NCBI GenBank assembly: GCA_903821685.1
Contig: CAIJLW010000085.1
Span: forward strand, 1-45,860
From: an uncultured Sphingomonadales bacterium
GTDB lineage: Bacteria > Pseudomonadota > Alphaproteobacteria > Sphingomonadales > Sphingomonadaceae
Length of the DNA: 45,860 nucleotides
Reading direction: 5' to 3'
Within the stretch, counting starts at the first letter, position 1; each line of letters begins with the position of its first letter. The notes below the pieces were generated by a model that searched no databases, was not told the DNA's origin, and saw only the letters and a list, made by a program, of their open reading frames with translations. Of the stretch, positions 1-45,860 are shown piece by piece. The translations under genes and the position numbers were made by a program.

Positions 1-564
1 GACTGCCCATTGAACCACTGCTCCGCCTATCATCAGGGCAAGTCCTACGCCGGCTATAGCCCCAATTGAGTAGACACCCATCGCGCGTGCGCGACGTGCG
101 GGGGGGAAGCTATCAGCTATCATCGAGTAGGCGGCAGGTGAAAGGCCAGCCTCACCGATACCGACGCCGATCCGCGCCAAGAATAAAGTGAAAAAACTGT
201 TGGCCATTCCGCACGCGGCAGTCATTGCACTCCAGACTGCAACGCCCAGCATGATAAGCTTTTGCCGTGACCACCGGTCGGCGGCCCAAGCAAGCGGTAT
301 TCCCATCACAGTGTAAAACAGCGTGAAGGCAAGGCCGCTGAGCAAACTGAATTCAGTGTCATTAATGCCCAGGTCTTGCTTTATGGGTTCAACCAGCAAA
401 GTGATAATTTGGCGGTCAACAAAAGCCGTGGCGTAGCAAGCCATCAGGACGACAACACCAAACCAAGCGCGGCGAGGATTTGGCCAGCTGGCAGCCTCGG
501 CCGAGTTGGAGCCGACCTTGACGGGAGTGTTGCTACTTGGCTGGTTCTCGGACGAGACAGTCAT
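1..564 (-). CDS. MFS transporter, spinster-like, 3' part outside window
   Basis: Inner-membrane major facilitator superfamily permease, of which only the first 188 codons are inside the window. I translated it by hand from the ATG at 564; the frame stays open to base 1. A hydrophilic N-terminus of about 30 residues is followed by a first membrane helix and the signature FVDRQIITLLVEPIKQDLGI, typical of the spinster-like MFS branch common in sphingomonad catabolic clusters. The loop between helices 2 and 3 carries the MFS motif A variant LAWAADRWSRQK, and helix 4/5 reads RIGVGIGEAGLSPAAYSM. The next gene on the same strand, an SDR, ends 20 bases upstream at 584, so the two are probably co-transcribed. 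The substrate cannot be read from sequence; import of the compound degraded by the neighbouring enzymes, or export of an intermediate, are both possible. Confidence 0.85.
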   Translation of the reverse strand, partial: MTVSSENQPSSNTPVKVGSNSAEAASWPNPRRAWFGVVVLMACYATAFVDRQIITLLVEPIKQDLGINDTEFSLLSGLAFTLFYTVMGIPLAWAADRWSRQKLIMLGVAVWSAMTAACGMANSFFTLFLARIGVGIGEAGLSPAAYSMIADSFPPARRARAMGVYSIGAIAGVGLALMIGGAVVQWAV

Positions 565-583
565 TTTACAACCCTTGCACAAC

Positions 584-1567
584 TCATCCGATTTTAGGCT
601 CTTTGGCCGCCAGAGCTCGCCGACGATCTTCATCAAGGCGGGCAATCAATAACGGGACCGTTGTTTGCGGCTGACGGGTATGAGCATAAGCGTGCGTGGT
701 GCGTTGCTTGCGATCGAACCAGACACGGTCTGCAATTGCAGTGGGCCTCGATGCTGCCAACCATATGATTGTATCCGCCGCCTGCGCCGCATTGCGCAGT
801 ATCGGCTTCAAGATCTTCCGAAACGTTGGCAGCGATGACCGAACACCCGCCGTGTCTGCCCAGCCGGGATGTACCACATAGGATTGAATACCCCGCTGGC
901 CATAAGTGTCGCGCCAGTAATCAGTCAGAGCAACTTGGGCGCGCTTGTGGGAAGCATAGGCGCCAAAGCCATTGTAGACTTTCTTATTTCCATCCAGCAT
1001 TGGAAGGTTGAGCGGAACGTTAAACATTCCCCCGGAAGTCACATTAATGATAATTGCGCCCTTCGAAAGGCAGCCGATCTCAGCCAAGGTTTCCGTAAGG
1101 TGGAAATGACCCAGCAGGTTCGTGGTGTAGGTTGTTTCAAAGCCTTCGTGCGTCGATGAGTAATCGCGGTTCAGGATCCCGACGCAATTGACAAGGACGT
1201 CGATCTCAGTTGATTGGTTCCAGTGGCGCGCCATTTCGTCAATCGCAGCGACTGACGCTAGATCACACAGCACTGGATGGATTGTTCCTGCCAGCTCCAC
1301 ACTCTCTGAAACGAGTAATTCAAGTGCATCGAGGTTGCGACCAACCGCAAATACCTGTGCACCTCTTCCCGCAGCCATCAGCGCGACTGCCTTGCCGATA
1401 CCGCCCGAGGCACCCGTAACAAGCCACCGCTGGCCGGCAAAGTTGCCTGATATCGGTCTAAAGGGAAGCAATCTCGCTACATAACCGATGCGCGTGAACG
1501 AGGGGGTGAAGCGCGCGTAGAATTTCAAGGTTTTTGAAAGTCCCTGCAGCATTTTTGGTATAGCCAT
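584..1567 (-). CDS. DHRS12-like short-chain dehydrogenase/reductase
   Basis: NAD(P)-dependent oxidoreductase of the SDR superfamily, 327 residues from the chosen start. The cofactor motif TGASGGIG lies at about residues 51-58, VNCVG replaces the usual NNAG, and the catalytic set is Ser178, Tyr204 and Lys208 (YASHK). An N-terminal extension of about 45 residues and the C-terminal stretch HPGWADTAGVRSSLP with DRK further on resemble the DHRS12 branch, whose substrates are poorly known. The reading frame is open up to an ATG at 1612, but the ATG at 1567 has GGGGGAG nine bases before it, so I prefer 1567. It lies just upstream of the MFS gene and probably shares its transcript. Reaction inferred: alcohol/ketone interconversion on a hydrophobic substrate. 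Confidence 0.85.
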   Translation of the reverse strand: MAIPKMLQGLSKTLKFYARFTPSFTRIGYVARLLPFRPISGNFAGQRWLVTGASGGIGKAVALMAAGRGAQVFAVGRNLDALELLVSESVELAGTIHPVLCDLASVAAIDEMARHWNQSTEIDVLVNCVGILNRDYSSTHEGFETTYTTNLLGHFHLTETLAEIGCLSKGAIIINVTSGGMFNVPLNLPMLDGNKKVYNGFGAYASHKRAQVALTDYWRDTYGQRGIQSYVVHPGWADTAGVRSSLPTFRKILKPILRNAAQAADTIIWLAASRPTAIADRVWFDRKQRTTHAYAHTRQPQTTVPLLIARLDEDRRRALAAKEPKIG

Positions 1568-1646
1568 CCGTAAAATCTCCCCCTGACTCGAAAAATGTAT
1601 ACTTGATTTCAAATTCTATCTTTGAGGGTCATGCCCGACGCACGGT

Positions 1647-1677
1647 TACTTGCATAACCAAACTATCTACGCAAGTA
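1647..1677. promoter_or_regulatory. inverted repeat TACTTGC-N17-GCAAGTA upstream of the SDR gene
   Basis: Perfect 7-base arms, TACTTGC at 1647-1653 and GCAAGTA at 1671-1677, lie about 80 bases upstream of the SDR start at 1567. A comparable arrangement, TTCTTGC with GCAAGAA, sits upstream of the TonB receptor near 27.2 kb. This could be a regulator site; the long spacer makes chance plausible. Confidence 0.3.
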
Positions 1678-1776
1678 GTTACCGAATCGAGATGCCATCG
1701 TGTTAATGGTCGCCGAGAAGTGGCCCATTAGTGGCATAAGTTTTCGTTGAAATTTGGCTCATGTTTGAACCACACC

Positions 1777-1839
1777 CTGACTGACTGACTGACTGACTGA
1801 CTGACTGACTGACTGACTGACTGACTGACTGACTGACTG
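1777..1839. repeat. (CTGA)n tetranucleotide microsatellite, 15.75 copies
   Basis: A perfect run of 15 CTGA units plus CTG, 63 bases, with no interruption. It lies in the gene-free stretch 1568-2449, about 210 bases upstream of the SDR start. Read on the minus strand it gives an artificial Val-Ser-Gln-Ser repeat peptide without a credible gene around it. The flanks, aaccacaccc on the left and gggttgtgtt on the right, are an imperfect inverted repeat. Tetranucleotide tracts of this length slip during replication and act as phase switches in some pathogens; here no promoter spacing can be shown. Confidence 0.97.
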
Positions 1840-2039
1840 GGTTGTGTTCCCCGTAAGCACCAACGGCACAGATTTGATGATGTGACTTAAGCACTGGTCA
1901 ACTGAAGGCCCCTACAACACATGTTTTAAAAATATCCTGCGCCCAAAGCAGTCGCCAAGGCGTATATAGCTGATGCTGGGATATTTCGAGCCGTAGTAGA
2001 CGGTCTAGGGCAAAAGACTTAAATAATTATATAATAATT

Positions 2040-2081
2040 TCAATAACATAGATGTTATCAGATACATTCTCCACGGCGCAC
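2040..2081. repeat. left copy of a 42-base imperfect direct repeat
   Basis: Matches 37857-37898 in the same orientation at 33 of 42 positions by my hand alignment; both contain TGTTATCA and end in ACGGCGC. The left half holds the palindrome ATAACAT-AG-ATGTTAT. The two copies bracket most of the catabolic genes. Candidate recombination site, operator, or remnant of a duplicated sequence; I cannot decide. Confidence 0.45.
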
Positions 2082-2269
2082 CATTTTCCCTTTCTTTGTT
2101 AATGTGCGCGTGATGCGTGGGTAGATCCGTCTCTGAAACGGAGCATGATTTCGTTCAAGCCGAGCCGCAGAGGACGCAGAGGACGCAAAGCTTCGAATTC
2201 CGGCGGCAAGGTGCCTAACCCCCCTAAACGCCGTCGCACCGACATAAGCTGGGGCTACGGATGAGGTGT

Positions 2270-2445
2270 GGGGTGGTTGCAAATCCTCCACAGAACACGG
2301 AGGCGGACCATGCGAAGCATGGGGGAGGGGGACGCTCTGGTTATCCTGACCTTCTGGCGTGGCGATACCCTGAACGTGCCCCTCCACCGTCTGCGACGGT
2401 CCCGCTGTTGCTCCGCAACGCCTGCGGCTTCCCCCGTGCTGGTAA
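2270..2445. repeat. cluster of REP-like hairpins in the gene-free stretch 1568-2449
   Basis: Three short perfect hairpins follow each other: CCATGC-GAA-GCATGG (2308-2322), ACCGTC-TGC-GACGGT (2386-2400) and GTTGC-TCC-GCAAC (2407-2419), embedded in runs such as gggggagggggac and gtgcccctccacc. This is the look of the mobile palindromic intergenic repeats common in sphingomonads. It lies directly downstream of the TetR gene ending at 2450, where it may act as a transcription end or mRNA-protecting structure. Nothing else in 1568-2449, apart from the microsatellite and the direct repeat, looks like a gene. Confidence 0.55.
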
Positions 2446-2449
2446 CTAA

Positions 2450-3112
2450 CTAATCTGCAGGCGGCTTGAGTTCCTGGATCTGCCGTTCAAGATTGGTCAG
2501 CAATGGTTCCACCATCGCCTCGTCCAGTCCATGGACGAGGCGATTAATCGCCATGCCTTCAATCGTTTGCTGCGACAACGCGAGCGCAAGATCGAAATTA
2601 GTGCGGTTTTTCTGCCATTCGGGGAATGCCTCAATGGACAGCGCATATCGCCGCTCGCGAAATTCGGCTTGTGCAGGTTCGAGTATCTGGGCCAGCCCCT
2701 GATCGGTCCGCGCGGCAATCGACAGTTCGTGGAATGCGGTAAAACTCGAGCTGGAAAGCTGGTCCCAATAGGTCCGAACGACTTCGTGGACACCCCGGCT
2801 GTCCATATCGCCGGTGCGCCGAATCGCCCGCAGACGCTTATCATTTAGCTCAGCGATCACGGCGCGCATCAACGCTTCGCCGTTTTCAAAATGATGCAGC
2901 ATCGCACCACGAGACAGACCGGCCTCTGCAGCGACGCGTGAGGTGGTCGTTCTCGAATAGCCGAATTTCACGATGCAGCGAATGGCGCCTTCTATCAGGC
3001 GCTTCTTTGTCTGGGCGCTTTTGAGCCATTGCTGCGTTGGCGACGCGGGCGCAACACCTGCAGCGGGTAGTTCGCTTAACGTAGCTTGATGTAATTTACG
3101 CACGATTGCCAT
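2450..3112 (-). CDS. TetR/AcrR family regulator
   Basis: Transcriptional regulator of 220 residues. An unusual N-terminal extension of about 30 residues precedes the TetR DNA-binding domain: helix-turn-helix at about 54-75 with TTTSRVAAEAGLSRGAMLHHF, a good match to the family signature. The remaining 140 residues are the helical ligand-binding and dimerisation part. It is the last gene of the five-gene operon that starts with the Rieske oxygenase at 6699, 12 bases after the ABM gene. Such placement suggests it controls its own operon in response to a substrate or CoA intermediate. The near-palindrome at 6754-6765, in front of the operon, and its copy at 12542-12553 are candidate binding sites. 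Repressor or activator role is not visible. Confidence 0.9.
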   Translation of the reverse strand: MAIVRKLHQATLSELPAAGVAPASPTQQWLKSAQTKKRLIEGAIRCIVKFGYSRTTTSRVAAEAGLSRGAMLHHFENGEALMRAVIAELNDKRLRAIRRTGDMDSRGVHEVVRTYWDQLSSSSFTAFHELSIAARTDQGLAQILEPAQAEFRERRYALSIEAFPEWQKNRTNFDLALALSQQTIEGMAINRLVHGLDEAMVEPLLTNLERQIQELKPPAD

Positions 3113-3124
3113 GTTTACTGCCCG

Positions 3125-3415
3125 TCAGACGGCTTCATGAAAGCTGAGTTCCATTTCCTCAGCAAGACACTCAAGAATTGGGGGGACCAACCGATCATGA
3201 AAATCGATGTGCATGTGGTGGTCAAAAGCAGCCTCTGATTTGAACGTCGCCACGCAAAAATAGGTGTTTGGCATATCGGTTGCCTTGAACAGTTCGTAGA
3301 TTTCGCAATCCGGCTCGTGAAGATGAACAAGCGCGCGCAACTCTATCTGCAGCGCTTCCAGATCGGCTGCTTTTTCTGGCTTAGCAACGAGCTTGGCGAT
3401 GAATGACTTTCTCAT
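3125..3415 (-). CDS. small ABM-like (dimeric alpha/beta barrel) protein, copy 2
   Basis: A 96-residue protein with the pattern of antibiotic-biosynthesis-monooxygenase (ABM) domains: N-terminal strand SFIAKLVAKPEK, helix LEALQIELRALV, then CEIYELFKATDMPNTYFCVA and the segment AFDHHMHIDFHDRL. ABM proteins are ferredoxin-fold dimers; some oxidise aromatic compounds without cofactor, many have no known role. It lies 5 bases after the acyl-CoA ligase and 12 before the TetR gene, and a second ABM gene lies on the other side of the ligase. The two are clearly different in sequence, so this is not a recent tandem duplication. Function unknown; a cofactor-free oxygenase, isomerase or substrate-handling role would all fit. 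Confidence 0.75.
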   Translation of the reverse strand: MRKSFIAKLVAKPEKAADLEALQIELRALVHLHEPDCEIYELFKATDMPNTYFCVATFKSEAAFDHHMHIDFHDRLVPPILECLAEEMELSFHEAV

Positions 3416-3419
3416 GGAA

Positions 3420-5057
3420 TCAGGCCTCTTCTAGTTCAGTGATAAGGGTGTCTCGCAGGCGGAATTTTTGGATCTTCGACGTTGACATTGGCCATTCGCT
3501 GACGAACCGGACATGCCTTGGAAGCTTGAAGCTAGCGAGCTTTCCTTTGCAATGGGCGATGAGTTCTGCTTCGCTCGCACTCTTGCCGTCATTAAGTTCG
3601 ACAAATGCAGCCGGCACTTCAACATAACGTGGATGCGGAATGCCTGTAACCTGCGCAAGCTTTACGGCTGGGTGCGTTTGCAGTGCCGCTTCAATCTCTG
3701 CTGCGGCCACATTCTCTCCGCCGACTTTCATCATGTCCTTGGTTCGGCCATGAAACATGATCTGGCCTTGCGCATCGAACGAACCAATGTCGCCCGTGTG
3801 GAACCAACCATCTGCGTCAATCACCTCAGCCGTTTTTTCCGGCGCATTATAGTATCCGGCCAACATATTTGGCCCGCGCGCGATGATCTCACCCTTTTCA
3901 TCACAGCCGCAAATAGCGCCCGTTTCTATGTCAACGATCTGAACCTCCCATTCATCGAGAGGAACGCCAAGCCGCCAACCGCGGGCTTCCCAAGGGTCTG
4001 TCGTTCGGCTTGTGCAAATTGTACCAGAGCCTTCGGTCAGGCCATAGGTTCCAACCATGATCGTGTGCGGCATAGCTTTGACCATCGCATCTCTGATCCA
4101 GTCTGGCTGCACACCCAAATTAGCATTCATCAGCCGAACGCTGGACAAATCTGTTTCAGTAAATTTTGGATGTTCGATCAGATCCTGCATGATGGTTACA
4201 AAGCATGGATAAGCATGCGTAGCTTTTTCGGTTTCAAGCATTGAAAGCGCGACGCCAGCATCGAAGTTGGGGATTGTTAGATAGGTGCCGCCAATATCGA
4301 GAATTGAAACAAGCGGCAGAATTCCAGCGATGTGGAAAATGGGTAATGGCGACCAGAATCTGTCGCCTGGCTCCATTTCGTAGCGCCGACCCAGATTGCG
4401 GCTGTTCCCGATAATCCCGCGGTGGCGGATGAGGCAGCCTTTCGGATTGGCTGTTGTCCCGGATGTATAGAGGATCATGGCTATGCTTTGGGGGTCAACA
4501 GCGTCGATCCGAGCATCAATCTCGGTTGAGGTCTGAGCAGACAGGGGTAAGGTCGGCAGCGCAGTGCGCGCCGACACTAGTCCGGCAGGGCAGGGCTCGT
4601 CTAAGCAGATAATTGACCGGAGCTTTGGCGCTTCCGTAAGTGACAAGTTTTCTGGATCTACCGCTGCAGCAAGTGACGGGAGTGCTTCCATCAGCCGTTC
4701 GCTGAAATCGAGTGAATCAGCCACACGACCTGTGGTGATTAGGCCGACTAGGTCTGCATCTTTGACAAGAAATGCGAGCTCTCCGGGCTGGTATCGCGCA
4801 TTTACAGGTACAGCGACAGCCCCGGCCATCGCAATGCCGAACAGCGCTTCCACAAATTCAGGGCGCGTCGTCAGCAAAAGACCCACATGATCGCCCGGTT
4901 GAACGTCGCGCGCGATGAGCGCAGCCGCCCAGAGGCGCGCCCGGTCATTCAAATCAGCATAGCTCGTGCGCTTGTCGGGAAAAATAAGAGCCATCTCTTG
5001 CGGGCGCAGAGAGGCTCCGTTCCGCAAAAGCGCACCCAAAGTGTAAATGCCTGTCAT
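3420..5057 (-). CDS. AMP-forming acyl-CoA ligase
   Basis: ATP-dependent ligase of the ANL superfamily, 545 residues, that converts a carboxylic acid to its CoA thioester by way of an acyl-adenylate. Visible motifs are the P-loop ILYTSGTTANPKGC (about 195-208), YGLTEGSGT, the GWFHTGDIG hinge-region motif, MKVGGENVAAAEIE, and the C-terminal lysine region STSKIQK. Length is normal for the family. Its ATG overlaps the stop of the preceding ABM gene (ATGA), which suggests translational coupling. In the operon it follows a Rieske oxygenase, so the acid it activates is probably a product or a companion substrate of that enzyme. The acyl group cannot be predicted; similarity to cyclohexanecarboxylate/long-chain type ligases is general only. 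Confidence 0.92.
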   Translation of the reverse strand: MTGIYTLGALLRNGASLRPQEMALIFPDKRTSYADLNDRARLWAAALIARDVQPGDHVGLLLTTRPEFVEALFGIAMAGAVAVPVNARYQPGELAFLVKDADLVGLITTGRVADSLDFSERLMEALPSLAAAVDPENLSLTEAPKLRSIICLDEPCPAGLVSARTALPTLPLSAQTSTEIDARIDAVDPQSIAMILYTSGTTANPKGCLIRHRGIIGNSRNLGRRYEMEPGDRFWSPLPIFHIAGILPLVSILDIGGTYLTIPNFDAGVALSMLETEKATHAYPCFVTIMQDLIEHPKFTETDLSSVRLMNANLGVQPDWIRDAMVKAMPHTIMVGTYGLTEGSGTICTSRTTDPWEARGWRLGVPLDEWEVQIVDIETGAICGCDEKGEIIARGPNMLAGYYNAPEKTAEVIDADGWFHTGDIGSFDAQGQIMFHGRTKDMMKVGGENVAAAEIEAALQTHPAVKLAQVTGIPHPRYVEVPAAFVELNDGKSASEAELIAHCKGKLASFKLPRHVRFVSEWPMSTSKIQKFRLRDTLITELEEA

Positions 5058-5344
5058 GGCGCGATGGGCAACAGATATTCACGGGTGTATGTGCCGTCTA
5101 TACACTCGATCATCGTTGTTATGATGTCGGTGCTAGCGGGATTAGCCTGGTGGGCTTGATCAGCAGCTTCATCAACAAAGCTCTCAAAAACCGCGAATGC
5201 ATGCGGCGCATCAAGGCGATAAAATTTATATGCCAGGGTTCCGATTTCGTCGGCAGCATTCCTTTCCATTTGTGGGATTAGGGTCAAGAATTCTGCTTCT
5301 CGGTCTGCCTTGACGTTAAAGCGTGATAGGAAGGTCCAGCTCAT
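5054..5344 (-). CDS. small ABM-like (dimeric alpha/beta barrel) protein, copy 1
   Basis: A 96-residue protein starting MSWTFLSRFNVKADREAEF, with the ABM-type strand-helix-strand order: an N-terminal strand, helix EFLTLIPQMERNAADEIGT, strand TLAYKFYRLD and AFAVFESFVDEAADQAH. The gene sits 2 bases downstream of the Rieske oxygenase and overlaps the start of the CoA ligase by 4 bases, so all three are translated as a unit. ABM proteins include cofactor-independent monooxygenases but also isomerases and proteins of unknown role. Close coupling to an oxygenase suggests it handles an oxygenation product. The conserved histidines of the downstream copy (HHMHIDFH) are absent here, so the two probably do different things. 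Confidence 0.75.
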   Translation of the reverse strand: MSWTFLSRFNVKADREAEFLTLIPQMERNAADEIGTLAYKFYRLDAPHAFAVFESFVDEAADQAHQANPASTDIITTMIECIDGTYTREYLLPIAP

Positions 5345-5346
5345 TT

Positions 5347-6699
5347 TTAAATCTCTCCATCAATATAGCGGTCAAGCTCTGCATGGAAGTGGCGTAGCCT
5401 TGCTTCCTGCTCGCTCCAAATCGGTCCGCGGAATCCGCGCGAACGTGATCCTTTTTGAACAATCGGTAGTAGTTCGGAATCCTGGTCCAAGACCTGTCCA
5501 AGATTGGGCGGCTCGCCAAGCGGGACGCGTTCGATCTCAGGGCGTGTCATCCCTGTTGTATCGGTCCCGTCCGCCAACCCCATCCAAGCAGGCGGGCCGT
5601 AGCCCGGCGCATCAACATGTCCGAAAAGAATGCAGGTGTCATAGGTGAACCGATTGGGATCATCTGGATGCGGCAGGAAGCGATGGATGAATACTGCTTC
5701 AGGGTGGCAACCGATCTGCACATTAGGAAAGATGCCATAAATGGTTGAATCGCTAAGTTGAGTATCGCTGAATTTGTCATAGTCGAGACCAAATCGCTTA
5801 GCCCGTTCGCGCTTTGAAACTTGGATTGCGGCACGGCTGTCTTGCGCTGTACCTTTAAAGGCGTCTGGATCAATACCGGCATCGCGCAGCATCATCTTAA
5901 TGCCCTCATTCACGCTGAGTTGATCAGGAAATCGAGGTGAGGGCTGCCCAAATGGTACGAATTGACGGCTCATTCCGTTCGGATAGAGGTCGATCTGCGT
6001 GCGGTCATCCATAACACCTTGCGTTTCAGGATGAACCGCATGGAGATGGTAGATTTCATAAAAGGCATCGACGCCGCCTTTCCAGTTCGCTGCCCATTCC
6101 GTGTGCTTATGCTGAATGACGTTCATCGCGCCAATATCATAGGTCTCCAGTTGGTCTGCGACTGGGCCGAGCCATTCCCGTAGAGGCGGCATATCATTTG
6201 AAAGAGATATAAAGGCAAGGCCCGCCACCTCTTCGCATCTTACGGATGTGAGATTGCGATCGTGGCAAAGCGTTTCAGGATGAAAAGAGAATTCGTCCGT
6301 TACTTTTGTGTTCGTACCGTCAAGTGCGAATTGCCAGCTGTGGAAGGGGCATGTGAAGTTCCCAATAGAGCCAAAATCTGAGAGGATTAGTTGGCTCCCT
6401 CTATGGGGGCACACATTGTAATGTGCCTTTAGACTGCCATCTTCTTGTCGCACCACAATGAAACTCTCGTCCGCAATATCGAAACGAACAAAATCGCCAT
6501 CGTCACGAAGGTCACTTGTGGGGCCAGCGAGCAGCCAGGTTTGGGTCCACATCCGGTTCCATTCAGCGTCTTTATAATCCGCGCCATGATAACGGTTCGG
6601 GTCAGGCCGACCAGTTCCGTTTTCTATTCTAGGCGCTCGATCATTGAACGGATGGTGCGCGCCCGTGTGAATATCCCAGAGACGAAAATCGAAACTCAT
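5347..6699 (-). CDS. Rieske non-haem iron oxygenase, alpha subunit
   Basis: Terminal oxygenase component of 450 residues that hydroxylates or dihydroxylates its substrate using O2 and electrons from a ferredoxin/reductase. The Rieske [2Fe-2S] ligands are Cys97, His99 (CPHRG), Cys117 and His120 (CPFHSW). The mononuclear iron site reads E215-x2-H218-x4-H223 (YEIYHLHAVH), and LDQDSELLPIVQ near the C-terminus should supply the last carboxylate ligand. The residue bridging the Rieske cluster and the iron is glutamate, not the usual aspartate. No beta subunit is adjacent, so it is probably a homo-oligomer. First gene of the operon running to the TetR gene at 2450; the divergent TonB receptor starts at 6858. 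A separate Rieske ferredoxin at 12646 could serve it. Substrate unknown. Confidence 0.92.
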   Translation of the reverse strand: MSFDFRLWDIHTGAHHPFNDRAPRIENGTGRPDPNRYHGADYKDAEWNRMWTQTWLLAGPTSDLRDDGDFVRFDIADESFIVVRQEDGSLKAHYNVCPHRGSQLILSDFGSIGNFTCPFHSWQFALDGTNTKVTDEFSFHPETLCHDRNLTSVRCEEVAGLAFISLSNDMPPLREWLGPVADQLETYDIGAMNVIQHKHTEWAANWKGGVDAFYEIYHLHAVHPETQGVMDDRTQIDLYPNGMSRQFVPFGQPSPRFPDQLSVNEGIKMMLRDAGIDPDAFKGTAQDSRAAIQVSKRERAKRFGLDYDKFSDTQLSDSTIYGIFPNVQIGCHPEAVFIHRFLPHPDDPNRFTYDTCILFGHVDAPGYGPPAWMGLADGTDTTGMTRPEIERVPLGEPPNLGQVLDQDSELLPIVQKGSRSRGFRGPIWSEQEARLRHFHAELDRYIDGEI

Positions 6700-6753
6700 T
6701 GACTATGCTCCTCTCGCTTATGGGGCCTACAGATACATGAATTCAAAAAAAAA

Positions 6754-6765
6754 CAAACATGATTG
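6754..6765. promoter_or_regulatory. candidate operator CAAACATGATTG, copy 1
   Basis: Lies between the divergent Rieske operon (start 6699) and TonB receptor (start 6858). Read on the minus strand it is CAATCATGTTTG followed by TTTTTT; the same 12 bases plus a T-rich tail occur at 12542-12553 between the other Rieske gene and its ferredoxin. The core is nearly palindromic (CAA-N-CATG-N-TTG). Exact repetition in two functionally matched divergent promoters argues for a shared regulator; the TetR at 2450-3112 is the obvious candidate. Confidence 0.6.
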
Positions 6766-6857
6766 ATTGTTATTTCGATATGTGGCAAGCCTCCAACATT
6801 GAGCGGTACGAACACAAAAGATCGGCTGTTTGAAGACATTTGTTTGGGGAGGCTTTA

Positions 6858-9326
6858 ATGCGCAGTAAAATTTTGACTATTGGTATTGGAACAGGCTTAG
6901 TTCTGGCGCTTGCAACACCTGCTTTTGCGCAGACCGCTGAGGCAACTTCAGACGATACTGGCCTGTCGGATATCATTGTGACGGCGACACGGCGCGACTC
7001 CAATCTCCAGACGACACCGATTGCAATCACTGCGGTTGACCAAACCCTCATCGAGCAGGCAAGTCCTGACAATATCGGTGATCTTGCTTCGTTCGTTCCC
7101 AATTTCTCGGCCGCAAAAATCACTGGTTTCAACGCGGCTTCCTTTGCCATGCGTGGTGTCGGTCAGAATAACATTATCGTTTATTTTGAGCCGTCCGTGC
7201 TGGTCACCGTTGACGACTTTGTGATGGCCAGTGTTCAAACCCAGTTGCTGGACACGTTTGACGTGCAGCAAGTTGAAGTTTTGCGCGGGCCGCAAGGTAC
7301 ATTGTTTGGCAAGAACGCAATCGGTGGCGCGGTGACTGTCAAGACAAAGCGGCCAGATCTTTCAAATTTTGGGGCTGAGTTTCGCATCGCGGCAGGCAGC
7401 TTTAAGTCTTACAGCGGAAACGCGTCACTCAATATTCCAATCATTCAGGACACACTCGCATTGCGTCTTGTTGGCGGATATGAATATTCGGACGGTTTCG
7501 TGCGCAACGGCGCTTGCTATGGCCCGGTTGGGACCTTTCTAACGACACCGCCAGCGTTGCCCGCAACCACGGCGAAATTCGTTGGCCGGTCAGGTTGCGG
7601 TGATGGTCGCAGGGTGGGCGGCACGGATGTTTACAATTTGCGTGCCAAATTGCTTTGGGAGCCATCAGATAATTTTGATGCGTTGCTGCAATATGAAATG
7701 ATCCGAGATAGTTCGGAAACGCCCGCGACGGTTAACGAAACCCCTGTCAACGGAGGCGGTCGTTTCTTCTTGTTCGATGCCCTGAATGTTGGATCGCGCG
7801 GCAACAAAAGCAGCGACCCCCTTAACAACGGAGGCGTGTCTAACCGTCAGGATGGCCTGATGCGGATGCAGGATGGCCACGTCGTCAATGTCGATGGCGT
7901 TTACCTCAACATGAATGTTGATGTCGGCATGGGTACGTTCACGTCAATCACGGGCTGGCGCAGCCAGCGTTCGCGCCTGCCGAACACCTATACCGGTCAA
8001 GCTCCAGTGGCTGCAGACGGTTCGGTTCTGTCTCTGTTCGATGCCACCCGCGACGACGATCGCAAGACCTGGCAGCAAGAATTGCGCTTTGCCTCAGATC
8101 TGGGTGGTGCATTTGATTTTGTTGCAGGCGGTTTCTACCAAAGGGATGATGCTGACTTCTGCGTAAACCAGTTGCTCGGCTTCCTTGATCTTACGGGTGG
8201 CCCATTGCCCTTCGGTGCCTGGAACAATACGCCTTACTTGTTGTGCAATGCGCAAAAAGCAAAATCGACCGCGTTGTTTGCTGAGGGCACATTCAAGGTG
8301 AATGACAGACTGTCCCTTACGGCTGGCGGTCGCTACACTTGGGAACGCAAGACTTGGCAGGGTCGCCAGCAGGTATTCATCCCGCAATTGGGTGGGGCGT
8401 TTGATCCAAGCATCACAATCGCTCGGCCGCTTGATGCGAGTGTTTACAACTATAAAGCCGGCGTCGTCACTGTGCGGGCAAGTGATAATGAGCCTACCTA
8501 TCGGTTCTCTGCTTCGTATAAGGCCACTGATGATACGTTCCTATATGCGACCTATTCTCATGGCTTCAAGGGCGGCGGCTTCAACGACCAAATCGGTGGT
8601 TTCGGACCGTTTGGAGCTGACTTGGCAGCGTTTTCGACGGCTGCAGCAGCAACCAAGCCTGAAAAGGCAGACAGCTATGAGGCTGGGTTAAAGACGCAGT
8701 TCCTTGACAACCGTGCGCGGCTTAACCTGACCGGTTTCTGGGTGGATTACAGCGATCTCCAAAAGCAGATTGTTGTGCCCATCACTGTCAATGGTCAGCC
8801 TAATCAGGTCACACGTTTCTTCAATGCAGCCAGCGCCCGGGTAAAGGGCCTTGAGGCAGAGGCGACACTTATCCCAACGGACGGTCTAACCCTTCGCGGC
8901 GTTCTTGGTTATCAGGATGCGAAGTACCGTAAATATGTAACGCCAATACCTGCAGGCTATGATCTGTCGAAAGCTCCGATGGATCGTGCACCTAAATGGC
9001 AATGGTCCGTCGACGGGACTTATTCAAAACCTGTCAGCAGCAATCTGAAATTGGCGGTAAATGCCAATTTGAGCTATGTGGGTCAAAACCTGTTTACACA
9101 GTCGATTGCCGATGCACGGGATAACACTTTCCTTCGCGCTCGGACGCTGTTGAATGGGTCGATCACCCTTGCCGATTTGGACGATAAATATTCGTTGCGT
9201 CTCGTAGGCAAGAACCTGACCGATAAGCGTTATGAAACGGCCAGCCAAGTTGTCGGTGGTTTGTGGACATTCACATTGTACGGCCCGCCGCGCTATTTTG
9301 GCATTGAAGCTGGCGCAAAGTTCTAA
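6858..9326 (+). CDS. TonB-dependent outer-membrane receptor
   Basis: Outer-membrane active transporter of 822 residues. An N-terminal signal peptide ends at about TPAFA, then comes a TonB-box-like segment DIIVTATRR, the plug domain (QTTPIAITAVDQ, VEVLRGPQGTLFGKNAIGGAVTV) and a long beta-barrel ending in phenylalanine (IEAGAKF), as expected for barrel assembly. The open frame begins at a TTG at 6840, but the ATG at 6858 has GGGGAGG five bases before it and begins the signal peptide, so I use 6858. It heads a two-gene unit with the PQQ dehydrogenase 21 bases downstream and is divergent from the Rieske operon. Receptors of this sphingomonad type often import hydrophobic organic substrates rather than siderophores; the cluster context supports that here. 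Confidence 0.93.
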   Translation: MRSKILTIGIGTGLVLALATPAFAQTAEATSDDTGLSDIIVTATRRDSNLQTTPIAITAVDQTLIEQASPDNIGDLASFVPNFSAAKITGFNAASFAMRGVGQNNIIVYFEPSVLVTVDDFVMASVQTQLLDTFDVQQVEVLRGPQGTLFGKNAIGGAVTVKTKRPDLSNFGAEFRIAAGSFKSYSGNASLNIPIIQDTLALRLVGGYEYSDGFVRNGACYGPVGTFLTTPPALPATTAKFVGRSGCGDGRRVGGTDVYNLRAKLLWEPSDNFDALLQYEMIRDSSETPATVNETPVNGGGRFFLFDALNVGSRGNKSSDPLNNGGVSNRQDGLMRMQDGHVVNVDGVYLNMNVDVGMGTFTSITGWRSQRSRLPNTYTGQAPVAADGSVLSLFDATRDDDRKTWQQELRFASDLGGAFDFVAGGFYQRDDADFCVNQLLGFLDLTGGPLPFGAWNNTPYLLCNAQKAKSTALFAEGTFKVNDRLSLTAGGRYTWERKTWQGRQQVFIPQLGGAFDPSITIARPLDASVYNYKAGVVTVRASDNEPTYRFSASYKATDDTFLYATYSHGFKGGGFNDQIGGFGPFGADLAAFSTAAAATKPEKADSYEAGLKTQFLDNRARLNLTGFWVDYSDLQKQIVVPITVNGQPNQVTRFFNAASARVKGLEAEATLIPTDGLTLRGVLGYQDAKYRKYVTPIPAGYDLSKAPMDRAPKWQWSVDGTYSKPVSSNLKLAVNANLSYVGQNLFTQSIADARDNTFLRARTLLNGSITLADLDDKYSLRLVGKNLTDKRYETASQVVGGLWTFTLYGPPRYFGIEAGAKF

Positions 9327-9347
9327 ATAAAAGCGGGGGAAAAGGTT

Positions 9348-11243
9348 ATGCGACGCAGTTGGATCGGACTGGTTTTAGCTGCGTCGCTCGCCTTTTCAGG
9401 ATGTAGTCAACCATCTGCTGACAAGGTCGGCGGGGAACGAATGACTTCGACTGACGAAATGCAGTCGCGAGATGGCCCAACCATTGATGTTGAAAAACAT
9501 CCCGGAAAGGGTCTGTTTCTAGAAAATTGCGCGGCCTGCCATAATGGCGGCGTGCCAAAAGCGCCCCAGCAGGTGTGGCTTGAAATGATGGCCCCGGACG
9601 CCATCTTGGCTTCCATGAATGGCGGGATAATGAGCCAGCAGGCCGCCAAACTTTCGCCTCTGCAACGCCTGCAGATTGCAGAATATCTGACCCGCACATC
9701 ACTTGCAGATTACAAGGCTCCTGCGCCGCCTGCTTCATGCGACGCGCAGCATGCAAGGTTTGACACAGGATCACTTCCCGCCAAGACGGGTTGGGGGCAT
9801 AATAACAATAGATTTGTGTCGGCCCAACAGGCGGGTTTGACCAAGGAGCAGGTCCCACAGCTAAAACTTAAATGGGCGTTCGCTTATCCGAAAGCGCTAA
9901 GGGCTAGGTCTCAACCTTCGATCGGCTGGGGCGCGGTGTTTGTAGGAAGCCAAGACGGCACAGTATACGCGTTTGACCTCGAAACGGGCTGTATGCGTTG
10001 GTCTTTCCGCGCATCGGCTGAAGTCCGCACTGCTGTCGTGTTAGATCCGGAGACAAAGCGGCTTTATTTCGGCGATGTGTTGGCCCGCATGTATGCTCTT
10101 GATGCGATGACGGGTAAGCTCGTTTGGAAGGCGAAAATAGATGACCATTCAAACGCAACGATCACAGGAACGCCTACTATTGGAGGGGGACAACTCTTCG
10201 TTCCTGTCTCGTCACTTGAAGTAACCGCTGCCGCCGATCCAAAATATGCTTGCTGCACTTTCAGGGGTTCGGTCGTAGCACTTAATGCCAAGTCGGGTTC
10301 CGTAAATTGGCGGCATTACAGTGTTACCGCTCCCGGCGTTCGCTATGGCAAGACCAAAGTTGGGACGGATATCATCGGACCGTCGGGTGCTCCAATTTGG
10401 AACAGCCCCACTTTTGATGCGACAACAAACCGGGTCTATTTCGGTTCTGGAGAGAATTACTCTTCACCAGCTGATGAGAATAGCGACGCTGTGTTTGCGG
10501 TAAATGCAAAAACGGGCAAGCGAATTTGGAAGTCGCAGCTGACCAAGGGCGATGCCTGGAATGTTGGTTGCATGATAGGCAATGACAATTGCCCTAAGGA
10601 AAACGGCCCTGATCTTGATGTGGCGGCTTCAGTTCTTCTTGTGCCCATTGGTGGCGGAAAAACCATGATCGTTGCAGGACAGAAATCCGCAGATGTATTC
10701 GGCCTTGACCCGGATACTGGGAAGCCTGTCTGGAAAACGACCCTTGGGCATGGGGGAACGCAGGGCGGTGTCCATTTTGGGATGGCAGCGCAAGGGCGCC
10801 TTGTTTATGTTCCAATCAACGACATGGAAGATACGAACGACGGCCGCGTCTATAATGCAAAGTTGCGCGGAGCTGGTCTTCACGCAATCGATGGTGCAAC
10901 TGGCCGTGTGTTCTGGAAGTCATTAGCTGATAATGTTTGCGGCAAGAAAGCAAACTGTGATCCTGGCATTTCCTCGGCAGTTACGGCTCTAACAGGATTT
11001 GTTTTCGCGGGGCATCTTGACGGTCGCTTTAGGGCCTATGACAGCCGTACTGGCAAACCGATATGGACTGTGGACACAACATTGCCCGTAAAGACGATCT
11101 CAGGTTCGACAGCGAGAGGCGGAGGCATGAGTGGCCCGGGTGCGGCAGTGGCCAATGGCCATGTCGTCGTTAACTCAGGCTATGGTCTTTATAACCATAT
11201 GCCCGGTAATCTGCTGATGATCTTCACACCTGGCGGAAAATAA
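9348..11243 (+). CDS. quinohaemoprotein dehydrogenase, N-terminal cytochrome c plus PQQ propeller (PVADH-like)
   Basis: Periplasmic or membrane-anchored alcohol dehydrogenase of 631 residues. The start MRRSWIGLVLAASLAFSGC is a signal sequence with a possible lipoprotein cysteine. A single haem c motif CAACH lies at residues 61-65, followed by an eight-bladed PQQ-binding propeller with repeated motifs such as GTVYAFDLETG, RMYALDAMTGKLVWKA and GSVVALNAKSGSVNW. The adjacent cysteine pair in KYACCTFRG matches the vicinal disulfide of quinoprotein alcohol dehydrogenases. Haem first, propeller second is the order of polyvinyl-alcohol dehydrogenases, whereas most quinohaemoproteins carry haem at the C-terminus. 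Expected reaction: oxidation of a secondary alcohol to a ketone outside the cytoplasm, passing electrons to the respiratory chain. It follows the TonB receptor closely. PQQ biosynthesis genes are not in the window. Confidence 0.88.
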   Translation: MRRSWIGLVLAASLAFSGCSQPSADKVGGERMTSTDEMQSRDGPTIDVEKHPGKGLFLENCAACHNGGVPKAPQQVWLEMMAPDAILASMNGGIMSQQAAKLSPLQRLQIAEYLTRTSLADYKAPAPPASCDAQHARFDTGSLPAKTGWGHNNNRFVSAQQAGLTKEQVPQLKLKWAFAYPKALRARSQPSIGWGAVFVGSQDGTVYAFDLETGCMRWSFRASAEVRTAVVLDPETKRLYFGDVLARMYALDAMTGKLVWKAKIDDHSNATITGTPTIGGGQLFVPVSSLEVTAAADPKYACCTFRGSVVALNAKSGSVNWRHYSVTAPGVRYGKTKVGTDIIGPSGAPIWNSPTFDATTNRVYFGSGENYSSPADENSDAVFAVNAKTGKRIWKSQLTKGDAWNVGCMIGNDNCPKENGPDLDVAASVLLVPIGGGKTMIVAGQKSADVFGLDPDTGKPVWKTTLGHGGTQGGVHFGMAAQGRLVYVPINDMEDTNDGRVYNAKLRGAGLHAIDGATGRVFWKSLADNVCGKKANCDPGISSAVTALTGFVFAGHLDGRFRAYDSRTGKPIWTVDTTLPVKTISGSTARGGGMSGPGAAVANGHVVVNSGYGLYNHMPGNLLMIFTPGGK

Positions 11244-11270
11244 TCACAGCCGCGCCAGGCCATATTTGGG

Positions 11271-12485
11271 TCAAAGCTTTTCAATCCAGTCGCCAAGCAT
11301 CTGTTCGACGCGCATGTGCGCCGGCACGCGCTCTGGCCCTATCCGGCGATCTGCTTCCTCGTGCCAATGATAGATTCGGCGTTCCTGATAGTTGAGGGGG
11401 ATGCCTATGAACCCAGGACCTTCGACTGATTCTTGAATTTTACCCGCGAACCTCAGATCTTCGAGCAGGATCGTTTCAAAATTTTTGATCCGCGTGTCCC
11501 AAAGCGGGCTGAGATTTTCTGCTGGAAGCTTGGGGCCAAACCAATGGCATTCAATCCGCATCGTGTTCGCCGATTGCGGCCAGAAAACAAGCATGGGTAT
11601 ACCCGTTGCCGTTGGGGGCATCACGATGTTGGGAAAAATGTTGTAACTGACATTGTTTATGCGGGGTGTCTCGGTGACGCTTTGGATTTCGGGCATTCCC
11701 CGTGTGCCTGGATCGATCCAATCGGGCCGACGATTGGGCGTGACCATCCGTGAATGGCCATGCGGCCAAAGAGTAGCGGTCATACCGCGGTGATCGAGGA
11801 ACCGATCGGCCGTGTCCTGATGGATCGATTTTAGATGATACACTTCCAAAAATACATCGAGCAGAACTTTCACGTTGCATGGTACGTCATAGCTGCGCGA
11901 ATGGACGAGCATGAGATTGTCGAGATCGAATTGCCGAAGTTCGCTTTCCAAAGGTCCCAAGCTTTCGAGCAACCCTAGCGCATCAGGGTCCTCGTTGATA
12001 AAAATCCAGCCTCCAAGCGTTTCACAGCGGACGGGCAGCAGTGACCGACAGGCAAAGTCTAGATCGACGAAATCGCGCTTGTCGCGTACCGATTTCAACT
12101 GACCATCGAGCGTATAGCTCCAGCCGTGATAGCCGCACACAAAACCCCGGCTCTGACCGGCCTCTTCCGTGACAAGTGGGCCGCCGCGATGTCGGCAGGT
12201 GTTGTAGAAGGCGCGCAATTTACCTTGCAGATCACGCACGATCAGAATGGGCGTCCCGGTATTGCGCGTTAGGAACCAGCTGCCCGGTTCGGCGACTTGG
12301 CTATTGTGACCGGCATAAAGCCAGCTGCGCTTCCAAAGACCCTGTTTTTCCAGTTCAAGAAATTGCGGATCAATGTAGCGGGCCGCTGCTATGTCGGGTA
12401 GCCGCGGAAATCCCGCCGGGGGCTTAGTGCGCGCGGCTTCGAATGCGATGTTGTCTTTGATCCGCCGCGTCGTCTTCGCATCCAT
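11271..12485 (-). CDS. Rieske non-haem iron oxygenase, alpha subunit (second)
   Basis: Terminal oxygenase of 404 residues, shorter than the first one. Rieske ligands are Cys97, His99 (CRHRGG), Cys117 and His120 (CGYHGW). The catalytic iron motif is E214-x2-H217-x4-H222 (LEVYHLKSIH), again with glutamate at the bridging position. The C-terminal acidic ligand probably lies in LLEDLRFAGKIQ. Overall it resembles the broad class of homo-oligomeric Rieske mono/dioxygenases annotated as aromatic-ring-hydroxylating alpha subunits. It is transcribed away from the Rieske ferredoxin at 12646 and converges with the PQQ dehydrogenase, ending 28 bases from it. The divergent promoter holds the same operator-like motif as the first Rieske gene. 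Likely partner: the ferredoxin next door. Substrate unknown. Confidence 0.92.
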   Translation of the reverse strand: MDAKTTRRIKDNIAFEAARTKPPAGFPRLPDIAAARYIDPQFLELEKQGLWKRSWLYAGHNSQVAEPGSWFLTRNTGTPILIVRDLQGKLRAFYNTCRHRGGPLVTEEAGQSRGFVCGYHGWSYTLDGQLKSVRDKRDFVDLDFACRSLLPVRCETLGGWIFINEDPDALGLLESLGPLESELRQFDLDNLMLVHSRSYDVPCNVKVLLDVFLEVYHLKSIHQDTADRFLDHRGMTATLWPHGHSRMVTPNRRPDWIDPGTRGMPEIQSVTETPRINNVSYNIFPNIVMPPTATGIPMLVFWPQSANTMRIECHWFGPKLPAENLSPLWDTRIKNFETILLEDLRFAGKIQESVEGPGFIGIPLNYQERRIYHWHEEADRRIGPERVPAHMRVEQMLGDWIEKL

Positions 12486-12541
12486 AGCCCATGACCTTTA
12501 TAAAGTGCTGGATTCTCGTATAGAGCGCTAACCTGAAACGA

Positions 12542-12553
12542 CAATCATGTTTG
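12542..12553. promoter_or_regulatory. candidate operator CAATCATGTTTG, copy 2
   Basis: Lies in the 160-base space between the Rieske oxygenase (start 12485) and the Rieske ferredoxin (start 12646). Identical over 12 bases, and T-rich beyond them, to the minus-strand sequence at 6754-6765. The space is otherwise without a recognisable gene. Confidence 0.6.
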
Positions 12554-12645
12554 CTTTTTGAAGGTACTTCAGGCATCTTTAGAGGGCAAAGGGTACGGAT
12601 TTGCCGAAGGGATTTTCATGAGTTTTCGACCGATAGGACACACCG

Positions 12646-12978
12646 TTGATCAAGGATGCTGAAACCGTGAAAATTGCCGTCGCGCCGCTGACCGATATTC
12701 CCGAAAATGGTACCCGTACGTTTGCCCTGCATGGAAAGTCTGTGCTTGTCGCCCGCACCCCTGCAGGCGTGTTCGCGATTGAGAACAGGTGTAGCCACGC
12801 CTTGCAGGCCCTCGAAGGCGGCAAATTGAAGGGGTTTCATATCTTCTGTCCGGCGCACGGTGTGCGCTTCGACATGCGGGATGGTTCTGCCATGGGGACA
12901 TTAACCAAATTGCCGATAAATGTATGGGACGTCGAAATAATTGACGGTGTCATCCACATCGGCATCGACGTTGAATGA
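12646..12978 (+). CDS. Rieske-type [2Fe-2S] ferredoxin
   Basis: Small electron carrier of 110 residues for non-haem iron oxygenases. The cluster ligands are Cys49 and His51 (CSH) and Cys68 and His71 (CPAHG), with the surrounding strands of the Rieske fold (GKSVLVARTPAGVFAIENRC, GVRFDMRDGSAMG). The start is a TTG with AGGA seven bases upstream; a GTG at 12667 is the alternative and would shorten the protein by 7 residues. Its stop overlaps the start of the flavoprotein gene at 12975 (ATGA), so the two are co-translated. It is divergent from the second Rieske oxygenase and is the only dedicated ferredoxin in the window, so it may serve both oxygenases. Confidence 0.9.
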   Translation: MIKDAETVKIAVAPLTDIPENGTRTFALHGKSVLVARTPAGVFAIENRCSHALQALEGGKLKGFHIFCPAHGVRFDMRDGSAMGTLTKLPINVWDVEIIDGVIHIGIDVE

Positions 12979-13604
12979 ACAGGCTGCTTTACATCGGGGG
13001 CAGTCCACGCAAGGAACGATCGCGATCGGCCATAGTTGCCGATCGTTTGCTGACGCGCCTTAAAGAGCGATATCCAGCGTTAACAGTCGAGCGTCTTGAC
13101 GTGTTCGACATAGATTTACCCGCGTTTGATCAAGATGCAGTTGCTGGTCGCTATCATTTGCTCGCCGGCAACGCGGTTGATCCCGAGCAGGCAGACGCAT
13201 GGCTGGATCTGAAGAAATGGACTGATCAATTCCTGTCATTTGATAGCTATTTGATAGCCACGCCAATGTGGAATTTCGGCATCCCGTATCGGCTGAAACA
13301 ATATATTGATATCTTGACCCAGCCGGGACTGACATTCTGCAACGATAGCGATGGCAATGTCGAGGGGTTGGCCCAGGGGAGGCGGGCGATAATCGTTGCT
13401 GCCAGCGCAATGCCCTTTGGCAGCCTGCCAGAAATTGATGGGCTCGATTTTCAACTCGCATATTTGAAGGCATGGCTTGCGTTCATCGGCGTGACTGACA
13501 TCGGCGCAGTTCGCGTGGCTGGCACCTTCGGGCCTGACGATGTTGTTGCTGCAGCCATGGCACAGGCTTTTACCGACGCGGACCGACTTGCTGACACGAT
13601 GTGA
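12975..13604 (+). CDS. FMN-dependent NADH-azoreductase-like flavoprotein (AzoR/AcpD family)
   Basis: Flavodoxin-fold oxidoreductase of 209 residues. The start LLYIGGSPRKERSRS is the FMN phosphate-binding loop; ATPMWNFGIPYRLKQYID is the family signature around the FMN ring and dimer interface. Characterised members reduce quinones and azo compounds with NAD(P)H. It is translationally coupled to the Rieske ferredoxin, where a ferredoxin reductase would usually be found. Either it reduces a quinone formed in the pathway, or it stands in for the missing reductase; the second idea is only inference from position. Typical AzoR proteins are dimers of about 200 residues, so length is normal. Confidence 0.85.
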   Translation: MNRLLYIGGSPRKERSRSAIVADRLLTRLKERYPALTVERLDVFDIDLPAFDQDAVAGRYHLLAGNAVDPEQADAWLDLKKWTDQFLSFDSYLIATPMWNFGIPYRLKQYIDILTQPGLTFCNDSDGNVEGLAQGRRAIIVAASAMPFGSLPEIDGLDFQLAYLKAWLAFIGVTDIGAVRVAGTFGPDDVVAAAMAQAFTDADRLADTM

Positions 13605-13660
13605 CCGCGCGGCGAACCAGGTTGGACTATTAGGCCGGTATACAGGCCCCAAATCTAGGC

Positions 13661-14089
13661 CTAACTTGCGAGCTGACCTGTGACAGGCCGGAATTTGGGC
13701 ATAGTGATTTCAGCCGACCATTGCTCGAAAATGACTTCGACGGCGAGGCCGCATTTGACGCTTTCGACGTCGCAGCCGATGACATTGCTCATCATGCGCG
13801 GTCCCTCCTCAAGCGTGATTAGGGCAATGACATAGGGGACATCGGCGGCATAAGCGTCTGATACGGCGCGCGTGACGACAGTATACGTTTCCACAGTGCC
13901 GCGCCCACTGGCTTCACGCCATTCAAGCTGTTCGGACATGCAGTTCGCGCAGATAACGCGCGGGTAGAATTGATGCGTGCCGCACGCCGTGCAGTATTGC
14001 AGCAATAGCTTATGATCGCGGCAGCCCTGCCAGAAAGGAGCGGATTCTGGTGTTGGGCGGGGAAGAAATTTGTCCATCTGGCCCGTCAT
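13661..14089 (-). CDS. DUF35 Zn-ribbon/OB-fold protein, ChsH2 C-terminal-like
   Basis: A 142-residue protein with a rubredoxin-like zinc ribbon, Cys33-x2-Cys36 and Cys47-x2-Cys50 (CTACG, CANCM), followed by an OB-fold (GRGTVETYTVVTRA, YVIALITLEEGPRMMSNVIG). The open frame extends further upstream, but the ATG at 14089 overlaps the stop of the aldolase gene (TGATG) and begins the conserved part, so I use it. DUF35 proteins bind thiolase-fold partners; in actinobacterial steroid degradation the DUF35 domain of ChsH2 is required for the Ltp2 retro-aldolase. Here the same domain is a separate gene directly after an Ltp2-like gene and near a ChsH2-N-like gene. Expected role: obligate partner of the neighbouring aldolase/thiolase, in the cytoplasm. 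Confidence 0.88.
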   Translation of the reverse strand: MTGQMDKFLPRPTPESAPFWQGCRDHKLLLQYCTACGTHQFYPRVICANCMSEQLEWREASGRGTVETYTVVTRAVSDAYAADVPYVIALITLEEGPRMMSNVIGCDVESVKCGLAVEVIFEQWSAEITMPKFRPVTGQLAS

Positions 14090-15258
14090 CAGTGACGCTC
14101 CCTCGCAAGAATCACTGTGGTATGGCTGGACATGATGCCGCCCTGGCCATGCACAATTGCGACTTTGGCATCCTTGACCTGTCGCGCGCCCGCCGTGCCG
14201 CGAAGCTGAGTCACGGTTTCGGTGAGCGCAAACATTGATCCAGGGTTGCCTGGATGACAATGGGATAGAAGTCCGCCATGGGTGTTGACTGGTAGCATGC
14301 CACCAAGCTCGATATTACCATTTTCTACGAACGCTCCGCCTTCACCCTTTTGGCAAAAGCCTAGATCTTCAAGCTCCACCAGCACCGTGGGCGTGAAACA
14401 ATCGTACAGTTGTGCGAAGTCCATGTCGCTCGGTCTAAGGCCCGCCATTGCATAAGCCCGCCGCCCCGATTCCACGGCGAAGGATGTAGTCAGGCTTTGT
14501 GCTTGGCTTATATGTTCATGGCCATGCCCTTCGCCCACACCCAGAATATACACGGGGTCGTGAGGGAAATCCGCGGCTCTATCAGCTGAGGTCATGATAA
14601 TCGCTGATCCACCATCCGACACCAGAGAACAGTCAAGTAGGTGCAAGGGATCGGCAATCATTCGCGAATTCATGACGTCATCGATTGTGATAGGGGTGCG
14701 CATTTCGGCGGTCGGGTTGAGGCAGGCATGTTTGCGGCATGCAACGGCGATTGCGGCGAACTGCTCGGCGGTCGTGCCATATTTGTGCATATGGGCACGG
14801 GCAATGAGGGCGTAAAAAGCTGGGACCGTAGGGCCGAATGGAATTTCAAACTGAGAATGGCCAGCCGATGACTGCATTTTCATAGCCTGGTCTCGCGTCA
14901 GGCCGCTACGCAAACTGTCGGCCATCGTGATCAGGACGGTAGTGCACATGCCGCTGACGATCGCAGCAGCTGCATGATGCAGAATCGAAAAGGTAGTGCT
15001 GCCGCCAGCAACCACGCTCATGCAATAGCGCGGGAAAATTTGCATATACTCGGCCATTGCTTCGGCGTGATACATATACGGTTCGGCCATCGAATTGCAG
15101 GTGATTAGCCCATCAATCTGGCCCTTTGTGATATTGGCATCTGCCATAGCGCGCCGTGCCGCATCAATACACAAGCCGGTAGGGCTGAATTGGGGAAGCT
15201 TTCCCACCTGGGTATCCGCAGCCCCAACAATGGCGACCTTTCCCCGCAAGTTATCCAT
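14089..15258 (-). CDS. Ltp2-like thiolase-fold protein (SCP2-thiolase type, probable retro-aldolase)
   Basis: Cytoplasmic thiolase-superfamily enzyme of 389 residues. It starts KVAIVGAADTQVGKLPQ, typical of lipid-transfer-protein/SCP-x thiolases, and ends with KVAIVHGQGG, the C-terminal loop of the fold. Where true thiolases have a nucleophilic cysteine it reads VAGGSTTFS (about 83-91) without one, as in Ltp-type aldolases. Tyrosines in AQLYDCFTP lie where Ltp2 has catalytic tyrosines, though I cannot align them precisely. With the DUF35 protein it should cleave a beta-hydroxyacyl-CoA (tertiary alcohol) into a ketone and a short acyl-CoA, as Ltp2 does for the steroid C17 side chain. Gene order hydratase, hydratase, aldolase, DUF35 supports this. 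A thiolytic role is the alternative. Confidence 0.85.
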   Translation of the reverse strand: MDNLRGKVAIVGAADTQVGKLPQFSPTGLCIDAARRAMADANITKGQIDGLITCNSMAEPYMYHAEAMAEYMQIFPRYCMSVVAGGSTTFSILHHAAAAIVSGMCTTVLITMADSLRSGLTRDQAMKMQSSAGHSQFEIPFGPTVPAFYALIARAHMHKYGTTAEQFAAIAVACRKHACLNPTAEMRTPITIDDVMNSRMIADPLHLLDCSLVSDGGSAIIMTSADRAADFPHDPVYILGVGEGHGHEHISQAQSLTTSFAVESGRRAYAMAGLRPSDMDFAQLYDCFTPTVLVELEDLGFCQKGEGGAFVENGNIELGGMLPVNTHGGLLSHCHPGNPGSMFALTETVTQLRGTAGARQVKDAKVAIVHGQGGIMSSHTTVILARERH

Positions 15259-15269
15259 GGTTGTTCCGA

Positions 15270-15692
15270 TCAGGCCTTGTCGAAGGCAACGACGGCAGTG
15301 CCCGGAACGATAACGTCGCCGGCTTCATTCTTGATGAAGACTTCAAGTCTTGCAGAACCCTTGTCATGATCCACCGAAAGCACACGCCCGCCTGAGGTGA
15401 CTGTCTCGCCTATATATGCGGCTTTGCGGTTTGAATATTCAAGCTGTGTCATCTGGCCCGTACCATCCAGCCACTCTATGACACATTGGGTCAGCCAGTC
15501 GCCAAGCATTGGCCCCGACATCACAATGCCTGGATAGCCCTCGACTTCAGTGGCGTAAGGCATATCAAAATGGATGCGATGGGCATTCCAAAGAGCTGCG
15601 CTGTACATAAAATTCTGGACGTTATCTGGAGCGTAAGCGCGACCGGGTAAGGCGTCGCCTGGCTTGAGATTTGTTATTTCCGATGTGTTCAT
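15270..15692 (-). CDS. MaoC-like hydratase subunit, ChsH1-like
   Basis: Single hot-dog domain protein of 140 residues. The segment ALWNAHRIHFDMPYATEVEGY has the place and spacing of the (R)-hydratase 2 motif and supplies the catalytic acid/histidine pair; the same WNAHRIH-type motif occurs in ChsH1 of the cholesterol side-chain pathway. PGIVMSGPMLGDW and the C-terminal VIVPGTAVVAF complete the fold. Its ATG overlaps the stop of the upstream FAS1-like gene (TAATG), implying equal production of two subunits, as in ChsH1-ChsH2 heterotetramers. Likely reaction: addition of water to an alpha,beta-unsaturated, possibly alpha-branched acyl-CoA, giving the substrate for the downstream aldolase. Confidence 0.87.
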   Translation of the reverse strand: MNTSEITNLKPGDALPGRAYAPDNVQNFMYSAALWNAHRIHFDMPYATEVEGYPGIVMSGPMLGDWLTQCVIEWLDGTGQMTQLEYSNRKAAYIGETVTSGGRVLSVDHDKGSARLEVFIKNEAGDVIVPGTAVVAFDKA

Positions 15693-16207
15693 TATCGCAA
15701 GAGCCGTGTTGTTTTTTCAGTGAGGACAAGTTCGCCAGCGGCCGTTTCCACGCGCATAACAACTTCATAAAAAATGATTGGCCCCTGCGAGCCTGATTTT
15801 TCATAGATGTTGGTGAGGGTGCGGGTAGCAACCAGAACGTCCTCTGCCATGATAGGCCTAAAGTAATCGATACTGAGGCCGCCGGCCATTGCTTTTTCAA
15901 GCGGAAATTTGGGTAGCAATTCATCGATTGAAACGCCGTCGGGGGTCAGCTTATCAAGTTCAACCATGTCCCAGAACAGAGCGAGATGAAATAAGGGCGG
16001 GGCTTCATCGCCATCCAGATATTCTTTTTTCTTCCAGCCCGTCGCAATTGAATATTTACGTATTTCGCGCCGAGAGGCAATTTCGGTCCGAGGTGCGGAC
16101 GTCCGGCCAATGCAAGCAAGCAGATCATCACTCAACAGCCCATCCGTGCTTCCGGCATTTTTTCTGTCTGGTTCAGACAAGGTTAACTGCTGTTGTGCTG
16201 TACTCAT
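15692..16207 (-). CDS. MaoC/FAS1-like dehydratase N-terminal domain protein, ChsH2-N-like
   Basis: A 171-residue hot-dog protein of the FAS1-like MaoC dehydratase N-domain type. Visible features are the N-terminal helix LLACIGRTSAPR, the loop EIRKYSIATGW, the YLDGDEAPPLF segment and GGLSIDYFRPIMAEDVLVA, typical of substrate-binding subunits that pair with a catalytic MaoC subunit. Length and position match the N-terminal half of actinobacterial ChsH2, whose C-terminal half is DUF35; 171 plus the 142 residues of the separate DUF35 gene equal one ChsH2. First gene of a four-gene operon; upstream is the 376-base space with a palindrome at 16290-16306. Start ATG at 16207 is the only good one, with a weak ribosome site. 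Confidence 0.85.
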   Translation of the reverse strand: MSTAQQQLTLSEPDRKNAGSTDGLLSDDLLACIGRTSAPRTEIASRREIRKYSIATGWKKKEYLDGDEAPPLFHLALFWDMVELDKLTPDGVSIDELLPKFPLEKAMAGGLSIDYFRPIMAEDVLVATRTLTNIYEKSGSQGPIIFYEVVMRVETAAGELVLTEKTTRLLR

Positions 16208-16289
16208 GTTACGTTACTTTTCAAAAATTTTCTGTCTGATTTCCATGGCTCGCTTATCTGAGATTCATGATTAAATCCACACTAGATAT

Positions 16290-16306
16290 TAGCCTGATAC
16301 AGGCTA
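16290..16306. promoter_or_regulatory. palindrome TAGCCTG-ATA-CAGGCTA upstream of the hydratase/aldolase operon
   Basis: Perfect 7-base arms and a 3-base centre, 83 bases upstream of the first gene of the operon. Size and symmetry fit a TetR- or GntR-type operator. The rest of the gap 16208-16583 also holds a strong hairpin, GCGCTGGC-AA-GCCAGCGC (16394-16411), and GCCGCT-CT-AGCGGC (16565-16578) just after the stop of the upstream SDR, which may end that transcript. No gene is recognisable in the gap. Confidence 0.45.
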
Positions 16307-16583
16307 AGTTTGGCGTTCGCGCGCCCTGCTATGTTCGCCTTTGGGTGACATCGGATACCTTGAAGCAGCTTTCTGAGTAATCTGGTCGGGGTAGCGCTGG
16401 CAAGCCAGCGCGCATCCCTGCTTCTAGGTCATTTAACAGCCGCAATCATGGCTTTGGTATTCATTGTTCCCAGCAACTCCGAATGACTAGCCGAGGATAT
16501 GCGGCGTGCTTAGGCAACATCCATGGGCATAGCACTAGGTGGCGCCTGGGGCGGTATATGGCTAGCCGCTCTAGCGGCGGTCG

Positions 16584-17414
16584 TTAGCTGGCCTTTACGA
16601 CGACTTCGCCGATCATCGGCTGATACTCGCTGAAGTTCGGCTTTGCAGACGTCGCGCCAATAGTGGCTCCGGCATCTGTGGTCAGCGTGTGACCAGTTGT
16701 GTAGCCCGATTCATCGCTTGCCAGCCACAGAGCAGCGTTTGCCACGTCTTCGGCTAGACCTGGTCGCCCGTGCAGCGGGGAAACTTCAGCCAATATTCGC
16801 TTGGCTTCTTCGATATTACCCGGATCGCCGGTCAGGACATTCGCAACCATTGGGGTCGCCATGCTTGCTGCGGCAATTGAATTCACGCGAATTCCAAAAT
16901 GGCAAAGCTCAGCAGCGACGTTTTTGGTCATCCCAACGACAGCGTGCTTTCCTGCTGCATAAGCATGCGGCCCAAGTCCGCCCATTAAGCCCGCCGTACT
17001 TGCCATGCTGATTATGCTGCCGCGTTCCGCGGGCTTCATGACGCGTGCTGCGTGCTTCATGCCAAAAAACACGCCATTGATCAGCACAGCAAGCGAAGCC
17101 GCCCATTCATCGGCTGGGGTTGTATCAATCGGTCCCACTGCGCCGATAATGCCGGCATTATTGAACATAATATCCAGCTTACCGAACCGGCTGATGGCAA
17201 GATCCACAAGCGCCGCGACATGGTCTTCCTGCGTCACGTCGCAAACGGCAAAGGCAGCCTTGTCGCCAAACTGTGCTGCAAAAGCTTCGCCCGGGCCGCG
17301 TTGTATATCGCCGATGACGACTTTGCAGCCTTCTGCAATAAATCGGCTCGCCGTTGCAGCACCTATACCCATTGCTCCGCCGGTGATGACCGCTACTTTA
17401 TTTTCCAGCCGCAT
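16584..17414 (-). CDS. short-chain dehydrogenase/reductase
   Basis: Classical SDR of 276 residues, probably NAD-dependent. TGGAMGIG (11-18) binds the dinucleotide, an aspartate follows in VVIGDIQ (favouring NAD over NADP), FNNAG is intact, the catalytic serine lies in SIISMASTAG and the tyrosine/lysine pair in HAYAAGK. It resembles SDRs that oxidise cyclic alcohols, including hydroxysteroid and cyclohexanol dehydrogenases. It lies 93 bases after the Baeyer-Villiger monooxygenase on the same strand, so the pair may convert a ring alcohol to a ketone and then to a lactone. The ribosome site AAGGA upstream of ATG 17414 supports this start. Confidence 0.9.
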   Translation of the reverse strand: MRLENKVAVITGGAMGIGAATASRFIAEGCKVVIGDIQRGPGEAFAAQFGDKAAFAVCDVTQEDHVAALVDLAISRFGKLDIMFNNAGIIGAVGPIDTTPADEWAASLAVLINGVFFGMKHAARVMKPAERGSIISMASTAGLMGGLGPHAYAAGKHAVVGMTKNVAAELCHFGIRVNSIAAASMATPMVANVLTGDPGNIEEAKRILAEVSPLHGRPGLAEDVANAALWLASDESGYTTGHTLTTDAGATIGATSAKPNFSEYQPMIGEVVVKAS

Positions 17415-17507
17415 TTACCAATATCCTTTTTGTCATCCCCAGCCTTTTCAAGACGTGTGAATGTAGTTTTGTTAATGTGTCTTTTTGAATGCCCGATGCG
17501 ACGCCGC

Positions 17508-19178
17508 CTATGACAATTTCTTAAAGGTCAGTTGCGGAAAACCCTCGTCAGCTGATTGGTCCAAGGCATCATAATATGCATTGGCACCGCCGAAGTAAAT
17601 CAGAACGCGCGCACCTTTATCGTCCCGATTGGCACCCATCATCCAAGAGTTAACCTTGTCTCCGTCTGCCATAAGCGTTTGCTCGTGAATATTACTGGTA
17701 GCAGCAGTCCATTCAGCTTCAGCTGCTTCTTGCGGCTCAAACACGTCTAACCCCTCGCGTTCCATCTTATCAATACAGCGCGAAATCCACATAGCGTTTT
17801 GCTCAATTGACGTCGGCAGGTTAGCAAATGGTGCCTGAGGACCTGTGACCACGAACATGTTCGGGAAACCGGTGACGCATACCCCCATGATACTGCTTGA
17901 TTGGGCCTGCCACTTTTGGCGGAGCGTTTGCCCATTTACACCACGGATAGGAAACGCCTCCAACGCGCCTGTATAAGCCTTAAAGCCTGTCGCAAGCACG
18001 ATGATGTCAAATTCAAATTCATTTTTGGTCGTGCGGACACCGGTCTCTGTAATCTCTACCAGAGGTTCCTGATTTTTGATGTCGACTAGGCGCACATTGT
18101 CTCTGCTGAATGCTTCTAGATATCCATGATCGAGCGGCGGGCGCTTTGCGAACAGAGGATAATCATCGAAATTTGGTACAAGCAATTTGGCTAGCGCTGG
18201 GTCTTTTATGCGCGCCTTCATCTTTTTGCCAATGAAGTCGCCTGCCATCCGGTTGGCTTCAGGGGTGGCGAGAAGATCGTCGAAGGTTTCAAAAACCCAT
18301 CGAAAGCTGCCCGTCCAATTCTCTTCAAAAATACGCTCCCGTTCCTCGGCCGGCGTGTCGATTGCATTACGCCCCACAGGGCTGTCGAAGGCCATACCGA
18401 AAACATGGTTCCGGCACTTTGATATAATGGCATCGTAATTGCTTTTTATTTCCTTTTCCCACTCGGGTGTCATCGACTTTTGCATTGCGGGTAAAATATA
18501 ATTTGGCGTGCGTTGGAAGACCGTGACGCTGCCCGCGGTTTCGGCGACAACCGGCAGCATTTGCACCGTTGTTGCACCCGCGCCAATAATCCCCACCTTT
18601 TTGCCCGCGTAATCTAAACCTTCGTTAGGCCAGCGGGACGAATGAAAGATCGGCCCCTTGAATTTATCCATACCGGCAATTTTTGGTATCATCGGCTCCG
18701 AGATCATCCCCATTCCGCTGATGAAATATTTGCATGTAAAGATACTGCCGTCGCCAGTTGTCACCTGCCAGTAACCGCGCTCCTCCATATACTGGGCGTC
18801 GACGATCTCCGTGTTAAGCTGAATATATGGCCACATGTCGCATTTGTCGGCGACGAACCGCATATAGCTCTGTGTCTCTTCCCGACCAGGATAACGCTTT
18901 GTCCAAGACCATTCTTGTAGAAGTTCTGGAGAGAAGGTCAGGCAGTAATAATAGCTTTCACTGTCGGTAGCTGCTCCCGGATAATGGTTCCAAGCCCAAG
19001 TGCCGCCAACATCCGAGGCTCGGTCGAACACGCGCACATTAAGATCCAATTTTCTTAGATAATGGATAAGTGCTAGTCCCGCAAAGCCAGCTCCTATGAC
19101 AATCGCGTCATAGTCTAAGGTTGTCAGGTCTTCACGATTTTTGGTCGCTACGCTTGCATCGGCATTATCTATTGTCAT
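17508..19178 (-). CDS. Baeyer-Villiger monooxygenase, cyclohexanone-monooxygenase type
   Basis: FAD- and NADPH-dependent flavoprotein of 556 residues that inserts oxygen next to a ketone, making an ester or lactone. The FAD Rossmann motif GAGFAG is at about 29-34, the BVMO fingerprint FKGPIFHSSRWP at about 173-184, and the second (NADPH) Rossmann motif GAGATT near 199. Several stretches, such as FAKRPPLDHGYLEAFSRDN and HYPGAATDSESYYY, follow the cyclohexanone-monooxygenase pattern as I remember it. The frame is open to an ATG at 19223, but ATG 19178 has GGAGAG at good spacing, so I prefer it. It lies between the racemase and the SDR. Probable job: ring expansion of an alicyclic ketone intermediate. 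Confidence 0.9.
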   Translation of the reverse strand: MTIDNADASVATKNREDLTTLDYDAIVIGAGFAGLALIHYLRKLDLNVRVFDRASDVGGTWAWNHYPGAATDSESYYYCLTFSPELLQEWSWTKRYPGREETQSYMRFVADKCDMWPYIQLNTEIVDAQYMEERGYWQVTTGDGSIFTCKYFISGMGMISEPMIPKIAGMDKFKGPIFHSSRWPNEGLDYAGKKVGIIGAGATTVQMLPVVAETAGSVTVFQRTPNYILPAMQKSMTPEWEKEIKSNYDAIISKCRNHVFGMAFDSPVGRNAIDTPAEERERIFEENWTGSFRWVFETFDDLLATPEANRMAGDFIGKKMKARIKDPALAKLLVPNFDDYPLFAKRPPLDHGYLEAFSRDNVRLVDIKNQEPLVEITETGVRTTKNEFEFDIIVLATGFKAYTGALEAFPIRGVNGQTLRQKWQAQSSSIMGVCVTGFPNMFVVTGPQAPFANLPTSIEQNAMWISRCIDKMEREGLDVFEPQEAAEAEWTAATSNIHEQTLMADGDKVNSWMMGANRDDKGARVLIYFGGANAYYDALDQSADEGFPQLTFKKLS

Positions 19179-19238
19179 CACACTCTCCAATAATTTACTG
19201 GTGCCTTTGTTGGCGCCGGTCATTGTCTCTCAATGTAT

Positions 19239-20387
19239 TTAACTTGTAGTTATCCAATCAGGGTCGGTCATTCCTACCTCAGCAAGAATATCCTCCCGAT
19301 CGGCATCGCGCTGCCACATTTTAGGCAGAACGACCTTTGTTTCGCCAAACCTAGGCGCTGGATGCGGTTGCATCCAGCCCCCCGATTCAACGTAGCTCCC
19401 CCTTGCGCGGTTGTGATTATGCTCTGGCGCCTCAGCCATCGTTACAACTTCGGTGTAACAACAGTCGCGATGTTGTAGTAAAGCCGTCCAGGCCTCGCGA
19501 GGAGCCGAAGAAAAAATCTCTCCTAACCGCACCTTCATTTTGGGCCAATTTTCCTGGTCAAGCTGCGCAGCGAACAGCGGGTCGTCGCCCAATTCCAGCG
19601 CTTCAATAAAGCGCGCATAAAACTGCGCTTCAATGGCCCCGATAGCGATCAGCTTTCCATCTGCGCAGGCATAGCTAGAATAAAATGGTGCGCCCCCGTC
19701 AAGTAGGTTCTGACTTGGCTCTTTTTCCCACATGGCATTGTGCTTTAGGGACCACATGCCAGCCATTAATGCCGCAGACCCTTCGGCCATGCTGCAATCA
19801 ATTACACGCCCGTGGCCGCTCTGTCGTGCAGCCAATAGAGCCGATACAAACCCGAAGGCGAGCATCATGCCACCACCGCCATAGTCACCGATTAGGTTTA
19901 GCGGCGGCATTGGCGGCTTGCCATCTTGACCCAGCGCCGCGAGGCACCCGTTAATCGATATGTAATTGAGATCATGTCCAGCAGTATGGGAAAGGGGCCC
20001 TTCTTGTCCCCAACCAGTCATACGTCCATACACGAGAGCAGGGTTCCGCTGCATTAAAGTCTCAGGCCCCAATCCCAGACGTTCGGCTACCCCCGGCCTA
20101 AAACCCTCAATCAGACCGTCTGCTGTTTCGGCAAGTCGCGCTACGATTTCAATCGATTCAGGACGTTTTAAATCCAATGTGATCGAACGTCGTGACCGCA
20201 GCAGAACATCGCATTGCTGCTCCTCTACATTAGCCCCAGGCCGATCTATGCGAATTACCTCGGCACCATGATCTGCAAGCATCATGCCGCAAAACGGAGC
20301 AGGACCGATTCCAGCCAATTCTATTACCCGCACCCCATCAAGAACCGGCTGTTTCAAATGGCAGTCAATACTCTGGGCACCACTCAT
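19239..20387 (-). CDS. alpha-methylacyl-CoA racemase (class III CoA-transferase family)
   Basis: Enzyme of 382 residues that interconverts the 2R and 2S forms of 2-methylacyl-CoA thioesters. The start VRVIELAGIGPAPFCGMMLADHG is the hallmark of the racemase branch rather than of CoA transferases. The catalytic triad known from the mycobacterial enzyme (His126, Asp156, Glu241) is found here as His138 in AGHDLNY, Asp168 in IGDYGGG and Glu253 in GAIEAQFY, each displaced by exactly 12. Racemisation is needed before beta-oxidation of isoprenoid side chains such as those of sterols and bile acids, because acyl-CoA dehydrogenases accept one isomer only. It is upstream of the Baeyer-Villiger monooxygenase by 60 bases. 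This is the strongest sign that the substrate carries a methyl-branched acyl chain. Confidence 0.92.
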   Translation of the reverse strand: MSGAQSIDCHLKQPVLDGVRVIELAGIGPAPFCGMMLADHGAEVIRIDRPGANVEEQQCDVLLRSRRSITLDLKRPESIEIVARLAETADGLIEGFRPGVAERLGLGPETLMQRNPALVYGRMTGWGQEGPLSHTAGHDLNYISINGCLAALGQDGKPPMPPLNLIGDYGGGGMMLAFGFVSALLAARQSGHGRVIDCSMAEGSAALMAGMWSLKHNAMWEKEPSQNLLDGGAPFYSSYACADGKLIAIGAIEAQFYARFIEALELGDDPLFAAQLDQENWPKMKVRLGEIFSSAPREAWTALLQHRDCCYTEVVTMAEAPEHNHNRARGSYVESGGWMQPHPAPRFGETKVVLPKMWQRDADREDILAEVGMTDPDWITTS

Positions 20388-20557
20388 TTTACGTCCGTTC
20401 CTGCATCGCAGATATTAGGCGTTGTCCACGGACCGCGAGCAACCCCCGTTACCGCCACCGAACGGCGCGCCAAGAGCGTTAACATTAGCGAATCCAGGGC
20501 TTTTGCCAAGCCAACTCTCCCAGATTATCGGGTGCCGCCCACGACATTCCAACGTTT

Positions 20558-20578
20558 ATTTGCTAGCGTCTAGCAAAT
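20558..20578. promoter_or_regulatory. palindrome ATTTGCTAG-CGT-CTAGCAAAT
   Basis: Perfect 9-base arms and a 3-base centre, 171 bases upstream of the racemase start and 75 bases downstream of the TetR gene end. The half-site TTGCTAG is close to TTGCTTG in the palindrome at 27100-27120 in front of the TonB receptor operon that encodes this TetR. Good operator candidate. The remaining gap, 20388-20652, is A+T-rich near the TetR stop and holds no gene. Confidence 0.55.
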
Positions 20579-20652
20579 GAAAAATCAAGCTTAAAAAATT
20601 GGTATTAAAGCATTGAAATATATATATTTTTTAGAAAAAATTTCGAAGAAAT

Positions 20653-21357
20653 CTAATCAATTGTAAATGTCTTCAAGGTCAATCGGCGAAACGCTTCAAA
20701 CTGCTTGGGCAGGTCGACATTGCTAGGGGCGACAAGCCACTGGTAGATAGTCCCAAAAATAAAACTGCAGAAACCAAATGCGTAGCATTCTGCGTCTACC
20801 GCAGTATCGATTTCGCCGCTTGCAATACCTTCTTCGACCCAGTGCGCGACGTCGCTGCGATAGATTTCATGATATGCTGCAAGATGATCGCGTACATCGT
20901 TGTGCGTGCTGATCGACTCAAACCAGAGGATATACATAGCCTGCATGTATTTGGAGTGGCTCGACAGAAAATCTTCGACCGCGCACAACGCTGCTAGGCA
21001 AGCCTGAACGCCGCCGCGTGTTCCAACCTTGTTAGCCAGCTCCTGGGTCCAGCTTGTATTGAAGTGCAGAACAAGTTGACCGAACAGCGCATCCTTCGAT
21101 CCGAAACGGCTAGATGCCAGCCCTCGAGAATAGCCGGCGCGTTCTCCGACGGCCTTCAGCGTCGTTGCATGTGTACCTTGTTCGACTATCAATTGCATGG
21201 CTGCATCGAACATCCGGGCATCAGATAGGGCCGTTCGTTCCGCTTGCGTGCGTCGACTGACGCGTGGCCTGACGCGTGTCTTGGGCAAAGCAGTTTGAAC
21301 GACCTCCGTTACCTCGCGAAGGGAAGCCTTGCCCTTCATCATGGGTAGCGCGCTCAT
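20653..21357 (-). CDS. TetR/AcrR family regulator (second)
   Basis: Regulator of 234 residues. A basic N-terminal tail of about 40 residues (RVRPRVSRRTQ) precedes the DNA-binding domain; the helix-turn-helix at about 65-86 reads TLKAVGERAGYSRGLASSRFG. The C-terminal part is a helical ligand-binding domain. Its start overlaps the stop of the CoA ligase (ATGA), making it the last gene of the operon that begins with the TonB receptor at 27008. Autoregulation of that operon is likely, and the palindromes at 27100-27120 and 20558-20578 are plausible targets. The inducer is probably a CoA ester or the free substrate, as in related catabolic TetR proteins, but that is inference. Confidence 0.9.
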   Translation of the reverse strand: MSALPMMKGKASLREVTEVVQTALPKTRVRPRVSRRTQAERTALSDARMFDAAMQLIVEQGTHATTLKAVGERAGYSRGLASSRFGSKDALFGQLVLHFNTSWTQELANKVGTRGGVQACLAALCAVEDFLSSHSKYMQAMYILWFESISTHNDVRDHLAAYHEIYRSDVAHWVEEGIASGEIDTAVDAECYAFGFCSFIFGTIYQWLVAPSNVDLPKQFEAFRRLTLKTFTID

Positions 21358-22985
21358 CGAGTGTCCTCAATCTTCTCAAACATAGACTTGCCGGTCGCAA
21401 ATGCCTCGCGCAGCGCCTGCTTGTCAATCTTGCCAACACTGGTCAGTGGTAGGCTATCAACATGTGCCCAATATTCAGGGATCCAGAAGCGTGCAACTCG
21501 ATCCTGTAAGGCGCGTCGTAGGCCCACAAAATCGGGCCTTTCGCCATCTAGTGTCGTAACAATTGCCAATGGCCGCTCTTCCCAACGCCGGTCGGGTACT
21601 GCGATTACTGCGGCTAGGTTAATACCGGGAAGGCTCGAAATGTGATTTTCGAGTTCCGCCGAAGGTATCCACTCGCCGCCTGATTTTATCAAATCTTTTA
21701 ACCGGTCTGTTACCTGCACATATCCGCGTTCATCAATCGTTCCAGCATCGCCAGTGTCCAGCCATCCGTCGTCGGTTAACACGCCACTCGAGCCAACGCC
21801 GTGATAGCCCCGCGCAATCCATGCACCGCGCAGTTGCAAGCGCCCGATGGTTTTGCCATCTTCGCTGAGACGCTTGCCATCGTCGTCGACCAAACGCACA
21901 CGAACGCCTGCGACAGGACGTCCGCTTTTGGCTCGCAAGCGACGCGCCTCTTCGTCCGATGCGTCGGCAGCGGGGTGAGACAGAACGCAAAGTGGGCTAG
22001 TTTCCGTCATTCCCCAACCTTGGATAAGCGGCACGTTCCAGCTTCGCTCAACCTCGGCGATGAGGCCTTCGGAAACTGCCGAGCCTCCCACCACGATGAC
22101 GCGAAAGCTTTGCATATCGACCGGGTCCTTGGCATCTATGCGGAGCAGGTCGTTTAAGATGGTTGGCACGGTGGCGGTAAAGGTAGGCGCTGTTCCGCGG
22201 ATCATTCGGCGGATCGCTTCAGGCTGCAGATTAGGGCCCGGCAGGACGAAATCTGCACCCGCGAGCCAGCCTGAATAAGGCAACCCCCAAGCATTGGCAT
22301 GGAACATAGGCGGCAGCAGTAAAATTTTATCGCTGTTACCTAACGCAAAGGCGTTTGTGGCCATCGATGCCAGGCTATGTAGGTATATCGTACGATGCGA
22401 ATACACGACCCCCTTCGGATTGCCTGTTGTTCCGGATGTATAACAGGTAGCGGCGGCTGCGGTCTCTTCAATATCGGGAAATTCAACAATCGGCTCATGG
22501 TCAGCGATAAAGTCTTCATAAAGCGTCCATGGCTTTTCAAGTCCCGCGAGCCGGGTTGCATTGCCGGTAACGAGGATGTGTTTAAGCGCGTCGAGCGAAT
22601 TGATTTGGGGTAGGAGGCCGGCAAGCAAATCGCCGTCGGCAATTAGAAAAGCATCACCGGCATCGGCCATGATGTAACGGACCTGATCAGGATGCAGCCG
22701 CAGGTTTAGCGTATGGAGCACAGCACCCATCGCCGGCACCGCAAGATACGCTTCGAAATGGGCGAAATCATTCCAGCTTAACGTTGCAACACGCGTATTT
22801 TTGTGCACGCCCGCCGACCGCAACGCCGTAGCAAGACGACGGGCGCGATTGGCTGTTTCGGCATAGCTTCGCCACGTCATCTGCTCGCCGTCGAATAGGC
22901 CTATGCGGCTTGAAGCATGAATGCGCTCGCCGTGGGCAAAAATTGCAGCGGTGCCGAGCGGCTCGTGCATCATGGTGGCGTCCAT
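21354..22985 (-). CDS. AMP-forming acyl-CoA ligase (second)
   Basis: Acyl-CoA synthetase of 543 residues. Motifs are TCYTSGTTGNPKGVVYSHR (P-loop), GWGMTETSP, the hinge DGWLDTGDAG, KDLIKSGGEWIPSAELE, and the C-terminal lysine segment TSVGKIDKQALRE. The pattern resembles medium/long-chain fatty-acid and DMSP-lyase-type ligases, which does not define the substrate. The start is the ATG at 22985, overlapping the kinase stop (TGATG); a TTG one codon earlier is less likely. The operon order is receptor, SDR, kinase, ligase, TetR. Pairing of a CoA ligase with an APH-fold kinase and an SDR resembles the levulinate (lva) pathway logic, where a 4-hydroxyacyl-CoA is phosphorylated. Confidence 0.92.
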   Translation of the reverse strand: MDATMMHEPLGTAAIFAHGERIHASSRIGLFDGEQMTWRSYAETANRARRLATALRSAGVHKNTRVATLSWNDFAHFEAYLAVPAMGAVLHTLNLRLHPDQVRYIMADAGDAFLIADGDLLAGLLPQINSLDALKHILVTGNATRLAGLEKPWTLYEDFIADHEPIVEFPDIEETAAAATCYTSGTTGNPKGVVYSHRTIYLHSLASMATNAFALGNSDKILLLPPMFHANAWGLPYSGWLAGADFVLPGPNLQPEAIRRMIRGTAPTFTATVPTILNDLLRIDAKDPVDMQSFRVIVVGGSAVSEGLIAEVERSWNVPLIQGWGMTETSPLCVLSHPAADASDEEARRLRAKSGRPVAGVRVRLVDDDGKRLSEDGKTIGRLQLRGAWIARGYHGVGSSGVLTDDGWLDTGDAGTIDERGYVQVTDRLKDLIKSGGEWIPSAELENHISSLPGINLAAVIAVPDRRWEERPLAIVTTLDGERPDFVGLRRALQDRVARFWIPEYWAHVDSLPLTSVGKIDKQALREAFATGKSMFEKIEDTR

Positions 22986-24016
22986 CAAGCGATACCTTTT
23001 ATCTGTGCAATGCGTTGGGCTGCATCGAGTAATGCCGGCACATCCTGCTCAAGGCCACGTTCATAAGGTCCGTCTACTTGACCATTGCGAAACAAAACAT
23101 AGGCGCCCTCGACGATGACGGCGAGACGCCATAGTGCAAAAGCTTGAAAGTACGAAAGATGTGCGATTGAGAGCCCTGTTGAGCTTGCCCAGCGCTGCGC
23201 CAATTCACCACCGCCAATCACACCCTTAACATTGGACACGCGCTGCACAAATGCGAAGCCGAGTGGAAGACTTTCATCGCGATTCCACATTGCCGTGACG
23301 AGCCCGACGTCGACCAGTGGATCGGCCAACGTTGCCATTTCCCAGTCGAGTATTGCCCTGACTTTTGGTTCGATCGGGTCCATCAACACATTGTCGAGGT
23401 GGTAGTCGCAGTGGACGATCCGCACCGCCTCGGGTTCTGGAACGTTTTCGGCGAGCCAAGTTCCGAGCACTTCGACCAGCGGTAGATCGCGGACTTTGCT
23501 GGCTAAGCGCACCGCACGCCACCGTTCGATCTGGCGAGCGACAAAATTCCGCGCCTTCTTTACATCGCCAAGCCCTTCAGGAACTGGCGTAATTGCGTGT
23601 ACTTTGGCGAGGGCATCTATCAGTGCGATGCCGACAGCATCGATAGTTGCGATGCTGTTCGAATAAGCGGGGGGCAAAGTGTCGGTAATCGCTGTTCCCG
23701 GCACGAAGCGCGTGAGAGAAAATGGGGCGCCCAATATTTCCACATCGTCGCAATATAATATGGGTTCGGCAACCGGCGCATTGCCCGCGATGACCGAGAT
23801 GAAGCGAAATTCGCGCGAAATACCGGCGCCGGCAAGATCAGATACCGTATTGGTAGGCGGGTGACGAAGCACCAATGGACCGCTCGCGGTATCGACAAGG
23901 CTGGTCACATTGGCGTTGCCGCCCGTCAACTTACGAACGATTCGTACTTCGGTAAATCCGGCATTCCCCTCCAGCCAGCGGCAAAACCGCTCGGCCGGAT
24001 CGCTTACAGTCGGCAC
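22985..24016 (-). CDS. APH-fold phosphotransferase, acyl-CoA kinase-like
   Basis: Kinase-like protein of 343 residues from the chosen start. The nucleotide-binding part contains KLTGGNANVTSLV and GPLVLRHPP; the catalytic loop HCDYHLDN is at about 202-209 and the metal-binding DWE at about 224, both intact, so activity is expected. Proteins of this group are annotated as aminoglycoside phosphotransferases but are usually found with acyl-CoA enzymes; LvaA of levulinate degradation and the N-terminal half of ACAD10/11 phosphorylate 4-hydroxyacyl-CoA. I chose the GTG at 24016, with GGTGG just upstream, giving a 13-base overlap with the SDR; the frame is open to 24076. Coupled by TGATG to the CoA ligase. 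Confidence 0.85.
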   Translation of the reverse strand: MPTVSDPAERFCRWLEGNAGFTEVRIVRKLTGGNANVTSLVDTASGPLVLRHPPTNTVSDLAGAGISREFRFISVIAGNAPVAEPILYCDDVEILGAPFSLTRFVPGTAITDTLPPAYSNSIATIDAVGIALIDALAKVHAITPVPEGLGDVKKARNFVARQIERWRAVRLASKVRDLPLVEVLGTWLAENVPEPEAVRIVHCDYHLDNVLMDPIEPKVRAILDWEMATLADPLVDVGLVTAMWNRDESLPLGFAFVQRVSNVKGVIGGGELAQRWASSTGLSIAHLSYFQAFALWRLAVIVEGAYVLFRNGQVDGPYERGLEQDVPALLDAAQRIAQIKGIA

Positions 24017-24738
24017 AGCAGTCCACCATCGTTGGAGATTGTTGAGCCAGTCATATAAGGCGATCCTGCCACCCACCAGACGACATTGGCCAGTTCGTCG
24101 GCAGTGCCTTCGCGGCCAAGTGGAATACTCTCCACGAGTTTTGCTTTGGCACGAGGCGATATGCCCGCCGTCATTTCCGTTGAAACCATGCCAGGGATTA
24201 CGAGATTAACCCGGACGCCCCGACGCGCAAGTTCAACGGCCAACACCTGCGTAAGTCCGGCCAGTCCTGCTTTTGACGCACCATATGCAGCATCGCCGGC
24301 AAAGCCCCGAAGACCGACCACGGCTCCAATATTAACTATCGATCCTCCCTCACCCAAATATGGCAAGGCGGCCCGTACGCAGTTCAGAGGGCCGGAAAGG
24401 TTGGTATCGATAACGTCCTGCCAATCACCCTGAGAAAGAGAACCAATTAGCCCGCCACGATGCAGGCCCGCATTGTTGACGAGAACATCAATGCCACCCC
24501 AACGCTCGGCAACTTGCTCACAGGCGCGCGCTAAGGCTGACGGATCGGTTACATCGGCGATAAGGCCTATAGCATTATCACCAATTATCCGGGCTTCATT
24601 CAGAACGTTCTCCCCGCGAGCAAAAAGGGCAACGCTATCCCCATTGCGCGCGGCGAGCTTGGCGATCGCGAGGCCAAGGCCTCGCGATGCACCAGTTACT
24701 ACCCATCTCCGTGTCTCACGCTTTGACTGCGTTGTCAT
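24004..24738 (-). CDS. short-chain dehydrogenase/reductase (FabG-like)
   Basis: Classical SDR of 244 residues. TGASRGLG is at 15-22, then VNNAG, a serine in IVNIGAVVG replaced by the IGAVV context (the usual catalytic serine is not obvious here) and the active-site YGASKAG. VIPGMVSTEM and the C-terminal ISNDGGLL are normal for FabG-like reductases. The start ATG 24738 has AAGGA at good spacing and lies 11 bases after the TonB receptor stop. Putative role: oxidation or reduction of a hydroxy/oxo-acyl-CoA. The apparent absence of the serine (NIGAV where NISS is common) is worth noting, though some active SDRs show variation there. Confidence 0.87.
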   Translation of the reverse strand: MTTQSKRETRRWVVTGASRGLGLAIAKLAARNGDSVALFARGENVLNEARIIGDNAIGLIADVTDPSALARACEQVAERWGGIDVLVNNAGLHRGGLIGSLSQGDWQDVIDTNLSGPLNCVRAALPYLGEGGSIVNIGAVVGLRGFAGDAAYGASKAGLAGLTQVLAVELARRGVRVNLVIPGMVSTEMTAGISPRAKAKLVESIPLGREGTADELANVVWWVAGSPYMTGSTISNDGGLLCRL

Positions 24739-24749
24739 TGCAGTCCTTC

Positions 24750-27008
24750 TCAGAACGACTGGGTCACAGCAATGCCCCATGTCCGACTTGGACGAGGTGC
24801 CGCATAGCTCCAGATGCCCTGAACGTCGTAGCCGATCGTCCAGCCCTTTTCATTGGCCAAATTCTTGCCGAACAAGCTAACCGTAGTTTTGTTTAGTCGC
24901 GCATTGATAGATGCATCCACTAGGAACTGGCCACCGTTACGCAGGTTTGGATTGTTAAGGAAGGTGATTTCATGACCGCCAATGTAGCGGATATCGCCTG
25001 TAATCCAGCCTGAAGCATTGTTCCCGATGTCAGCTTCATAAGTTCCTCCAGCACTCCATGTCCATTTTGGTGCGCGACGGATTTTTAGGAACGAGGCATC
25101 TACAGGTCTACCTGTGCTGTAGATGTCACCAAAAAAGTCCTTATATTTCGCGTCAAGATAGCCAAGATTTCCGTTGAAGGTGAAGCCATCAAAGAGCCTC
25201 GCTGTCAAATCAAGTTCGAACCCCTTGAACTCAGCGGATGATGCATTGATCGTACGGTTCTCGCGTCCCGTTGATGTACCAGGCGCTGGAACGTCCAGAT
25301 CCTGCTGCATATCATCATATTTCATTATGAAAGCTGAGCCGTTCAGGCGAACCCGGTTGTCCGCAAATTCGGTTTTGAAACCGACTTCATAATTGTCGAG
25401 CGTTTCAGGATCATAGGGGATAGTTGCAGCACTAAGGGTCGCAGGACGCCCATTGAAGCCGCCTCCACGATAGCCGCGTGACCACAAACCATAGACCATA
25501 GAATCATCGGAAAGTTCGTAGCGGAGCGAAGCGCGCGGTGTGAACTTTTTCCAGCTTTCCTCGACGGGCTTAGCCATACTTATGGTTCCAGGAAGCGTTG
25601 CGACTGGGTTCGCTTCGATCAGAGTTCCATAGATTTTGACTGGCAAGTCATTGACAATGCTAGACTTCTTGTCCTTCGTGTACCTCGCGCCAACAGTTAG
25701 CGTAAGCTTTTCAGTTAGATCATAGTCGCCTTCGCCATAGATTGCCCATGACTTGTTAGTTTGAGTTACATCTTGCGCACTGGTAAGCAATGGCGGTCCT
25801 GCAAACCCGATGTAGTTCTTCAGATTGATCGTATATTGCGAATCCCACAGATAGGCGCCCAGAACAAACGTTGCCGGGCCTGTTCCGCCCTTAGTGAGGC
25901 GCAATTCGTTAGTGGTCTGGCGCCAACGCGCCGGCCGATCAGTGTGATACAGCGTAAATGGTGTGGTATCGAAATCCTGCGTGATGGTTTCGTCTGTTTT
26001 TAGCCAGCCGAGAATATAATCTAGCTGCATATCGGAACCGACATCGTAGGTCGCTTTGGCGACTGCCATGTCGAGCTTAAATGTCGCGTTTTTGTCGAGC
26101 CGTCCGTCAGAGACGCTCACATAGCGATCCCCAGATGTGGGTACGCCGGGCTTTGGTGAGCACTGAGCATATGCCGCGCAAAACAAGTCGGTCGGCTTAT
26201 TAACCGCAAGCAATTGTGGCGGATCCTGCTTAGTTTTCTGATGATCGTAGCTGACTTGGATGTCGAGATTATCGGTCGGCTCGAACAAGAGTGCACCTGA
26301 AACGGCGTAGAACTCAGACCGCTGCCCCGGTTGTTTAAAGAATTTATTATACATATAGCCGTCGGACTTCTCATAGGCGCCGCTGACTTTGACCGCTACA
26401 TTATCTGAGAGCCCAGTGCTGACAACGCCCTCGACCTTCGATGTGTCAAACCGACCATAAGTGGCGCGGGCCTTTCCGGTAAGGTCATAGGTTGGTCGCG
26501 AGCGGGCGAGGTTGATTACGCCGCCGGTGGCGTTGCGTCCGAACAACGTTCCTTGTGGCCCACGCAGCACTTCAACACGATCAATATCGATTGCCTTGAG
26601 CAAACTGCCCGAGCTCTGCCCGATGTAAATATCATCAAAAACAACGCCGACTGCTGGATCGACTGACTTTTCGACATCCCCGACGCCGATGCCGCGGATA
26701 TATATAGCTGCAACGCCTCCCGGACCCTGCTGCGTGTCGTCGATAACAATATTGGGCGAAGCGCCGGCGAAGTCGCGAACGTCGGAGTCAAAGCGCCTTT
26801 CCAGTTCGTCAGCGGATAGCGCGCTGACCGATGCGGGAACATCCTGCATGTTTTCGTCGCGCTTACGGGCAGTCACAGTGATTTCTTCAAGCCCCTGCGA
26901 TTCCGCCTGCGTCTCCGTGCTTGTCTCTTGCGCCCTGACTAATGTCGCGGGATATAAAATAATTGCAGCAGTTGTAAGCAGCTGCGTGATTTTTATACCA
27001 TTTATCAT
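24750..27008 (-). CDS. TonB-dependent outer-membrane receptor (second)
   Basis: Outer-membrane transporter of 752 residues. A signal peptide ends near PATLVRA, then a TonB-box-like EEITVTARKRDEN, a plug with VEVLRGPQGTLFGRNATGGVI, and a beta-barrel ending GIAVTQSF with the expected terminal phenylalanine. The frame is open to 27050; the ATG at 27008 has GAGAGG seven bases before it and is chosen. First gene of a five-gene operon (receptor, SDR, kinase, ligase, TetR), and divergent from the ACAD operon at 27449. Only distantly like the receptor at 6858, so the two may take up different molecules or different forms of one. Confidence 0.93.
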   Translation of the reverse strand: MINGIKITQLLTTAAIILYPATLVRAQETSTETQAESQGLEEITVTARKRDENMQDVPASVSALSADELERRFDSDVRDFAGASPNIVIDDTQQGPGGVAAIYIRGIGVGDVEKSVDPAVGVVFDDIYIGQSSGSLLKAIDIDRVEVLRGPQGTLFGRNATGGVINLARSRPTYDLTGKARATYGRFDTSKVEGVVSTGLSDNVAVKVSGAYEKSDGYMYNKFFKQPGQRSEFYAVSGALLFEPTDNLDIQVSYDHQKTKQDPPQLLAVNKPTDLFCAAYAQCSPKPGVPTSGDRYVSVSDGRLDKNATFKLDMAVAKATYDVGSDMQLDYILGWLKTDETITQDFDTTPFTLYHTDRPARWRQTTNELRLTKGGTGPATFVLGAYLWDSQYTINLKNYIGFAGPPLLTSAQDVTQTNKSWAIYGEGDYDLTEKLTLTVGARYTKDKKSSIVNDLPVKIYGTLIEANPVATLPGTISMAKPVEESWKKFTPRASLRYELSDDSMVYGLWSRGYRGGGFNGRPATLSAATIPYDPETLDNYEVGFKTEFADNRVRLNGSAFIMKYDDMQQDLDVPAPGTSTGRENRTINASSAEFKGFELDLTARLFDGFTFNGNLGYLDAKYKDFFGDIYSTGRPVDASFLKIRRAPKWTWSAGGTYEADIGNNASGWITGDIRYIGGHEITFLNNPNLRNGGQFLVDASINARLNKTTVSLFGKNLANEKGWTIGYDVQGIWSYAAPRPSRTWGIAVTQSF

Positions 27009-27099
27009 GATCATTCCTCTCCAAAAACGGGCGCATGATTTGTTCGCCATCCCCCCTGCGGTAGGCGCAGTTTACGCTCCGATTTTCAGGATGCCTCAC

Positions 27100-27120
27100 T
27101 TGCTTGTTATCGACAAGCAA
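27100..27120. promoter_or_regulatory. palindrome TTGCTTGT-TATCG-ACAAGCAA
   Basis: Perfect 8-base arms with a 5-base centre, 92 bases upstream of the TonB receptor start. The half-site TTGCTTG also appears once more at about 27214 and resembles TTGCTAG at 20558-20578. Candidate operator of the TetR at the end of the receptor operon. Confidence 0.55.
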
Positions 27121-27209
27121 ATTTTGTTAAAGGCGCAAGTTATCTGAGGATAAATGATGCATCTATCTGTATTTAATATAAAAAATATCAAAACTTCTGG
27201 ATACCACCA

Positions 27210-27244
27210 TTCTTGCTTGTTCTTAACTAGTAACTATGCAAGAA
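27210..27244. promoter_or_regulatory. inverted repeat TTCTTGC-N21-GCAAGAA in the divergent promoter
   Basis: Seven-base arms around AACTAGTAACTA, about 200 bases upstream of both the TonB receptor (27008) and the ACAD gene (27449). The left arm runs into a TTGCTTG half-site. It resembles the arrangement at 1647-1677. The 440-base space 27009-27448 contains this, the palindrome at 27100 and A+T-rich promoter-like DNA, but no gene. Confidence 0.35.
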
Positions 27245-27448
27245 AGATTCGACAATTTTATAAGTCGCGGGAAGGTGCAGTATGAGGGCCGGACTTTCGG
27301 GTAAAGCGGCGCCGATCTAGCATAACGCGAGCGGAATAAGGGAAATGCAGGCTATATAGATGTCTGGCGCAGAACTATGTAGCGAACGAGCCTGAAGTGC
27401 AGGGCAATGAGTATGGTTGGATCCAAAAAATAAGGATAATATTTACTG

Positions 27449-28741
27449 ATGGCATGGGATTTTTCAAACGAGCCTGAATTTGAACTGCAACTGGAATGGA
27501 TGCGCGGGTTTGTTGCCGAAGAGATAGAGCCACTCGATCTTGTGTTTCGCGATCCTGGGGCGCATGTCGACCCGCGGTCTCGAGCAGCGCGTATCATGGC
27601 GCCGCTTAAGGAAGAGGTCAAAAAGCGCGGCCTTTGGGCGTGCCATCTCGGCCCCGAACTCGGCGGAAAAGGCCTTGGCCAACTGAAGCTTGGGCTGATG
27701 AACGAAATCCTGGGCCGCAGTCGCTTTGCGCCTACCGTTTTTGGCACCCAAGCACCTGATACAGGTAATGCAGAGATACTTGCGCGTTTTGGTACGCCCG
27801 ATCAGAAAGCTAAGTATCTCCAGCCACTTCTCGATGGTGAGATTGTTTCCTGCTATTCAATGACCGAACCACAGGCTGGGGCTGATCCCGGCGAATTCAC
27901 GTGCAAGGCGCATCTAAATGCCGGCGAATGGGTAATTGAGGGCGAGAAATGGTACGCTAGCCACGCGTGCATTGCTGAGTTCCTTATTGTCATGGTTATC
28001 ACCGACCCAACCGTTCCAGTGCATGAGGGATCGACGATGTTAATCGTTCCGCATGATACGCCGGGGCTAGAGATAATACGTAATACGGCAGTTGGTCCAA
28101 AGGATGAGATCGGCAGTGGGGTCCACGGCTATCTTCGTTTCACCAACTGCCGCGTGCCTGAGGCGAACCACCTTGGTCCAATCGGCGCTGGCTTTAAGGT
28201 CGCTCAGTCGCGCCTTGGAGGCGGCCGTATACATCACGCAATGCGGACTGTCGGCATGTTGAATAAAGCGATGGAATATATGACAGAACGCGTCGTTAGT
28301 CGCACTACCAAAGGCGAGCGTCTGGCCGACAAGCAGATGGTGCAAGAAAAAATCGCCGATAGCTACACACAGATTCTGCAATTTAGGTTGCATGTCCTGT
28401 ATGCAGCATGGCTTCTCGACCGCGATCAGACTTATACCCGCCCAGTGAGACGCGAAATCAGCGCAATCAAAGCCGCCATGCCCGGCGTGCTTAAGGACGT
28501 CGTGTATCGCGCACTGCATCTGCACGGCTCACTCGGCATGTCGAACGAAACGCCGTTGATGGATATGTGGCAATATGTGCCAGAAATGGGGATTGTCGAT
28601 GGACCTACCGAGGTGCACAAAATCGGTGTGGCGAAGGACATATTGAGAGATGTTCAGCCGTTCGCAGGGCCTTTCCCGAGCTATCATGTGCCAGCCCGTC
28701 TCGCCGCAGCGCGAGAAAAATTCGCCGCCTATCTTGACTGA
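27449..28741 (+). CDS. ACAD10/11-like acyl-CoA dehydrogenase
   Basis: FAD-dependent acyl-CoA dehydrogenase family enzyme of 430 residues. FAD/substrate motifs are SCYSMTEPQAGADPGEF (134-150) and EGEKWYASHA; the C-terminal part has LHLHGSLGMSNETPL. Where medium-chain dehydrogenases carry the catalytic glutamate in a YEGT motif, this protein has IVDGPTEVH with Asp384, the pattern of the ACAD10/11 branch. ACAD10/11 and LvaC act with an APH-fold kinase to remove the 4-hydroxyl group of 4-hydroxyacyl-CoA via a phosphate. Here the APH half (31400) is a separate gene three genes downstream. First gene of the plus-strand operon and divergent from the receptor operon. Confidence 0.9.
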   Translation: MAWDFSNEPEFELQLEWMRGFVAEEIEPLDLVFRDPGAHVDPRSRAARIMAPLKEEVKKRGLWACHLGPELGGKGLGQLKLGLMNEILGRSRFAPTVFGTQAPDTGNAEILARFGTPDQKAKYLQPLLDGEIVSCYSMTEPQAGADPGEFTCKAHLNAGEWVIEGEKWYASHACIAEFLIVMVITDPTVPVHEGSTMLIVPHDTPGLEIIRNTAVGPKDEIGSGVHGYLRFTNCRVPEANHLGPIGAGFKVAQSRLGGGRIHHAMRTVGMLNKAMEYMTERVVSRTTKGERLADKQMVQEKIADSYTQILQFRLHVLYAAWLLDRDQTYTRPVRREISAIKAAMPGVLKDVVYRALHLHGSLGMSNETPLMDMWQYVPEMGIVDGPTEVHKIGVAKDILRDVQPFAGPFPSYHVPARLAAAREKFAAYLD

Positions 28742-28765
28742 TGTGCGCTACCTCAAGGAATTGAT

Positions 28766-29233
28766 ATGAAAGAGACGTCTGATATCGAACAACGTTTAGA
28801 CCGTGTTGAGAGCCGGTTTGCGATGCATGATTTGGTTAGCGACTATTGCCACGGCTTTGACAAGCGCGACTGGGAGCGCTTCCGTGCAATATGGTGGCCC
28901 GATGCCATATGGGACATTGGCCCCCCCTTTGGCACCTTTGAAGGCACTGACGGCATCGCGCATGTAACCAAAGATGTTTTGTGGGGGGCTTGGCTTGCAT
29001 CCAGCCACTTCACCACCAACCTCGTCGTTTCTTTTGAAGGTGATGACCGCGCGACCGGCTTATGTGACGTGGACTGTATTGGCACAACGTCCGATGGTCA
29101 GGCGCAAACTGTCAGCGCGACTTATTTTGATACGTTCGAAAGGCGTGACGGCGTCTGGAAGATCGCGCACCGCAAGGTTAAGATGCACCACTTCAATCCG
29201 CTTCCCGGCGTCACCCTGTCGCCGCCTGCATAG
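28766..29233 (+). CDS. SnoaL/NTF2-fold protein resembling LinA dehydrochlorinase
   Basis: A 155-residue cone-shaped alpha+beta-barrel protein of the SnoaL-like/scytalone dehydratase group. By memory it lines up along its whole length with LinA, the gamma-hexachlorocyclohexane dehydrochlorinase of sphingomonads (156 residues): DKR near residue 32, IWWPDA (43-47), VLW, TNL, ERRDGVWK (125-132), and the NPLPG/PP tail. LinA's catalytic dyad Asp25/His73 corresponds to Asp32 and His81. The fold also includes bile-acid and hydroxysteroid dehydratases. Expected chemistry: base-catalysed elimination (HCl or water) from an alicyclic ring. The gene lies 24 bases after the ACAD gene and 8 before the hydrolase, so it belongs to this operon. 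In this context dehydration seems likelier than dehalogenation. Confidence 0.85.
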   Translation: MKETSDIEQRLDRVESRFAMHDLVSDYCHGFDKRDWERFRAIWWPDAIWDIGPPFGTFEGTDGIAHVTKDVLWGAWLASSHFTTNLVVSFEGDDRATGLCDVDCIGTTSDGQAQTVSATYFDTFERRDGVWKIAHRKVKMHHFNPLPGVTLSPPA

Positions 29234-29241
29234 GAGCTCTT

Positions 29242-30045
29242 ATGGCTTATTTTGAAACTGATACTGGTGGCCGAGTTTACTTTGAGCACCATCGCGCGCC
29301 CGGATTGCCGGTCGTACTGATCCATGGTTGGGGCATGTCTGGAGATTATTGGGCTTCGGCTGTCGAGGGGCTCCTTGCCGCGGGCCATGGCGCCATTGTG
29401 ATTGATCACCGTGGCTGCGGTCGTTCCGATCGGGATTTTGCCGACATGTCGATTGCTGCGATTGCCGGCGATGTTGCTGCGATCATCGATCGCTGCGATG
29501 TACCGCGTGTTGCGTTAAATGGGTGGTCCTTGGGCGCCGCCGTAGCAGTTGCGGCTGCTGCGTTGCTTGGCAATCGTGTCGCAGGACTTATTCTGACCTG
29601 CGGGGCATCGCCTCGTTATGTGCAAGGCGACGGATTTCCCCACGGCGGCATGCCTGAAGACGTACTCGCAATCGCTGGCGCAATTACCGCTGACCGCCCC
29701 GGCTTTTTCCGGGCGCTGGCTGAGGGTGCATCGGGTGAAGGTGCTAGCGAGGCAATGATCGGTTGGGTCGAGCGAGGGTTCTTGGCAACTGCGCCGCGCG
29801 CGAGCGAAACACTTGCCGGTCTTGCAACGCTTGATCAGCGCGAACTGCTGGCATCCTTTGCTTTCCCTGTTCTGTCGATTGGCGGAGCAAGAGATGCAAT
29901 CGCCGACCCTGCGATTGCAGGCTTCGCTGCAAACTGTGCTGCGAATGGCACGCTTCTGACAATGGACACAGGACATTCCCCACAACTCGAGAACCCCGCT
30001 GCTTATAATGAGGCATTGCTCGCATTTTTAAGGAATTTAACCTGA
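29242..30045 (+). CDS. alpha/beta hydrolase
   Basis: Serine hydrolase of 267 residues. The oxyanion-hole motif is IHGWGMSGDYW, the nucleophile elbow GWSLG places Ser at residue 96, the acid probably lies in IGGARDAI and the histidine in DTGHSPQLE, so the triad is complete. The cap region is medium sized, as in esterases, lactonases and meta-cleavage-product hydrolases. It lies 8 bases after the LinA-like gene and its stop overlaps the start of the OYE-type gene (TGATG). With a Baeyer-Villiger monooxygenase nearby, opening of a lactone or ester is a reasonable role, but a C-C hydrolase cannot be excluded. Confidence 0.9.
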   Translation: MAYFETDTGGRVYFEHHRAPGLPVVLIHGWGMSGDYWASAVEGLLAAGHGAIVIDHRGCGRSDRDFADMSIAAIAGDVAAIIDRCDVPRVALNGWSLGAAVAVAAAALLGNRVAGLILTCGASPRYVQGDGFPHGGMPEDVLAIAGAITADRPGFFRALAEGASGEGASEAMIGWVERGFLATAPRASETLAGLATLDQRELLASFAFPVLSIGGARDAIADPAIAGFAANCAANGTLLTMDTGHSPQLENPAAYNEALLAFLRNLT

Positions 30046-31187
30046 TGTCTACTGCACCGCTTGATGATTTAGCCACCTTGCTTGCTCCGCTAAATACACC
30101 CTTCGCGTGTAAATCGCTAAAGGCCCCTAATCGTTTCTGCATGGCCCCCATGTCACGCTATTTTGCTCCTGGGGGCGTACTGGGAGAAGATGGTGCAGAA
30201 TATTACCGCCGTCGTGCCGCTGGCGGTGTCGGTACGATTATAACCGAGGGCACTGGAGTAGCGATTGACCATGCCGTTGCCGCGGACAACATCCCGCTAT
30301 TTGACGGCGAGGAACCGCTCGCCGGATGGAAGGGCGCAATTGATGCCGTCCACGCCGAAGGCGGAATGTTCGTTCCGCAATTATGGCATGTCGGCGGCTG
30401 TATGGATTTCAACTTCCCTGATTCACCACACGCTCCGTTGGTTAGTCCGTCAGGCTTCGCCGGGCCTGACATCGAGGGTGGTCGCGCCATGACCCAACAG
30501 GATATTGATGATACTGTCGCCGCCTTTGCAAAATCTGCGCGCTTGGCAAAAGAGATTGGATGCGACGCAATAGAATTGCATGGGGCCCATGGGTATATTT
30601 TCGATCAATTCTTCTGGGATCGAACCAACCTAAGAAATGATCGCTATGGCGGGCCGGACATTGCGGACCGCGCCACATTTGCGGCCGAGGTTGTTGCCGC
30701 CTGCCGAGCAGCGGTAGGCGAAGATTTTGCCATCATCTTTCGTGTCTCGCAATGGAAGACCTATGACTATGATGTAAAACTAGCTGCCGATCCGGACGCG
30801 CTGCACCGCTGGCTCGACCCGTTGGCCCGCGCTGGGGTGGATATTTTCCATGCTTCGCAGCGCCGTTTTTGGGAACCAGAGTTCGAGGGGGACCACAAAA
30901 ATCTTGGTGGTTGGATCAAGGAGATTACGGGTAAGCCAGTGATCACTGTAGGATCGATCGGTATGGATCGAGATTTGATGCAGGATTTTGTCGAAGGCGT
31001 GTCGTCTCCGATGTTGGGCCGTCTGGAGGATCTTGTAAAGATGTTCGAGCGCAACGAGTTTGACCTCGTAGCACTGGGCCGGGTTCTTCTTGCGGACCCT
31101 AACTGGCTGGAAAAGGTAGCGCAGGGACGTGTTAACGAGCTCACCCCCTATAATCGCGATACGGCGCTCAAGAACTACGAGCATTAA
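30045..31187 (+). CDS. NADH:flavin oxidoreductase, Old Yellow Enzyme family
   Basis: FMN-dependent TIM-barrel ene-reductase of 380 residues. APMSRYFAPGG begins the barrel, IELHGAHGYIFDQFFWDRTN holds the substrate-binding histidine pair and RNDRYGG is the usual phosphate loop. HASQRRFWEPEF and VALGRVLLADPNW close the family pattern. It lacks the [4Fe-4S] cluster cysteines and C-terminal domain of 2,4-dienoyl-CoA reductases and BaiCD, so it is the short form. Probable reaction: reduction of an activated C=C bond in an enone or enoyl intermediate. Last gene of the ACAD/LinA-like/hydrolase unit; the following kinase begins 212 bases later. Confidence 0.9.
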   Translation: MSTAPLDDLATLLAPLNTPFACKSLKAPNRFCMAPMSRYFAPGGVLGEDGAEYYRRRAAGGVGTIITEGTGVAIDHAVAADNIPLFDGEEPLAGWKGAIDAVHAEGGMFVPQLWHVGGCMDFNFPDSPHAPLVSPSGFAGPDIEGGRAMTQQDIDDTVAAFAKSARLAKEIGCDAIELHGAHGYIFDQFFWDRTNLRNDRYGGPDIADRATFAAEVVAACRAAVGEDFAIIFRVSQWKTYDYDVKLAADPDALHRWLDPLARAGVDIFHASQRRFWEPEFEGDHKNLGGWIKEITGKPVITVGSIGMDRDLMQDFVEGVSSPMLGRLEDLVKMFERNEFDLVALGRVLLADPNWLEKVAQGRVNELTPYNRDTALKNYEH

Positions 31188-31399
31188 CAATCCGATAGCC
31201 TAGTTCCACGTGGATGACGACGCGAAGGTGCCAGTTTTAAGTGTCGTCGGCGGGTATCCGCGCCTGAAAAGGTGCGCTTTTCCCTTATGTCGAAGCAGGT
31301 GTCGACCAAGAGCGGCAGCGAGATTGTGCATCAAGTTATGTGCATGATGATTGGCCTGACCCTGTTACGCCTGTAAATTCTGGTTGTGGAGTTGATTTT

Positions 31400-32470
31400 A
31401 TGATTACGGGCACAGATGCAAACATGGGCACAACGCCTGTTAGGTTAGAACATCTGTTCGACGAGCAGGCACTGGTCGCCTGGATGGTTGGAAATGTTGA
31501 AGGCTTTGCTGGGCCTCTCACAGTTGAACAATTTAAAGGCGGCCAGTCTAATCCGACTTATAAGCTTATCACGAATACAAAGTCGTACGTATTACGCCGC
31601 AAGCCACCGGGTGATTTGTTAAAGGGTGCACATGCGGTTGATCGAGAAGCGCGAATTTTATCAGCGCTTGGAACTACCAGTTTTCCTGTGGCTAAGGTTT
31701 ACGGTCTTTGTGAAGATGATAGCATTATCGGCACTTCGTTTTTTATCATGGAGATGGTTGAAGGGCGTATTTTTTGGGATGCCACATTTCCTGATGTCGA
31801 AACAGGCGGCCGCGCAGCCTATTTTGATGCTATGAATGCTACAATTGCGTCCCTTCATAGAATTGATCCCGCTTCGGTTGGCCTTTCTGACTTCGGCAGG
31901 CCCGGCAATTATTTCGAGCGACAGATTGCGCGTTGGTCGAAGCAGTATCTCGAAGATGCCGATGCAGGGCGTGATACAGAAATGGACAAATTGGTCGAAT
32001 GGCTTCCGGCTAATATTCCGCTCGGCGATGAGACTAGCATCGTTCACGGCGATTTTCGCTGCGATAACATGATATTCCATCCGACAGAACCACGCGTGCT
32101 GGCAGTTCTGGATTGGGAATTGTCAACACTAGGGCACCCACTCGCCGACTTCGCCTATCATGCGATGATGTTCCGGATGCCTCCAGACATCGTAGCGGGG
32201 TTAGGGGGGGCTGACTTAGCTGATCTCGGAATTCCATCTGAGGCCGACTATCTGGCCGCATATTGTCGCCGTACTGACCGTGCGTTGATTTCTGAGGCCG
32301 ACTATGCCTTTTATGTAACATTTAATTTTTTCCGACTTGCCGCAATTTTCCACGGTATCAAAGGCCGGGTAATTCGCGGAACAGCTGCATCCGCACACGC
32401 GAAAGAGCGCGCTAAAAGCTTTCCAAAACTTGTCGCTCTCGCCCGTGAAAGTATGGAGGCCTGCTTATGA
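31400..32470 (+). CDS. APH-fold phosphotransferase, ACAD10/11 kinase-half-like
   Basis: Kinase-like protein of 356 residues. FKGGQSNPTYKL near residue 45-56 is the signature of the ACAD10/11-associated APH group; the catalytic loop HGDFRCDN is at about 216-223 and DWE at about 239. The frame is open to 31340, but ATG 31400 has GTGGAG eight bases upstream and begins the conserved part. In animals this domain is fused to an acyl-CoA dehydrogenase (ACAD10/11); here the matching dehydrogenase is the separate gene at 27449. A second, more distant kinase lies at 22985. Reaction inferred: ATP-dependent phosphorylation of a hydroxyacyl-CoA. A short open stretch after the stop (from 32467) is not recognisable. 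Confidence 0.88.
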   Translation: MITGTDANMGTTPVRLEHLFDEQALVAWMVGNVEGFAGPLTVEQFKGGQSNPTYKLITNTKSYVLRRKPPGDLLKGAHAVDREARILSALGTTSFPVAKVYGLCEDDSIIGTSFFIMEMVEGRIFWDATFPDVETGGRAAYFDAMNATIASLHRIDPASVGLSDFGRPGNYFERQIARWSKQYLEDADAGRDTEMDKLVEWLPANIPLGDETSIVHGDFRCDNMIFHPTEPRVLAVLDWELSTLGHPLADFAYHAMMFRMPPDIVAGLGGADLADLGIPSEADYLAAYCRRTDRALISEADYAFYVTFNFFRLAAIFHGIKGRVIRGTAASAHAKERAKSFPKLVALARESMEACL

Positions 32471-32631
32471 GCGATGCATTATGCGCCTGTAACGGTTTGG
32501 TTTCAGTCGCTTGTCTCTCATCATGCTACCTTAGCTTCGAAAGCCAATGGGTTTAAGCGGCCCTTACCCAAGTGAAGGGAATTGGACACCGTCACATTCA
32601 TCCCGACGCTGCCAAGTCGTTTTCTCACGCA

Positions 32632-33375
32632 TTAGAAGCGTGAGATTGCCCCTCCACATACTTTGATACCAGCACCGCTCACATAACTAGCGCTATCTGT
32701 TGCCAGAAAAAGAGCCGCAGCGGCAACTTCGTGCGCCTCCCCAATACGACCGACAGGCGCTTTTTCTTCCCAATAAGCCCGGAAAGCAGGGTCTGCCATA
32801 GAAGGAGCAGCCAATGGTGTCATTATTGCGCCGGGCTGCAGATAATTTGCAGTTATACCAAATTGACCCAGATCAGCAGATAGTGATTTGGTAAAGCCCG
32901 CAATTGCGTGCTTGCTGGTGCCGTACGCGCAGAGCGAAGGCCCGCCAAAGTCTGACATGATGGAACCGAGATTAATGATCCGGCCAGACCGGCGCAATTT
33001 CATGTGCGGCAGGACGGCACGGGTAATCATAAAGGGGGCCGTGACGTTGACCTCCATAGTTTTCAACCAGCTTTCCGGCGTCTGGTCTTCAACAGTGCCC
33101 GGCAAGCAAATTCCAGCGTTGTTGACGAGAATATCAATCTTGCTGAAGCGGGAGAGCGCGGCTTCGACTATATTCTCTACTGCATCAGGTGCCGTTATGT
33201 CGCACAAGAGGAGTGCGAGCTTGTCGCTAGCTTGCAGATCCGCTGCGTCAAAGCGCTGCTGATCCACGGCAAGCACTTCTGCGCCTTCAGCTAGGTAGAG
33301 ACGCGTAATGGCTAGCCCGATACCGCTAGCAGCTCCAGTTACGATCGCCGTCTTGCCGGCAAGTTGTCCTGACAT
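32632..33375 (-). CDS. short-chain dehydrogenase/reductase
   Basis: Classical SDR of 247 residues: TGAASGIG at 13-20, an aspartate in LAVDQQ favouring NAD, VNNAG, catalytic serine in INLGSIMSD, and YGTSKHA. YVSGAGIKVCGG is the usual C-terminal SDR motif. It converges with the kinase gene at 32470, and the 160-base space between them shows no clear terminator. It is transcribed alone from a 390-base gap upstream. Substrate unknown; another hydroxy/oxo interconversion in the pathway is plausible. Confidence 0.9.
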   Translation of the reverse strand: MSGQLAGKTAIVTGAASGIGLAITRLYLAEGAEVLAVDQQRFDAADLQASDKLALLLCDITAPDAVENIVEAALSRFSKIDILVNNAGICLPGTVEDQTPESWLKTMEVNVTAPFMITRAVLPHMKLRRSGRIINLGSIMSDFGGPSLCAYGTSKHAIAGFTKSLSADLGQFGITANYLQPGAIMTPLAAPSMADPAFRAYWEEKAPVGRIGEAHEVAAAALFLATDSASYVSGAGIKVCGGAISRF

Positions 33376-33768
33376 TTGCTTCTCCTTTTCCGGTGTCTAT
33401 AAAAATCCAACCCAGCCTCTCTGAACTTGTGTTGGCTTACCCCGCCATACCAGCTTGGCCAAATCGTTTCATAATTATGCTGGGTATCATCCGAACCCTT
33501 GGACACTGTCGTAGGCGGCAATGCTGCAGCAGTGCAAGATACGATGTTAAGCATTTGGTCTTTTTCTCAAGCCATTAAAGAGCCCGCCTTGATAAAGCGG
33601 GGGAAGCCTAGCATCTGCGATCCAATCATGTTCGCGTGCTGGTTGCCACGCCGACATTTGAGAGTAGACTAGCGATGCTGGAGAAGCTTTACGGACAGGC
33701 AGTATGATCGGCTTGGCTGCTCGGATATCGGAGGGCAATCAGACGGTCGGAGATGAAAACTGGAAGGT
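33376..33768. other. gene-free stretch between the SDR and the HTH gene
   Basis: No credible gene. It holds the likely promoter of the minus-strand SDR, and CAATCATGTTCG at 33623-33634, which matches the operator-like motif of the Rieske promoters at 11 of 12 bases. The meaning of this isolated copy is unclear. Confidence 0.5.
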
Positions 33769-34077
33769 CTATCCCTTTGGGTAAGTGGATCGCTGATCAA
33801 TCCCAGCTAACTGCATCTTTTCTCGCAGTGCCGCTACCACGCTTTCTTCGTCGAGACCTACTGCGCGGGCGAAGGCTTTGGTAAAACCGAAAATATACGC
33901 ACGCCCGGGTAATGCCGAAAAGTCGTCATTCTCGATCGCTTTCAAAAAACGCAGTGAAATTTTTGTGCGATCCGCGATGTCTTGGAGAGCGAGATTAGCC
34001 GTCATCCGAGCTTGGTTAAGCCTAGCACCAATCAATTCCATCTCACCAACGAGTGGCTCTTTTTGAACAAAGCTCAC
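33769..34077 (-). CDS. stand-alone RodZ-type helix-turn-helix protein
   Basis: A 102-residue protein matching the N-terminal cytoplasmic HTH domain of RodZ-like proteins: RLNQARMTANLALQDIADRTKISLRFLKAIENDDFSALPGRAYIFG (quoted here only as the region 19-64), with the strongly conserved FSALPGRAY segment at about 53-61. RodZ itself continues with a membrane helix and periplasmic domain, which are absent: the frame stops at residue 102. It may be a truncated relic or a small DNA-binding protein. Neighbours give no hint; it lies between an SDR and a decayed region. Confidence 0.75.
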   Translation of the reverse strand: MSFVQKEPLVGEMELIGARLNQARMTANLALQDIADRTKISLRFLKAIENDDFSALPGRAYIFGFTKAFARAVGLDEESVVAALREKMQLAGIDQRSTYPKG

Positions 34078-34602
34078 TTCAAATCTCCCCCCGAAGAATG
34101 CGATTTTCCGTTACGCAAAAGCCGTAAACGAATCGCTATCGTCCTTTTTGTAGCAGAAGTTATCCACAGGGTCGAATCGTAGGAAATGGGATGCGGATAG
34201 ACCGTATCGTAAGCCCAGATTGTTTAGTGAAGTGACCGCTTAAACTACCTCTATTTTTAATTAGAGCCCGGCTCTTAAGAGAAAGACGGAAGGATGGATC
34301 GATTAAAGTTTACAGAAGGGCAGATTCTTGGTGAGCTGCGGGAATCATCGGACCATGCTACGCTTCTTGCTCGGCGAACCTTATTTGAATTCCGGCATGC
34401 CACACGAAACCAAAAAACGTGTAGGTCTCATCATAAAACGATGGCGGCGGGGCTCTATACTCTGCGTTGCCGTGAGGCACGAACAGCATCAGTCCCTGCA
34501 TCACGCAGCCGTCCTATCGCTACAAGCACTTCGCTCGGACCGGACTAGGTCGATGATTATGCGCCCCGTCCGAAGCCTGCGCGGTGGCGGCTGACCCGCT
34601 CG
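34078..34602. other. decayed region with a possible IS3-family orfA fragment
   Basis: A short plus-strand frame from 34294 begins MDRLKFTEGQILGELRE, which looks like the first 17 codons of an IS3-family OrfA (consensus about RFTEEQIIGVLRE), then degenerates. On the minus strand 34358-34501 encodes 47 residues ending WHAGIQIRFAEQEA, resembling coding sequence but not identified. No terminal repeats or complete transposase are visible. It borders a gene of different base composition, which fits a transposon scar. Confidence 0.35.
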
Positions 34603-36645
34603 TTAGTCGGCCAGCTCAAACACGTACACCATGTTGCCCCCGCTCGGCTGGTAGATGTCCGGGCTTTGTTGCGCGGTCACCAGCTTGAACACGCCCATGC
34701 CCGTGGTCACGGCGATGTACTGCTTGCCACTTACCGCGTAGGTGACAGGGTAGCCGTGGGGCGCCGAACCAAGGCGTGTTTGCCAGACCACCTCGCCGGT
34801 CTTCACGTCGAAGGCCTTGAAGTACCGATCCAAGTCGCCAATGAACGCCAGGCCACCACCGGTGGTAAGTGCGGAGGTCATGAACATTGCGCGCTGCGTG
34901 TGTGACCAGCGCGGCTTTAAAGTCGTGACATCAATCGCACTCAGGCGCCCGAGCATGCCGTCGGTCCCGGGCATGGGGTGAACGGTGGATTCGCCGCCAT
35001 AACCACCGCCGCCTTCTTTGCGCTCTACGGTACGGCCAGTCATGTCGACGCACAATTGGTGCAACGGTAATAACAGCAAGTTGCTGGGCGGGTCATAGGC
35101 ACTGGCTTGCCAGTTGTGGCCGCCATAGATGCTCGGACAGACCGACACCTTGTCATCCACCCCTGCATTCATGATGTCATCGCGGTATTCCACGCGACCA
35201 GTGCTATGGTCGATGGATTTGAAGACGTTTTGATAAAGCGTTTCAGTGACAGCGACAAACTTGCCGTTACGACGGTCGAGTTTCCATAACAGGCCATCCT
35301 TGCCCGCAGTGAGGACGAATTTGTCCGACCCGATATCCACTAGCACGCGCTCGAAGCCGGTTTCCATGTCCAGTGTTTCACCAGGTACGTGCTGAAAGTG
35401 CCATTGCAATTTGCCGGTGCGTGGGTCGAGTGCCAGTGTCGAGTTGGTGTAAAGGGCGGCATCGGCCGCAGTCATACCGCGGCTGGCCGCTACCCAAGGT
35501 TTCGCCTGGGCGGTGCCGAAGTAATACAGGTTCAACTGAGGGTCATAGCTACCGGTAATCCAGTTGTCGCCGCCGCCGCGCAATTCAACGGGCTGACCCG
35601 CCCAGCTGGCATCATTGGGGTCGCCCGGCAGTGCGATGGTGGAGGTGCGCCAAAGTTCTTTGCCTGTGCTTGGGTCGTGTCCGGTGATAAAGCAACCGGA
35701 CTTCTTATAGCGTTCGCAGCCGTTGATACCGCTGACCACAACGCCGCCGGCTATGAAAGGCCCTGCTGTGTGCGTGTAGCCTTGATGATAATCTGCCTTT
35801 ACTGTGCGCCACAGCAGTTTGCCGGTGCGCGCGTCCAGCGCTACAACGGCTGCGTCGTAAGTGGCCAGAAACACCTTGTCCTGATACAATGCGATATTGC
35901 GTGTAGGGCCACCGAGCGTGCGTGAATCTTCGGGATATGGGTAGGCATATTCCCACAGCAGACTGCCGCTGGCGGCGTCGATTGCCTGCACCACGTTGCC
36001 CGGATGGGTGAGGTACATCACGCCGTCATGGATGAGCGGTGTGGGCTGATTGCTGCCGTCTTTCATCGTCATCGCCCAGGCGAGCCGCAGGCGCCCCACC
36101 GATTTGGTGTTGATGCTAGACAACGGGCTAAAGCCCTGCCCATCTTCAGTGCGGCGCCACTGCAGCCAGTCGGCGGCGGGTGGGTTTTGCAGCAGTGCAT
36201 CGGTGACCGTTGACGTAGCTGGTGTTTCGCGGTTCACCCAACCCCCGGCACTTTGGGCTGCTTCCATGATGCCGGCTGCCCCTTGCCAAGTGGTTTCTTC
36301 CGGTTTTAGTTCGCTTACCGCAACGCCGTTACTGCGCAGCAGGAAGGCTGCGATGCCGTTGACTACGGAAGGCGGCGCGTTAGCTGGTACGTTCATCGAC
36401 ATCATGCTGCGTATGAAGGTGGCTAAGGGGGGCACACCGCCTTTGCCCCATCGGGTGCGGAACCGCTCGCCGGTTAAAGCAACACCATGCGCACCGCCCG
36501 CCAGGTTTGCATTGTGGCATTCCGCGCAGTAGTTTTGGTAGGCCACACTGCCAGCAGAGGTGGTTTCAGCATTGGCCTCGGCCGACAGAAGCACACTTAC
36601 GGCCAGCAACATTAGGCTGATAAAAGGCCAGCGAATAACCCGCAT
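34603..36645 (-). CDS. quinohaemoprotein (PQQ) dehydrogenase with N-terminal cytochrome c
   Basis: Periplasmic dehydrogenase of 680 residues. A signal peptide ends near SAEANA, the haem c motif CAECH is at 40-44, and an eight-bladed PQQ propeller follows (DWLQWRRTEDGQGFSPLSSI, MYLTHPGNVVQAIDAASG, WITGSYDPQLNLYYFGTA). The two cysteines of GCERYKKSGC are separated, unlike the vicinal pair of the dehydrogenase at 9348, so the two are different subfamilies. The frame opens at 36699, but ATG 36645 lies six bases after GAGGAG and begins the signal peptide. G+C looks higher than in neighbours (two hand-counted 60-base lines: 63% and 58%, against 50% in the kinase at 31621). This and the adjacent decayed DNA suggest separate acquisition. 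Confidence 0.9.
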   Translation of the reverse strand: MRVIRWPFISLMLLAVSVLLSAEANAETTSAGSVAYQNYCAECHNANLAGGAHGVALTGERFRTRWGKGGVPPLATFIRSMMSMNVPANAPPSVVNGIAAFLLRSNGVAVSELKPEETTWQGAAGIMEAAQSAGGWVNRETPATSTVTDALLQNPPAADWLQWRRTEDGQGFSPLSSINTKSVGRLRLAWAMTMKDGSNQPTPLIHDGVMYLTHPGNVVQAIDAASGSLLWEYAYPYPEDSRTLGGPTRNIALYQDKVFLATYDAAVVALDARTGKLLWRTVKADYHQGYTHTAGPFIAGGVVVSGINGCERYKKSGCFITGHDPSTGKELWRTSTIALPGDPNDASWAGQPVELRGGGDNWITGSYDPQLNLYYFGTAQAKPWVAASRGMTAADAALYTNSTLALDPRTGKLQWHFQHVPGETLDMETGFERVLVDIGSDKFVLTAGKDGLLWKLDRRNGKFVAVTETLYQNVFKSIDHSTGRVEYRDDIMNAGVDDKVSVCPSIYGGHNWQASAYDPPSNLLLLPLHQLCVDMTGRTVERKEGGGGYGGESTVHPMPGTDGMLGRLSAIDVTTLKPRWSHTQRAMFMTSALTTGGGLAFIGDLDRYFKAFDVKTGEVVWQTRLGSAPHGYPVTYAVSGKQYIAVTTGMGVFKLVTAQQSPDIYQPSGGNMVYVFELAD

Positions 36646-36695
36646 GAACATCTCCTCTAAATATAATTTGAGAATGCTCGCTTGTCTGCAACCAG

Positions 36696-36941
36696 TCAAC
36701 GATGAAGTTGCTCTAACGATGACTGCGCAGTTGAGCCCAGCCGGCCTGCAGCTTGCCTAAGATACTGCAATCTGATCGACCATGCGCAAGGTGCTGAACC
36801 GGCGGAGATAAGTGCGGCAAGTCGCCCGTCCGTCAGTTGTCTGAACTGTGCAGACACCTCGGCTTCTGCACCAGCATCCAAGGCCCTGGCGAGTTCGTCG
36901 AATATGAAAATGCTGCCAGAAATTACTTTGGCGAGGGTCAT
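36696..36941 (-). CDS. doubtful small ORF upstream of the PQQ dehydrogenase
   Basis: An 81-residue open frame starting MTLAKVISGSIFIFDELARA, in the 565-base gap between the PQQ dehydrogenase and the gene at 37211. The first 45 residues look protein-like (amphipathic, DELARALDAGAEAEVSAQF), the rest less so, and the ribosome site is weak. It ends 50 bases before the dehydrogenase start. Could be a small gene or the remnant of a larger one; not recognised. Confidence 0.25.
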   Translation of the reverse strand: MTLAKVISGSIFIFDELARALDAGAEAEVSAQFRQLTDGRLAALISAGSAPCAWSIRLQYLRQAAGRLGSTAQSSLEQLHR

Positions 36942-37108
36942 TGTTTCGAGCTTTTTTAAAGATGTATCATCGAATTATATCGGACAGGCAGTTAACTAGA
37001 TTGCAGTTTGCAAGCCGCTCTAGCGCACACCAACGGGGGCACATTATCTAGCCACGCGACCGTCATCCTCGGTACGCCAGAAACGGTTTAAGGCAAACCG
37101 CTTGGCGA

Positions 37109-37140
37109 CGATAAAACAATCATCTATGTTTGTTTTATCG
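37109..37140. promoter_or_regulatory. inverted repeat CGATAAAACA-N12-TGTTTTATCG
   Basis: Perfect 10-base arms (37109-37118 and 37131-37140), 71 bases upstream of the gene at 37211. The centre contains CAATCATCTATGTTTG, which is the Rieske-promoter motif CAATCATGTTTG with four extra bases. An operator is more likely than a terminator because no T-run follows and a gene starts just after. Confidence 0.5.
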
Positions 37141-37210
37141 TCAAGAATTTGTGCCGTCAGCGTTTTGACCTACGAGACAAAGTAACTAGATCCATAGAGA
37201 GGACCGCCCC

Positions 37211-37780
37211 ATGCCAAATGTTGCCATTCCTGCCCAATTCGAAGCCGATCCTTCCGCTTATGTCTGGACGCATTACGCTCCTGAAATTGGCATGGCGGCG
37301 GGTCAATATTCGCTGGCTGTCTATGAGAACTCAAAACTGTCGATGCGTGAGATGGAGGCGGCAAGAATGCGCACGGCTCAGATAAATGGCTGCGCTTTGT
37401 GTCTTACCATGCGCGCCGATCGTGATTTATTTGGACATATCGAACGCAGCGGCGGCGACGTGGCGAAAGCCTCATCGATCCGTGATAATACCCCGCCAGA
37501 TGAGGGATTTTACGATGACGTAGAAAACTGGCGCGCGGCAACCGCGTTCAGTGACCGTGAGCTATTAGCAATAGAATTTGCCGAACGGCTGGGAGAAGAG
37601 CCAAAGGGGCTAAAGACAGATGAAGATTTTTGGAACCGGATGCACCAGCATTTTTCCGATGCCGAAATCGTAGATATGACATTTTCCATCGGCTCCTGGA
37701 TTGCACTTGGCCGCTTGACCCATGTGCTAGGTCTTGATGATGTCTGCATGCCGACCATGCCGCAAGCAGCGCAGATTTAA
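37211..37780 (+). CDS. carboxymuconolactone decarboxylase/AhpD-fold protein
   Basis: A 189-residue helical protein with the redox motif of the AhpD-like branch: Glu in MREMEAARMRTAQINGCALC with Cys61 and Cys64 (CALC), followed by a helix. The region ending GRLTHVLGLDDVC is the usual C-terminal helix. AhpD proteins pass electrons to peroxiredoxins; true carboxymuconolactone decarboxylases lack this Cys pair, so a thiol-redox or peroxidase role is more likely than decarboxylation. GAGAGG eight bases before ATG 37211 supports the start. It stands alone with an inverted repeat upstream. Confidence 0.85.
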   Translation: MPNVAIPAQFEADPSAYVWTHYAPEIGMAAGQYSLAVYENSKLSMREMEAARMRTAQINGCALCLTMRADRDLFGHIERSGGDVAKASSIRDNTPPDEGFYDDVENWRAATAFSDRELLAIEFAERLGEEPKGLKTDEDFWNRMHQHFSDAEIVDMTFSIGSWIALGRLTHVLGLDDVCMPTMPQAAQI

Positions 37781-37856
37781 CACACCTGTCCGTTGGACAT
37801 CGACGGGTAGCAATCAACAGCCAGATATTTTTGCTTTGATAATTTATAACACAATA

Positions 37857-37898
37857 TCAATGATATAAGTGTTATCAATTACATCCTCTACGGCGCGC
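37857..37898. repeat. right copy of the 42-base imperfect direct repeat
   Basis: Same orientation as 2040-2081, 33 of 42 positions equal, 35.8 kb away. It lies in the 336-base gap 37781-38116. A further TGATAACATCTAT, as in the left copy on its minus strand, occurs at 37913-37925. No recombinase gene is in the window. Confidence 0.45.
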
Positions 37899-38116
37899 TG
37901 TATGGAATGAAAATGATAACATCTATCTAATCGATTTTAAGATATAAATTGTCGTGTTCCGTAAAAACGTTCCGAGGCGCGGTTCAATCGGATGCACCAT
38001 CAGTTCGGTGTGCGACTGGTTCAACCGGAGTTGGCTTCCGGCGGGCTCGCATTTAATGGCGCAATGTGTTAGAATTTGACCGTTGACTAAAAAAGGCTGG
38101 CGCATAGGCCAAGGGG

Positions 38117-39103
38117 GTGTTCTTGGGAGTTTTTCTGCAAAATTCAGGGCAGCTGTCTGCACTGTCGGCCCACGCGCTCGCAGAGCTGGTCAAGGCGACC
38201 GATCAATTTACCATCCGCCGCGGCGAAACCCTGTTTCGGCAGGGTATGTTAGCCGACGCACTCTACATCATTGGTAGCGGAAAACTGGAGATCACGACGC
38301 GCACCCCCGGCGACGCAACCGCTGCGGTGAGTGCAATCGGGCCGGGTGAGGTGGTCGGTGAATTCGCGCTGCTTGACGATGGCTTGCGATCCGCGAATGT
38401 TACAGCGATGGCTAACAGCAAAGGGCTGCGGATCCCGAGGGAGCGTTTCCTTGCTCTGCTGGCCGACGGCAAACCGTGGACCTTAGAACTAATCGATACC
38501 CTAAGATGCCTGGTCGCCTCCCGCACCCGCGTCACTTTGGAGCGGATCGCGGCGGAAGAGCGCTATGATGTGTCATCCCTTCGCGTCCCGGCTCAGGTCC
38601 GTGAGACCGCCATGGTCGGCGATGCGGCAGGGCTATTCTCGGCCCTCGGCCGTCTCGCTGAGTTGGGGACTGAAGGTGCGGCGAAATTGACTGACCTCGG
38701 AACGTGCCTCACCATTCCTCGTGGCACCCTGTCCACCGAGGCCGCAAGCGAGAGGCGTGCCTTGACCATAGTGCTGCGCGGAGCATTGCGATCGGTTCTG
38801 CCGCGTCGCGAAGGCCGCGAGCAGATTATGGTCCATGGACCCGGCGAAATGACCGGCCTTGTCGGTCTGTTCGATAAATCCCAGCAGTCCCTCGAACTTG
38901 AGGCTGCTGAGGACACAGTTGCGTTGCAACTGCCACAAGCAATGTTCGACGCCATGCGCCGAAGTCCTGAGCCTTTCGCCCTCGCCCTATTTGCCGCGGT
39001 CGGAAGGCAACTGGTGCGCGACCAACGCAGGGCCAACCGGCATCTAGGTCGCGCGGTGTCCCTGGAGCAATTCAACCAACACTGCCGAAGGAGCGCCATC
39101 TAA
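38117..39103 (+). CDS. tandem cyclic-nucleotide-binding-domain protein without HTH
   Basis: A 328-residue soluble protein with two Crp-type cNMP-binding beta-barrels. The first (about 20-130) shows FTIRRGETLFRQGMLADALYIIGSG and GPGEVVGEFALLDDG, the phosphate-binding cassette pattern; the second (about 185-310) has LTIPRGTLSTEAASERRALTIVLRG and GPGEMTGLVGLFD and looks degenerate, lacking the arginine of the cassette. No DNA-binding domain follows, so it is not a CRP/FNR regulator; it may be a sensor or partner subunit. Start GTG 38117 or TTG 38123 (with AGGGGG in front) are both possible. The stop overlaps the start of the amidotransferase (TAATG), suggesting the two proteins work together. 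Confidence 0.82.
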   Translation: MFLGVFLQNSGQLSALSAHALAELVKATDQFTIRRGETLFRQGMLADALYIIGSGKLEITTRTPGDATAAVSAIGPGEVVGEFALLDDGLRSANVTAMANSKGLRIPRERFLALLADGKPWTLELIDTLRCLVASRTRVTLERIAAEERYDVSSLRVPAQVRETAMVGDAAGLFSALGRLAELGTEGAAKLTDLGTCLTIPRGTLSTEAASERRALTIVLRGALRSVLPRREGREQIMVHGPGEMTGLVGLFDKSQQSLELEAAEDTVALQLPQAMFDAMRRSPEPFALALFAAVGRQLVRDQRRANRHLGRAVSLEQFNQHCRRSAI

Positions 39104-40017
39104 TGTGCAGGATACTCTCCTACCTCGGTAGCCCGGTCCTGCTCGACCACTTGCTCTATGCCCCGGATTCATCGTTGCTTAACCAGACTACTGCGGCACA
39201 GATGCTGTCAATGCTCAACCTCGCCGGCTTCGGCATGGCTGCGTGGGATCCGTCGAGCCACGAACCGCACACACCCTATCGCTACCGGACCACCCAAGTC
39301 GCGGTGTTTGACCGCAACCTCAAGGAATTGGCGAGTAAGCTAAAGGTCGGTGCATTGCTGTCCCATATCCGTGGAGTGCCGATGACCTCGACGGTGCAGG
39401 TTAACGACCAGAACGTTCATCCCTTTCGCTTCGACGGCGTCCCGCTGGCAATGGCGCACAATGGCGACCTCGCTGGCTTTCGCGACATGCGCTTCGATCT
39501 GGTACCGCACGTCCGACCCGAGTTCGCGCGCGCGATCTCGGGCTCGACCGACAGCGAATGGATCTATGCGCTGGTGGCTTCGGCCCTGCCCGACGCGTAC
39601 GCGATTAATTCCCCTGAAGCGATCCTTGACGCAATCCGCGACGCACTGACAACAATCCGAAAGGTGCGGGAACGGCACGGAATAACCCGTTCATCCTCGG
39701 CCAATCTGATCTTTTGCGATGGAACCAACCTCGTCGCGGTTCGCTACACTTTCGATTTCGGCCGGTTCGATGTAAGCCAGTTACAAGGCTCGGCCGACTT
39801 CCTTTCGATGTGGTACACCTTTGGCCGTGACTACGGACTGCACGACGAGGAGTGGAAGCTGATCGGCGGGGCAGCTCAGGCCAACAGCATAGTCGTGGCC
39901 TCGGAACCGTTGACCCGCGATTTTGCGACCTGGATCGAGGTGCCCGAATACTCGGCGCTGGTTGCCCGCAACGACGGATCTCGTCGTATTGCAGAAATAC
40001 ATGCTTTAAGTGTCTGA
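39103..40017 (+). CDS. class II glutamine amidotransferase
   Basis: Glutamine amidotransferase of 304 residues of the Gn-AT type. The start MCRILSYLG places the nucleophilic cysteine at position 2, exposed after removal of methionine. HIRGVPMTSTVQVNDQNVHPF and LAMAHNGDLAGF are the glutamine-binding and oxyanion motifs, and SGSTDSEWIYALV is the usual glutaminase loop. No synthase domain is attached, as in YafJ/EgtC-like proteins. It is translationally coupled to the double cNMP-domain protein. Its acceptor substrate is unknown; EgtC-like amide hydrolysis is another possibility. Confidence 0.87.
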   Translation: MCRILSYLGSPVLLDHLLYAPDSSLLNQTTAAQMLSMLNLAGFGMAAWDPSSHEPHTPYRYRTTQVAVFDRNLKELASKLKVGALLSHIRGVPMTSTVQVNDQNVHPFRFDGVPLAMAHNGDLAGFRDMRFDLVPHVRPEFARAISGSTDSEWIYALVASALPDAYAINSPEAILDAIRDALTTIRKVRERHGITRSSSANLIFCDGTNLVAVRYTFDFGRFDVSQLQGSADFLSMWYTFGRDYGLHDEEWKLIGGAAQANSIVVASEPLTRDFATWIEVPEYSALVARNDGSRRIAEIHALSV

Positions 40018-40130
40018 TACAAACGATGGTGAAGTCTTACACACGCGGGCGGTTCTCAGTTGTTAATCAAATCAGTTTTAAAAAAATTTCGTGCGAAGGT
40101 AGCCGGTGACAATCACGCAGCGCTCTGTCC

Positions 40131-40149
40131 TACCCCCCCCGGGGGGGTA
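40131..40149. repeat. C8G7 perfect palindrome
   Basis: TA, eight C, seven G, TA: nine-base arms around a single base. It lies in the gap 40018-40462, which otherwise contains only short frames and the terminator at 40406-40438. Such homopolymer pairs are prone to length errors in sequencing as well as slippage. Confidence 0.9.
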
Positions 40150-40405
40150 ACATACAACATTGCAGAAATTTTGGACTTAGTCGCATCGACATTACCACAG
40201 GCACTAACAGCCCGAGGTCCTGGCAATTCCATCCCGATGCCAATGCCCCGCGAAACCATATTGGCTGATGCCTATCTGATGCCTAAAGCATCAAGAACTC
40301 CATAATCCTAGAGCCATAGTTTCCGTAAGTCATTGAAATAAATGGTACACCACTTTCATTTATTAATTGTTTTTTCGGGCGCGCCCTGACGATATGTAGT
40401 ACCTG

Positions 40406-40438
40406 AAAAAGCCCACCGCTGCACAGGGCAGGGCGGGC
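40406..40438 (-). terminator. intrinsic terminator of the lipoprotein gene
   Basis: Read on the minus strand: stem GCCCGCCCTGC, short loop, GCAGCGGTGGGC, then TTTTT. It starts 25 bases after the lipoprotein stop at 40463, as expected for a rho-independent terminator. Confidence 0.75.
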
Positions 40439-40462
40439 CAATTTCGCTTAAGAAAGCGCCTA

Positions 40463-40759
40463 TTACTTGGCGGCTTCCTTCATGTCTTTACCAGCCACTT
40501 CAACAGCAGCGCCGGTGGCTGCCGTGGCTTCTTTAGCTGCACCGGCAGTTGCGTCAGCGACTTCATCGGCTGCTTCTGCGGTTGCGTCGGCGGCGTCTTC
40601 AGCAGAGGTCATGGCGTTCTCGGCGCCAGCTTCCATGGCGTTACCCGTTGCGTCTGCTTCTTCTGTGGTTTCTTCGGCTGCCTTTTCGCCAGCTTCGCCA
40701 CATGCGGTGAGCGATGCAGCAAATGCGAGAGCAGCAACAGTTGCGACTAATTTCTTCAT
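40463..40759 (-). CDS. small alanine-rich lipoprotein
   Basis: A 98-residue secreted protein. MKKLVATVAALAFAASLTAC is a clean lipoprotein signal with the acylated cysteine at residue 20. The mature part is almost only Ala, Glu, Asp, Thr and Lys in heptad-like order (DAADATAEAADEVADATAG), so it should form a long amphipathic helix or remain flexible. The frame opens earlier (40831), but ATG 40759 with GGAGA upstream begins the signal. Probably an entericidin-like or envelope-stress lipoprotein; family not recognised. A terminator follows. Confidence 0.85.
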   Translation of the reverse strand: MKKLVATVAALAFAASLTACGEAGEKAAEETTEEADATGNAMEAGAENAMTSAEDAADATAEAADEVADATAGAAKEATAATGAAVEVAGKDMKEAAK

Positions 40760-40831
40760 TTTGTTTCTCCTGAGTCCCATATAAATCCTAGCGGGAATAC
40801 AGGCGTAAGGTATGAAGCCTGCCTTAAGCAA

Positions 40832-41242
40832 CTATTTTTCTGTGCCCCGCGACTTACCCCATTGGCGGGCGGCGGTGTACCCCAACCCAGTGCCAAACAG
40901 CGCATATAGCGGTTCGGGAAGGCCATTGAGATAGGCGCTCATGCCCAATGCAATATTCGCGGCTTTGGCAGGCGCGACAGCGGCGATTAGTCCCATGGGT
41001 ATGGACCATAACAGCATGATATATATCACATACAGGAAGCTTGGGCGTGCGCGGCTGGTCCACGGGTCCGCCGACTGCGCCTCGGCAAGAACGGCGGATA
41101 GTTGCGTGCGCAGGGCATCCATGTCCTGGCTACCTTGCAGTTTGATGAGCTCAAGCTTGGCTGCATCGCGCGCCTTTGGGTCAGGAATGATCTTATCGAT
41201 CAGGTTTGCGATTGGCCCAATTATGCCTTCGAGGAGTGACAT
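40832..41242 (-). CDS. GTA-type holin (3TM holin family)
   Basis: A 136-residue membrane protein. The N-terminal helix SLLEGIIGPIANLIDKIIPD and the segment RARPSFLYVIYIMLLWSIPM match the holin family associated with release of gene transfer agents. Two clear hydrophobic segments (about 70-95 and 105-125), plus the amphipathic N-terminus, give the three-segment pattern. AAGGAAGG before ATG 41242 supports the start. It lies 24 bases after the endolysin gene on the same strand. Expected role: pore formation in the inner membrane so that the endolysin reaches peptidoglycan. Confidence 0.85.
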   Translation of the reverse strand: MSLLEGIIGPIANLIDKIIPDPKARDAAKLELIKLQGSQDMDALRTQLSAVLAEAQSADPWTSRARPSFLYVIYIMLLWSIPMGLIAAVAPAKAANIALGMSAYLNGLPEPLYALFGTGLGYTAARQWGKSRGTEK

Positions 41243-41266
41243 GATAAATTCCTTCCTTAGATGTTC

Positions 41267-41815
41267 TTAGCCAATTCGGTTTGCGAGCCAGCCGCACAAA
41301 AACGCTTCTTGCGCGGGACGGGATTCTGCCAAGTGGACATAATGGGCGCCCAGCAACGCATTGATCGCCTTTGTCAGGACAGGCTCGGCAGAGTTTCCGC
41401 GACAACGGAAGAATGCTTGCACGGCGCGCAGCGTTTCGGGGCCGATTTTCCGGTCTATGGCGATGTCGGGATAGTCGCGGCCATTGCGGTTGAGGGCGTT
41501 CAGCGCGCGTTGCAAAAATCCTATAGCGGTTCCTGTGCCCATGTTGACGCCGGTGTCGAACATCTCCGCCGCAAGTTTCGGCGCAAGGCGTTCCAATTGA
41601 TCAAAGGCTGCCGCGTGCCAATATACGCGTTTGTACATCGCAGCGGCCATGTGGCGCGGTAGTGTGTGCATTTCGCCAGTGTATCCATGACGGCGGGCAA
41701 CTGCCTGCGTAATACCCCACCGGGTCGGACCGCCTGTGTCGGCCGGATGGTCCACAAAGTCGCCTTCGCGTGCGATTAATTCGTCAATCAATTGGTCAAT
41801 ATGGTCTATCACCAA
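41267..41815 (-). CDS. GH108-type endolysin (N-acetylmuramidase)
   Basis: Peptidoglycan hydrolase of 182 residues. The N-terminal domain has the GH108 signature EGDFVDHPADTGGPTRWGIT, with the catalytic Glu at residue 17; the C-terminal part (about 95-175) is the predicted peptidoglycan-binding domain that usually follows, with IDRKIGPETLRAVQAF. No signal peptide is visible, so it needs the adjacent holin. In alphaproteobacteria this gene pair lyses cells to release gene transfer agents and often lies apart from the structural cluster. Start is a GTG at 41815 with GAGG upstream. Confidence 0.9.
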   Translation of the reverse strand: MVIDHIDQLIDELIAREGDFVDHPADTGGPTRWGITQAVARRHGYTGEMHTLPRHMAAAMYKRVYWHAAAFDQLERLAPKLAAEMFDTGVNMGTGTAIGFLQRALNALNRNGRDYPDIAIDRKIGPETLRAVQAFFRCRGNSAEPVLTKAINALLGAHYVHLAESRPAQEAFLCGWLANRIG

Positions 41816-41937
41816 AACAACCTCACTTTCGAATCAATTTATAACCGATATGGTTATTTGTAGGAAAGCAAAATCTGCACAGCGGTTCATGGCGCGGTGG
41901 CTGCGGGTCCGAGATGTTATGATGTTAGGAAAATAAT

Positions 41938-42014
41938 TGGTCGGGACGACAGGATTCGAACCTGCGACCCCCACACCCCCAGTGTGATGCGCTACCAGGC
42001 TGCGCTACGTCCCG
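41938..42014 (-). tRNA. tRNA-Pro (anticodon GGG)
   Basis: Folded by hand: acceptor stem CGGGACG with CGTCCCG, D-stem GCGC with GCGC, anticodon stem TCACA with TGTGG, loop CTGGGGG giving anticodon GGG, T-arm with GGTTCGAATCC, discriminator A and an encoded CCA (41938-41940 on this strand). All stems close. No integrase or phage gene is next to it, so I see no sign that it serves as an integration site here. Confidence 0.95.
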
Positions 42015-42195
42015 ACCGCCGCTGTCCTCGCTGAGGTCAGTGGAAGCGCGCGTATATGGCGCTGGTTTTTGAAAAGCAAGCGCGCTCTCGACGCTTTGAC
42101 GTTGCGTCAACAGGGTGCAGGTGATAATCGCGCCCGATTGCTTTGGAGCAACGCTTTTATCGGGCGTCACATTATACAACTTGCGAGGGTTTTCC

Positions 42196-42522
42196 ATGGA
42201 GTCTCTAATCTTGAACGTCGCCGCTGGTGGTGCTGGTGGTTCTGCATTTTTTGTGCAGTTGTTTCCGCTCCTGCTGATCTTTGTCGTATTCTACTTTTTC
42301 CTCATCCGCCCGCAACAGAAGCGCGCGAAAGAGCATGAGGCCAAAATCAACGCGGTGCAAAAGAATGACGAAGTCGTCACCGCTGGCGGCTTGATGGGCA
42401 AAGTGATCAAGGTCGCTGACGATTATGTTGAAGTGGAAATTGCGCCAAATGTGCGGGTGAAGGCTGTGAAGTCGACTATCGCCAACGTGCAATCACGCGG
42501 AACCAAAGCTGCCAATGATTAA
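42196..42522 (+). CDS. yajC: preprotein translocase subunit YajC
   Basis: Accessory subunit of the Sec translocon, 108 residues. One membrane helix (FFVQLFPLLLIFVVFYFFLIRP) followed by the conserved RPQQKRAKEHE and DEVVTAGGLMGKV. The frame opens at 42115, but ATG 42196 with GAGGG upstream is the family-like start. It precedes secD and secF in the usual order, separated from secD by a hairpin. Confidence 0.96.
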   Translation: MESLILNVAAGGAGGSAFFVQLFPLLLIFVVFYFFLIRPQQKRAKEHEAKINAVQKNDEVVTAGGLMGKVIKVADDYVEVEIAPNVRVKAVKSTIANVQSRGTKAAND

Positions 42523-42526
42523 CCGC

Positions 42527-42562
42527 TGGGGTTGAATGGCCGACGGCCCAACCCCAATTTTT
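42527..42562 (+). terminator. hairpin with T-run between yajC and secD
   Basis: TGGGGTTG and CAACCCCA pair around a nested GGCC-GAC-GGCC, followed by ATTTTT. It has all the features of an intrinsic terminator or attenuator and lies 4 bases after the yajC stop, 29 bases before secD. It would lower secDF transcription relative to yajC. Confidence 0.7.
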
Positions 42563-42590
42563 GCTTTTCCATTTCGTTCGGATCCAACTC

Positions 42591-44189
42591 ATGCTTGATT
42601 TTCCCCGTTGGCGCGTATGGATGCTCAACACGCTCATCATTTTTGGTGTGCTCTTTGCTATCCCCAGCCTTCTTCCGGCGCAGATGCGCGATCAACTTGC
42701 GCAATTTGTGCCGACGCCAACGATTAATCTGGGGCTCGACCTTGCTGGCGGTAGCCATATTCTGTTGGAAGCCGATACATCGCAGCTCGCGGAGACACGG
42801 CTTGAGGCTTTGGAAGATGGTGTGCGGACCGCAATGCGCCGCGCAGACCCGCAGATCGCGATTGCTGATGTGTCACGCGCCGATGGTCAGCTAAGTTTTA
42901 CGGTCAGTGATGTGTCCAAAGTCGATGCAGCGCGCGAAGCACTCATTCCCTTAACGAGCAATGCCACCGGCAGCCGCGATTGGAATATCGGCGTCAACGA
43001 TGGCAATTGGTTGATTGTCACGCCAGAGGGGACGGGGAACGAAGCGGCCCTTGATCAGGCGATGGACACAGCCAAGGACGTTATTGATCGCCGCATCAAC
43101 GCGCTTGGTACGCTTGAGCCAACGATCATCCGCCAAGGCGATAATCGGATTGTAGTTCAGGTTCCTGGGCTTGACGACCCCGCTGCCTTGAAAGCGCTCA
43201 TCGGCAAAACCGCAAAGCTCGAATTCAAGCTGGTGGATGAAATGGCCGATCCTGATCAGACCGCGCAGGGCAAGGCCCGCGTTGGCAGCCAAGTTCTGCC
43301 CTATCCCGATAACCCCTCCGGTCTGCCGTACATTGCCGTACGCCGATTGGGCGGCATTTCCGGCGACAAGCTGGAGAAGGCAGACCCGACATTCGACTCG
43401 CAGACAAATCAGCCTGCGGTCACCATTCAGTTTGATAGCGAAGGCGGGCAGAAATTTGCTCGTATGACGCAGCAGAATGTCAACAAGCTATTCGCGATCA
43501 TTTTGGATGGCCAAGTTATCTCCGCACCGCAAATTCGGGAGCCAATCTTCGGCGGGGTTTCCCAGATTTCGGGCAGCTTCACCACAGAAAGCGCCAATGC
43601 GCTCTCCATTTCGCTGCGCTCGGGTGCTTTGCCGGTTGATCTTAAGATCGTGGAAGAACGTTCGGTTGGTCCAGACCTTGGCGCAGACTCCATCCGCCGC
43701 GGCGTGTTGGCGGCGGTGATTGGTACGACCGCTATCCTCGTACTCATGTTCCTCGTTTATGGCAGGTTTGGCATGTATGCCAATTTTGCTTTGGTCATCA
43801 ACATTGCCATGATTTTGGGCGTGATGGCACTGGTGAATGCGACATTGACCTTGCCGGGCATCGCAGGCTTCGTTCTGACGATTGGTGCAGCAGTGGACGC
43901 AAACGTTTTGATTAACGAACGTATCCGGGAAGAATTGAAACGGGGCCGGCGTATCGTGCAAGCGATTGAGGTTGGTTACAAAGAAGCCAGCCGCGCCATT
44001 TTCGACGCGAACAGCACCAACGTCATTGCGGCGGTATTGCTGTTCTTTTTTGGCTCCGGACCAATTCGCGGTTTCGCAGTGGTGCTTATGATCGGGATCG
44101 TCACATCGGTTTTCACCGCTGTTACCATCACCCGCATGTGGGTCTCACGCTGGGTGAAGCGCACGCGTCCCCATGAGCTGACGATTTGA
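42591..44189 (+). CDS. secD: protein translocase subunit SecD
   Basis: Membrane subunit of the SecDF complex, 532 residues, using the proton gradient to pull secreted proteins. MLDFPRWRVW starts the first membrane helix; INLGLDLAGGSHILLE is the conserved periplasmic start, and the C-terminal six-helix part carries AGFVLTIGAAVDANVLINERIREE (about 420-443). The frame opens at 42561 with a TTG; ATG 42591 is the usual N-terminus. secF follows 10 bases later. Confidence 0.97.
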   Translation: MLDFPRWRVWMLNTLIIFGVLFAIPSLLPAQMRDQLAQFVPTPTINLGLDLAGGSHILLEADTSQLAETRLEALEDGVRTAMRRADPQIAIADVSRADGQLSFTVSDVSKVDAAREALIPLTSNATGSRDWNIGVNDGNWLIVTPEGTGNEAALDQAMDTAKDVIDRRINALGTLEPTIIRQGDNRIVVQVPGLDDPAALKALIGKTAKLEFKLVDEMADPDQTAQGKARVGSQVLPYPDNPSGLPYIAVRRLGGISGDKLEKADPTFDSQTNQPAVTIQFDSEGGQKFARMTQQNVNKLFAIILDGQVISAPQIREPIFGGVSQISGSFTTESANALSISLRSGALPVDLKIVEERSVGPDLGADSIRRGVLAAVIGTTAILVLMFLVYGRFGMYANFALVINIAMILGVMALVNATLTLPGIAGFVLTIGAAVDANVLINERIREELKRGRRIVQAIEVGYKEASRAIFDANSTNVIAAVLLFFFGSGPIRGFAVVLMIGIVTSVFTAVTITRMWVSRWVKRTRPHELTI

Positions 44190-44199
44190 GGATATAGAC

Positions 44200-45186
44200 A
44201 TGAAACTGCTCAAACTCGTTCCTGACGATACCAATATCGACTTTCTGAAATGGCGCACCTGGGCCTTTGGCATCAGCCTGTTGCTCATGGTTGCGTCGGT
44301 TGGCTTGGTGGCCACAAAGGGCCTGAACTTTGGCGTCGATTTTATCGGCGGCCAAATGATCCGCGCGACATTTACGGAGAGCACATCCGCACCGGTCACT
44401 GAATTGCGCGAAACGGTTGCGAAGCTCGGCTATGGCGATCCGACCATTCAGCGTTTTGGCGCTGAAAATCAGGTTTCGATCCGCATGAAATTGCCGGATG
44501 GCGCAGACAAGAATCCTGAGCTCGCCAACACCATGGCGACAAAGATCACCGAAACCTTGAAAGCTGGCCACCCCGACGTCCGTATTGACGGCGTGGATTC
44601 GGTATCCGGTAAGGTGTCGGAAGAATTGTTTAGTACGGGTATGCGCGCGCTGCTTGCGGCGATGGCCGGTGTATCGATTTATATCTGGTTCCGGTTCGAA
44701 TGGCAGTTCGGCGTGGGCGCGATCTGGTCGCTGCTTCACGACGTGACGCTTACCTTCGGCCTGTTCGCGCTGACGGGTTGGGAGTTTGACCTGAACATCA
44801 TCGCGGCCCTGCTGACGATCATCGGTTATTCGTTGAACGATACGGTTGTTGTGTATGACCGTATTCGCGAGAATCTGATGAAATTCCGTAAAATGGAAAT
44901 GGCGTCGCTTTTGAACCTGTCCGTCAATGAAACCTTGTCTCGTACGGTGATGACCAGCGTATCGATTTCGCTGCCGTTGATCATATTGGTGCTCTTTGGA
45001 CCGGATGTTATCTTCGGTTTCAGCGCTGCAATGGCATTTGGTATTGTCGTCGGAACTTATTCCTCGATTTATCAGGCGGCCCCCATATTGATCTGGCTTA
45101 AAGTCGGTTCGCACAGCTTTGTGCCAACCGATGACGCCGGTTCAAAGGCGGAGCGGATCGACGACAACTTCGGCGCGAAGCCTTAA
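44200..45186 (+). CDS. secF: protein translocase subunit SecF
   Basis: Partner of SecD, 328 residues. GLNFGVDFIGGQM is the periplasmic signature after the first helix; the helix-4 region IIAALLTIIGYSLNDTVVVY with DRIREN is the RND-type proton pathway motif. Operon with secD. A long antisense open frame over most of the gene is a base-composition shadow. It converges with the XRE gene, 61 bases apart. Confidence 0.97.
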   Translation: MKLLKLVPDDTNIDFLKWRTWAFGISLLLMVASVGLVATKGLNFGVDFIGGQMIRATFTESTSAPVTELRETVAKLGYGDPTIQRFGAENQVSIRMKLPDGADKNPELANTMATKITETLKAGHPDVRIDGVDSVSGKVSEELFSTGMRALLAAMAGVSIYIWFRFEWQFGVGAIWSLLHDVTLTFGLFALTGWEFDLNIIAALLTIIGYSLNDTVVVYDRIRENLMKFRKMEMASLLNLSVNETLSRTVMTSVSISLPLIILVLFGPDVIFGFSAAMAFGIVVGTYSSIYQAAPILIWLKVGSHSFVPTDDAGSKAERIDDNFGAKP

Positions 45187-45247
45187 CGCTTCGATACGGC
45201 CGGTGTTTCGCCGAAACGAAAGGCAATTACGCGCGCATTCGCCTGTT

Positions 45248-45811
45248 TTATAATGTGCGCACGAGCCGGACTGCCTTTGCAATCCAAGCCGGATCGGCGA
45301 CAACTTGTTGTCGTGCACCAGCCTCAAGCGGCAATAGGTGCAATTTCCCGGCGTCACGGCCGAGCAAGCGGCCAAAGATGAAGCGGCCACCAGGGCGCGG
45401 GACAAGGACGTCCAGATTTAGCGCAGAGGCAAAGTCGTCGGGTTGAATCTGTTCAAGCCATAATTCATCCCCGCGCCGATATTCCCCCAATGCCTTAGCA
45501 ATCCGAAGCCCGACCATCGTCGCGCCGACATTGGGAACCATTATACGTTCCTCCTTCGTCGGGGCGTGCGTGCCATCATCATGCAGTATAGCAGCGACGG
45601 GCAGATATTGCTGGTCAGGCAGAGCAACGAGGTCGCTCGATTCCACACCCAAAGCGTCCGCGATACGGTTAATCCAGATCAGCGACAGCACCCGCATCCC
45701 TGTTTCAAGGCGACCGATAGTCTGCGCAGTCGTCGGCGGATTACAGCGCATAGCCACATCTGCAAGCGTGAGGCCTTTGGCCCTTCGTACATCGCGAATT
45801 CGACTTTGCAT
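45248..45811 (-). CDS. XRE-family transcriptional regulator
   Basis: A 187-residue protein with an N-terminal Cro/C1-type helix-turn-helix (about 5-60: LTLADVAMRCNPPTTAQTIGRLE, then INRIADALGVESSDLV). The C-terminal 110 residues (VPVVAILHDD-like strand region, then MVPNVGATMVGLRIAKALG and RRGDELWLEQIQPDDF) look like a small beta-rich sensor domain similar to S24/LexA-type folds, but I see no Ser-Lys pair. AAGGAG five bases before ATG 45811 supports the start. It is the last gene in the window. Confidence 0.85.
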   Translation of the reverse strand: MQSRIRDVRRAKGLTLADVAMRCNPPTTAQTIGRLETGMRVLSLIWINRIADALGVESSDLVALPDQQYLPVAAILHDDGTHAPTKEERIMVPNVGATMVGLRIAKALGEYRRGDELWLEQIQPDDFASALNLDVLVPRPGGRFIFGRLLGRDAGKLHLLPLEAGARQQVVADPAWIAKAVRLVRTL

Positions 45812-45860
45812 GAATTACTCCTTCACCAAATAGGTTTTTTCTTTCCTACAATATTTACCA

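What the first reader, a model, noticed from the sequence alone, without database searches (positions are those of the whole stretch)
28766..29233. A LinA-like protein with the catalytic dyad kept, inside a non-lindane operon
Length, DKR, IWWPDA, TNL, ERRDGVWK and the PP tail all match LinA as I remember it, and Asp32/His81 match the catalytic Asp25/His73. LinA has few known relatives and an unresolved origin. Here the gene is coupled with an ACAD, a hydrolase and an OYE, suggesting an ancestral alicyclic eliminase or dehydratase role.
Basis: partly seen in the sequence, partly recalled or inferred. Interest (0 to 1): 0.75.

Follow-up and report, generated by a model that had tools for sequence, protein, structure and literature searches.

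The report
Natural relatives of a lindane-degrading enzyme
The gene encodes a cousin of LinA, the enzyme that starts breakdown of the pesticide lindane, but it sits in another pathway where it probably removes water from ring-shaped compounds, which hints at where LinA came from.

Summary

It belongs to a family with two branches: window-type operons (eight loci) and genes beside a cyclohexanone-dehydrogenase-like gene (CDH; 15 of 15 loci). LinA's sister is a Sphingomonas Root720 protein plus a paralogue in two lindane degraders (support 100/98); the window branch probably comes next (85/88, not decisive).

LinX, the SDR beside linA, has its genome-wide best match two genes upstream of the LinA-like gene in four of five genomes searched; the fifth, the window's own, lacks it. 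A truncated CDH follows linA in four of five lindane loci mapped. The window genome gave no CDH match, and its acyl-CoA dehydrogenase is not the orthologue of the one beside linA.

Best reading: an alicyclic hydroxyketone dehydratase (or hydratase) rather than an HCH dehydrochlorinase. Reaction and substrate are untested.

The parts
28766..29233 (+). LinA-family SnoaL/NTF2-fold protein, 155 aa; proposed alicyclic dehydratase/hydratase
28859..28861 (+). codon of Asp32 (= LinA Asp25)
   Evidence: 41 of 41 rows Asp
29006..29008 (+). codon of His81 (= LinA His73)
   Evidence: 41 of 41 rows His
29171..29173 (+). codon of Arg136 (= LinA Arg129)
   Evidence: 40 of 41 rows Arg; the exception is B90A LinA1, Leu
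28844..28846 (+). codon of Tyr27 (LinA Lys20/Gln20): family Tyr, absent from LinA
   Evidence: 37 of 37 non-LinA rows Tyr; 0 of 4 LinA rows
27449..28741 (+). acyl-CoA dehydrogenase, ACAD11-like
   Evidence: Pfam; PDB: 4hr3 (putative ACAD) 1.5e-69, then ACAD11 at 2.5e-65 to 2.1e-63, next 4.2e-39
29242..30045 (+). alpha/beta hydrolase (arylesterase/haloperoxidase-like)
30045..31187 (+). Old Yellow Enzyme family ene-reductase
31340..32470 (+). APH-fold kinase; possible partner of the ACAD11-like enzyme
   Evidence: pairing inferred from the ACAD10/11 abstracts listed
24750..27050 (-). TonB-dependent receptor, divergent from the operon
   Evidence: 61-98% in the seven other window-type operons, cut short in L020
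24004..24780 (-). SDR oxidoreductase
22985..24076 (-). second APH-fold kinase
21354..22988 (-). AMP-binding acyl-CoA ligase
20653..21357 (-). TetR-type regulator
19239..20387 (-). family III (CaiB-type) CoA transferase
17508..19223 (-). flavin monooxygenase (FMO-like; Baeyer-Villiger role inferred); its relative follows the OYE in L110 and L111
34603..36699 (-). PQQ-dependent alcohol dehydrogenase, shared with five CDH-branch loci at 57-68%

Best explanation
The gene is a natural member of the family from which the lindane enzyme LinA arose. It most likely catalyses elimination of water (or its reverse) next to a ketone on an alicyclic ring. His81, paired with Asp32, would take or give the proton alpha to the carbonyl; Tyr27 and Arg136 would handle the leaving hydroxyl and the oxyanion. 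In the window operon the enone formed would be reduced by the OYE, giving net loss of a ring hydroxyl as in bile-acid 7-dehydroxylation. The flavin monooxygenase, alpha/beta hydrolase, CoA-activating enzymes and the ACAD11-like/APH-kinase pair would then open and degrade the ring. Shown by sequence: kinship with LinA, predicted fold, conserved residues, operon conservation, linkage to LinX orthologues in sister operons, CDH linkage in the other branch. Inferred: reaction, substrate, direction, roles of single residues, and pathway order.
Against: No activity is known to me for any non-LinA member. The window genome has no CDH match at E<=1e-5 (the same query did match G050 and G077) and no LinX orthologue (best 33%), so CDH evidence comes from the sister branch. 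The branch joining the window clade to LinA is not decisive (85/88), and an AU test does not reject LinA grouping with the CDH branch (p 0.123) or with the window group alone (p 0.211). ACAD linkage fails the best-match test. Only 4 of the 11 cavity residues that PMC3507683 names for LinA are identical here. SDR, OYE and ACAD neighbours are generic. The truncated CDH beside linA has Leu in the aligned Tyr195 column.
Confidence: 0.58

Rival explanations
1. It is itself an HCH dehydrochlorinase, a wild LinA, doing E2 removal of HCl.
For: 38-40% identity, same predicted fold, Asp/His dyad and the essential Arg129 equivalent kept.
Against: Lys/Gln20, Leu21, Phe/Tyr68 and Ala/Gly131 of LinA are replaced by Tyr27, Cys28, Trp76 and Val138, invariant in the 25 nearest non-LinA rows. 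Four of 11 named cavity residues are identical. The window SDRs compared are at most 38% to LinX and 37% to LinC; linB and the lower lin genes were not searched for. The spread and divergence of the family look far older than HCH manufacture (inference). Weak promiscuous activity is not excluded.
Confidence: 0.1
2. It is a hydroxysteroid dehydratase of BaiE/Hsh2 type, with the OYE as a BaiCD/BaiH-like reductase.
Against: BaiE not found at E<=10 with the single sequence; 14-15% structural identity. The sister-branch partner is nearer to cyclohexanone dehydrogenase (3e-120) than to 3-ketosteroid dehydrogenase (2.5e-37). Hsh2 could not be aligned here.
Confidence: 0.12
3. It works mainly in the hydration direction, as a Michael hydratase adding water to a cyclic enone made by an ACAD- or CDH-type desaturase, ahead of ring cleavage. 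This overlaps with the best explanation and differs in direction.
For: CDH makes 2-cyclohexenone, and the hydrated product is the next substrate in Alicycliphilus (PMC10966990 passages). The CDH gene directly precedes the LinA-like gene in 9 of 15 loci (and L114). Dehydratases are reversible.
Against: The window operon has an ene-reductase and its genome gave no CDH match. I know of no NTF2-fold Michael hydratase of cyclohexenone (recalled).
Confidence: 0.25
4. It dehydrates hydroxyacyl-CoA, or acts as an isomerase or non-enzymatic SnoaL protein, in the CoA part of the pathway.
For: It lies between an ACAD11-like gene and a hydrolase, with an APH kinase downstream.
Against: Its nearest known relative, LinA, binds a small ring in a hydrophobic cavity inside the barrel (PMC3507683 passages). 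An ACAD10/11-type pair would already remove a 4-hydroxyl by phosphorylation and elimination (abstracts). Neither point is strong.
Confidence: 0.12

Closest known systems
LinA, gamma-HCH dehydrochlorinase (3a76, 3s5c, 5kvb)
   Same: 38-40% identity; fold at 1.2-1.4 A; Asp25/His73 and Arg129 equivalents; Trp42, Ile44, Leu64, Val94 equivalents; linkage to a LinX-type SDR in sister operons
   Different: Tyr27, Cys28, Trp76, Val138 in place of Lys/Gln20, Leu21, Phe/Tyr68, Ala/Gly131; conserved catabolic operon, other neighbours
BaiE bile-acid 7-alpha-dehydratase (4leh, 4l8p)
   Different: 14-15% structural identity; no sequence match at E<=10 with the single sequence
Scytalone dehydratase (3std) and the putative one 3ef8
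   Same: Fold; 3ef8 also has Tyr five residues before Asp in the alignment
   Different: 15% and 19% structural identity
Cyclohexanone dehydrogenase of Alicycliphilus denitrificans (8am3)
   Same: Relative of the partner gene of the sister-branch LinA-like genes; both catalytic Tyr kept there
   Different: In Alicycliphilus it lies upstream of 3-hydroxycyclohexanone dehydrogenase genes; no LinA-like gene is mentioned in the passages read; not found in the window genome
ACAD10/ACAD11 4-hydroxyacyl-CoA system (PMC11342911, PMC12440821; abstract beginnings in a search listing only)
   Same: ACAD11-like dehydrogenase with APH-fold kinases nearby
   Different: Separate genes here; pairing inferred

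Membership tests
LinA clade (sequence family) | Closer to LinA than to any other characterised SnoaL protein | tested here: met
   (structures in the PDB only)
LinA clade (sequence family) | Groups with LinA in a tree with outgroups | tested here: inconclusive
   Grouped, but at 85/88, below the strict mark; LinA plus CDH branch not rejected, p 0.123
LinA clade (sequence family) | Asp25/His73 dyad | tested here: met
   D32, H81; general to the aligned family, so weak
LinA clade (sequence family) | Arg129 | tested here: met
   R136; B90A LinA1 itself has Leu
LinA proper (HCH dehydrochlorinase) | Lys20 or Gln20 and the LinA pocket | tested here: not met
   Tyr27, Cys28, Trp76, Val138; 4 of 11 named cavity residues identical
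LinA proper (HCH dehydrochlorinase) | Dehydrochlorination of HCH | not testable with these tools
   needs protein
LinA proper (HCH dehydrochlorinase) | Trimer | not tested
   a single chain only was modelled
BaiE/Hsh2 hydroxysteroid dehydratases | Sequence similarity to BaiE above background | tested here: not met
   no match at E<=10 with the single sequence; 1.5e-5 only with profile A2
BaiE/Hsh2 hydroxysteroid dehydratases | Similarity to Hsh2 | not tested
   no Hsh2 sequence was at hand
Cyclohexanone dehydrogenase (partner gene, sister branch) | Tyr195 and Tyr376 | tested here: met
   22 proteins: Tyr195 column 16 Tyr, 4 Leu (all beside linA), 2 gaps; Tyr376 column 21 Tyr, 1 gap (L114 not included)

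The most novel reading that the evidence does not exclude
The lindane linA locus is a decayed, rearranged piece of a natural alicyclic-ketone operon (LinX-type SDR, LinA-like dehydratase, cyclohexanone dehydrogenase). LinA arose from a Tyr-containing ring dehydratase by loss of the Tyr and change of at least three other pocket positions that are invariant in its relatives, and living relatives such as this one retain latent HCH elimination. The family then polarises LinA variants: Gly23, Thr71, Cys96 and Tyr113 of LinA1 are ancestral, while Asp115 and Arg129 are ancestral in type 1.
Probability: 0.35. Interest if true: 0.85.

Novelty: new variant of a known kind. Interest (0 to 1): 0.68.

Why it matters
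LinA is a well-known case of an enzyme acting on a recent synthetic compound, and its source is not named in the passages read here. This gives a concrete natural family, a set of linked genes, named pocket substitutions and an outgroup for ancestral reconstruction, so the origin of a recent enzyme activity becomes directly testable. It also offers candidate enzymes for ring dehydration and, if latent activity exists, for HCH clean-up.

Tried and rejected
ACAD as a shared linA gene: rejected. The ACAD beside B90A linA is a strong ACAD11 match (8e-137); its best match in the window genome is on contig C122 (69%), and the window ACAD is second at 35%. The C122 stretch holds an APH-fold kinase relative and SDRs at about 34-35% to LinX and the B90A SDR, no LinA-like match.

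CDH in the window genome: no match at E<=1e-5. In a search of eight genomes at E<=1e-20, G000, G071 and G142 had none; G366 and G412 had a 50% match on another contig plus a weaker one (38% and 35%); G007 had only a 36% match on another contig; G050 and G077 had theirs beside the LinA-like gene.

Base composition as a clue to the donor of linA: linA 53%, window gene 55%, relatives 44-70%; not informative.

Promoter and terminator scans: 7 and 7 sites against 4.8 and 6.1 in shuffles; no signal.

Direct BaiE or Hsh2 alignment: not done. The BaiE paper is not held, a search for its residues listed nothing of use, and the Hsh3 paper passages do not mention LinA.

Literature on LinA relatives: searches of the open PMC library listed no paper that I recognised as describing this family; one search showed only 15 of 248 papers and one search returned none. 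Subscription papers are not held, so absence in print is not shown. Passages only were seen of PMC4478539 (section 15 in full), PMC3507683, PMC3174995, PMC4289293, PMC6771000, PMC12204192 (84, reference list only), PMC10966990 and PMC12175502.

Rows dropped: one search kept ORFs with at least 53 bits and under 260 aa, left out six duplicate loci (L001, L002, L003, L004, L022, L034) and a truncated linA piece (L048). Tree 2 used 41 rows, leaving out near-copies (L012, L039, L040, L043), L017, L047 and the weaker rows of tree 1. Lindane loci mapped were L013, L018, L040, L041 and L115; L048, L102 and the plasmid hit H5 were not mapped.

Full report
What is there. The ORF at 28766-29233 (+) encodes 155 aa and scores as SnoaL_4 (1.3e-25). 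It lies in a tight run: ACAD 27449-28741, LinA-like, alpha/beta hydrolase 29242-30045, OYE 30045-31187 (gaps 24, 8, -1), then an APH-fold kinase after 152 bases. The reverse strand of the same interval, in the one register translated, has stops. The genome (G000, 2.12 Mb, 96.6% complete) is close to a MAG titled Sphingorhabdus, whose copy is 97% identical.

The family. One scan of GTDB genomes found 168 pattern matches and 84 relatives, of which the best 80 were kept. A search of 396 genomes of the window's order with LinA as query found 8 with a match at E<=1e-18, the window genome included and one of them a 98% LinA copy. Among 61 near relatives 9 had a match at E<=1e-10 with the window protein; three of these, the window genome included, are at 92% or more. 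The family is therefore patchy. Trees on 61 and 41 rows agree in order: LinA is sister to Sphingomonas Root720 plus the paralogue of MM-1 and RL-3 (100/98), then the eight window-type operon proteins (85/88, themselves not resolved as one clade), then a 15-row branch linked to CDH (86/90). AU tests do not reject LinA with the window group alone (p 0.211) or with the CDH branch (p 0.123), so only the first step is firm.

Active site. On 41 rows the equivalents of Asp25 and His73 are invariant and Arg129 is kept in 40. PMC3174995 calls Arg129 catalytically essential and gives Lys20 a possible similar, less critical role (passages). At Lys20 all 37 non-LinA rows have Tyr; the four LinA rows have Lys or Gln. 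Among the 25 nearest non-LinA rows Tyr27, Cys28, Trp76 and Val138 never vary and LinA differs at each. Of the 11 cavity residues that PMC3507683 names (K20, I44, L64, V94, L96, I109, A111, F113, A131, C132, T133), four (I44, L64, V94, A111) are identical in the window protein. The structures 3b8l and 3ef8 also show Tyr five residues before Asp. I recall, from no call, that BaiE uses Tyr30, Asp35 and His83 with the same spacing. So the window protein looks like a dehydratase of this fold, and LinA is the member that changed. The family also polarises B90A LinA1 against the TKS copy, which I take as type 1: Gly23, Cys96 and Tyr113 (25 of 25) and Thr71 (17 of 25, the rest Ser) agree with LinA1; Asp115 and Arg129 (25 of 25) with type 1; positions 20, 68, 126 and 131 with neither; 133 is unclear (Met in 13 of 23, Gln in the sister pair).

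Neighbourhoods. In eight of eight window-type loci the order TonB receptor (divergent), ACAD, LinA-like, hydrolase, OYE is kept (L020 is cut at its receptor end). In five of the eight (L023, L110-L113) a LinX-like SDR at 56-60% sits between receptor and ACAD; the window, L020 and L021 lack it. LinX was searched in five whole genomes: in G366, G412, G142 and G071 its best match is exactly that gene, at 284-313 bits, with 186 bits as the highest other match; in G000, the window genome, the best is 33% elsewhere. Root720 has LinX-type SDRs on both sides of its LinA-like gene (57 and 62%), and the MM-1 paralogue has one, truncated, after it (58%). In 51 control loci from the same scan with weaker SnoaL matches, LinX matches stop at 39%.

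The CDH link. CDH-like matches occur in 23 of 41 family loci searched and not in the other 18, the window among them. In 15 of 15 loci of the CDH branch the gene is upstream on the same strand: 9 directly (gaps -4 to 42), 6 with one small ORF between (cluster 11, part of a longer frame in L035; gaps 407-479); the L033 copy of that ORF has a CxxCH motif by eye and no Pfam match. The L029 CDH has 8am3, 8am6 and 8am8 as nearest structures (3e-120 to 1.7e-119), well ahead of 3-ketosteroid dehydrogenases (2.5e-37). PMC10966990 lists those codes for cyclohexanone dehydrogenase of Alicycliphilus denitrificans. The same family occurs with two SDRs and a LinA-like gene in four Pseudomonas loci, and, truncated, after linA in L013, L018, L040 and L041 (326 bases by my ORF start; 428 by the annotated start in L013), at 45-51% to the CDH-branch copies. 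In B90A, the fifth lindane locus mapped, IS6100 lies there instead. Among 51 control loci 4 had any match, at most 27%. PQQ dehydrogenase 34603-36699 is likewise shared with five CDH-branch loci at 57-68% (two more match at 34% and 22%) and with none of the 51 controls.

Against the simple story. The window genome has neither a CDH match nor a LinX orthologue. The ACAD beside linA is not the orthologue of the window ACAD. Contigs of several CDH-branch loci are short, so wider order is unknown. The controls are loci of the same scan, not a random draw.

How it probably works. I infer that the enzyme removes water from a beta-hydroxyketone on a ring, using His81/Asp32 as base and Tyr27/Arg136 for oxyanion and leaving group, and that the OYE then reduces the enone. 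The monooxygenase (17508-19223; its relative follows the OYE in L110 and L111), hydrolase, CoA ligase and CoA transferase, and the ACAD11-like/APH pair would open and consume the ring. PMC11342911 and PMC12440821 describe ACAD10/11 as kinase plus dehydrogenase for 4-hydroxyacyl-CoA (abstract beginnings in the listing). The reverse, hydration of an enone, is the main rival for direction.

Novelty. Papers on the lin genes, seen in passages, treat linA as horizontally spread with a conserved flank and a single origin, and a figure legend calls linX not necessary for HCH degradation (PMC4478539), without naming a source. Open-library searches listed no description of this family that I recognised; one search was capped at 15 of 248. 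I file it as a new variant of a known kind.

Noticed in passing
L011 10004-10447; L039 2605-3048: Two lindane degraders (MM-1 plasmid pISP0, RL-3) carry, besides linA, a nearly identical second LinA-family protein (49% to the window, 43% to LinA) with a LinX-type SDR fragment next to it in MM-1; annotated only as NTF2 family in MM-1.
   Followed up: partly
L013 6789-8048 and equivalents in L018, L040, L041: The FAD enzyme beside linA is a truncated cyclohexanone-dehydrogenase relative ending near IS6100 (seen in L013 and L018), with Leu in the aligned catalytic Tyr195 column.
   Followed up: partly
L115 9583-22135: Beyond linX the B90A locus holds an ACAD11-type gene, E1 alpha/beta and lipoyl proteins, an AMP-binding ligase, XdhC and molybdopterin-binding genes and a TonB receptor 58% identical to one near the Root720 LinA-like gene.
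   Followed up: no
L033, L035, L038, downstream of the LinA-like gene: A 737-791 aa radical SAM protein with a CofH-type C-terminal region and a luciferase-like monooxygenase follow the LinA-like gene (Pfam seen in L033 only), hinting at F420-dependent chemistry.
   Followed up: no
L026, L027, L031, L036: A 297-298 aa CoA-transferase-family protein near the LinA-like gene in these four, with a second one of 274-320 aa beside it in L027, L031 and L036; reminiscent of ring-opening IpdAB (recalled; no NCBIfam match at 1e-20).
   Followed up: no
window 5347-6699 and 11271-12485: Two Rieske ring-hydroxylating oxygenase alpha subunits around a TonB receptor and a PQQ protein, part of a larger catabolic region.
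   Followed up: no
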